From NCBI GenBank assembly GCA_013151865.1, contig JAADHN010000068.1, forward strand, positions 1 to 40,650: 40,650 nucleotides of DNA. The letters are read 5' to 3'. Positions 1 through 40,650 of this stretch are shown in pieces. This DNA is from Kiritimatiellota bacterium. Its GTDB lineage: Bacteria > Verrucomicrobiota > Lentisphaeria > Oligosphaerales > JAADHN01. How positions within the stretch are numbered: the first letter of the stretch is position 1; the number at the start of each line of letters is the position of its first letter. The notes under the pieces are model-generated. The model was not told the DNA's origin. It saw only the letters and a list, made by a program, of their open reading frames with translations, and made no database searches. The position numbers and the translations under genes are program-made.

Positions 1-30
1 GGGCGTCCTTCCTCCGTCCCGGCGGCGGTT

Positions 31-53
31 GTGGTTACCTCCCAGGTAGCCAC
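31..53. other. hairpin (10-bp stem, 3-nt loop)
   Basis: Positions 31-40 and 44-53 form a ten-pair inverted repeat, nine Watson-Crick pairs plus one G-T, around a CCC loop. It lies 89 nt downstream of the stop codon of the minus-strand DUF6785-type gene. No T-run follows on either strand, so it is not a textbook intrinsic terminator. It may be a transcript 3'-end stabiliser or a palindromic repeat unit; I see no second copy in the window. Confidence 0.35.
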
Positions 54-141
54 GTCACGCCACCGGGCCAAAGGCAGGTCGCCCTGCGCTCCCAACGCGG
101 CTCACGCCCCCTTTGTGGCCGGGCTCTTTCTCGAACAGCCT

Positions 142-2115
142 TCAGAACGGAAGGATTTCGACCACCTGATACGGCCGTCCGCAGGCAGCCAGGAATGCAG
201 TCGTGGATGTCCAGAACGCCATGGCAAAAACCTCTCCGAGGATCAGGCCGATGAAAGTTGCCTGGGCCCGGCGGTAGAGTCGGGCCCCACCGTAGCGGAG
301 GATGAGGACTTTGGCGAGCCAGCCGAGGAAGACGCTCACCCAGACGCGGTGAGCGTACCAGTTTCCGGCGAAGAGCAGGGCGACCGGGTGCAGCGGCCAT
401 CTTGGACTGATTTGACACAAGATCTGGCAGACCGCCGCCAAGCCGGCCCCGAACGCGATGTGCCTCCAGTCGCTGTGTGTGGCGGCACGGTAGACGTACC
501 CGGCGGCCGTGTCCCGAAGCAGCCGTTCGCCAGTGCGCGTAAAACCGCTGACGGCCCACGGAGAAATCGGGCTTTCCCGTCCGTCGAGTGTCGCGCTGTG
601 ATGATAGCTGCCATAGAGGTGAACGGCCCCGCAGACCACCAGGGAAACGGCCAACACAGCCAGCAGCAGGGCGGCGACCCGCACGTGTCTGCGGGGCGGA
701 GCGGTGCGGTCGAGCCCCAGGGCGTGCGTGACGAACGTCGTCGTGCAGAGTCGGTTCCCGGAACAGATGAAAAAGCCGATAATGCCGGCGAAGTACATCG
801 AGGCGGCGGTCCTGAGCGGCTTGGGGATGAGTCGAGCCAAGTGCACGACGTAGTAATTGTCGGGGGCGATCAGGGTGAGGCCGGTTTCGGCCACGACACG
901 GGTCACGGCCAAGGCGTACAGGACGCTCAGCGCGATGAGCCCTGCGGCCCAGAGCGGATGGACGTGGACCCAGAGAAACCAGGCGAACATTCCCGCGCAA
1001 CCGGCGCCGAAGGCCAGGCCGGCGAGGCGATAACGCCGCGCACTTTCGTCCCGACCGCCGCGGAGCACACAGTGAAAAACGCCGCGAAAATGGGCCCTGC
1101 CCAGCCACAGGACCCCGAGAGGGATGGCGAAAAAGGCCCCGATCCGCTGGTCGGCAATGACCTGGTAACTGAACGGCGGAAAATAGGCGAGCTTGATCAT
1201 GATATAGAGCGCATACAGGACCTGGAAAGCCCAAATCGAAAACCCAACCCGCTTACGCATGAAGAACGCAATGCCCACAAAGACGAAATGGACCCGATTG
1301 AACTTGATGAACCCGGGCAGGTAGACGAGAGGTTCTTCGGCGAAACAACGGCTCAAATCCCAACTCAGGGGGATGGCGGGCACTCCGGCAGGGAAGTATT
1401 GCTTGGCGCCGGCGAGCAGGTGTAGAAAGAAGACAAGGCCGGCGGCAACCCAGAACGATCTGCGGCGGAACAGGGGCGGCAGGGCGGTCCCGGCCTCGGG
1501 CGTTTCGATCAATGCCTGCTGTACCCGCAACAGCGGGAAGGGCAGCCGTTCCCGGTCGCGCCACTGGGGCAGGACGATGACCGCCAGCGCGACCATCATC
1601 AGCCACCAGGGCAGCAGAAAACCGGCCCAGGAGAAGAGGGGCCCGAGCCAAGCGTGCCATGGGATGCGTTCGCCGGGGGCCAGTTGGGAGAGCAGGGCGT
1701 CGGACGCCGGTGTGGACCGCCCGTACCCCACCGGGTCCGGGAAGAGAGTTGGGCGCAGGCGCAGCAGTCGGTAGGCGTCGGCCAAGCGGCGGTCGCCTCT
1801 GACCCGGACGGCGGACCCGGCCAGCGAGTACGGCAAGTCCCTCAACAGGCCTTGGCCGGGGACGATCGAGGCAACCAGCACCATCCCGAAGACCAGTGCC
1901 AATTGCCTCGAATCCAAGGAGAAACGCGGCAGGCGCCAATGCAGAAACGCGTTGACGCCCAGCACAAGCACGAGCATGAAGAACATGGCCGCCGGCGCCA
2001 GAAAATCATCCGAGATATAGGCGTTGCCGAGGATGAGGTTGTTGTAAGGAGCGACGGTCCAGATGAAGACGCCGCCGACCAAACCGACGAGGATGGCTGT
2101 AAGCGTACGTTTCAC
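142..2115 (-). CDS. polytopic membrane protein, DUF6785 type
   Basis: This is an integral inner-membrane protein of about 657 residues with some 12-14 hydrophobic helices spread over the whole length. The first follows immediately after the basic start; others lie near residues 35-60, 145-180, 210-235 and throughout the C-terminal half. Short basic loops separate them and no soluble domain is visible. The layout and motifs such as the TPAAD-like and DNYYVVHLARL stretches resemble the DUF6785/DUF6784 family, which is common in PVC-type genomes and has no established activity. I chose GTG at 2115 because a GGAG lies seven bases upstream and the hydrophobic region starts directly after. An ATG at 2157 gives 14 more residues. 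The gene is divergent from the coaD array. A transporter role is only a guess from the topology. Confidence 0.6.
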   Translation of the reverse strand: MKRTLTAILVGLVGGVFIWTVAPYNNLILGNAYISDDFLAPAAMFFMLVLVLGVNAFLHWRLPRFSLDSRQLALVFGMVLVASIVPGQGLLRDLPYSLAGSAVRVRGDRRLADAYRLLRLRPTLFPDPVGYGRSTPASDALLSQLAPGERIPWHAWLGPLFSWAGFLLPWWLMMVALAVIVLPQWRDRERLPFPLLRVQQALIETPEAGTALPPLFRRRSFWVAAGLVFFLHLLAGAKQYFPAGVPAIPLSWDLSRCFAEEPLVYLPGFIKFNRVHFVFVGIAFFMRKRVGFSIWAFQVLYALYIMIKLAYFPPFSYQVIADQRIGAFFAIPLGVLWLGRAHFRGVFHCVLRGGRDESARRYRLAGLAFGAGCAGMFAWFLWVHVHPLWAAGLIALSVLYALAVTRVVAETGLTLIAPDNYYVVHLARLIPKPLRTAASMYFAGIIGFFICSGNRLCTTTFVTHALGLDRTAPPRRHVRVAALLLAVLAVSLVVCGAVHLYGSYHHSATLDGRESPISPWAVSGFTRTGERLLRDTAAGYVYRAATHSDWRHIAFGAGLAAVCQILCQISPRWPLHPVALLFAGNWYAHRVWVSVFLGWLAKVLILRYGGARLYRRAQATFIGLILGEVFAMAFWTSTTAFLAACGRPYQVVEILPF

Positions 2116-2620
2116 TCGGGGCTCCGGCTTCGGATGGAGACTCCGGACGCGTACCATACCGCGTCCGAAGGGATGTCACAATGAAACGCGCCGGCCTTCC
2201 CCCGACCCTGCGCGTCCCCGCCGGGCTCGCTCCGGTGGGACGGTGATCGGGGAACCAAGAGAACCGGCGGTCGCCGAACTTCTCATGCACATCCCCGCCC
2301 CATCCCCCCCACTCGTCCCCGTTCGGCGGTGACGGGACAAAGTGCGAATGTAGTGAGCCCCGCGATTTCTCCGGACGAAGCGCATCCGGCGGAACACGGA
2401 CAATACGGCATGGCGGGACACGGCCGAAGCGAGTGACTCTTGAGACAGCCCGGCGCTGCGCAAGGGCCGGATTTGTATTGCCCGGGACCGCGTCGTATCT
2501 TTACACGCGTCTTCGGCCCGCCCAGGCCGGTTCGGGTGAGACTTGATCCGGATTTCTGCAGGCGTTCTTGTGCGATTGCGTCCCCGAGCCTCGTCGAGCA
2601 ACATCAAGGAGCGGTCCCCT
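2116..2620. other. divergent intergenic region before coaD
   Basis: About 505 nt separate the minus-strand membrane protein from coaD. No convincing coding region is present; the open frames here lack ribosome-binding sites and family similarity. It should carry the promoters for both directions. One sigma-70-like candidate for the plus strand is listed separately at 2473-2501. I see no obvious riboswitch or repeat. Confidence 0.5.
2473..2501 (+). promoter_or_regulatory. candidate sigma-70 promoter for coaD array
   Basis: TTGTAT at 2473-2478 and TATCTT at 2496-2501 are separated by 17 nt, in an otherwise very GC-rich stretch. The match is three of six and four of six to the consensus boxes. 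Initiation near 2508 would leave a leader of roughly 110 nt before the TTG start of coaD. The call rests only on spacing and composition. Confidence 0.3.
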
Positions 2621-3130
2621 TTGCCGAGCACGACAAACAAACCGGCACGGCTGCGCACGGCCGTGTGCCCCGGGTCGTTCGACCCGGTGACCAACGGCCA
2701 TGTCGACGTGATCGAGCGGGCCTCGCGTCTCTTCGATCGTCTGATTGTGGCCGTGGGCCGCAACACGGCCAAGGCGCCCGTTTTCACGGTCGAGGAACGG
2801 CTCGAGCACCTGCGCTGCACGGTGGGGGACCTGCCGGGTGTCGAAGTGACCGCGTTTGCCGGGCTGCTGACGGACGCGGTTCGGCAGTTCGGGGCCCTGG
2901 CGGTGGTCCGGGGACTGCGCGCCGTTTCGGACTTCGAATGGGAATTCCAGATGGCGTTGATGAACCGGGAACTCGATCCCGGCTGCGAAACGGTCTTTCT
3001 GATGCCGAGCGCCCGATTTTCGTTTGTCAGTTCCACCATGATCCGCGAAATCGCCCGACTGCGTGGCGACATTTCAGCGTTCGTTCCCGAGCCTGTGGCG
3101 AGCGCCCTTCTGGAACGGGTCCGCGGGTAA
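2621..3130 (+). CDS. coaD: phosphopantetheine adenylyltransferase
   Basis: CoaD transfers AMP from ATP to 4'-phosphopantetheine, giving dephospho-CoA, the penultimate step of coenzyme A synthesis in the cytoplasm. The 169-residue product matches the usual length of about 160. Visible signatures are CPGSFDPVTNGH at residues 16-27, whose TNGH is the nucleotidyltransferase T/HxGH motif, VVRGLRAVSDFEWE near 96-108 for substrate binding, and SSTMIRE at 137-143. The frame is open upstream to 2543, but TTG at 2621 is preferred: AAGGAG at 2606-2611 lies nine bases ahead and the length then fits. The stop overlaps the ATG of the next gene by one base. CoA is the source of the 4'-phosphopantetheine on ACP, encoded 5 kb downstream in the same array, so its place here is metabolically sensible. 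Confidence 0.93.
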   Translation: MPSTTNKPARLRTAVCPGSFDPVTNGHVDVIERASRLFDRLIVAVGRNTAKAPVFTVEERLEHLRCTVGDLPGVEVTAFAGLLTDAVRQFGALAVVRGLRAVSDFEWEFQMALMNRELDPGCETVFLMPSARFSFVSSTMIREIARLRGDISAFVPEPVASALLERVRG

Positions 3131-3612
3131 TGTCCGGCGTAACTCTGACAATTCCTGTGGTGGGCATCCCTCCCGAGGGCCGGGACGTTGCGGGCGCCGC
3201 ATCGCTCCAGGGACTCTTGGGCGACTGGAGAGACGTCCGCATTCGCTGTCCGGAAGCGTTGACCTACCAATTGCACGTGTCCGAGGTTCGCGGAGGGGTA
3301 TTGGTACAGGGCCGTGCCGTCTCGACGATCATCGCACAATGCGACCGCTGTCTGGGGACATTCCGCCGCGCGCTCGAGGTGGTCGACATCTGCCACTTTT
3401 ACCCGACGCCTGAGGGCGAAGAGCTGGACTTGACGGTGGACATTCGAGAGGATACTTTACTGGCCTTTCCTGATCGACTGGTCTGTCGCGAAAACTGCCG
3501 CGGGCTCTGTCCGGACTGCGGACAGAACCTGAACGTCAAGGACTGCGGGTGTCAATCCCGAAAACGGACGGACGACCCGTGGTCGAGCCTTGACGAGCTG
3601 GAGATTTCCTGA
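3130..3612 (+). CDS. yceD: YceD / DUF177 family protein
   Basis: This 160-residue cytoplasmic protein belongs to the DUF177 family (YceD in E. coli, YlbN in Bacillus). The family is almost always encoded directly before rpmF and is linked to 23S rRNA/ribosome biogenesis. Its signature is a Cys-rich pattern: C71-x2-C74 in the middle, then C119, C123, C127-x2-C130 and C139-x-C141 near the C-terminus, consistent with a structural metal site. The acidic C-terminal tail (DDPWSSLDEL) is also typical. The ATG overlaps the coaD stop by one base (TAATG), so translation is probably coupled. The exact biochemical role is not set by sequence. Confidence 0.85.
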   Translation: MSGVTLTIPVVGIPPEGRDVAGAASLQGLLGDWRDVRIRCPEALTYQLHVSEVRGGVLVQGRAVSTIIAQCDRCLGTFRRALEVVDICHFYPTPEGEELDLTVDIREDTLLAFPDRLVCRENCRGLCPDCGQNLNVKDCGCQSRKRTDDPWSSLDELEIS

Positions 3613-3660
3613 CGAATCGCGGCTTCCGGGGCGGGCGCTTTTTTTGCTCGGAGACAAAAC

Positions 3661-3843
3661 ATGGCTGTGCAGCAAAGACGTGTTTCAAAACAGAAGACAC
3701 GGCAACGGAAGGCCGCGAACCGGTATCAGGGCGTGGAAGTGGGCCGGTGTCCAACGTGCGGCGCGCCACGGCTGCCGCATCGGGTCTGCCGGAGTTGCGG
3801 GAAATACGGGGGAAGACAGGTCGTGTCGATCAAGGGGGAGTAG
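3661..3843 (+). CDS. rpmF: 50S ribosomal protein L32
   Basis: L32 is a small protein of the large ribosomal subunit. The 60-residue product has the family length, the basic N-terminus [14 protein letters not shown] and a four-Cys zinc ribbon (CPTC near residues 30-33 and CRSC near 43-46), so this is the Zn-binding paralogue type. The ATG has GGAG at 3650-3653, seven bases upstream. It sits between yceD and plsX, the widely conserved yceD-rpmF-plsX order that ties ribosome production to lipid synthesis. A run of seven T's lies in its leader (3639-3645), but I could not find a stem to make it a terminator. Confidence 0.95.
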
Positions 3844-3852
3844 ACATCTCTC

Positions 3853-4896
3853 ATGTCTTCCATTGCGGTTGATGCCATGGGGGGAGACTTCGCCCCCGGG
3901 GCGGTGGTCGAGGGAGTCGACCTCGCGCTGAGGTCGGTTTCGGGGATTCGCAAGCTGCTTCTGGTCGGAGACGAACGTGTCGTCCAGCGGGAGCTGGGCC
4001 GTATCCGCCGAAACGGCGACCCGCGGATTGAGGTCGTTCACGCGCCGGAAGTGGTGCAAATGGACGAGCCGGCCATCACGGCGCTACGCGGCAAGCGGCA
4101 GGCGTCGATCACGGTCGCTGTGAACTTGGTTCGGGAAGGCCGGGCCGACGCCGTGGTGAGCGCGGGCCACACCGGGGCCGCCGTAGCCGCCACCGTGGTG
4201 CGGCTGCGCACGTTGCCCGGGGTCGAGCGCCCCGGTATTGCGACGGTTTTTCCTTCGCCCAGCGGTCCGTTCGTGTTACTGGACGCCGGCGCCAATGTGG
4301 ACGCCAAGCCGGAACACCTGGTGGATTACGCAATCATGGGCGATGTCTACGCCCGGCACATCCTGCGTTTCGAAGCCCCTCGGGTGGGTCTGTTGAGCGT
4401 GGGAACGGAAGACGCCAAAGGCAACGATCTCACCAAACAAGCGTTCAAGCAGCTTGCCGCACTGCCGGGCATCACCTTTGCCGGAAACGTGGAAGGCAGC
4501 GACCTGTTCGCCGGAAGCGTGGATGTCGTGGTATGCGACGGCTTCGTGGGAAACGTGGTTCTCAAATGCAGTGAGGGACTGGCCAAGGCGTTCGGGAAGT
4601 TTCTGAAAGTACTTTTGCAGAAAAACCCGGTACGCAAAGCGGGCGCACTGCTTTCGAAAAACGCGTTTCGGGAATTCAAGATCTTGTGCGATGCGGAGCA
4701 GTATGGCGGCGCCCCGCTGCTCGGCGTGAACGGGGTGTGCATCATCGGCCATGGCTCGTCCTCGCCGATGGCGATCTGCAATGCGTTGCGGGTGGCTGCG
4801 GAATCCGTGGACCATCGGCTCAACGACCGGATCGTGCGGCGCCTCGGTGAATTGGGCCCGAAACGCGGCCTCCAAATGGAAACGTCCCGGGAATGA
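3853..4896 (+). CDS. plsX: phosphate acyltransferase PlsX
   Basis: PlsX converts acyl-ACP and phosphate into acyl-phosphate, the donor used by PlsY for the first acylation of glycerol-3-phosphate. It is a peripheral membrane enzyme. The 347-residue length is normal. Family motifs are present: DAMGGDFAPG at the N-terminus, GHTGAAVAA near residue 100, LDAGANVD near 142 and the VCDGFVGNVVLK loop near 230. The ATG lies only nine bases after the rpmF stop and a GGGGGAG stretch overlaps the rpmF end. It links the fab genes after it to the phospholipid genes at the end of the array. Confidence 0.95.
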   Translation: MSSIAVDAMGGDFAPGAVVEGVDLALRSVSGIRKLLLVGDERVVQRELGRIRRNGDPRIEVVHAPEVVQMDEPAITALRGKRQASITVAVNLVREGRADAVVSAGHTGAAVAATVVRLRTLPGVERPGIATVFPSPSGPFVLLDAGANVDAKPEHLVDYAIMGDVYARHILRFEAPRVGLLSVGTEDAKGNDLTKQAFKQLAALPGITFAGNVEGSDLFAGSVDVVVCDGFVGNVVLKCSEGLAKAFGKFLKVLLQKNPVRKAGALLSKNAFREFKILCDAEQYGGAPLLGVNGVCIIGHGSSSPMAICNALRVAAESVDHRLNDRIVRRLGELGPKRGLQMETSRE

Positions 4897-4929
4897 ATCA
4901 CGTTCTCCGGCGCTGCCAGGGGTGAGCAC

Positions 4930-5919
4930 ATGTCTGCGTATGGCGTCAAAATCGCTTCGACCGGTTCGTACATTCCTGAGCGGGTGGTGACGAACCTGGA
5001 TCTCGAACGCTTGGTCGATACGTCGGACGAGTGGATCCAGACGCGTACGGGCATTCGGGAGCGGCACGTGGCCGCTGAGGGCGAAACCACTTCGGACATG
5101 GCCGCCGCCGCGGGACGAACGGCGCTGGACCGGGCCGGAATCTCCCCGGCAGATCTCGATCTGATCATCGTGGCCACGCTGTCCCCGGATACTTTTTTCC
5201 CAAATACGGCTTGCTACGTCCAGAGGAAGATCGGGGCGGGCAAATGTGCCAGTTTCTCCATCGAGGCGGCCTGCTGCGGGTTCCTCTACAGCTTGGACGT
5301 GGCCGCGAGCATGCTTCGCGGCGGCGGGTTCAAGTATGCGTTGGTGATCGGGGCGGAGAAGATCTCAATGCACGTGGACTGGACCGACCGGACCACGTGC
5401 GTCCTTTTCGGCGACGGGGCGGGGGCCGTGCTGCTCGAACGGGTGCCCGCGGACCGGAACACTTTTCTGGCCAGCTCCCTCGGGGCGGACGGCAACTATA
5501 CGCACCTGCTCCGTGTGCCGGCCGGCGGCAGTGCCATGCCCATCACGCATGAAGCCATCGACCAGCGGGAGAATACCATCAAGATGGCCGGCCGCGAAAC
5601 GTTCAAGTTGGCCGTGAACGCCATGGCCGGTGCGGCCGAAGAAGCCATGCGCCGGGCCGGGGTGACGATCGATCAGGTGCGGTGGCTGGTTCCGCATCAG
5701 GCGAACAAGCGCATCATTTCCATGGTCGGTCAGCGCCTGCACATCCCCGAGGAACGGGTCTATATCAACCTGGATCGGTATGGCAATACGTCTGCGGCTT
5801 CGATCCCGATCGCTTTTGACGAGATCGTTCGGGCCGACCGGATTGCGCCGGGGGACACCGCATTGTTCGTGGCGTTCGGGGGCGGTCTCACCTGGGCCGC
5901 CGCCGTGGTGCGCTGGTAA
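4930..5919 (+). CDS. fabH: beta-ketoacyl-ACP synthase III
   Basis: FabH starts fatty-acid synthesis by condensing acyl-CoA (usually acetyl-CoA) with malonyl-ACP. The 329-residue thiolase-fold protein carries the full catalytic triad: Cys115 in the EAACCGF motif, His256 in VPHQANKR and Asn286 in DRYGNTSAAS. The ATG is preceded by AGGGGTGAG a few bases upstream. An extra Cys (116) directly after the nucleophile replaces the more common Ala and is probably neutral. It follows plsX by 33 nt and precedes fabD by 42 nt. Confidence 0.95.
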   Translation: MSAYGVKIASTGSYIPERVVTNLDLERLVDTSDEWIQTRTGIRERHVAAEGETTSDMAAAAGRTALDRAGISPADLDLIIVATLSPDTFFPNTACYVQRKIGAGKCASFSIEAACCGFLYSLDVAASMLRGGGFKYALVIGAEKISMHVDWTDRTTCVLFGDGAGAVLLERVPADRNTFLASSLGADGNYTHLLRVPAGGSAMPITHEAIDQRENTIKMAGRETFKLAVNAMAGAAEEAMRRAGVTIDQVRWLVPHQANKRIISMVGQRLHIPEERVYINLDRYGNTSAASIPIAFDEIVRADRIAPGDTALFVAFGGGLTWAAAVVRW

Positions 5920-5961
5920 AGCCGGCGGGTCGCAGGCCGGGGACGAGGCGGGCGTTTTCTT

Positions 5962-6891
5962 ATGAACAAACGTATCGGATTCATGTTCGCGGGTCAGGGC
6001 GCCCAGTTTGTGGGAATGGGCAAAGACCTGGCCGAAGTCTCTTCCGCCGCACGGGAGGTATTCGCCGACGCCGACCGCACCCTCGGGCGGAGCATCTCCG
6101 ACCTATGTTTCGAAGGACCGGCCGAGAAGCTGACCGAAAGCCGGAACTGCCAGCCGGCGATTTATACCGTGAGCCTCGCTGCCCTGGCCGCGCTTCGCGA
6201 CAAGTTTTCCGTCCAACCGGTGATTGCGGGCGGCCTGAGCCTCGGCGAGTTCGCCGCGCTCACCGCCGCCGGAGTGCTCGACTTCGAAACGGGAATTCGC
6301 CTGGTCGCCGCCCGGGGAGAGCTTATGCAGGAAGCCTGCCGAAACGCGGACGGGGCCATGGCCGCCGTGCTGAACGCCGACCCGGCCCTGGTGGCCGAAG
6401 TGGCGGCACGGCACGACGTGGACGTGGCCAACGAGAACTGTCCCGGCCAGATCGTGATCAGCGGCGTGCGGGAGCGAGTGCGTGCGGCCGTGACAGCCTT
6501 GCACGAGGCCGGGGTGCAGCGAGTGGTGCCGCTGAAAGTGGACGGGGCGTTTCATTCACGGCTGATGCAACCCGCCGCAGACCGATTCCGGTCGGCCCTG
6601 GCCGACGTCTCCCTGCGGCCGCCGACCTGTCCGGTCGTACAGAATATCGAGGGCGGGCTTGTTCGGGACCCGGAACGGATTCGGGACAATCTCGCAGCCC
6701 AAGTGACCGGTACGGTCCATTGGGAACAGTGCGTGCGTGCAATGATCGCATCGGGAGTGGATGGGCTGATCGAGATCGGTCCGGGCAGAGTGTTGTCCGG
6801 ATTCATGCGTCGCATCGACCGCAGTGTGCCGGTCTGGTGCCTGGGCACCGCCGCAGACTTGGACAAAGTGGTCCAGGCGCTGACGGCCTGA
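5962..6891 (+). CDS. fabD: malonyl-CoA:ACP malonyltransferase
   Basis: FabD moves malonyl from CoA to ACP to supply the elongation unit. The 309-residue protein begins with the family FMFAGQGAQFVGMG block. The nucleophile is Ser93 in GLSLGE, Arg118 occupies the malonyl carboxylate-binding position (AARGELM) and His198 the catalytic His (GAFHSRLM). The residue before the nucleophile is Leu, whereas the textbook motif is GHSLGE; this is treated as a finding. Remaining blocks such as ENCPGQIVISG and the C-terminal EIGPGRVLSG are normal, so activity is expected. Confidence 0.94.
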   Translation: MNKRIGFMFAGQGAQFVGMGKDLAEVSSAAREVFADADRTLGRSISDLCFEGPAEKLTESRNCQPAIYTVSLAALAALRDKFSVQPVIAGGLSLGEFAALTAAGVLDFETGIRLVAARGELMQEACRNADGAMAAVLNADPALVAEVAARHDVDVANENCPGQIVISGVRERVRAAVTALHEAGVQRVVPLKVDGAFHSRLMQPAADRFRSALADVSLRPPTCPVVQNIEGGLVRDPERIRDNLAAQVTGTVHWEQCVRAMIASGVDGLIEIGPGRVLSGFMRRIDRSVPVWCLGTAADLDKVVQALTA

Positions 6892-6975
6892 GCCGCCCCC
6901 CGTTCGTAGAAACCGCCCGAGTTGGCGCCGGCTGTTCGACAGGTGGTCACAGCACAAACGAGGAGAAACCCGATC

Positions 6976-7716
6976 ATGGTGCTGAAAGGAAAGACGGCTC
7001 TCGTGACCGGGGGCGCCCGTGGCATCGGCAAATCCATCTGCGAGGAACTCGCCGCGGCAGGCGCCGAACTGGCGGTTGCCGACGTCCGTCGCGATCTGGC
7101 CGAGGATACGGCCGCGGAGTTTCGCGACCACGGCGTCCGGGCCGTCGCGGTTGCCGTGGATGTGTCGGACTCCGACTCGGTCGCTGAGATGGTTCGAACG
7201 GTTCTGGCCGAGTTCGGTAAGGTCGACGTCCTGGTCAACAACGCCGGTATAACCCGGGATTCCCTGCTGATTCGCATGAAAGAAGATGCTTGGGACCTGG
7301 TGCTCGCAGTGAACCTTAAGGGCACATTCAACTGCATCAAGGCAGTGGCCCGGCCCATGATGAAGGCCCGTTCCGGACGGATCGTCAACATTGCATCCGT
7401 GGTGGGAGTGATGGGCAATGCGGGCCAGGCGAATTACAGTGCGTCCAAAGCCGGGGTGATCGGCTTGACCAAGACCGCCGCCAAAGAATTGGCCCCGCGG
7501 GGAATCACGGTGAACGCCGTCGCCCCCGGCTACATCGATACTGAAATGACCCGGATGCTCTCCGACGAAGCACGCCGGGCCTTTTTGGACATCATTCCTC
7601 TTTCGCGGGCGGGACAGCCTGAGGACGTGGCCCGGGCCGTTCGCTTCCTGGCAGGCCCGGATGCGGCGTACATCACCGGCCAAGTGCTGCACGTGGATGG
7701 CGGTATGGTCATGTAA
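6976..7716 (+). CDS. fabG: 3-oxoacyl-ACP reductase
   Basis: FabG reduces beta-ketoacyl-ACP with NADPH. The 246-residue short-chain dehydrogenase has the cofactor motif TGGARGIG at residues 11-18, NNAG at 88-91 and the catalytic set Asn113, Ser141, Tyr154 and Lys158 (YSASK). The C-terminus ends GQVLHVDGGMVM, as is usual. I chose the ATG at 6976 because GAGGAG lies at 6960-6965 and the product then starts with the normal VLKGKTALVTGG. The frame is open to 6922 but that extension has no family match. A 332-nt gap follows before acpP. Confidence 0.95.
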   Translation: MVLKGKTALVTGGARGIGKSICEELAAAGAELAVADVRRDLAEDTAAEFRDHGVRAVAVAVDVSDSDSVAEMVRTVLAEFGKVDVLVNNAGITRDSLLIRMKEDAWDLVLAVNLKGTFNCIKAVARPMMKARSGRIVNIASVVGVMGNAGQANYSASKAGVIGLTKTAAKELAPRGITVNAVAPGYIDTEMTRMLSDEARRAFLDIIPLSRAGQPEDVARAVRFLAGPDAAYITGQVLHVDGGMVM

Positions 7717-8048
7717 AGCCTGTGACGACCGGTCGTCTCCCCCGGTCTCGGGACCGAGAGGTCGCGATTGCGACGAGCAAGGCGTCGCCGACGTGCGGAG
7801 TTCGCCGAATCGGGGCCGGTTTGAATTCGGGCCTCTCAGCGGGCAGATTATGTCCGTACCGCTTTCGATGTCGTGGTCGTTCGTCCGGCTCCATACGAAA
7901 CGTGCGGGACGTCGGCGTCCGAGGGCCGGCTTTCGGGGGCAATTGTCTGAACCGAGAAAATGACGGGGGCGCGTCCGCCGCCGGACGGTCCGGAGTGAGA
8001 CTTCGGTCTTGAAAAGACGTTTGCAAGAGAACAAAGGAGCACTGTACA
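7717..8048. other. non-coding spacer and leader before acpP
   Basis: This is an unusually long gap for the array (332 nt). I see no gene. A weak promoter-like pair, TTGAAT at 7821 and GATTAT at 7846 with 19-nt spacing, could give acpP its own transcript. Near the 3' end lie a 13-bp palindrome at 7981-7993 and a UUCG-type hairpin at 7998-8009, followed by a strong AAAGGAG at 8033-8039. The layout fits independent, high expression of ACP. Confidence 0.5.
7981..8009 (+). promoter_or_regulatory. structured acpP leader: palindrome plus UUCG hairpin
   Basis: CCGGACGGTCCGG at 7981-7993 is a perfect palindrome around a single central G and could be a protein-binding site or part of an RNA stem. It is followed by AGAC-TTCG-GTCT at 7998-8009, a short stem closed by the very stable UUCG tetraloop. 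The elements end 23 nt before the strong ribosome-binding site. Function is inferred only from position. Confidence 0.35.
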
Positions 8049-8288
8049 ATGTCGTCAGTCAGAGAACGTGTGGTGGACATCATCGTTGAACAGCTCGGCG
8101 TAGACAAGGACCAGGTGGTGGACGACGCCAAGTTCGTCGAAGACCTCGGGGCGGACTCCCTGGACACGGTCGAGCTGGTGATGGCCCTCGAAGAAGAATT
8201 CGGGGCTGAAATCCCCGATGAGGAAGCCGAGAAGCTTACGACCGTGGGCGAAGCCGTCAAGTACATCGAGAACCTCAAAGAAGCCTGA
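8049..8288 (+). CDS. acpP: acyl carrier protein
   Basis: ACP carries growing acyl chains on a 4'-phosphopantetheine arm. The 79-residue acidic protein has the attachment Ser37 in the canonical [12 protein letters not shown] motif and the usual four-helix spacing. AAAGGAG at 8033-8039, nine bases before ATG, is the strongest ribosome-binding site in the array, fitting the high demand for ACP. A strong hairpin starts 52 nt after its stop and probably lowers read-through to fabF. Confidence 0.97.
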
Positions 8289-8339
8289 CCGGCTCGCGCA
8301 TCGGCCAGGCTCCCGGATCGACAGCGGCTTCTCGATACT

Positions 8340-8377
8340 CCCGGACGACCGGCGGTCGTTCGGGGGTGTCTTTCTCG
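8340..8377 (+). terminator. hairpin terminator/attenuator between acpP and fabF
   Basis: Positions 8340-8350 pair with 8354-8364 in an 11-bp stem (ten Watson-Crick pairs and one G-T) around a GGC loop. A moderately T-rich tail, GTGTCTTTCTC, follows. It lies in the 158-nt gap between acpP and fabF, both on the plus strand. The tail is too weak for complete termination, so partial attenuation is the better reading: abundant acpP message with reduced fabF. Confidence 0.55.
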
Positions 8378-8446
8378 TACCGTCTGCCTAAGACGAAGGC
8401 CCGGGGGCGGAGTCGCATATGCCAACAAGACGGGACGGACCGCGTT

Positions 8447-9685
8447 ATGCATGATGCACAAAGGATAGTGGTCACAGGCACGGGGGTGGTTTCTTCCGCC
8501 GGTCTCAACACGGCCGATTTTTGGGATTCCCTGGTCGAGGGACGGTCCGGTATCGGGCCGATCACCGCGTTCGATGCGTCGAAGTTCCGGTGCCGGATCG
8601 CAGGCGAGGTACGCGGGCTCGACGTCACTCGGTACATGACCCCGAAAGAGGCACGCCGGCTGGACCGCTTCAACCATCTCGCCGTGGCCGCCGGCGATGA
8701 GGCCGTCCGGCAATCGGGGCTCGATGCGGACCGTTGCGACCCGACCCGGATCGGCGCCTTGATCGGCTGTGGGATCGGCGGGATCGCCACGCTCGAGAGC
8801 CAGGCCGTCGTACTCCACACCCGGGGTCCGGCCAAGTGTTCCCCGCTTATGGTTCCCATGATGATCGGCGACATGGCCGCCGGCTATCTCTCGATCCGCT
8901 ATGGGTTCATGGGCCCGAATATCGGACTGATGACGGCCTGCGCGTCGGCCTCGCACGCCATCGGCGAAGCGGCATGGATCATCAGGCGCGGGGATGCGGA
9001 CGCCATGATTACCGGCGGCGTCGAGGCGCCGGTGACGCCCGTGAGCGTGGCGGGATTCTCCGCCATGCGCGCCCTGTCCGAACGAAACGACGAGCCGGAA
9101 CGCGCCAGTCGCCCGTTCGACCGGGACCGGGACGGGTTCGTTCCTGCCGAGGGCGCCGGCATTGTGGTGCTCGAATCGCTCGAACACGCCAGGAAACGAG
9201 GGGCCCCCATCCTGGCGGAAGTGGCCGGGTATGGGGCCAGCGGCGACGCATACCACATCACGGCGCCTCAGCCCGACGGGGACGGAGCGGTGCGCGCCAT
9301 TCGGGTCGCCTTGAAACACGCCGGCCTGGCGCCGGAAGATCTGCACTACATCAATGCCCACGGGACCTCGACACCGCTCAATGACAAGATGGAAACCGCC
9401 GCCCTCAAAACCGCTTTGGGCGAGCACGCCTATCATGTGGCGGTGAGCAGCACCAAAGCGGTGACCGGACACGCGCTCGGCGCCGCCGGGGGGATCGAGT
9501 CCATCGCTTGTATCATGGCCCTCCGGACCGGGGTGATCCCGGGAACAATGAATTACGAAACCCCGGACCCAGATTGCGACCTCGATTACGTCCCGAATGC
9601 GGCGCGAAAGACGAACCCACGGACCGCAATGAACATCAACTTGGGCTTCGGTGGACACAACGCGGCCCTTGTATTCACCAAGTGA
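8447..9685 (+). CDS. fabF: beta-ketoacyl-ACP synthase II
   Basis: FabF elongates acyl-ACP by decarboxylative condensation with malonyl-ACP. The 412-residue length equals that of typical FabF when the ATG at 8447 is used. The Cys-His-His triad is visible: Cys165 in TACASASH, His305 in NAHGTSTP and His342 in VTGHALGAAGG, with Lys337 in SSTKAVTGH. The frame is open back to 8366, but that extension overlaps the hairpin tail region and has no family match. The ribosome-binding site before 8447 is weak (GGGACGG), which agrees with lower expression than acpP. Confidence 0.94.
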   Translation: MHDAQRIVVTGTGVVSSAGLNTADFWDSLVEGRSGIGPITAFDASKFRCRIAGEVRGLDVTRYMTPKEARRLDRFNHLAVAAGDEAVRQSGLDADRCDPTRIGALIGCGIGGIATLESQAVVLHTRGPAKCSPLMVPMMIGDMAAGYLSIRYGFMGPNIGLMTACASASHAIGEAAWIIRRGDADAMITGGVEAPVTPVSVAGFSAMRALSERNDEPERASRPFDRDRDGFVPAEGAGIVVLESLEHARKRGAPILAEVAGYGASGDAYHITAPQPDGDGAVRAIRVALKHAGLAPEDLHYINAHGTSTPLNDKMETAALKTALGEHAYHVAVSSTKAVTGHALGAAGGIESIACIMALRTGVIPGTMNYETPDPDCDLDYVPNAARKTNPRTAMNINLGFGGHNAALVFTK

Positions 9686-9758
9686 GGATCCGCGGGCGCA
9701 CCGCCGTCTCCCGGTCACGTGCAAGAACGGCGAGTGCTCGAAAACGGAGACCCGGAAA

Positions 9759-10061
9759 ATGAAGCGCATGGGACTCACAGCGGTGGTCGGATTGTCGCTT
9801 GCCCTGCCGTTTGCAGGATGTACTCGGACACGACTGGCCAAGCGGCCTCTCGCACCCTACGAACGCGCCTGGAGCGAACTGATCCGGCACTCGTATCCGC
9901 GCTGGCATCCGCCGGCATATCCGGAGGTTGCCCGACCCGACAGGCCCACGTCTCAATCCGTCCCTGCGCCGCAGGCGCCGTCCGTGGATCGGGCCCCCGC
10001 CGCCACCCAGGACGTGGAGCTGGTTCCCCTGACCCCGGACGGCGGAAACGCCAAGCACTGA
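9759..10061 (+). CDS. small putative lipoprotein
   Basis: This 100-residue protein begins with a signal peptide (MKRMGLTAVVGLSLALPFAG) ending in a lipobox-like FAGC with Cys21. A Phe at -3 is slightly unusual, so ordinary signal peptidase cannot be excluded. The mature part is short, Pro- and Ala-rich and probably disordered. I recognise no domain. The ATG has GGAG at 9746-9749, nine bases upstream, and the gene follows fabF by 73 nt. It is likely anchored to a membrane facing the periplasm. Its role is unknown; the coding call rests on the signal sequence, ribosome-binding site and operon position. Confidence 0.6.
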   Translation: MKRMGLTAVVGLSLALPFAGCTRTRLAKRPLAPYERAWSELIRHSYPRWHPPAYPEVARPDRPTSQSVPAPQAPSVDRAPAATQDVELVPLTPDGGNAKH

Positions 10062-10209
10062 TCCTCCTCGGGGCGGGCCCGCTCGGGGCCGGTCCGCGGA
10101 CGTGCAGCGGTCCCGACCTCCACGAGGGCAGCGCGCCGTACGCCGACACACGCCGTCTTGACCCAAGACCGACCGGCGCCCGGCGGGCGGGCGGACAACG
10201 AGGCTGACG

Positions 10210-12630
10210 ATGTTCAGTTTTCGCAAATTCCGAAGGCGACGTCGGCTCGCCAAGAAAGGGCTTGAAGCCCGGCGCAAACGCCGTAACGCCGCCACAGCTT
10301 CCACCGCGGTCCCGCGCACACCCGCCTCGAAAGTCCTGGTCCCCGCCCTGATCGCCGCCATCGTCTGGTTTGTCGCTTCGGCCACTGTCATTTACCGGCG
10401 AGGCTACACCAGCTACCAATACGTTGTTGGGCAGATCGCCGACCGCAACATCTACAGCGAAATCGACTTCCAGTACGAGGACATGGGCGAGACCCGCCGT
10501 CTTCGCGAACAGGCGGCCCGCAGGGTGCCTCCGGTCTACCGGATCGACCGGTATGTCGGCGACAACGTTCTCAAGGAGCTGGCCGCCCTCAAGACCAGGG
10601 CCGAACTCGCACACTCCGACAATGCCGCCGCGGAAAAACCGGACGAACCCCCGGTACGAGAGTCGCGCCTCGAACGACTGTTGACCGCGCTCCCCGAGGC
10701 CGATGTCGCGGCCCTCGAATACTTGGCCACGGCCAAGGACCGATGGAAATACCTGCGGCGTTTGATCGCCGACGGACTCGCCCGCGGTGTGGCGGGCGAA
10801 CAGGACGTGATTTCCGATTTCGGAGGCACGGCCGTGAATGGTCGCATCTGCCTGATCGACCATGAGGGACGCAAATCCGAGGTCGTGGTCGTCAAGCTGG
10901 CAACCCCCACCACTTTGGCCCGGAGCGTGGCGCGGGACCTGGGGCATCAGTTCCCGGAAAACGCCAAGGCCCTGATCCATGCACTCGAAGCCGTCCTGCC
11001 CACCCTCATCCTGCCGAATCTCACGTATGACGCCAAGGCGACCGAGGCCGCACGCGACGAGGCCCGGAAAAAAGTCGCCCCGGTCCGGCGCGTGGTCCGC
11101 GCCGAAACCCTCCTGCTTCGGCGGGGAGCAAGAGTCACCGAGGAAGACCTGACGCGCCTGGCGGAGCATCAGAAGGCCCTGCGGGCACGGCTGGGGTTGG
11201 CCGAGGCGCCCCGGAACATGGTGGTCTTCGCCATCCTTTGCATGATGCTCGTGCTCGGGGCCGGGTACGCCCTCAAAGTCATCCGACCCGAAGCCGTCCG
11301 ACGGCATTCCAGTCTCTGCATCCTGGCCACCGGCGTGGTCCTGCAAGTCGTTGCGGCCCGCGTCACCGCAGACGTCTACTACCACTACTGGAGTCTGTCC
11401 GTGGACCTGTTTCCGATCCTGCCTCTCTCCCTCGGCGCCATGTTGATCTCCCCGCTCGACGGCGTCCGTGTGGCCCTGGTGGCCGGGGCTTTCACAAGCA
11501 CCATTGCCGGCATCCAAAACGACCGTTCGTTCGAAGTGTTGCTGATCGGGGTCTTCTCGTCTCTGGCTGCCGCAGTCTCCATCCGTCGCGCCCGGCGCCG
11601 AAACCACATCTTCCGCACCGGCTTGGCCGTCAGCGCCACGGTGTTTGCCGTATACACGCTCTTCGCCATCCACAACCGCCTGCCCCTGCCCCAGTTTCCG
11701 CGTATTCTCGGTCTCTCCCTGATCAACGGGGTGATTATGGCCACGGTCGTTTACACGGTCCTGCCGTTCTTCGAGCACGTTTTCGGACGGACCACCGACA
11801 TGACCCTGATCGAACTCAGCGACCTGAACCACCCGTTGCTCAAGAAACTCCAGATGGAAGCCCCGGGCACCTATCATCACAGCCTCATGGTGGCCACCCT
11901 GGCCGAACAAGCCGCCGAGGCCATCGGCGCCAACGCGCTCCTGGCACGGGTATGCGCCTACTTCCACGACATCGGCAAGCTGGCCCATCCCGAGTATTTT
12001 GCCGAGAACCTCGCCGGCGAAAACCCTCACCAGGAACTCCAACCCCGAATGAGCGGCCGGGTCATCCTCAACCACGTGAAAGAGGGCATGGAACTGGCCC
12101 AGAAATACCGACTGCAGCGGGTGATTCGCGAAGCCATCGCCCAACACCACGGAACCAGCCTGGTCTATTATTTCTTCCGCCGCGCCCTGGATCAGGCCGG
12201 GACCAACTCGAGAAAGGAAAGTGTGGACGAAACCGATTACCGATACCCCGGCCCCCGGCCCATGCGCAAAGAAATCGCCCTGATCAGCATCGCCGATCCC
12301 TGCGAAGCCGCCGCTCGCACCTTGGAAAAACCCACTCCCCAAAAGATTTCCCAAATGGTGGACGAAATCGTGGATCGGCGCGTGAAGGACGGTCAACTCG
12401 CTTTGGCCGACCTCACGTTTCGCGAACTGACCCTTGCCAAGGAACAGATTGCCAAAACCCTTGTCACAATGCTCCACAGTCGGGTGCCGTACCCGACTGA
12501 AGAAGGCGGCGCCAATGACCGTCAACCTGATCAATCGAGCGCGAAGGGTGCGGCTCCGGGACCGGCGCGCCCTGGTGCAAGTGCTGCGGGAACTCCTGCG
12601 GGCAACGGGACTCCAAGCACCCGCACTTGA
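10210..12630 (+). CDS. 7TM-HD phosphohydrolase (PgpH/YqfF-like)
   Basis: The 806-residue membrane protein has the layout of the PgpH/YqfF family, whose studied members hydrolyse cyclic di-AMP. One N-terminal helix (about residues 36-58) is followed by a large extracytoplasmic 7TMR-HDED domain (about 60-335), a cluster of about six helices (about 340-535) and a cytoplasmic HD domain (about 548-720). The HD metal site is seen at His556 in the TYHHSLMV motif and His586-Asp587 in FHDIGKLAHP. The last 40 residues are low-complexity Ala/Pro/Gly/Ser and are encoded across the start of ybeY (116-nt overlap in another frame). GAGG lies six bases before the ATG. pgpH-ybeY adjacency is common in bacteria. 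Substrate is inferred from the family. Confidence 0.88.
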   Translation: MFSFRKFRRRRRLAKKGLEARRKRRNAATASTAVPRTPASKVLVPALIAAIVWFVASATVIYRRGYTSYQYVVGQIADRNIYSEIDFQYEDMGETRRLREQAARRVPPVYRIDRYVGDNVLKELAALKTRAELAHSDNAAAEKPDEPPVRESRLERLLTALPEADVAALEYLATAKDRWKYLRRLIADGLARGVAGEQDVISDFGGTAVNGRICLIDHEGRKSEVVVVKLATPTTLARSVARDLGHQFPENAKALIHALEAVLPTLILPNLTYDAKATEAARDEARKKVAPVRRVVRAETLLLRRGARVTEEDLTRLAEHQKALRARLGLAEAPRNMVVFAILCMMLVLGAGYALKVIRPEAVRRHSSLCILATGVVLQVVAARVTADVYYHYWSLSVDLFPILPLSLGAMLISPLDGVRVALVAGAFTSTIAGIQNDRSFEVLLIGVFSSLAAAVSIRRARRRNHIFRTGLAVSATVFAVYTLFAIHNRLPLPQFPRILGLSLINGVIMATVVYTVLPFFEHVFGRTTDMTLIELSDLNHPLLKKLQMEAPGTYHHSLMVATLAEQAAEAIGANALLARVCAYFHDIGKLAHPEYFAENLAGENPHQELQPRMSGRVILNHVKEGMELAQKYRLQRVIREAIAQHHGTSLVYYFFRRALDQAGTNSRKESVDETDYRYPGPRPMRKEIALISIADPCEAAARTLEKPTPQKISQMVDEIVDRRVKDGQLALADLTFRELTLAKEQIAKTLVTMLHSRVPYPTEEGGANDRQPDQSSAKGAAPGPARPGASAAGTPAGNGTPSTRT

Positions 12631-13039
12631 CGGCGACCGGACCGGGGAAGACGGACGGATCGACGTTTACCTGGTGGGACCCCGACGCATGCGCCGACTG
12701 AACAGTATGTTCACCGGCCGGACCGGTCTTACCGATGTATTGGCCTTCGATTACCGGCGGTCGGGGCCTTCGCTCGACCTCGACACCGAAGACGCCATGC
12801 CGGTTGCCGAGGTTTTCGTCTGTCCGGATATGGCTCTTGCGGCCGCCGCACGCTATCGGACGACCGTTCACCGGGAAATCTTGCGGTACATCGTTCACGG
12901 CTTATTGCACTTGGCAGGACTCGATGACCATGTCCCCAACGCGCGGCGGCGAATGCGTCGTGCCGAACGGCGTCTCTTGGCCCTCGCGGAACGAATGCGG
13001 TTGCTGGAGGAGTTGTTTGAGGTACCCCCCCGGAGTTGA
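12515..13039 (+). CDS. ybeY: endoribonuclease YbeY
   Basis: YbeY is a single-metal RNase involved in 16S rRNA 3'-end maturation and ribosome quality control. The 174-residue product shows the core LNSMFTGRTGLTDVLAFDY (residues 62-80) and the metal motif HGLLHLAGLDDH at 128-139. Ligands would be His128, His132 and His139. The last spacing is one residue longer than the classical HGxxHLxGYDH, because of a second Asp. I chose ATG at 12515: GAAGG at 12502-12506 is suitably placed, and the start MTVNLINRARR looks like other YbeY. It therefore overlaps the pgpH-like gene by 116 nt. The frame stays open to 12434, but with no ribosome-binding site. Confidence 0.88.
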   Translation: MTVNLINRARRVRLRDRRALVQVLRELLRATGLQAPALDGDRTGEDGRIDVYLVGPRRMRRLNSMFTGRTGLTDVLAFDYRRSGPSLDLDTEDAMPVAEVFVCPDMALAAAARYRTTVHREILRYIVHGLLHLAGLDDHVPNARRRMRRAERRLLALAERMRLLEELFEVPPRS

Positions 13040-13054
13040 ACCACTGAACTCCGG
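13030..13054 (+). other. hairpin over ybeY stop codon
   Basis: CCGGAGTT at 13030-13037 and AACTCCGG at 13047-13054 form a perfect 8-bp stem with a 9-nt loop, spanning the TGA of ybeY (13037-13039). No T-run follows. It lies just before the AGGAGG of the next gene and might affect coupling or message stability. Confidence 0.35.
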
Positions 13055-13087
13055 TCGGGGACGAACAGGAGGCCCGGCGGGTCTGCA

Positions 13088-14392
13088 ATGATACCGTTTC
13101 CCTGGACTTTCTGGGCGGGGACCGGCGCAGCGCTGCTGCTGGCCGTGCTTTCCGCCGCCGGCATCGCCTTGTCGGAACTGAGCTGGGGCGCCGTCCACAA
13201 GCTCGAGGCCCTGGATTCCGGACTTGCGGAGCGCATCGAGCGTTACTTGGGCGCCCGGGAGGACCTCCTGGCAACCGTTCACGCCCTGCAAACGCTGACC
13301 GCGCTTTTCCTCTTCTTCTGCGGCGCCGCTTGGGGGGAGGCCGCCCAGACCGCCCGCTGCCCACTCTGGGCCTGGGCGAGCGTGCCGGTCGGCGTCGGCG
13401 TGGTCTACTTCGCACTGGCCGAATACCTCGGACGCGACCTCTCCGTTCAGGCCGCGGCCCGCTTCCTGCGAATGGTCATTCCGCCGGTCCGCATCATCGC
13501 CTGGACGCTTTTTCCCGTGGCCGCAGGAGGGCTCCTGCGCCGTTATCTCCGCAAACGGACCCGTACCGCGGCCGAAGATTTGGAAACAACGGCCGAGGAC
13601 GAAATCCGCTCCCTGGTCGAACAGGACGCCCAACAGGAGGAAGAAGGCGAAAAACCCGACCTCGAAGACGATGAACGCCGGATGATCCGAGGCATATTCG
13701 ACTTGGACGAAACACTGGTGCGGGAAATCATGACGCCCAGGGTCGACGTGGACGCTGTCGAGGAATCCGCCTCTTTCGATGCCGTCCGCGCCACCATCGT
13801 CGAGTCGGGACACAGCCGTATCCCCACCTATCGGGACAGCATCGATCACATCGTCGGCCTGATCCACGCCAAGGACTTGCTCGACGACGCCAAGCTTAGG
13901 GACGCTCCCACTCTCGCGGCCCTGCAGCACCAGCCGATCTTCATCCCCGAAACCAAGAACATCGGAGACTTGCTCGCGGAATTCCAGCAAAGCGGACACC
14001 AGTTCGCCGTCGTCCTCGACGAGTACGGCGGAACGGCCGGAATCGTCACGGTCGAGGACATCCTCGAAGAAATCGTCGGCGAAATCCGCGATGAATACGA
14101 CGTGAACGAATCCGAACCCGAACCGCAGCGCCTGCCTGACGGGTGTATCCTCGCGGACGGACGCACCCCGGTCCACGACCTGGAACAGGAATTCGGACTG
14201 ACGTTCCCCGACGATGAAGACTACGATACGCTGGGGGGCTACATTGCCGCCGTCATCGGCCGTATTCCGACTTCGGGAGAAACCGTCGAGACCCCCGTTC
14301 TCTCCGCCGAAATCCTGGACGCCGATATCCGCCGGGTCAAGAAAGTCCGAATCACTCCCACCGACTCGGTCTCCCCCCGAGACGATGACTGA
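13088..14392 (+). CDS. CNNM/CBS-pair/CorC-type membrane protein
   Basis: This 434-residue protein has the hemolysin-family arrangement. An N-terminal CNNM (DUF21) membrane domain holds about four helices (near residues 7-30, 66-87, 93-118 and 136-156). A cytoplasmic CBS pair follows at about 205-330, beginning with the family IMTPRVDVDAVE block and including the VLDEYGGTAGIVTVEDILEEIVGEI signature. A C-terminal CorC/HlyC domain covers about 345-430. Relatives are implicated in magnesium/cobalt efflux or homeostasis. AGGAGG at 13067-13072 is 15 nt from the ATG, longer than ideal, with no better in-frame start nearby. ybeY followed by a CorC-type gene is a common neighbourhood. Confidence 0.86.
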   Translation: MIPFPWTFWAGTGAALLLAVLSAAGIALSELSWGAVHKLEALDSGLAERIERYLGAREDLLATVHALQTLTALFLFFCGAAWGEAAQTARCPLWAWASVPVGVGVVYFALAEYLGRDLSVQAAARFLRMVIPPVRIIAWTLFPVAAGGLLRRYLRKRTRTAAEDLETTAEDEIRSLVEQDAQQEEEGEKPDLEDDERRMIRGIFDLDETLVREIMTPRVDVDAVEESASFDAVRATIVESGHSRIPTYRDSIDHIVGLIHAKDLLDDAKLRDAPTLAALQHQPIFIPETKNIGDLLAEFQQSGHQFAVVLDEYGGTAGIVTVEDILEEIVGEIRDEYDVNESEPEPQRLPDGCILADGRTPVHDLEQEFGLTFPDDEDYDTLGGYIAAVIGRIPTSGETVETPVLSAEILDADIRRVKKVRITPTDSVSPRDDD

Positions 14393-14427
14393 CCGCACCG
14401 CCCGCAACCCCGGGAACAGGGACTCGA

Positions 14428-15750
14428 ATGGATCAAAAAGCGCTATTCATCTCCGGCGTCGTTCTTCTCCTGTTGGCCCTCGAACGCCTGTTCGTGCTGA
14501 CCGTCACCACCAACCCCGCCGGCAGGGCCTGGGTCCGGAAACGACGGCTGCTCCACCCCAACGCCATCTCCATCGTGCGCATCCCGATGGGCCTGGTCAC
14601 CATGTTCCTCTGGATGGCAGGGTGGCGGGAAATCGCCATTGTCTGGTTCGCATTCTGGATGATAACCGACCTGACCGACGGCGCCATCGCCCGCAATTGC
14701 GACCTCGGCACTCCGGCCGGCAAGTGGCTCGACCCGCTCAGCGACAAATGCATGTATTTCCCGACGCTCGCCTATTTCGCCTACCACGGCGTCCTGAACC
14801 CGCACTGGGTCATTTCCTTGTTGATCATCGACGCGGCCGGGCAGGCTTCGCGTCTTTTCGTGCGCAAAAAGGCAGCCAATCTTTTTGGTAAAGCCAAGAC
14901 CGCCCTGATCACCATCCTCCTGGCCCTGACGGCGTTGGACCAGATCGGCAGCATTTCTTTCGTGACCGCTCGATTCCTCGAACTGTCTACGTTTTCCTGC
15001 GCCCTCTTGGCGTTTCTATCCTTTTACTGCAAAGTGGTGCCGGATACCTGGTACGCCAACACCCTCACGCTCGCCAACTTCACCTGCGGCGTGGCCGCCA
15101 TTTGGAACGTGCTGACCGCACACCCGTTGCGGGCCTTCGTGTTGGTCTTTCTCGGCCAGTTCTTCGACCTGTTCGACGGACGTCTGGCCCGCAAGTTCGG
15201 TTCGACCCCGCGCGGGGCGGTCTACGACGACATCGCCGATGCGACCAATTTCGGTTTGGCCGTCGGCCTGCTGGTGTACTACCAGTTGGGCCGGGACGGA
15301 CCCGCAGCCATCGTGGCCGTCGTCTTCCTGCTCTGCACCGTTTACCGCCTGCTCCGCTACCTGCGCCGGCCGCCGACCGCGGACGGCGGCACGTTCCTCG
15401 GTCTCCCGTCTCCCGCCGGGGCCATGTTGGCCGGCTCGGCCGTACTGCTCTTTCCCCGCGGTCACGTCGGCCACGTGCTGGTCGTGATGGCGTCCGGACT
15501 GATGGTCTCCCACATCCGCTATCGACATTTCGGCCGGCGGATCTGGCCAGCCCTGCCCACTTGGCTCAAACTGCTTGGCTTCATCGGCGTGCTGATCTTT
15601 ATCAACAACAGTATCGCACATCGACAGAGCGACGCGTTTGCCACCCTGGCATTCGCGTTGGGAGTATTGTACGTGATGTACGGCGTGGCCCACGCTCCGC
15701 GGTCGCAAAAACCTGCGCAAACCGCCCCGGACGTCTCCACCCCGGATTGA
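14428..15750 (+). CDS. tandem CDP-alcohol phosphatidyltransferase (PgsA-like + PssA-like)
   Basis: The 440-residue membrane protein contains two complete CDP-alcohol phosphatidyltransferase motifs. The N-terminal half has the PgsA-like lead LLHPNAISIVRIP and the motif D81-x2-DG-x2-AR-x8-G98-x3-D102-x3-D106. The C-terminal half has the PssA-like lead NTLTLANFTCG and D247-x2-DG-x2-AR-x7-G263-x3-D267-x3-D271. All metal-binding Asp residues are kept in both. Each half has several hydrophobic helices, and single enzymes of the family are about 180-250 residues, so this looks like a true fusion. Enzymes of this family attach head groups (glycerol-phosphate, serine, inositol) to CDP-diacylglycerol. 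The last gene of the array, 36 nt after the CorC-type gene, it would complete the lipid pathway begun by plsX. Substrates of each half cannot be read from sequence. Confidence 0.85.
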   Translation: MDQKALFISGVVLLLLALERLFVLTVTTNPAGRAWVRKRRLLHPNAISIVRIPMGLVTMFLWMAGWREIAIVWFAFWMITDLTDGAIARNCDLGTPAGKWLDPLSDKCMYFPTLAYFAYHGVLNPHWVISLLIIDAAGQASRLFVRKKAANLFGKAKTALITILLALTALDQIGSISFVTARFLELSTFSCALLAFLSFYCKVVPDTWYANTLTLANFTCGVAAIWNVLTAHPLRAFVLVFLGQFFDLFDGRLARKFGSTPRGAVYDDIADATNFGLAVGLLVYYQLGRDGPAAIVAVVFLLCTVYRLLRYLRRPPTADGGTFLGLPSPAGAMLAGSAVLLFPRGHVGHVLVVMASGLMVSHIRYRHFGRRIWPALPTWLKLLGFIGVLIFINNSIAHRQSDAFATLAFALGVLYVMYGVAHAPRSQKPAQTAPDVSTPD

Positions 15751-15758
15751 GGCGCAAG

Positions 15759-15785
15759 AGTCGGGGGCCCGCCGCCTTCCCGACT
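15759..15785. terminator. possible hairpin in convergent gap
   Basis: AGTCGGG at 15759-15765 pairs with CCCGACT at 15779-15785 around a 13-nt loop, just after the stop of the phosphatidyltransferase gene. There is no clear T-run, so it is at best a weak or factor-assisted terminator. The rest of the convergent gap to 16029 shows no gene. Confidence 0.25.
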
Positions 15786-16029
15786 GCCCCGAAAACATGC
15801 GGGGTGGCCCATAGGGAACGCGCCTCTCGCGGCTGCGCCGGGTTCGTGCGCGAGATGGGTTCGGGCTTCCTTGCCCGGCGGGAAGCGCCGCGATGCCTCG
15901 AAAGCCCGGATTGAGTACGCTGGGTGAGGAAGTCTGAGGTCGCCGCTCGCCCGGAAACCATCCCGAACACGGCGGAATCCGCACCCTCGGCACGAGCCAT
16001 GCAATCGTTTCGAGGCGACCGGTGAGCCG

Positions 16030-17463
16030 TCACCCGCTCTTCGGGTGTGGGCGCCGATGCAGATACTCGACCATGGGCGGGGGCGCCGGATCGCACACCT
16101 CGTTCAACCGCGCCGGCAGCGGCTGCCCCACCACCGCTTCCACGCGCCTGCGGAGTTCGCACACCACGTCGGGGTGAGCGTCGGCGACGTTCTCGTTCTC
16201 TTCCGGGTCATTCCGCAGGTCGAACAACACCTCCGGCGCCTCGGTCCGGTGAACGGGAGTCACGTAGTTCCACCGGTCGGTGCGTACCGAAGCGAAAGCG
16301 GCGGCGTTCGGCGTCCCCGTCGGCTGCACAGCCCAGCCGATAACCACGTCGTCCCGGATTCTCTCGGCCTCCTCGCGGACCAGGGGCATTGCGCTCACGC
16401 CGTCGGTCCGGTCATAGGAAATGCCCAGCAGATCCAGCAGCGTGGGCATGACGTCATGGCTCTGCACAAAGGCCGGGACCCGGCGGCCCGGGCGGCCGGG
16501 TACGCGCATCTGCCAGACGATGCCCGTGTTGTAGGCCCGCATGTTGCCGCCGCCCTTGCCGAAACCGCCGTGGTCCCAGACCTGGGTGCCGTGGTCCGAC
16601 AGGACCAGGACCACCGTGTCTTCGAGCAACCCCAGCTCCCGTGCTTTGTCAAGAAGACGGCCCACCCAAAAGTCCACGAATGTGACCTCCCCGAAGTACA
16701 GGGCCCTGGTCCGCTCGATTTCCGCTGCCGTGGGGTTCGGGCCGAGTCGCGGCATGATGAAGTCGATCCCGCTGTAGCCGGGGCAGTACCTGTCCGCGAA
16801 TCGGCGGGGCGGGTCCCACGGTTCATGGGGGTCGAAGGCTTCGATCCACAGCAGGAAGGGTTTGTTGGCGGCGTTCTCGCCGAGCCAATCCATAGCGGTC
16901 CGAAACACCCGGGCGCACTGGTAATCCTCCTCGCCCTGCCGGAATCGCTGGTTTTGGAGGTATTGGTACAGCACCGCGTTGCGCACCAGGTCCTCGGGAT
17001 CGCGCGTGTAGCGCTTCATCGCTTCGGCGACGAGTTCCGGGGCGCCGCACTTCCAGTTGTCCGACTCCTGGCCGCGGAGGAACTCGTAGGTGGTGAACCC
17101 CCGCCAGTAGTTCATGGTCGGCTTGAACATGTGGTACACGTCCGCCACCAGACCCGTGCAGTATCCCCGGGCCGAGAGCACTTCAGCCAGCGTGTCCTGC
17201 TCGGGAGGTATTTTGTGCCAGCCGGGCTGGTGATGCCAGTGGCCGCGCCGGTCGAAGTTGTATACGAACGGAAACGACCGCCGCCCCGTGAAAAACGCCC
17301 GGCGGACCTGGAGCGTCGGCTGTCCTTCGCCGAAGGCGCGCTCGAATACAATGCTCTCCCGAGCCAGGGCGTCGAGATTCGGCGTTTCCACGAAGTTCAG
17401 TTTTCCCGCTGCGCCGATGATGTCCGCACGGAAAGTGTCCAACACAATGGCGATCGCGTTCAT
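16030..17463 (-). CDS. sulfatase-fold hydrolase with Thr in nucleophile position
   Basis: This 477-residue member of the alkaline-phosphatase/sulfatase superfamily keeps the metal-binding start (AIVLDTFRAD, Asp9), TPNLDALA and SDHGTQVWDHG. In sulfatases the nucleophile motif C/S-x-P-x-R should begin ten residues after the aromatic of VRF-like segments. Here that position is Thr50, in TLQVRRAFFTGRR (ACG codon at 17314-17316), and the Pro is Gln. It therefore cannot form formylglycine. Thr is the nucleophile in other branches of the superfamily (phosphodiesterases, phosphopentomutase), so a phosphoester or unknown substrate is likely. There is no signal peptide, so it is probably cytoplasmic. 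ATG at 17463 follows GGGGAGAG; the longer frame to 17664 overlaps the upstream sulfatase. It lies 40 nt after that gene. Confidence 0.82.
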   Translation of the reverse strand: MNAIAIVLDTFRADIIGAAGKLNFVETPNLDALARESIVFERAFGEGQPTLQVRRAFFTGRRSFPFVYNFDRRGHWHHQPGWHKIPPEQDTLAEVLSARGYCTGLVADVYHMFKPTMNYWRGFTTYEFLRGQESDNWKCGAPELVAEAMKRYTRDPEDLVRNAVLYQYLQNQRFRQGEEDYQCARVFRTAMDWLGENAANKPFLLWIEAFDPHEPWDPPRRFADRYCPGYSGIDFIMPRLGPNPTAAEIERTRALYFGEVTFVDFWVGRLLDKARELGLLEDTVVLVLSDHGTQVWDHGGFGKGGGNMRAYNTGIVWQMRVPGRPGRRVPAFVQSHDVMPTLLDLLGISYDRTDGVSAMPLVREEAERIRDDVVIGWAVQPTGTPNAAAFASVRTDRWNYVTPVHRTEAPEVLFDLRNDPEENENVADAHPDVVCELRRRVEAVVGQPLPARLNEVCDPAPPPMVEYLHRRPHPKSG

Positions 17464-17503
17464 GGGTTCTCTCCCCGTGTTGAGTCGGTCCCGGGCGTGC
17501 CCG

Positions 17504-19015
17504 TCAGAGCCGGAGCTGCTCGGGGTACAGGCAGCGCCCGGTCTCGAGGTCGATCCGTTCCACGTAGTACGCCGTGTCTTCGAAACGGTCGCCGGTGGCC
17601 TCCAGCCATTGATCCAGCGCGGTATCCAGTTCAGGCGGGACGGCGCCCGCACCGCGTTCCGCAATCAAGTTGCGCATCTGGTATGGATCGCGTTCGTTGT
17701 CGAACAGAAGCCAGGGGCCGCGTCGGTCCCGAATGTAAGTGTGGGTGCGGGTGCGGACCCCACGATACGGGCGAATGAAACCTTTTGGGCCGCCGTGCCC
17801 GGGAAAATCGTCGATGGCCGACCATTTCTTGCCCCAAGTGACGGCGGAACAGACCCAGAGCAGAAATGCGGCGCGGTCTTTCGGGTCGGGGGCCTCGGCA
17901 CGCAGGATCGGGGCGAGGTCCTCGCCCTCGAGGTCCGCCGGCGCCGGAACATTCATCAAGCCGAGCAACGTCGGAAGAATGTCCGGCAGATTCACAGGCG
18001 CCTCGATCCGCATACCGGGGCGGATACACCGCGGGAAGCGCACCAACAAAGGCACACGGACGGACTCGTCCCAAGGCTGGCATTTGTACATCTGTGCATG
18101 GGAGCCCAGCAATTCCCCGTGGTCGGCGGTAAACACCACGAGCGTATCGTCGCCAATCCCTTCGGCGTCCAGCACGTCCAGGAGTCGGCCGAGATTGCGG
18201 TCGAGGCTGGAGATTGCCGCATAGTACCATGCCGTTCGGTCGCGCAACGTTTTTTCCCGTTCTTCGGCTGCGCCGAGTGCGGGGGCGGGGGGGAAGCCGG
18301 GCGGCGGTTCGAGAATGTTCGGGCGCAATTCGAGCCGGCCGGGGTCGTACAGGGACCGGAACTCCGGCGGTGCAGTGAACGGCGTATGCGGCGGCCCCCA
18401 GGACACAACCAGGGCGAACGGCTTGCGCTGTTCCGGTCCGCCCCCGGCGTGGTCGCGAATAAACTCGATGGCCAAACGAGTCTGGGCGTCCGGTTCCCAC
18501 CCCTCGATCCGGACCGGCTCCGGCGCATCGCGGTAGTAAGTCGCGTTCCAGTACGCGTGCGAACAGTGGTGCGTGGCCCAGTAGTCGAACCCGTGGCGCA
18601 TGGCGCCCGGCGGGATCCATCCGCTTCGACGCCGATTGAAACGCGTGCGGTCGATGAACGCTTCTCCGGCCAAATGCCACTTGCCGATATGCCCGGTGGC
18701 GTACCCGTGCTCTCTCAGAATGCGCCCCAGGCTCGGCACGTTCTCCGGCAGCATCGAGTTGTTCGTCAACACCGTATGCGTGAGCGGATACTGTCCGGTC
18801 AACAGGCAGGCCCGGGCCGGCGTGCATACCGGAGCATTGGAAACGGCGTGCCGAAACAAGGCGCCCTCGGCCGCCAGACGGTCCAAGTTCGGCGTGCGCA
18901 CCTGGCCATTGCCGGCGCAGCCCATGGCCATGTACCGCATCTGGTCCACAAGCACGAAGACCAGGTTCGGCGATCTCCGGTTTTCAGGGCCGGGTCGTTT
19001 CACGGTTTGACTCAC
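17504..19015 (-). CDS. sulfatase (Cys-type, formylglycine-dependent)
   Basis: This sulfatase of about 503 residues has the classical site Cys64-Thr-Pro-Ala-Arg68 followed by ACLLTGQYP. The Cys should be converted to formylglycine. Other motifs are SPNLVFVLVDQMR (metal Asp24), TPNLDRLAAEG, GHIGKWHL (catalytic Lys/His region) and FTADHGELLGSH. It would hydrolyse sulfate esters, probably on a glycan. No maturase gene is in the window. No convincing signal peptide is visible with the start chosen. GTG at 19015 is picked because family members begin about 15 residues before the SPNLV block; ATG at 19093 is an alternative and neither has a strong ribosome-binding site. It lies 160 nt after the propeller protein and 40 nt before the second sulfatase, likely one transcript. 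Confidence 0.85.
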   Translation of the reverse strand: MSQTVKRPGPENRRSPNLVFVLVDQMRYMAMGCAGNGQVRTPNLDRLAAEGALFRHAVSNAPVCTPARACLLTGQYPLTHTVLTNNSMLPENVPSLGRILREHGYATGHIGKWHLAGEAFIDRTRFNRRRSGWIPPGAMRHGFDYWATHHCSHAYWNATYYRDAPEPVRIEGWEPDAQTRLAIEFIRDHAGGGPEQRKPFALVVSWGPPHTPFTAPPEFRSLYDPGRLELRPNILEPPPGFPPAPALGAAEEREKTLRDRTAWYYAAISSLDRNLGRLLDVLDAEGIGDDTLVVFTADHGELLGSHAQMYKCQPWDESVRVPLLVRFPRCIRPGMRIEAPVNLPDILPTLLGLMNVPAPADLEGEDLAPILRAEAPDPKDRAAFLLWVCSAVTWGKKWSAIDDFPGHGGPKGFIRPYRGVRTRTHTYIRDRRGPWLLFDNERDPYQMRNLIAERGAGAVPPELDTALDQWLEATGDRFEDTAYYVERIDLETGRCLYPEQLRL

Positions 19016-19175
19016 GGAAGCCCATTCCCAACCTCGCGGTGCGGCTCTGAGTTGCCCGATCCGAACAATGCTGCAGGACGTGCGAGTCTGCATCGCGTTC
19101 CGGACGATTCCGAGGCGGCCCGCGCCTCCGTTCGCCCGCCGAAGGACCGCCGCTCGGCAATCCTTCCGCAAGACT

Positions 19176-22100
19176 TCACCTGATACAGGTGACGGCCCCA
19201 TCGAGAGTGCTGATGTACAGCGCGCCCGCCGCACCCGCCATGCCGTCCCAAACGGGAGGGGACGACAATTCGATCCGGTGCAGTTCGCGACCCGTGTCCG
19301 GGGCGATGGCGAGCAGGAGCGCACCGCGTTTCCCGCTCATGATCGCTTCCTGTTCCGCCAGCATCTGTTTCACGTCGGGATCGCGCAGGCGGCGATACGT
19401 GTCTTCTTCGTCGATCACGTCGCGCGGCCCGGCCACGAAAAGCGCTTTGGTGGTGTTGACCATGGCGCGAACGAATATGGGGGACGGGCGCGACCAGCGA
19501 TAGGCGAACTTGACTTGTCGTCGCAATCGGACCCTGCCGCGGCGATCCACCGGCGGCGTACCGAGAGCCATGCCGCGGCCCCACTTTCCAGCGGCGGGAA
19601 CGGCGCCCACTCCCCCGTGATTGCCGTTGCCGCTTTCGTCCAAAGCGTCGCCCGCGTTGAACGAGTAGTACAACACCAAGCCCTGCCTCGAAGCTGTGCT
19701 TGCGGATTTCGCCAGCGCGGCAACCTCGTTCTTCGCCAGGGCCCGGTGGTAGATGCGCACTTCGTCGATGAGACCTTTCAGGGGAGTGGATCGCTTGTAA
19801 TCGCCCACCGGGGACCCGGCGTCGACGCCGATCTGCATGGCCTCGTTGGGAGTGGCGGCGATGAACCCGGCCGACTTGCCGGTCGCCGCTTCCGCGCCGT
19901 CGAGGTACAGGTGCATGCTCTTGTCAGTGCCGAGGACGCCGGCCACATGCTGCCACTGGCGGGGCCGGACCCTGCCGCCCTCGATCTGCTGGAGCTTGCC
20001 GTTGATCCGGAGGGCGAACGCGGCTCTGCCGTCTTTCAGCATCAGTCCGTAGCCGTGCGAAGCGCCGCCGCGGGCGATGATGACGCCGTTGCCCGAGTCG
20101 GGCCTGATCCAGGCGCTGACGGTCAAAGGCTTCCCTTTCGGGTCGAGGCTGGGGCCCCCCGCGACACCGATTCCGCCGGCCGGCGGCGGTGGACGATTCG
20201 GCTTGACCGGGGGGTTGCGGTCTGCGGCGAAAAGGTGGTACTCCAGCGGTACCGCCCAGGTGAAGTATTTGGGACCGCGGCCGAAACCGAACACGCGCCG
20301 GGCATCGAAAGTCAGGATGCGGCCCGCCGGGGTATTCTGGCCGGCGCGTGCCCACCAGTTGCAGCCGGAAGAGTAGCGTCGACCGAAAAGCCAATACGCC
20401 CGATGAAACCAAGTCCCGTCCAAGTATCCGGTCGGACAGAACAGGTGCCGGTCGTCGCCCTGCTGCGCATCCGCCAACGCGATGGGGTCGGTGGGTTGGG
20501 GGACCGGCAGTTCATACGTGCCGTCGAGCTTGAACGGCTGGGAGCGCATGTAAACGTACCGGCCGTCGGTCGACAGAACATCCGGCAGCGCCACGGGCAT
20601 ATTCAGCACCCGAGTGAGCGATTGGAGGTCCTCGTCGCCGCCCGGCACTTTGCCGTCGAGCACCGTTTCGGAAAGAACTTCGCCGGTGGTCGCTTTCACC
20701 CGGAACAACTTCATGCCGCCGTCCAGAAACGCGGCGCGACCGGCAACGAAGTACACCACCCCGTTCCGCACCATCACGCTGCCGTGGACCGGCCAGGGCG
20801 ATTCGAGCTGCCCGAAAGCGGACAAGGCGCGGTCGACGGGGGCGGCGCGCAGTTGCCAGCAGAGCGCACCGTCCGTGGCCCGCAGTGCGGTGACGCGGCC
20901 GTCCGCACTGCCGAAGATGACGCGGCCGCCGACCACGGTCGGAGGGGAGTCGATCCGCCCGTTTACGGTAAAGCGCCAGCGCATCGAGCCGTCGTCTTGA
21001 TTCAACGCATAGAGGGTGTGGGCATCGACGGCGGCGACAAAGACCGTTCCGCCGGCGACCACCGGGCTGGTCAAGCGACCGCCGAGTTCCGTTCGCCAGC
21101 CCGGTGCGACCGCGGGCTCGATCTCGGCGGAGGCACTCCCGCTGCGCGCCGCATCGTGCCGGTACGTCGGCCAGTCCGTGGATGCAACCGCCCTGTCCGC
21201 CACAGCGTCGAACGCCGGACCTTTGAGCAAGCGCGCCTGCCGGGTCAGTTCCCGATCGACTGGCCGGCGGGCTTTTCCCGCGGCCACTGCGTTGAAGCCG
21301 CGGAGTTTGCTCTCCAGGTAGCACGCGCAACTGTGGGGCGGGGCGTAGATCAACCCATTGCAGGGCATGATGCCGTAGATGCAGCCGCCGCGAATCCAGT
21401 GATTGATCTGCCAGTGCTGCTTGCGAAAATCGACAAACTCGATCCCGGTCCGCGAGGGAAGGAGGTAATTCATCGTGGCCTTGCTGCGATAGCAGCGGTG
21501 GTGGAACCAGTAGGTTTCCACGTCGGGTGCGAACTCGTTTTTCACCACGCCGGTCCGCGGGTCCCGCCCCTTCCAGACGCCGCTTCTCTTGCCGTCGGCA
21601 ATGTCCCCGGCCCAAACCAACCCGCCGACCACCATCAAATCCTCCTGCGAGCAGTGACCGGAGGGCGGATGATGGGCGGTCCACAGGACCGTGCCGGCAG
21701 CGGCGTCCAGTCCCCACATTCTGCGATCGCCGCCCGTGAACAAGACCGTGTCTTTGTATATGATCAGGTTCGGCCCGAACCGCCGGGGGATGTATCTCTT
21801 GCGGGACACGGGCGTCGACCGCCAGAGGCGTTTGCCCGACTTCCGGTCCAGGGCCAGGACGCTCTTGCCGTCATGAAAATAGAGGCGCGCCCCGTCCGCT
21901 GCCGGCGTCATCGGAGCGACGGGCGTCTCGTATCGCCAGAGCACTTTCCCCGAGCGCAGGTCGATCGCCGTCAGCAGGCGAGGTTTTTCATCCCAGCCGC
22001 GCGTACGGCTAAGCGTTCTCGTGTCGTTCCAGACGCCGCTACGGTCGGGAACGAACGGGTCCGGATCGGGCCGGGCATTGGGATTGACCACCGCGAACAG

Positions 22101-23069
22101 CACCCCGTCGGACACGATCAATTCCTCTGCACCGCGGGTCTGCGCATAAACCGCCAGCGTCTTGCCGGTGGCGGCGTCCAGGACGCTGATCGGCGCACGA
22201 ATTCCAAGCGTGACGTATACCCGGTCGTCGATGGCGACCAGGCGCCGGGTCAAGTCCGCCGGCCCGCTCTTCATGGCCCACAGGTGGAAATGCCACTCGG
22301 GAATGTCGCGCTTCCACAGCGTTGTGCCGTTGAACGCGTCTCTGGCAATCAGTTTCCACTTCGGGGGAAGTTGGATAATGGCGCGCGAGCCCTCGTCCAT
22401 GATGTAAAAGATGCGGCCGCCGGTGGACACCAGCGCACTCATGCTGGCCATACGGTCGTGGTGCCTGGACCAGCGCGGGGCGCCGACCCACTGCAAATGT
22501 TCCGGAGGAGCCACCACGTCGTCCTGCGCAACGGGATTGCCGGTGGCGTCGTGCAGGTAATGCGTCCACTCGTCGATTGCGCCGGGCCGAGGTTTGACGA
22601 TCGTTTCCCACTTGCGACCGCGCCGCACGCAGGCCTTGCCGTTCGGGGCGAGCACGCGCAGCAGTTCCGCTTTCGGCACGCTGTCCGGCCGTTCGACAAT
22701 GAGCAGATTGACAAGGTTATCGATGTACGGGAGGTATGGAGGTTGCCAGAGGCGCAGGGAAACCCGGCCATACAACCCCTCGTCCAGCAACCGGGATCGA
22801 ACCTTGCCCAACGCATCGGCATCTGTCATAAGTCCTTGGGCGAGCACACCGTTTCCTGTGGCGATCCGGCGCAGGACGTTGGCGTCTCCACAGCCGACAT
22901 GCACCACCAGGCCGCCGCTGAACCCGCTCTGCTCGAGCACGGTTGCCGCATCCTGCTCCGCCCCCCCGACTGCGGCGCATTCCGTCCCGACCGGACAGGC
23001 GACGAGGAAGGCGACGAGCACGACGGTCTGCCGCCAACTGTTCCCGGGTTGGGTCCGCAGGTGAATCAT
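19176..23069 (-). CDS. exported methyltransferase-like / PQQ-propeller / LamG protein
   Basis: This 1297-residue protein starts with a signal sequence (hydrophobic residues 15-28). LVAC at 22-25 could be a lipobox. Residues 45-150 resemble a Rossmann methyltransferase: VHVGCGD at 56-62 (motif I), an acidic strand near 80-85, YIDNLVNLLIVE at 115-126 and ELLRVLAPNGKACV at 135-148. After a conserved DEWTHYLHDATGN linker comes a long PQQ-like/BamB-type beta-propeller (about 165-900) with repeats such as LxAxDxxxGxxLW. A LamG/concanavalin-like region (about 960-1190) includes ARGGASHGYGLML and YYSFNAGDALDESGNGNHG. A last propeller blade ends the chain (LDGAVTCIR), as if LamG were inserted before ring closure. 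The role may be substrate binding or an oxidoreductase; a propeller alone does not prove PQQ use. ATG at 23069 has GAGAG seven bases upstream. First gene of the sulfatase group. Confidence 0.85.
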   Translation of the reverse strand: MIHLRTQPGNSWRQTVVLVAFLVACPVGTECAAVGGAEQDAATVLEQSGFSGGLVVHVGCGDANVLRRIATGNGVLAQGLMTDADALGKVRSRLLDEGLYGRVSLRLWQPPYLPYIDNLVNLLIVERPDSVPKAELLRVLAPNGKACVRRGRKWETIVKPRPGAIDEWTHYLHDATGNPVAQDDVVAPPEHLQWVGAPRWSRHHDRMASMSALVSTGGRIFYIMDEGSRAIIQLPPKWKLIARDAFNGTTLWKRDIPEWHFHLWAMKSGPADLTRRLVAIDDRVYVTLGIRAPISVLDAATGKTLAVYAQTRGAEELIVSDGVLFAVVNPNARPDPDPFVPDRSGVWNDTRTLSRTRGWDEKPRLLTAIDLRSGKVLWRYETPVAPMTPAADGARLYFHDGKSVLALDRKSGKRLWRSTPVSRKRYIPRRFGPNLIIYKDTVLFTGGDRRMWGLDAAAGTVLWTAHHPPSGHCSQEDLMVVGGLVWAGDIADGKRSGVWKGRDPRTGVVKNEFAPDVETYWFHHRCYRSKATMNYLLPSRTGIEFVDFRKQHWQINHWIRGGCIYGIMPCNGLIYAPPHSCACYLESKLRGFNAVAAGKARRPVDRELTRQARLLKGPAFDAVADRAVASTDWPTYRHDAARSGSASAEIEPAVAPGWRTELGGRLTSPVVAGGTVFVAAVDAHTLYALNQDDGSMRWRFTVNGRIDSPPTVVGGRVIFGSADGRVTALRATDGALCWQLRAAPVDRALSAFGQLESPWPVHGSVMVRNGVVYFVAGRAAFLDGGMKLFRVKATTGEVLSETVLDGKVPGGDEDLQSLTRVLNMPVALPDVLSTDGRYVYMRSQPFKLDGTYELPVPQPTDPIALADAQQGDDRHLFCPTGYLDGTWFHRAYWLFGRRYSSGCNWWARAGQNTPAGRILTFDARRVFGFGRGPKYFTWAVPLEYHLFAADRNPPVKPNRPPPPAGGIGVAGGPSLDPKGKPLTVSAWIRPDSGNGVIIARGGASHGYGLMLKDGRAAFALRINGKLQQIEGGRVRPRQWQHVAGVLGTDKSMHLYLDGAEAATGKSAGFIAATPNEAMQIGVDAGSPVGDYKRSTPLKGLIDEVRIYHRALAKNEVAALAKSASTASRQGLVLYYSFNAGDALDESGNGNHGGVGAVPAAGKWGRGMALGTPPVDRRGRVRLRRQVKFAYRWSRPSPIFVRAMVNTTKALFVAGPRDVIDEEDTYRRLRDPDVKQMLAEQEAIMSGKRGALLLAIAPDTGRELHRIELSSPPVWDGMAGAAGALYISTLDGAVTCIR

Positions 23070-23403
23070 ATCGACTCTCTTGTTTTGCAGCCCGTTTTCA
23101 CTGTCCGGGCGGCGAGCCGGACGTTCCGACGGTTCACAGTCGTGTGTCCGCGGCGGCGGCCCCTACCGGACGACCAGCCCCCGGGCTGCGGTGCGGGCGT
23201 GAGTGAGGGAAGGGAAAAATAGTGTCGGGTAACTGTGGATGCAAGAGTCCGGCGGCGGACGGTGTTGCGGCCGGAGGGCGACGGACAAGACCGGCGCCGA
23301 ACCCCCGGTTACGTCGGGGACCCCGGTCTACGACCACGACCGGCCCCGATGCGCTCGCCCTTCGGTCCGCGGCCGCCGCATCAGACGGGCGCCCTCGAAA
23401 AAG
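23070..23403. other. non-coding gap upstream of propeller gene
   Basis: About 334 nt lie between the C45-type gene and the propeller gene, both on the minus strand. No gene is supported. It contains the candidate promoter at 23216-23244. I see no strong terminator for the C45-type gene; its stop is followed on the minus strand by CTTTTTC but no clear stem precedes it. Confidence 0.5.
23216..23244 (-). promoter_or_regulatory. candidate promoter for propeller-sulfatase operon
   Basis: On the minus strand TTGCAT (23244-23239) and TATTTT (23221-23216) are spaced by exactly 17 nt in a GC-rich background. Initiation near 23209 would give a leader of about 140 nt before the ATG at 23069. The matches to consensus are three and four of six, so the call is tentative. 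Confidence 0.35.
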
Positions 23404-25356
23404 TCAAGGACCGGTGCGGCCGGCGCTTTTCCCGGACGCGCGCGAGGGGCCCGCCACGGCAGAGGCGCGGAGCAGGCGCCCGAGGTTGAACTTCGCCGGG
23501 GGCCGAGTGTCCGCCGGTTCTCCCCGGACGCCGGCGTCGGCCACCCAGAAGTCCAACGTTTCCGGCATAAAGAGAGCCACGTGCAGGCACGAACGCATGG
23601 CCACTCCCTGGCGCATGATCTTCCAGGCGATCTCCGGCGTGATCTTTCCGTAATTGGCCGCGACTCGATCCACCAGAGTCTGGTAACGTTTCCCCGCCGA
23701 CATGAGCACACAGTCCTTCAAAGGACGCTGCAACATCGGGTGCGAAGCGCCGGCCTCGATCACCTGCAGGTCGGGAACGCCCTTCTTTTCGGCCAACTTC
23801 GCGGCCCAAGACGCGATTCCCACCATATCTTTTCCCTTGGCGCTCGAGAGCACGTAGAAGTACTCGCACGTTCGCGGGACCGATCGAATCCAGGCCAAAG
23901 CGTCCCGCACATTGTCGTAGTTCTCCATGACCTGCCGCACCAGGAACATCATCGGAATCCCGTCCACATACCCTTCGCCTCCACCCCCCATTTCCCCCAT
24001 GGCCAACCCCTTGGCGTTCATGGCGGTCACGCTGCCCACGCAGCCGGCGTACCCGATATTGACCCAGGCGTTCCGGCCTTTCGGCGCCATGACAAGCACG
24101 ACGGCGTTCAACTGCAGTCCGCCCTCGGTCATATAATCCAGGACCCGGCCGTGGATCAGCCGTCCGTCGCTGGTGGCCGCGCCCCGCAGTGCCAGGCCCG
24201 AGCAGTGGAACATCTCCGGGTAGACATTCGCCCACCGCGCCCAATCCCGGGGGACCCCTGCGGCGTCCGCCATCGCATCGATCTCGACGACCAAATCGTC
24301 GGGAATCCATTTCCGCTGCCGGTCCCAAATCTCCTTGAGCTGGCCGGGAAGCCACTCACCGCTCTGCACGGTCCGGACGAACCCGACCCCGTGCAGAATA
24401 CGGTCTATGTTGTCTCGAACCGCCGTGCGCATCAGGGTACCCTGCTGCCGGCCCATCTCCTCGGGCGTCCCGCGCACCACCACCACGGTCTTGCCTTGCT
24501 GCGGGGTGAGCCCCGGGAAATGCGACGGCAACGCCTTCGGCTGGATCGCGGCGACGGCTTTTTCGCAGAGCATGTCGACGAAAGTTCGGAGCATGGCCCG
24601 CAGTTCGGTATCGTCCACTCGGCGCTCGCGGCCCGGGGCGGCGGGCGGGGCCGTCAAGCCGTCCAGGATCTTGGCATCGCCCCGGTCCCAGCGGGAGAGC
24701 GTGAGTTCCGCTTCGAACGGTTTCGTCACCGTCACCCGGACCGGACCGGCGCCCGGCTTGCCCTCGATCCGGACATGCCATTTGCCGTCGCCGGGTTCGA
24801 GCACCCAGCCGCCGCTCTCGGTGCGTTCGAGCACAAAATCGTCCGGCAACGGGGCCAGGGCCGCCCCCATGACGGCCGCAGCCGCCTGGGCCCGGAGCAG
24901 GGGCCACACGCGGCACAAGGCCGTCGGCTTTTTGGCAGCGGGACCTTGGGGCGCCCCCGAAAAAAGCACGTTCTTGGGCGGCACGAACAACCAACTCGAA
25001 GTGGGCGTGAAACCCAGGTTTGCCGTGCCGTACTCGGGCAAGGCGATCCGAACTGCCTGGCGACCCGCCCCGTCCCAGGCCAGCAGGAACCGACCGTTGT
25101 GTTTGCCCACGCGCACCGTCCCTTGGCACACCCAGGCCTGTCCGGCCGGCAGCGGCTGCGCCATGGGCTGCAGCAGACGCATAAGCAATCGCAGCAGGTC
25201 TGCCCGCGCCGCGGCACGAGCGTCGGCGGCCGGTCGGACCAATTTGCCTTCGGCGGGCCGAGCCGGGACTTTGTCCGCAGCATGAACTCCGCAGAATCCT
25301 AAGAAGGACCCGACGATCAGGAGTAAACCGGCTATGACTCGTTTCATTTTCGCCAT
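23404..25356 (-). CDS. secreted C45-type Ntn hydrolase with long N-terminal region
   Basis: The 650-residue protein starts with a signal peptide (basic MAKMKR, hydrophobic core, cleavage likely after GVHA). Residues about 315-610 resemble peptidase family C45/acyl-CoA:6-aminopenicillanate acyltransferases. The segment VRGTPEEMGRQQG precedes the nucleophile block HCSGLALRGAATSDGRLIHGRVLDY, with Cys385 the predicted N-terminal nucleophile after self-cleavage. MNAKGLAMGEMGGGGEG and a CEYFYVLSS segment follow. Family enzymes cleave or transfer acyl groups on amides. The first 300 residues after the signal peptide have no domain I recognise; if processing occurs before Cys385, this part would become the alpha chain. 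GGAA lies eight bases before the ATG at 25356. It is divergent from the sensor-kinase gene. Substrate unknown. Confidence 0.75.
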   Translation of the reverse strand: MAKMKRVIAGLLLIVGSFLGFCGVHAADKVPARPAEGKLVRPAADARAAARADLLRLLMRLLQPMAQPLPAGQAWVCQGTVRVGKHNGRFLLAWDGAGRQAVRIALPEYGTANLGFTPTSSWLFVPPKNVLFSGAPQGPAAKKPTALCRVWPLLRAQAAAAVMGAALAPLPDDFVLERTESGGWVLEPGDGKWHVRIEGKPGAGPVRVTVTKPFEAELTLSRWDRGDAKILDGLTAPPAAPGRERRVDDTELRAMLRTFVDMLCEKAVAAIQPKALPSHFPGLTPQQGKTVVVVRGTPEEMGRQQGTLMRTAVRDNIDRILHGVGFVRTVQSGEWLPGQLKEIWDRQRKWIPDDLVVEIDAMADAAGVPRDWARWANVYPEMFHCSGLALRGAATSDGRLIHGRVLDYMTEGGLQLNAVVLVMAPKGRNAWVNIGYAGCVGSVTAMNAKGLAMGEMGGGGEGYVDGIPMMFLVRQVMENYDNVRDALAWIRSVPRTCEYFYVLSSAKGKDMVGIASWAAKLAEKKGVPDLQVIEAGASHPMLQRPLKDCVLMSAGKRYQTLVDRVAANYGKITPEIAWKIMRQGVAMRSCLHVALFMPETLDFWVADAGVRGEPADTRPPAKFNLGRLLRASAVAGPSRASGKSAGRTGP

Positions 25357-25729
25357 CCCGTTTTCCGACGCGACAACAATTGCGGGCAAGCTGCAGAGAT
25401 CGAGTTTCCGACATTAGCCCCCGACCCGACGATTTCAAGCCGCTTCCGGCTCGAGACGGGTCCCCTTGCAGAGTCGGCCGGGGACGGTACGTTTCGAGGA
25501 GGCGGCGACACGAACACGACGCGACGAGAGGACAAAGCGACAAAGAGAAAACCGGGAGCCGCGGTTCGGGGCGCCCGACCGCTTGACCCGAACGGGTATG
25601 GCTGCAGGACGTCTTGGAGGTTTGGCTTTGCCCCGGGTTCGACGATCTCCCGTGACCTCGACCCCGGATTCCCTGCGACCCGCGCAACGTCGTGCCGAGA
25701 ATGGGCAGGCGAGAATTCGGAGAACTGCC
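25357..25729. other. divergent intergenic region before sensor kinase
   Basis: This 373-nt gap lies between the minus-strand C45-type gene and the plus-strand sensor kinase. No gene is supported; frames extending the kinase upstream to 25466 lack family similarity and a ribosome-binding site. A promoter candidate for the minus strand is at 25411-25438. I could not see a convincing one for the plus strand. Confidence 0.5.
25411..25438 (-). promoter_or_regulatory. candidate promoter for C45-type gene
   Basis: TTGAAA (minus strand, 25438-25433, five of six to the -35 consensus) is followed after 16 nt by TAATGT (25416-25411). Initiation near 25404 would leave a leader of about 48 nt. The same GGGCTAATGT string recurs at 39178-39169 on the minus strand. 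Confidence 0.35.
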
Positions 25730-28700
25730 ATGCGTATTCCGCATCGAACCATGCGGCGCGCAATACTGTTCCTTTGCTTGGCGGCCATGGCGGCGGACCC
25801 GACTTCGCGCGGCGCTCCGCCGACAACCCCGCCCGGGCGAACGGTACGCGTCGGTCTCTACGAAAACCCTCCCAAGATCTTTGTCGATGAGCACGGAGAT
25901 CCTGACGGCTTCTGGGCAGTCCTGGTGCAGCACATCGCCCGGCAAGCCGGGTGGCGCGTGCAGTGGGTGCACGGGACATGGAAACAATGTCTGACTCGCC
26001 TGGCAAACAAGGAGATAGACGTGCTGCCGGATACCGGCTGGACACCGGAACGCGCGCGACAATTCGCGTTTTGTACGGAAACGCCCGTGGTCAGTTGGTG
26101 CCGGCTCTACACGTCTCGCGAGGCAAACGTCGAGTCTATTCTGGACCTGAACGGCAAAACGATTGCAGGCTTGGCCAACAGCTTTGATCTGGAGGGACCG
26201 CAAGGGCTCAAAGACTTGGCCCGCAGTTTCGGACTCACGTGCCGCTTCCTGGAAATGCCCAGCTACGATGCGATTTTCAGGGCGGTGCGAAAAAAAACGG
26301 CGGACGCCGGTTTGGCAGACGGCGATTTCGGCCGGTTGAATGCACGCCGATACGGACTGAAAAGCACGCCTGTGATCATTCAACCGACGCGAATGCTTTT
26401 CGCTTTCCCCAAAGACGCTCCCATGACGCCTCGACTGATTGCCGAGGTGGACTCCAATCTGGCCCGACTCAAGCGTGACAAGCGGTCCATCTACTATCAG
26501 GCCAAGAAGACGTTTCTCGGACCCCGGGGAATCTCCATCGTCAAAGAAGTGGTTCCTCATTGGGCGAAGACGTTGCTCGCCGTCCTCGGGGGCGCCCTCT
26601 TTTTCGTCGGCGCGGTCGCGTTCGTCTCCCGGACTCAGGTGCGTCGCCGGACCGCGGCGCTGCGCCTGAGTGAGGAACGCTTCCGTCTGGCCTTCATGAC
26701 CAATCCGGACGCCATCAATCTGAATCGCTTGGCTGACGGTCTCTTCGTCGACGTCAATGACGGTTTCACAAACATAACAGGTTACACACGGGAGGAGGTC
26801 ATCGGCAAGACCTCCCGGGAGATCTCCATTTGGGCGAACATCGAAGACCGAGAGAGAATGATGCAAGGCCTGCAGAATTCCGGGAAGGTCGCCAATCTCG
26901 AGGCGCCCTTTCGACTGAAAGACGGCCGAATCGCCACGGGGCTCTTGTCCGCGAGCCTGATCACTTTGAACGGCGAGACGCATATTATCTCCATCACGCG
27001 TGATATCAGCGAATTGAAGCGGACGCAACAGGCCCTGCGCGCCAGCGAGGCCCGCTTCCGTCGCCTGTTCGAAGAATCGCCTGTCGCGCTTTGGGAAGAA
27101 GACTGCACCGTGTTGCTGGCTCATCTCGACGAACTCTACCGGTCCGGGGTCCCGAAAACGGATTTGAACGCCTGGCTCGAAGCGCATCCGGAGGCGCTGG
27201 CCGCGTGCACCCGCCACGTTCGGATCGTGAATGTGAACGCGGCGGCGGTTGCACAGTTCCAGGCAAAGAACAAGGAAGAGTTGCGACGGTCCTGGGAACG
27301 CACGTTTTCGGAAAACTCGTTCGAGGCGTTCCGGGAAGCAGTCGTCGCCGTGGCCGAGGGGCGCACGAGTTTCGGCATGGAAGCGGAGATGCAGACCTTG
27401 CGCGGAAGAAGAATCGATGTGTCTGTCCACTTCTCGCTCGCGCCGAAGCGCGGCAGCGATTTGGATTCAACCCACACCATCATCGTCGCCACGGTGGATG
27501 TGACGCCGATCAAACGTGCCGAACGCGCCTTGAAGCAGAGCCTGTACGAACTGCGCGAACTCCATGAATTGAGCGCGCGAATTCGCGCCAATCTCTCGCC
27601 CGAAGTCGTGGCGAAAGAAACCATCGCCCTGGCCGGCAAAGCCGTCGGCGCGGACATCGCCCTGTTCTTTGCTTGCCGGGACGATCGTCTGGAACTGCTC
27701 GCGTCCGAGACCGGAACGGTCCCGCTCGGACCCGAGGCCATGCGCCACCGCGAAGTCGTTCGGTGTCTCTGCGGTCCCGTGGCTTCAGCCCGGGAGCCGG
27801 TGTATTCCAAGGACATCCGCACCGATCCGCGCTGCCGGCTCGACGAATGCAATCCGGAGGGCATCCGCTCTTTCGCCGGTCTGCCTCTGATTGCGGGTGA
27901 CCGGGTCCTGGGACTGGTGGCGTTGGCGTCCGTCGCCGAGCGCGATTTCGAGCGAGAGCGGGTGTTCCTCGAGACCCTGGGAAACGAGGTGGCTATCGGC
28001 TTCCAAAACGCCCAGATCCTCGAACGCTTACGCAAACACCAGGCAGAACTCGAACGACGAGTCCGGGAGCGCACCGCTGAACTCGAGGCCGTCAATCGCG
28101 AACTCGAAGCCTTCTCCTACTCCGTATCCCATGACCTGCGCGGACCCCTGCGCGCCATCGACGGGTTTTCGCGCATCCTCGCCGAGGAGTATGAGCAAAA
28201 ACTGGACGACGAAGCCCATCGATTGATCGACGTCGTGCGGGACAACACCCGCCGCATGGCCCAACTCATCGACGACCTGCTCGCCTTCTCCCGGGTCAGT
28301 CGACACCCCATCGAACGCCGCGTCATCGACATGTCCGCGCTGGCTCGCGCCGTCTACGCCGAACTGATCGACGATGTACAACGCACCCGAGTCCGTCTCA
28401 CCGTGCAAGAAATGCCGCCGGCCCGGGCGGATTCGTCTCTGATGCGCCAAGTCTTTGCCAACCTGATCGCCAATGCCCTCAAGTTTACCGCTCGCGAAGA
28501 AACAGCGAGAATCGAGATCGGTTCCAAGATTGAAAACGGGGAGACCGTTTACTACATTAGCGATAACGGGGTCGGCTTCGATATGCAATACAGCGACAAA
28601 CTGTTCCAGGTTTTCCAACGCTTGCATCCGCAGGAAGAATTCGGAGGGACCGGGATCGGGCTGTCCATTGTCGAACGGATCGTCGTCCGCCACGGCGGTC

Positions 28701-28765
28701 GAGTCTGGGCCGAGAGTGAATTGGGTCGGGGCGCCACATTCTATCTTGCGCTGCCGAATGCGTAG
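25730..28765 (+). CDS. transmembrane sensor histidine kinase with periplasmic solute-binding domain
   Basis: The 1011-residue kinase has a signal/anchor (residues 8-22), a periplasmic SBP_bac_3-type domain (about 38-265, starting TVRVGLYENPPK), a transmembrane helix at about 277-298, PAS at about 312-425, a second PAS with a long insertion at about 434-590, GAF at about 612-760 and a coiled-coil linker. The HisKA dimerisation domain has phospho-acceptor His801 in SVSHDLRGPL, and the HATPase domain (about 885-1008) shows NLIANALKF, ISDNGVGFD and GGTGIGLSI. It should bind a small extracellular ligand and pass the signal by phosphorylation. ATG at 25730 has GGAG seven bases upstream. The next two genes are a single-domain regulator and a hybrid kinase, forming a local phosphorelay. 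Confidence 0.88.
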   Translation: MRIPHRTMRRAILFLCLAAMAADPTSRGAPPTTPPGRTVRVGLYENPPKIFVDEHGDPDGFWAVLVQHIARQAGWRVQWVHGTWKQCLTRLANKEIDVLPDTGWTPERARQFAFCTETPVVSWCRLYTSREANVESILDLNGKTIAGLANSFDLEGPQGLKDLARSFGLTCRFLEMPSYDAIFRAVRKKTADAGLADGDFGRLNARRYGLKSTPVIIQPTRMLFAFPKDAPMTPRLIAEVDSNLARLKRDKRSIYYQAKKTFLGPRGISIVKEVVPHWAKTLLAVLGGALFFVGAVAFVSRTQVRRRTAALRLSEERFRLAFMTNPDAINLNRLADGLFVDVNDGFTNITGYTREEVIGKTSREISIWANIEDRERMMQGLQNSGKVANLEAPFRLKDGRIATGLLSASLITLNGETHIISITRDISELKRTQQALRASEARFRRLFEESPVALWEEDCTVLLAHLDELYRSGVPKTDLNAWLEAHPEALAACTRHVRIVNVNAAAVAQFQAKNKEELRRSWERTFSENSFEAFREAVVAVAEGRTSFGMEAEMQTLRGRRIDVSVHFSLAPKRGSDLDSTHTIIVATVDVTPIKRAERALKQSLYELRELHELSARIRANLSPEVVAKETIALAGKAVGADIALFFACRDDRLELLASETGTVPLGPEAMRHREVVRCLCGPVASAREPVYSKDIRTDPRCRLDECNPEGIRSFAGLPLIAGDRVLGLVALASVAERDFERERVFLETLGNEVAIGFQNAQILERLRKHQAELERRVRERTAELEAVNRELEAFSYSVSHDLRGPLRAIDGFSRILAEEYEQKLDDEAHRLIDVVRDNTRRMAQLIDDLLAFSRVSRHPIERRVIDMSALARAVYAELIDDVQRTRVRLTVQEMPPARADSSLMRQVFANLIANALKFTAREETARIEIGSKIENGETVYYISDNGVGFDMQYSDKLFQVFQRLHPQEEFGGTGIGLSIVERIVVRHGGRVWAESELGRGATFYLALPNA

Positions 28766-28800
28766 AACACGGGAACCGACCGCCGGGGCGGACAGGAAAC

Positions 28801-29250
28801 ATGAACGCGCAACCAACGCAGATCGTCCTGATCGAGGACAGCCCCGCGGACGCGGAATTGACCGTCCGCGCTCTGAAAAAGCACCGTGTCGCCAATGAGA
28901 TTCTCCTGCTCAAGGACGGCGAGGAAGCTCTGGAGTACTTCTTCGCCACCGGATCATACGCCGGTCGCCCCCCCCTGCCGTTGCCCAAACTGGTCCTGCT
29001 CGATCTGAAATTGCCCAAAGTGGATGGGCTCGAAGTCCTGCGCCGACTCAAAACCGACCCCGGAACGCGACGGATTCCGGTCGTTATCCTCACGGCCTCG
29101 CGAGAAGAACGGGATTTGGCTGAGAGCTACGAACTCGGGGTCAACAGCTACTTGGTCAAGCCCGTCAATTCCGGTCAATTCGCGGAGACCGCACGGACCC
29201 TCGGCTTGTACTGGTTGTTGCTCAATCAAATCGCGGACAAAGAAGTATGA
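28801..29250 (+). CDS. CheY/Rcp1-like response regulator
   Basis: This is a 149-residue single receiver domain without an output domain. The phospho-acceptor is Asp68 (LVLLDLKLPKVDG), with acidic pocket residues in the LIEDSPAD block near residue 12, switch Thr98 (VVILTAS) and Lys120 (YLVKPV). The shape, with the extended PPLPLPKLVLLDLKLP segment, resembles Rcp1-type regulators that accept phosphate from GAF/PAS kinases such as the one just upstream. It starts 35 nt after the kinase and overlaps the next gene by ATGA, so all three are probably cotranslated. Output would be by protein-protein contact or phosphotransfer. Confidence 0.92.
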   Translation: MNAQPTQIVLIEDSPADAELTVRALKKHRVANEILLLKDGEEALEYFFATGSYAGRPPLPLPKLVLLDLKLPKVDGLEVLRRLKTDPGTRRIPVVILTASREERDLAESYELGVNSYLVKPVNSGQFAETARTLGLYWLLLNQIADKEV

Positions 29251-31565
29251 CCATGGTTTGTCGAGAAAAAGGCTCGCTGCGTATTTTGATGGTGGAAGAC
29301 GTGGCCGCCGACGTGGAGTTGATCCGGCGGGAACTGAAGAAATTGGACCATCCGATTGCGCTGAAAGTCGTGATGGAGGAAGACGAGCTGCGCCGGGAGC
29401 TGGCGGCTTTTCGTCCGAGCCTGGTGCTCTCCGATTTCATGTTGCCGAGGTTCGATGGACTCCGGGCACTGAGGATCGTCCAGGAGTTCGATCCCGACCT
29501 GCCGTTCATCATCGTCACAGGGTCGTTGAACGAACTGACCGCGGTCGAGTGCATGAAAGCAGGGGCCTGGGATTACGTTATCAAGGAGAAATTGGCAAAG
29601 CTGGTCCCGGCCGTCGAGGGCGCCCTGAACAGGCGGAAACTTGTCCTGGAGAACCGCCGCACAATTCAGGCCCTGAAAGAAAGCGAAAAACGCTTTCGCA
29701 CTTTCACCGAACACGCGCCCCTGGCCATCGTCGTCTACGTGGACGGCAAAGTGGACTATGCCAACGCAAAAGCCGCGGAAATCGTCGGCGTGGACGCTGC
29801 GGAACTCATCGGGAGAAGTATGCTCGATTTCATCCACCCGGATCACCACGCGCAAGTTAAGAGGCGGTATGCACGGGCGCTGAACAACGAGAAACTCGAG
29901 ACCGTCGAAGAACAACTGCTCCTGCCCGGCAACCGAGTGATCGACGTGGAAGTGAACGCCATGCCGATCGAGATCGCCGGCAAGCGCGGCGTGATGGCTA
30001 TCCTGAACGACATCACCCGGCGCAAACAGGCGGAAGCCGAGGTGAGAAAACTCTCCCAGGCAGTCGAGCAAAGTCCGATTTCCGTGGTCATCACCGATGC
30101 TCTCGCCGACATCGAATACGTCAACGCCACGTTCTCGAAAATCACGGGGTATGCCCCGGAGGAAGTCATCGGCCGGAACCCGCGCATCCTCCAGTCCGGA
30201 CAGACGCCGCCGGAGACCTACGAAGAACTTTGGAGCACGGTCACCGTCGGCAAAGTTTGGAGCGGCGAATTCATCAACAAAAAAAAGGACGGCGCAATAT
30301 TCTGGGAAAAAGCGGTCGTCAGCCCCATGTTCGGGGCAAACGGACAGATATCCCATTACCTGGGGATGAAAGAGGATGTCACGGAACTGCATCGGCTCGA
30401 AGAGCGCATCCGCCAAGCCCAAAAGATGGAAGCGCTCGGCAACTTGGCGGGGGGGATCGCCCACGACCTCAACAACATCCTGACTCCCATCGTCGGTTAC
30501 ACGGACATGTCACGCGACATGGTCCCCCCGAACAGCGAACTTCACGACCAACTCAACCAGGTGATTCTGGCCTCCAAACGCGCCAAGGAACTGATCCAAC
30601 AATTGCTCTCGTTCAGCCGGCAGTCGGCCAAGGAGCGGAAACCCGTCGACCTGACGACCATTGCAAGAGAAGTCCTGAAGCTCCTGCGTGCCGGCGTCCC
30701 CAGCACAATCCGAATCGTATCGAAAATCGAACCGGTCAAGGAACGGGTGTTGGCCGACCCGACCGAAATTCACCAGGCCCTGTTGAACCTGGGGACAAAC
30801 GCCGCCCATGCCATGCCGGACGGCGGCAAGCTGACGGTCGGGCTGCACACCGAGACAATCGACGAGGATGCGGCCGAAAAACACCCGGACCTGTCGCCCG
30901 GAATTTACTTGAGACTTTGGGTCGAAGACACGGGTACGGGCATTCCCGCGGAGATCCGCGACCGGATCTTCGAGCCGTATTTCACCACCAAGCCCAAAGG
31001 CCGCGGCACCGGCTTCGGGCTGGCCCAGGTCCATGCCGTCGTCACCGATTGCGGCGGCGCAATTACCGTGTACAGCGAACCCGACCGGGGCGCTGTGTTC
31101 AATCTTTACTTCCCCACCGTCGGCCGAGACCGGTCCGAGGACACCACGGTGGTCCGCGAGAAACCGAAGCCCGGGAACGAGAAAATCCTGTTTGTCGACG
31201 ACGAATCGGCCATCGCCCGACTCGCCGTGAGAATGCTCGGCGCATTCGGCTATCGCGTCACCAGTCGCACCGACCCGGCGAGTGCCCTCGAATTGGTGCG
31301 CAACGACCCCGACGCTTTCGATCTCGTCGTCACGGACATGACCATGCCCGGCATGACCGGGGACCGGTTGGCACAGGCAATCCTGGAAATCAGACCCGAT
31401 ATGCCCATTGTCCTCTGCACCGGCTTCAGCGAGAAAATCGACGCCGAGATAGCTCGGAAACTCGGTATCGGACGCTTCCTGTTCAAACCCCTCACTGCCG
31501 ACGACCTTGCCCGCACCGTGCGTGAATTGTTGGACGAGCGCGGGAAGGCGCCGCCGGTTCACTGA
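29247..31565 (+). CDS. hybrid histidine kinase REC-PAS-PAS-HisKA-HATPase-REC
   Basis: The 772-residue cytoplasmic hybrid kinase has an N-terminal receiver (Asp63 in [12 protein letters not shown], Thr91, Lys113), two PAS domains (about 145-260 and 263-385), HisKA with His406 in [11 protein letters not shown], HATPase (about 505-625; [22 protein letters not shown]) and a C-terminal receiver (about 645-760; Asp697 in [17 protein letters not shown]). No membrane segment is seen. With the upstream kinase and single receiver it makes three receivers and two kinase cores in one transcript. No DNA-binding output domain is present, so the target regulator must be elsewhere. The ATG overlaps the previous stop (ATGA). 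Confidence 0.9.
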
Positions 31566-31649
31566 TGAGCACACGCTCCGGACGATGCTTTCGGGAGTGT
31601 ATCGTGTTCCGGCCGACAGGTCTCCGGGGCCGTATGCGCCTTCAAAAGC

Positions 31650-31709
31650 CGGGAGAACTCCCGCCCGATTCCATCGGACGTGCACGTACCCTTCGTGGAA
31701 TCGGGGGAG
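31650..31709 (+). promoter_or_regulatory. leader with mutually exclusive hairpins before glycosidase-like gene
   Basis: CGGGAG (31650-31655) can pair with CTCCCG (31658-31663). The same CTCC (31658-31661) can instead extend a larger stem in which CCCGATTCCA (31664-31673) pairs perfectly with TGGAATCGGG (31696-31705) and CTCC pairs with GGAG (31706-31709). The apical part contains the palindrome ACGTGCACGT (31678-31687). The whole lies in the 200-nt gap between the hybrid kinase and the start at 31766. No T-run follows, so terminator, attenuator and operator are all possible. Confidence 0.4.
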
Positions 31710-31765
31710 CGGCGGTCCCGGCAATCCTCCGACGCACTTCAAGAAACGCCTCTCGGAGACGCGCC

Positions 31766-34700
31766 ATGCAAATTGCACCTCGAACATTGACGGCCGCTGT
31801 AATTGTCGCCGCGACATGGGCCCCGACAAGGGCGTCGTCTGCGGCCGCTGCGGGCGATCTGCTGGCGGGGCTGTATTGGAAAGCCCCGTTGGATCGGCCC
31901 AAGGTTTGGAGGCCGCAACCCGGTTGGCTCGGCAATGCGGACCCGGAAGCACAAGTGCTCCCCGGGATAACCGGGCTGGTTTTTCGTGTGCCCCGGGCGG
32001 GACGCGGCATGAAATGGTCCCGCCGCATCACGCGGCCCGTCTGGCTCCCCGAAAGTCCGTTCCTGGTTCTGCGCTATCGAGCACGGCGCGTGGACACCCG
32101 TCAACAGGGGTATGCCGTCTACCTCGACGATGGCGGAGGACCGCGAGAGTTGCACGCCGTCCGATTGAATCAGCTCGAAACGGACGGAAAATGGCGGCGC
32201 GTGGCCGCAAATGTCCGTGCCCTGACCTCGGCCGATTCCATCGTGGCCGTGGCCGTCCAAGTGCAAGCCGCGGCCACGAACGCCGTGTTTGAAATCGCCG
32301 AACTGGCTTTTACCGATGCCGTGCCCCCGGATTGCACGCTGCTCGATTCCGCAGAACGCGAAACAATCGCGCCGCGCCCGGATTATCGCGTTCCGCTGGC
32401 GCAACTTTCCTGGGTGCAGCGGCCGGGATGGCTCGGGGACCCGGCGACGGATACGTCGGACGTACCCCCTGCCCCGCACCCCAGGTTCACGGTCCCCAGC
32501 CCCGGAAAAGGCATGAAATGGCACGCCCTTCTCGACGAGACCGTGCCCTTGGCGGCCTACGGCCATGCGACGCTCCGGTACCGCGCCCGAGGCCTGAAGC
32601 CGAACCGCGATTATGCCGTCTGCGTCCTCGGCGACCGCGATGCGGGCGGCGAAGGGTACACAGATCTGATCGCCCTGAACGCCTTGATTGCAGACGGGCG
32701 GCCCCACACTCTGGTTGCCGCCATCGCCGGGGCGGCCCACCGGATCCCGGCCGTCCGCGCCCTGGGCGTACAAGTGCAGGCCGCCGCCCCCGGGGCGTTT
32801 CTCGAAGTGCTCGGGCTGCGATTTTCGCAACGCCGACCGTCGTTTCCTTTGTCGGACCTCGTCGCCGTCCAGCGAAATGCGGAGTTCGCACCGGGCGAAC
32901 TCGAGCCGATGTCCGTGCGCAATCCGGTCATGTACGACCTGGGGCCGGTCCTGGCGCACCTGGGCATCGCCGGTTGGCCCGGTCCCGGGACCGTCGCGGT
33001 CGACGGCGTCCCGTTCCGACTCGGCCCCGCACCGCCGCAGGCCCCCGGGATCTCGTTGCGCGGCGCAGGGCAAATGCAGGTGGCGGCCCATGGGCGGGCG
33101 CGCGAGCTGTATCTGTTCGTCGTCGCCGTATTTGCCGGGGCGGAAGAACCGGTCTACGGCCGCGGCCGGCTCGAGACGATTTCGGATCGAGATCGCTTCC
33201 TGGCGCGGGTCGCGTACGCCGACGGGCCGAACGTCGAAGCCCTGCCCCTGAACCTGGGCAGCGGCAAGTGGGAACTCCGCAACGGCCCGCAGGTGTTGTG
33301 CGTGCCTGCCGATCCGACCCGGGAACTGACCGGTGTTCAGCTCGATCTGCGCTCGACTCAGGCCGCCGTGGCCCTGGTCGCGGTAACGGCCCGACGTTCC
33401 GGGCCGGTCAAATGGCCCGCACCGCCGCCGTCGCTCATCCTGCCCCCCGCCCGCCCGCTGCCCCCGGCGCAATCCGTCCGAGTCGCCGCGGCCGCGGACC
33501 GGGTTCGATTCTCCTGCGCCGCCTTTGCAGCGGAACTGGAGTTGAGACCCGCGGTGCGCCTCGTTCGGTTTCGGGACGTGGTGTCGAAGCGCGATCTCAT
33601 TTCAGCACACGACGCGCCTCCACTCGCGGAACTGATCGCCCCCGGACAGGGGAAAATCGCGATGGGACTGACCCTCGCCGGACGCCCCGAGGCCGTGGAC
33701 GGAGGCGTACGGCTCACATGCACCGACAAAGCGTTCCCCGGCATCCGTGTCGTCCTCACCGTTCGCGGTGCGGCGCGCGACGGCGTGCGCCCGGACCGGC
33801 TCGAGTTCGGGGCGGAGGTGGTGCGCACGGCCGGAACGGCCCCGCTGCCCGGGCTCCGCTTCCCGCGCCTCGGGCCCTTCATGCTCGGGACCGTTCCCGA
33901 AGACGTGTGGGTGATGTTCCCGTCGCGGGGCAGCGTTTTCACCAACCGAGACGGCGGCTTTTCCGGGTACTATTCCGGTCTGTTCCCTCTCCAGTTCATG
34001 GCCGCCGCCGCGCCGAGAACGAACCAGGGCGTTTACCTGCTGACCGAAGACCTCGCGGGGATCGAACGCCGGTATAACCTGCAGAAAAAGGGCGCAACGG
34101 TCCGACTGGCACTCGACTATCCCCCCTTCGCCGATCCGGCTCGGGCCCGCCGCTCGACGCCGACCGCCTGGGTCGCCCCGGCCGGAGGCGACTGGCGGAC
34201 GGGCTTCGATTCGTACCGAAAATGGGTGCGAACCTGGTACCGACCCGCCGCGCCGCGCCGGAAATGGTTTCGAGAAGTTTTCAATTTCCGCCAACGTTTC
34301 CTCCACACGCTCGATCCGCTCTACGACGCGAAAACCAAGAGAATCGACCTGACACGGGCACTTGAGGAAGGAAAGGCCTTCGGCGGCATCGAATACCTGC
34401 ATCTGTTCGATTGGGGAACATGCGGCAAGTACGGGCGCATCTACGGCCGGATCGGGGATTATTCACCCTACGACTTCATCGAGGGAGGACGGGAGGCCCT
34501 CCACGGAGCGATTGCCGCGGTCCAGGAGCGCGGCGTACCCGTCGGCTTGTACATTGAAGGCTACCTGCTTCAGGAAAAAGGCAAGCTGGGCCGCGCGCAT
34601 GGCAAGGAGTGGCAGCTCTACGGACCGGACGGTAAAGGCCGGTTTTGGCCCGGCAGCACCGAAATGTTTATCTGCCCGGGGGTCCGGGCCTGGCAACGGG

Positions 34701-35509
34701 TACAGGCGGACACCTACGCGGCCAAAGTCCGCGAACTGGACGTTTCCGGCATGTACATGGACGAGTTCGGCTTCTGCAACCCCGCAAAGCGCTGTTGGGC
34801 CCCGAACCACGACCACCCGGTCCCCAGCTTCCCCGTGCGCACCGAACGGCGGTGCACGCGCGAAATCCGCAAGGCCGTGGATGCCGCCAAACCGGGAATC
34901 GCGCTATACTCGGAAGAAACACCGTGCGACGTAAACACTCAGTTCCAGGACGGCAGCTTCAGTTACGCGATCCGCCAGGCGTTTCTCCACCGCAACCTCG
35001 TGCCGCTTAACCTGACGCGGTTCGCCCTTCCCTCGTTCAAGGTCTTTCAGATCCTGGTCTGCGACAAACCCACCGCATCCTTCGCAAACGGCGTGGCCGC
35101 CACCTTCTTCAACGGCGACGGGCTCTGGCTCGAAGGGCCGGCCGAGGAATGGTTCCGGCCGCGGACCCTGGCCATGATTCGACGCTGCCATCGCATTTTG
35201 CGCAGGCACCGCGGCGCGTTCGCGTGCGACCGGCCCCAACCCCTCGTTCCCACGGTGGCGCCCGGCGTGTTCGCCAACCGGTTCGACGGACCGAGCGAGA
35301 CGGTGTTTACTCTGTTCAACAGCGCACCCGTATCCTACTCCGGCCCGGTATTGCGCCTGCGTCCCTTAAAGGGCGCGACCTACACGGACGCTTGGCATGG
35401 GCGGGTGCTCGCGCCGAGCGTCGCGGGGGACCGGATCGTCCTTTCGACAAGGATCGAACCCCGGTCGGTCGGATGCATCGTCCGCCGAACAGCCCGGGCC
35501 GGACAGTGA
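31766..35509 (+). CDS. exported glycosidase-like protein, DUF6259-type
   Basis: This 1247-residue protein has a signal peptide (cleavage near TRASS-AAAA). Two similar N-terminal beta-rich modules follow (about residues 30-190 and 200-355), both with GMKW, LRYRARxL and VQVQAAA signatures about 168 residues apart. A long beta-sandwich-like middle precedes a TIM-barrel-like C-terminal part (about 830-1160). Candidate catalytic residues are Asp999 in GMYMDEFGF and Glu1050/Glu1051 in LYSEETP, in the places expected for a retaining or inverting glycosidase. The style resembles DUF6259 proteins of PVC bacteria. It would act outside the cytoplasm on a polysaccharide. ATG at 31766 has GGAG seven bases upstream; the frame is open to 31565 but the signal peptide fixes the start. 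The assignment to an exact family is uncertain. Confidence 0.72.
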   Translation: MQIAPRTLTAAVIVAATWAPTRASSAAAAGDLLAGLYWKAPLDRPKVWRPQPGWLGNADPEAQVLPGITGLVFRVPRAGRGMKWSRRITRPVWLPESPFLVLRYRARRVDTRQQGYAVYLDDGGGPRELHAVRLNQLETDGKWRRVAANVRALTSADSIVAVAVQVQAAATNAVFEIAELAFTDAVPPDCTLLDSAERETIAPRPDYRVPLAQLSWVQRPGWLGDPATDTSDVPPAPHPRFTVPSPGKGMKWHALLDETVPLAAYGHATLRYRARGLKPNRDYAVCVLGDRDAGGEGYTDLIALNALIADGRPHTLVAAIAGAAHRIPAVRALGVQVQAAAPGAFLEVLGLRFSQRRPSFPLSDLVAVQRNAEFAPGELEPMSVRNPVMYDLGPVLAHLGIAGWPGPGTVAVDGVPFRLGPAPPQAPGISLRGAGQMQVAAHGRARELYLFVVAVFAGAEEPVYGRGRLETISDRDRFLARVAYADGPNVEALPLNLGSGKWELRNGPQVLCVPADPTRELTGVQLDLRSTQAAVALVAVTARRSGPVKWPAPPPSLILPPARPLPPAQSVRVAAAADRVRFSCAAFAAELELRPAVRLVRFRDVVSKRDLISAHDAPPLAELIAPGQGKIAMGLTLAGRPEAVDGGVRLTCTDKAFPGIRVVLTVRGAARDGVRPDRLEFGAEVVRTAGTAPLPGLRFPRLGPFMLGTVPEDVWVMFPSRGSVFTNRDGGFSGYYSGLFPLQFMAAAAPRTNQGVYLLTEDLAGIERRYNLQKKGATVRLALDYPPFADPARARRSTPTAWVAPAGGDWRTGFDSYRKWVRTWYRPAAPRRKWFREVFNFRQRFLHTLDPLYDAKTKRIDLTRALEEGKAFGGIEYLHLFDWGTCGKYGRIYGRIGDYSPYDFIEGGREALHGAIAAVQERGVPVGLYIEGYLLQEKGKLGRAHGKEWQLYGPDGKGRFWPGSTEMFICPGVRAWQRVQADTYAAKVRELDVSGMYMDEFGFCNPAKRCWAPNHDHPVPSFPVRTERRCTREIRKAVDAAKPGIALYSEETPCDVNTQFQDGSFSYAIRQAFLHRNLVPLNLTRFALPSFKVFQILVCDKPTASFANGVAATFFNGDGLWLEGPAEEWFRPRTLAMIRRCHRILRRHRGAFACDRPQPLVPTVAPGVFANRFDGPSETVFTLFNSAPVSYSGPVLRLRPLKGATYTDAWHGRVLAPSVAGDRIVLSTRIEPRSVGCIVRRTARAGQ

Positions 35510-35910
35510 ACTTCATCGGCGCCCGGCCGGCGCAAAGTCCGCGTCGAACAGCGTGTCGATCAGGGCTCACGGCACTGTCGAATTCAGTCCCGACTCTCTC
35601 CATTGCGATCCCCACCTGCGGCGCCGGGGCGCCATGGCGCAGTTGCGACGCTCGCCCGTTGCGGCATCGTTTCCCCGCACCGATCCCCAGCCCGACCCCC
35701 CTTTTCCGGCGCGCGCTCGACTCGCAGCCCGTTCCGTGCATTCCGAGCTTCCCGTGATTGCGGCACTTCGCATCTCTTGTTCGCTCAGGCAGGTCCCGGG
35801 AAGCGGCCGCCGGCCCACCGGGTCGGGTGCGCGGTGAATGCGTCTGCCGGAGGAGAGGTCGCCGGCGTAAGAACTGCCCGGATGCACGAAGTCGTTGAGA
35901 CCCCCGAAAT
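35510..35910. other. convergent intergenic region
   Basis: About 401 nt separate the glycosidase-like gene (plus) from the glycosyltransferase gene (minus). I find no supported gene. A GGCGCC-GG-GGCGCC inverted repeat at 35620-35633 is the only clear structure and has no T-run. Terminators for both flanking genes should be here but none is obvious. Confidence 0.45.
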
Positions 35911-36987
35911 TCAGCGGCCGAGGATCTCCCGGTACAGCTCGCGGTAGGCCCGACAGACGGCTTCCCACGTGTGGTTCGCCAGCAGGCGTTCGATGCGCTC
36001 GGCCCGGTTTTCGATGAACCGCCGGTCGTCAAAGACGCGGACCACGGCCGCGGCGAGCGCCGCAGCGTCTTCGAGCGGGGTCAGTTCGAAGCACCCGGGC
36101 GCCTCGCGGTCCAGGTCTCGCGTGCCGTCCACTGCGGAAGCGACCGCCGGGAGGCGCCAGGCCAGGGCCTCCAGCAGGGCGTTGGGCTGGCCCTCCCAGC
36201 GCGAGGGCAGCACGAACAGGTTGGCCTCCGCATACATTGCCGCCAAGTGCTCACGCGGCACCGCCCCGAGCCACTCGATGCGTTCGGCGATTCCCGCGGA
36301 CTCCGCAACCCGCTGCAGACGCCGTGCATACGCCGGGTCGGGCACGGCGCCTGCGACGCGCCAGCGCCATTCGAGGTCCGCAGGCAAACGCGCCAGGGCC
36401 GCCACAAGTATGTCCAGACCTTTCTGAGGCGTCACCCGGGCCACGGTCAGGCCGCGAAGCTCGTTCCGGTCTCGGACCGGGAGGGGAGGAGGAGGAGGCC
36501 GAACGCCGTTGCCGATCACCCGCACCCGATCCCGGGGAAGGCCGAGCCGCTCGATTGCGAACTCCGCAACCGCGTTGCTGACGCAAACGGTGCAAGCCGC
36601 GCGCCGCCGCATCAGCCGGTCGAGCCGGATGTGAAGCCGGCGGGGTTCGACCACACGCAAGCCGCAGACGAGCGGGACGGATCTCGGCGCCATCAGGCGG
36701 GCCGCGAAGTTCGCATGAAACAGCCAGGAATGGACCAAGTCCGGCCGAAAACGCCGGACGACGTTCCGCAGCCGGATCAGCGCCGCGGGACCGGACCAGG
36801 CACGGAAGTGCAGGTCGGTGACCGGAATGCGCGAAGCCCGCAACCGCTCCGCCGGCGGGGTCTCGCCATGAAACAGCGCGACCACCTCGACCGCATCGCC
36901 GGCGGCCTGCAGGCCCCGAGCCACCTCGACCAGCGCGTTTTCAGCGCCGCCTTCGTCGAGTTCGGTAATGACCAGCAGGATTCTCAC
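35911..36987 (-). CDS. glycosyltransferase family 4 protein
   Basis: The 358-residue GT-B enzyme starts MRILLVITELDEGGAEN, the usual donor-side glycine-rich GGAE loop. It has VSNAVAEF near residue 136, VIGNGV at 158-162, ARVTPQKGLDIL near 183 and the E-x7-E motif (Glu265 and Glu273 in WEGQPNALLEAL). It likely transfers a sugar from a nucleotide donor in synthesis of an exported glycan or lipid-linked sugar. GTG at 36987 is chosen because it overlaps the stop of the upstream apbE-like gene (GTGA) and gives the family N-terminus. GAAGAGAAG lies just upstream. Sugar and acceptor are unknown. Confidence 0.88.
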   Translation of the reverse strand: MRILLVITELDEGGAENALVEVARGLQAAGDAVEVVALFHGETPPAERLRASRIPVTDLHFRAWSGPAALIRLRNVVRRFRPDLVHSWLFHANFAARLMAPRSVPLVCGLRVVEPRRLHIRLDRLMRRRAACTVCVSNAVAEFAIERLGLPRDRVRVIGNGVRPPPPPLPVRDRNELRGLTVARVTPQKGLDILVAALARLPADLEWRWRVAGAVPDPAYARRLQRVAESAGIAERIEWLGAVPREHLAAMYAEANLFVLPSRWEGQPNALLEALAWRLPAVASAVDGTRDLDREAPGCFELTPLEDAAALAAAVVRVFDDRRFIENRAERIERLLANHTWEAVCRAYRELYREILGR

Positions 36988-38132
36988 GGACTTCTCTTCG
37001 CCGGGCGCAAGCCGGCCTCGATCCGCAGCAACGGCGGCAGTTTCGTATGCCAGCGCCAGCCCCACTGTTCCAGTTTCGGGCGTTCGCCGTCGTGGACCGT
37101 GACGATCAAGACACCACTGCCGGGATGGGTCTCCACGAAACGCCGGGCCAAGGAAGCGCCGGCCACGAAGATCGCGGTCGAAAACACGTCCGAATCCACG
37201 CCGCGCGGCGTCAGGACCGACACTGCGGCAACATCTTGGACCGGTCGGCCGGTGGTCGGGTCGACGATGTGGGTGAACCGTCGGCCGTCAAGCACGACGA
37301 ACTGCTCGTAGTTCCCGCTCGTGGCAACGGCCGCACCGGTGACCGCCACGGTCCCGATCATGCGCTTGACGTCGAACGGGTCCCGCACGCCGATCTCGTA
37401 GGCGTCCCGGCCCGGGGGCGGTTCGGACAGGCAGCGGATATTGCCGCCCAGATCGATCAACCCCCGACGGATGCCGTTCTCGACAGCCAGGCGCACCGCG
37501 ACATCCAGGGCGTAGCCTTTGGCGATGCCGCCCATATCGAGGAACATGCCGGGCACGGTAAACGCCACGGTTCGGGCCCGGTCGTCGAAAAGGACTTTGG
37601 TCAGCCCCACTTTTTCCCGGGCTTGGCGGATTTCGGCTTCGCTGGGAAGAGACCGGCGTTTGCGATGAAAGCCCCACAGATCCATGAGCGGTCCGACCGA
37701 TACGTCGAAGGCACCGCCCGTTTCACGCCAAGCGCGCCGGGCCGCCTCGATCACGAGCCACAGTCGTTCACTGCAGGCAACCGGCCGCTCGGCCGCCGCG
37801 GCGTTCAGCCGGGAAAGCTCGCTCTTCGGGTCGTAGACGTTTATGGCCCGCTGCAAGGCGAAAAGCTCGGTCTCGACCGCTTCGGCCGCTCGAGCAGCCT
37901 GTTCCTCGGGCGCCCAAAACTTAACCCGACCGACGGTCCCGAAGACCGGGAAAGCAACCGTGAAAGGACGGGGTTCGCCGCGACGGTTGCGCTCGCCGCG
38001 GCCGGCGTTCCGGAACAATACGGCGACAAGACCGAGCACGACCACGACGAGGACCGCGGCCCGAATTCGGGCCGGGCGTCTCGCGGCCTGTCCCCGGACC
38101 GGTTGCGGATTTGTCTGAGAAGGGAAAGGCAT
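36984..38132 (-). CDS. apbE: FAD:protein FMN transferase, membrane-anchored
   Basis: ApbE attaches FMN covalently to Thr/Ser of target flavoproteins (such as Rnf or Nqr subunits) outside the cytoplasm. The 382-residue protein has an N-terminal anchor at about 23-40 in place of the common lipobox. The core shows YDPKSELSRLN (100-110), GGAFDVSVGPLMDLWGF (139-155), FLDMGGIAKGYALD (197-210), DLGGNIRC (227-234), TSGNYEQF, HIVDPTTGRPV (288-298) and DSDVFSTA (313-320). ATG at 38132 is the best start although its ribosome-binding site is weak; the frame stays open to 38282. Its stop overlaps the start of the GT4 gene by GTGA. No target flavoprotein is encoded here. Confidence 0.9.
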   Translation of the reverse strand: MPFPSQTNPQPVRGQAARRPARIRAAVLVVVVLGLVAVLFRNAGRGERNRRGEPRPFTVAFPVFGTVGRVKFWAPEEQAARAAEAVETELFALQRAINVYDPKSELSRLNAAAAERPVACSERLWLVIEAARRAWRETGGAFDVSVGPLMDLWGFHRKRRSLPSEAEIRQAREKVGLTKVLFDDRARTVAFTVPGMFLDMGGIAKGYALDVAVRLAVENGIRRGLIDLGGNIRCLSEPPPGRDAYEIGVRDPFDVKRMIGTVAVTGAAVATSGNYEQFVVLDGRRFTHIVDPTTGRPVQDVAAVSVLTPRGVDSDVFSTAIFVAGASLARRFVETHPGSGVLIVTVHDGERPKLEQWGWRWHTKLPPLLRIEAGLRPAKRSP

Positions 38133-38285
38133 GTTTTGAATGGACCGTGAATCAAAAGCTGCCGGGAGGCTTGGCGGACCGACCGCGCAAAAGCGGAATC
38201 GGAGCACACGCCAATGCGTCCCGATCGACGGCAGGCGGCGACTTCGACAGGCCGGTGATCGCGCGGCAACGTCTCGCCCCAACGG

Positions 38286-38606
38286 TCACTGCCCCGACGA
38301 AGCGGTCGGACGGTATATGACGGGGCCGGCGGCGCCGACGGCGGCACGAAATGACTCGGAAGCTGCGTTCCAGTCGACCACGTCCACACGAAACGGCAGG
38401 TCCGATTCCTCGAAGGCGTCCAACAAACGCCAAATCCGCCGCGGATCCAGGCGCTCGGGCCCCATGACCAAAAGGTCGAGATCGGACCAGGAGCGGGCTT
38501 CGCCGGTGGTCCGTGAACCGAAAGCGCGAACCTCGCACTCGGGGACGTGTTCGGCAAGGATACGACGCACTTTTTCGCTGTGCCGTGCGTCCAAATCGAG
38601 CATCAC
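38286..38606 (-). CDS. MNT-type nucleotidyltransferase (antitoxin-like)
   Basis: The 106-residue minimal nucleotidyltransferase has the GS-x10-D-x-D active site (Gly30-Ser31, Asp42, Asp44) and a third acidic residue, Asp75, in FRVDVVDW. In MntA/HepT systems such proteins AMPylate a Tyr of the HEPN partner and so neutralise it. The GTG start at 38606 overlaps the HEPN stop by GTGA; an ATG three bases later is an equal choice. All catalytic residues are kept, so AMP transfer is plausible. It lies 153 nt before apbE on the same strand. Confidence 0.85.
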   Translation of the reverse strand: MMLDLDARHSEKVRRILAEHVPECEVRAFGSRTTGEARSWSDLDLLVMGPERLDPRRIWRLLDAFEESDLPFRVDVVDWNAASESFRAAVGAAGPVIYRPTASSGQ

Positions 38607-39016
38607 CGTTGATCCAATACTTCGAGCAGGGCCTCGGCGTCGACCAGGAAGTCGCGGGCGGCGGCCAACACAGCCTCGGCCCGGGCTTCGTCGTACAGGC
38701 GCGATGTCTCATTCCGCGCTCGATGGACCGTCATCCACCGCTCGACATCCTCGATGAGCCGTTGCTCCGCTGCCATCCGAAAGAGTTCTCGTCGCGTGAC
38801 TCCGTCCACGTATACCCGGCCGACATTCTCCGACAGCCAGCGCCTTATCGTTTTCCAGCACAGCTCGTAGGTAAACTCGAAGTTTTGGATTGCCCCGGCT
38901 TTCACAGCCTCCACCACATCGGGATCGAGGCCGGCCAGACGGTCCGGTTGCCCCAGTAGATTCATTGCTCGTCGAAAACTCTCGACAGCTCTCCGGAGGT
39001 GGGTGAGGCTAAGCAT
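38603..39016 (-). CDS. HEPN-domain protein, HI0074-type
   Basis: The 137-residue helical protein matches the HI0074-like family that pairs with MNT nucleotidyltransferases (block NFEFTYELCWKTIRRWL at residues 45-61). The RNase motif of HEPN toxins is R-x4-6-H, with a Tyr two residues later as AMPylation site in HepT. Here residues 101-108 read RNETSRLY: Arg101 and Tyr108 remain but the His position is Arg106 (codon CGC, 38701-38699). RNase activity may thus be lost or altered. ATG at 39016 has AGGAAGAG upstream and gives the family N-terminus; the frame is open to 39139 but that extension has no match. It precedes the MNT gene with a 4-nt overlap. Confidence 0.82.
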   Translation of the reverse strand: MLSLTHLRRAVESFRRAMNLLGQPDRLAGLDPDVVEAVKAGAIQNFEFTYELCWKTIRRWLSENVGRVYVDGVTRRELFRMAAEQRLIEDVERWMTVHRARNETSRLYDEARAEAVLAAARDFLVDAEALLEVLDQR

Positions 39017-39362
39017 GAAGTTCTCTTCCTGATCGCCAACCGACGGGCGCCGCGAGTCGGGCGTCGGACGGACCCGCGCGAGGGCCCGCCTCTCCGATTC
39101 ACGAATGATTCGGGTGAGGCGAACCGCAGTGTCCGGCATTCCCCACCGACAGGTCTCGTCGAGCCGTTACATTAGCCCTTGATCGTCCCAATGCCACGCG
39201 GAGTTCACAACCACGCAAGTCGCTTTAGACAAGAGCCCGTCCGAAAAGGGTTCGCGAGCCGCGGGAGTTGTCGCTCTTCGCCAGGGGTGAATCGCTGTCC
39301 GCCTGAGGCGGACCCGTCTCTCCCGCCAAGCGGGATCGGCTGGGAACGCAGGGCGGCGGGAT
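39017..39362. other. non-coding gap between TPR gene and HEPN gene
   Basis: This 346-nt gap lies between two minus-strand genes. No gene is supported. It holds two adjacent palindromes near the TPR gene end (listed separately) and, at 39169-39178, a GGGCTAATGT string on the minus strand that recurs in the candidate promoter of the C45-type gene. Confidence 0.45.
39297..39335. repeat. tandem short palindromes
   Basis: GTCCGCC-TGA-GGCGGAC (39297-39313) and TCCCGC-CAA-GCGGGA (39321-39335) are two perfect hairpins seven nt apart, starting 27 nt beyond the stop of the TPR gene. Neither is followed by a T-run. They may stabilise the 3' end of the TPR transcript or be a REP-like unit. I see no other copy in the window. 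Confidence 0.4.
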
Positions 39363-40650
39363 TCACGGCTCCCGGGTCGCCCGGACCAAGCGCCGAATCT
39401 GGTCGAGATAATCCCGGACATCGGGGTCGGACTTGCTTTCCAGGGCCTGTTCGAGCAGGCGCTCCGCCACCGGATACTGCGACCGCTCGACGGCGATTCG
39501 GGCTTGCCGGACCAGGGCTTTGGCTCGGTTGTCCGGCAGGCGCCCGGCTCGTTCGTAAAGCATTAGGGCACGGTCCAGGTTCCCGGCACGGTATTCGAGG
39601 TCGCCCAGGGCGAACAACGCCGGGGCGTGAAGCGGATCGTGGTCGAGCACGGCGGAGTAGGCCTCACGGGCGCCCTGCTCGTCGCCCCGGGCCTCGGCGA
39701 GTCGGCCTTCGAGAAAACGCAGTTTGACGCCGTTCTCGGAATCGGGCGCCGGCTTTTGCGAACTCCGCACTTGGTCAAGGAGGGCCGCGGCCCGGTCGGC
39801 GTCGTTCAAAAGAAGGAACCCATCCGCGGCGCGGAGGAGTCGACCCACGGGCGCGTTTTCGAGGGCCGCGGCCCGGGTGAAAGTCCGCGCGGCATCGGCG
39901 GCCAGCCCGTGTTCCAGCATGAGATCGCCGAGCGTGGCCAGTTCCTCGGGCTTGAGTTTTCCGACCCGGCGGGCGCACTCGAGGTGGATCAAGGCGTCCC
40001 GGTCGCGGCCCTCTGCGAGGTCCGCAGACGCGAGAAGGGTCCACAGATCGACACGGCGGGGTGTGCGGTCCAGCTCTTCGCGCAAGACGGTGCGCGCCGC
40101 TGCGAAGCGTTTCTGGGCCAGGAGCGTTTTGATCAGGCCGAGTCGCACCGCCGCGCTGTCCGGGCGGAAAACCAGGGCGTTGCGGTAGGCGGTCTCGGCC
40201 GCCGTATTGTTTCCGGCGCTCAGCAGGGCGAACCCGAGCAGGCCCCAGACGGTCCCGCGATCCACACCCCGCACAACCGTCAACCGGGCCAACTCCCGGG
40301 CGGCGGCCTTGTGGCGGCCAAGATCGAGCAATGCCCTGGCGAGATTCAGCCGGGCACGCGAAAAGTCCGGAAGTTTCTTCAGGGCGCGGCGGAAGGCCGC
40401 GGCGGCTTCTTCGGGGCGACGTTCGCGCAACCGGAACACTCCCACGGCGAACCACAGGGCCGGGCTGGATTCGGGCGTCATCGCCGCCTCGACCAACCGG
40501 GCCGCTTCGGCCGGACTTCGGGCCGCGACCGCCTCCGCCTTCTTGAGCAGCGCGGCTTCCTGTTCCGAAACCGTGGGGTCCTCGGCGCGACACGGGGCGG
40601 CCTGAAGCGCGTCTCGGGGTCCGGGCGGGGCGGCGGCGGGCGGCGCCCCG
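39363..40650 (-). CDS. TPR-repeat protein, 5' end outside window
   Basis: The frame is open to the right edge of the window, so the N-terminus is missing. An internal TTG at 40496 is not a likely start. At least 428 residues are encoded. The first visible part is Ala/Pro-rich (APPAAAPPGP), followed by an array of roughly ten tetratricopeptide repeats with the usual W/L-G-Y-A-F-P spacing (for example PDFSRARLNLARALLDLGRHKAA and PLHAPALFALGDLEYRAGNLDRA). TPR arrays bind other proteins. No catalytic domain is seen and no partner can be named. The C-terminus ends shortly after the last repeat. Two palindromes follow the stop. Confidence 0.85.
   Translation of the reverse strand, partial: GAPPAAAPPGPRDALQAAPCRAEDPTVSEQEAALLKKAEAVAARSPAEAARLVEAAMTPESSPALWFAVGVFRLRERRPEEAAAAFRRALKKLPDFSRARLNLARALLDLGRHKAAARELARLTVVRGVDRGTVWGLLGFALLSAGNNTAAETAYRNALVFRPDSAAVRLGLIKTLLAQKRFAAARTVLREELDRTPRRVDLWTLLASADLAEGRDRDALIHLECARRVGKLKPEELATLGDLMLEHGLAADAARTFTRAAALENAPVGRLLRAADGFLLLNDADRAAALLDQVRSSQKPAPDSENGVKLRFLEGRLAEARGDEQGAREAYSAVLDHDPLHAPALFALGDLEYRAGNLDRALMLYERAGRLPDNRAKALVRQARIAVERSQYPVAERLLEQALESKSDPDVRDYLDQIRRLVRATREP

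Follow-up and report, generated by a model that had tools for sequence, protein, structure and literature searches.

A pseudo-methyltransferase domain fused to PQQ-like propellers in predicted exported proteins of PVC bacteria

A single open reading frame in the window (the whole 40,650-nucleotide stretch of DNA analysed, from a Kiritimatiellota bacterium) encodes a large fusion protein, which we read, with a probability of about one half, as a carbohydrate-handling protein that PVC bacteria export and that carries out no methylation, its pseudo-methyltransferase serving as a structural module. The pseudo-methyltransferase would form a structural cap or interface on the first of two propellers, and the working site would lie in that propeller; formed around four invariant cysteines and conserved His, Arg, Glu and Asp residues, it could bind a ligand in a disulfide-braced site, hold a metal or be catalytic. 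The protein would be docked to a polysaccharide by its LamG domain (in permuted relatives, by malectin or CBM96), and this glycan, probably a sulfated one, would also be the substrate of the enzymes encoded by neighbouring sulfatase genes. A bolder version is doubtful: propeller 1 would act on sulfated polysaccharides as a new exported enzyme or metal site, with the domesticated methyltransferase fold as its constant partner in two PVC architectures.

Domain layout of the fusion protein

The protein comprises, in order, an export signal, the pseudo-methyltransferase, propeller 1, propeller 2, LamG and a closing propeller segment (Table 1). The earlier note had described it as an exported fusion of a methyltransferase-like fold, a PQQ-type propeller and LamG, and had asked about the domain order in homologues; the order, with the pseudo-methyltransferase ahead of propeller 1 and propeller 2 after it, is kept in all 30 close homologues (type A proteins). 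The closest of them (L021, which is the same contig as G001:C197 and was counted once) is 72% identical over residues 40-1296. Identity to this homologue is highest in propeller 1 (83%), the most conserved part of the protein, followed by propeller 2 (72%), the last segment (65%), LamG (63%) and the Rossmann domain (60%). An AlphaFold2 (AF2) model of residues 36-966 reached a mean pLDDT of 84.6 and a pTM of 0.90, and a second one, of residues 150-1297 covering propellers and LamG, a pLDDT of 86.7 and a pTM of 0.80. An Rfam search of positions 15000-29500 and a PADLOC run returned no match.

Table 1 Positions of the features of the fusion gene and of the adjacent genes in the window
Feature	Positions	Strand	Basis
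Fusion ORF, 1297 aa	19176..23069	-	ATG to stop, ORF bounds exact
Export signal, residues 1-33	22971..23069	-	Sequence; hydrophobicity scan over 30 homologues
Pseudo-methyltransferase Rossmann domain, residues 36-158	22596..22964	-	AF2; profile vs PDB; Pfam; residue table; same-genome controls
Propeller 1, residues 164-612, from DEWTHYLHD motif	21234..22580	-	PQQ_2 in 30/30 members; AF2; per-domain identity
Conserved cluster, residues 523-588	21306..21503	-	Conservation counts, 30 homologues
Propeller 2 main part, residues 628-958, from DWPTYRHD	20196..21188	-	PQQ_2 best stretch 657-824; AF2
LamG / Laminin_G_3 ConA-like domain, residues 976-1120	19710..20144	-	Pfam E 3.6e-24; 8/30 homologues, same place
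C-terminal propeller segment, residues 1190-1297	19179..19502	-	In homologues with and without LamG
Sulfatase gene, next downstream, gap ~80 bp, motif CTPAR	17504..19093	-	Sulfatase E 1.3e-53
Second sulfatase-superfamily gene, Thr (TLQVR) at the nucleophile place	16030..17463	-	PF00884, 113 bits

The signal sequence claimed in the earlier note is present as a hydrophobic stretch, TVVLVAFLVACPVG, preceded by basic residues and lying N-terminal to the Rossmann domain, and the hydrophobicity scan found signal-like stretches N-terminal to the domain in the 30 homologues as well. The window protein is predicted to be exported. Its residues 22-25, LVAC, resemble a lipobox ending at C25, whereas a conserved lipobox is absent across the 30 homologues scanned, so that signal cleavage could be of either type I or type II.

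Propellers and the LamG insertion

PQQ_2 matched the protein with an E value of 2.7e-38 in three stretches, which bears out the PQQ-type propeller of the earlier note, although 'PQQ-type' should be taken as a description of the fold only. The opening W-x-x-Y-x-H-D occurs twice, as WTHYLHD at residue 168 and WPTYRHD at residue 633, and PQQ-type repeats follow each of them. Because of these two openings, the strand lists of the AF2 models and the separate placement of the two parts in the permuted (type B) proteins described below, there appear to be two tandem PQQ-like/BamB-like propellers, not one. The second propeller had gone unnoticed in the earlier note. Within propeller 1, C526, C563, C581, C583 and N571 are present in 30/30 homologues, H523, R525, E544 and R560 in 29/30 and H579 in 27/30; a further cysteine, C1295 of the C-terminal segment, is found in 29/30. 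In an exported propeller the cysteines of propeller 1 suggest disulfides or a metal site, and the cysteine and histidine residues may cluster in space.

BamB is a single-propeller lipoprotein, and among natural propellers of solved structure it comes closest by sequence. The window protein shares with BamB and PQQ-like propeller proteins the blade repeat, the fold and the envelope location, but it differs from BamB in its two propellers, its 1297 aa, the pseudo-methyltransferase, LamG, the conserved cysteine cluster and a lipobox that is not conserved in the family; it scored 95 bits against the BamB model TIGR03300, the cut-off of which is 285. The family is a variant of PQQ-like/BamB-like propeller proteins and is neither a SAM enzyme nor BamB. 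The top Foldseek match, tetrathionate hydrolase 6l8a, was rejected as functional evidence (TM to target 0.42-0.46, rmsd ~20 A, with the alignment stretched over both propellers).

The sequence likeness to BamB favours a purely scaffolding role like that of BamB, in which propellers, pseudo-methyltransferase and LamG would hold envelope proteins or a cell-surface matrix together and there would be no small-molecule site. So does the planctomycete Tuwongella immobilis, for which 28 BamB-annotated paralogues with masses of 43-193 kDa are reported; five of these were detected in, and assigned to, cell fractions (PMC8567305). The invariant cysteines and the conserved His/Arg/Glu/Asp cluster, however, exceed what a scaffold appears to need, and we consider such a role possible though rather unlikely. 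The present family probably sits within the PVC proteins annotated as BamB paralogues; among the papers that could be searched, descriptions of paralogues of the Tuwongella immobilis type do not include a methyltransferase-derived domain, and literature searches covering part of the journals returned no description of this architecture. The component folds are known, and their combination, judged from homologous sequences, is widespread in PVC bacteria and undescribed in the literature searched.

The placement of LamG before the last propeller blade, proposed in the earlier note, was confirmed, as the C-terminal propeller segment follows a Laminin_G_3 match at residues 979-1117 (86 bits, cut-off 27.6; profile positions 16-151 of 151). 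This near full-length match is shared with other ConA-like lectin domains; here, in contrast, the domain is inserted in a propeller-bearing protein and is optional, being found in 8/30 homologues, and those free of it have 0-36 residues at the same site. In a tree of the shared core all eight LamG members fall within one clade of 11 (support 0.946), which holds both Planctomycetota and Verrucomicrobiota/Lentisphaerae members, so a single insertion followed by a few losses would be the simplest history. LamG is a putative polysaccharide-docking domain.

The methyltransferase-derived domain

Taken as a single sequence the Rossmann domain matched no methyltransferase Pfam model above its cut-off (MetW reached 11.2 bits, cut-off 21), and hence the methyltransferase call could have been due to chance. 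Three lines of evidence argue against chance. When residues 40-175 of the 30 homologues were built into a profile, it matched methyltransferases in the PDB (3dlc, E 4.8e-10; 4pne, 9.1e-10; 3bus, 1.5e-8), 20-21 of the 30 homologues individually matched Methyltransf_25 / Methyltransf_11 in Pfam, and the AF2 model of residues 37-158 has the Rossmann order helix-strand-helix-strand-helix-strand-strand-helix-strand with a mean pLDDT of ~85-96 per block. On profile and model evidence, the domain is derived from a class I methyltransferase, in agreement with the fold suggested in the earlier note. It shares with class I SAM methyltransferases (Methyltransf_11/25/UbiE; 3dlc, 4pne, 3bus) the beta1-beta5 core, the glycine motif (VHVGCGD, residues 56-62) and the LPY.DN and E..RVLxPxG blocks, with LLRVLAPNGKACV at residues ~136-148. 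In the AF2 model a single extra strand separates beta5 from the propeller; the methyltransferase sheet thus lacks its end, and the seven-stranded sheet with beta6-beta7 was not found. The window protein differs from these enzymes also in being exported and joined to propellers, and in lacking two acids.

The first is the motif I acid of (E/D)xGxGxG, replaced by H57 in the window protein and by H, V, I, Q or Y across the family (D/E in 0/30 homologues), while 12/12 ordinary Methyltransf_11 proteins of the same genome have it (Fisher 9e-11). The second is the motif IV Asp at the start of beta4, which is N121 in the window protein, N in 29/30 and T in one member of the family (Asp in 0/30) and is present in 10/12 of the same controls (Fisher 4.5e-8); both Fisher values serve as a guide only since related sequences are not independent. 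Because both acids and the last strands of the sheet are missing, the domain, on these residues and the model, cannot be a normal SAM enzyme; a genuine SAM methyltransferase was rejected on the residues, and the usual mode of SAM binding is not expected. The earlier note had doubted that SAM would be found outside the cytoplasm and had advised looking at the SAM-contact residues in homologues; the loss of these acids resolves the paradox of an exported SAM enzyme.

A different use of the old pocket, as a sensor binding a nucleoside, a SAM breakdown product or a sugar outside the cytoplasm, has to be weighed against the remaining residues. In class I methyltransferases an acid at the end of beta2 (post-I) contacts the ribose hydroxyls. 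It is kept as D/E in 19/30 relatives and in 12/12 same-genome controls, many relatives retain GxGxG, and the domain itself has been retained rather than lost. In the window protein, however, the post-I acid has given way to M81 and the contact positions read H57, A63, M81, Q109 and N121, a pocket more eroded than in most relatives. The domain has evolved faster than propeller 1 (60% against 83% identity), and its invariant residues, L80, R91, P114, E135, R138, P142 and G144, look structural, resembling those of the parent methyltransferase family. We therefore judge a sensor improbable, although the old pocket may have a function in the 19 relatives with the post-I acid. In the earlier note, then, the exported fusion, its fold, propeller and LamG and the unlikelihood of SAM chemistry stood, and the reuse as a ligand or cofactor sensor did not hold for the window protein.

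Distribution, permuted relatives and gene neighbourhood

At E <= 1e-10 the N-terminal profile matched the genome of the window protein 16 times, and type A proteins account for 12 of these matches. Ten type B proteins, encoded by ORFs of 1270-1844 aa, were found in the same genome through their propellers, bringing the family there to ~22 copies. They carry a propeller-2-like part, the pseudo-methyltransferase (seen in 9/10) and a propeller-1-like part, in this order; since only propeller 2 changes place, the pseudo-methyltransferase lies directly N-terminal to propeller 1 in both types. Comparison of the predicted domain orders shows that the two are kept as one module in two arrangements. 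Motif I of type B proteins has no acids where it could be aligned, and the cysteine pattern of type A is absent from them. Extra domains were present in 4/6 type B proteins scanned: 3-keto-disaccharide hydrolase-like, malectin, CBM96 or LamG. The permuted form was not noticed in the earlier note. One type B protein had a weak match to the propeller of lambda-carrageenase (E 2.6e-5, just under the cut-off), which was left unused.

In the phylum of the window genome the domain occurs in 28/383 sampled genomes at E <= 1e-15. When one genome from each of 84,980 species was scanned, by a search that starts from exact peptides and so favours near relatives, 18 loci were found, and the named sources all belonged to PVC bacteria except one contig. 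This is a 4.6-kb contig labelled Nealsonbacteria and is probably misbinned. Apart from it, homologous sequences of the family were found only in PVC bacteria.

Two sulfatase-type genes lie downstream of the fusion gene (Table 1) in a genome with ~73 sulfatase genes (75 matches). Four of the 22 own-genome family genes (those of the window, C73, C46 and C27) have a sulfatase within ~1 kb against ~0.5 expected, with P 0.002 when computed with 23 loci, in a test that was picked after looking, takes its sulfatase density from the own genome and regards the loci as independent of one another. In other genomes ~8/33 fetched loci have an adjacent sulfatase (P 0.002 even at threefold sulfatase density). 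Within a looser distance of ~6 kb sulfatases were near background in the own genome, at 2/11 fetched loci, and many family members have none nearby. PVC bacteria are reported to possess exceptionally many sulfatases for sulfated polysaccharides (PMC6388578). Since PVC genomes are rich in both sulfatases and ConA-like domains, the two associations may partly be background. Other neighbours at the fetched loci include proteins resembling glycosidases by sequence. Three LamG-type loci have a secreted CNIPVFRYALERW protein as neighbour and two of these also a doubled ModA-like binding protein; a link to ModA-like transporters was rejected, being limited to a few loci and absent from most.

Sugars could also be oxidised by a PQQ-dependent dehydrogenase with the methyltransferase shell as its lid. 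Many PQQ-dependent dehydrogenases have an adjacent Cys pair near PQQ, and the class has Ca/Ln ligands and a catalytic Asp. The propeller is of the type seen in PQQ-dependent alcohol and sugar dehydrogenases, and quinoprotein dehydrogenases were matched by profile and by fold, but a dehydrogenase is highly improbable, as the profile alignments cover the generic blade repeat only, BamB scores better than any dehydrogenase with the propeller 1 profile, and the window protein sequence has neither an adjacent Cys pair (CC) nor a CxxCH haem site.

The preferred reading, an exported carbohydrate-handling protein with a structural pseudo-methyltransferase, turns the paradox of a SAM enzyme outside the cell into a fold that has been retained but is chemically dead. 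It concerns a large unstudied family of Planctomycetota and Verrucomicrobiota, bacteria known to degrade sulfated polysaccharides; a single genome can hold ~22 copies, and the members of the family would be misread if annotated as BamB or PQQ proteins. The module of pseudo-methyltransferase and propeller, occurring in two domain orders, offers a testable case of the reuse of an enzyme fold, and the role of the family in PVC bacteria is probably to deal with polysaccharides outside the cell.

Relatives of the fusion gene and their neighbours

In three of the fetched loci (L022, L023 and L037) the family members with LamG inserted before the C-terminal propeller segment are adjoined by a secreted CNIPVFRYALERW...CGACSCQVKDLNPGFD protein, for which no Pfam match was found. 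L022 and L037 also encode a binding protein of the SBP_bac_11 (ModA-like) type, in doubled form; in the window's own genome (G000) a doubled binding protein and a permease lie near a family member devoid of LamG (L078, contig C21). Family genes are also arranged in tandem, approximately four side by side in each of two arrays. Ten permuted relatives (propeller, pseudo-methyltransferase, propeller, the middle domain being detected in nine; ORFs of 1270-1844 aa) are encoded in G000, and malectin, CBM96, LamG or 3-keto-disaccharide hydrolase-like domains occur in several of them.

Features of the window and of the family loci
Feature	Location	Strand	Remarks
Sulfatase-superfamily gene	16030-17463	-	TLQVR at nucleophile position
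Acyl-CoA:6-aminopenicillanic acid acyltransferase (PF03417) domain protein	23404-25356	-	upstream of fusion
Sensor kinase	25751-28765	+	SBP_bac_3 (solute-binding), PAS, GAF, HisKA
1247-aa protein	31766-35509	+	DUF6259 the sole match
Recurrent neighbours	L022:9968-13538, L023:4773-5909, L037:9503-12111, L078:2248-4646
Tandem arrays	L028:3118-15534, L088:1-10480
Permuted relatives	L064-L073		G000 contigs C75, C113, C30, C98, C64, C19, C87, C46, C82, C27

Other genes of the window

The PF03417 protein has a signal-like N-terminus, and the sensor kinase gene is followed by response-regulator genes. Since threonine replaces the usual nucleophile (Cys/Ser) in the sulfatase-superfamily gene product, this protein may be phosphodiesterase-like or an otherwise altered member of the superfamily.
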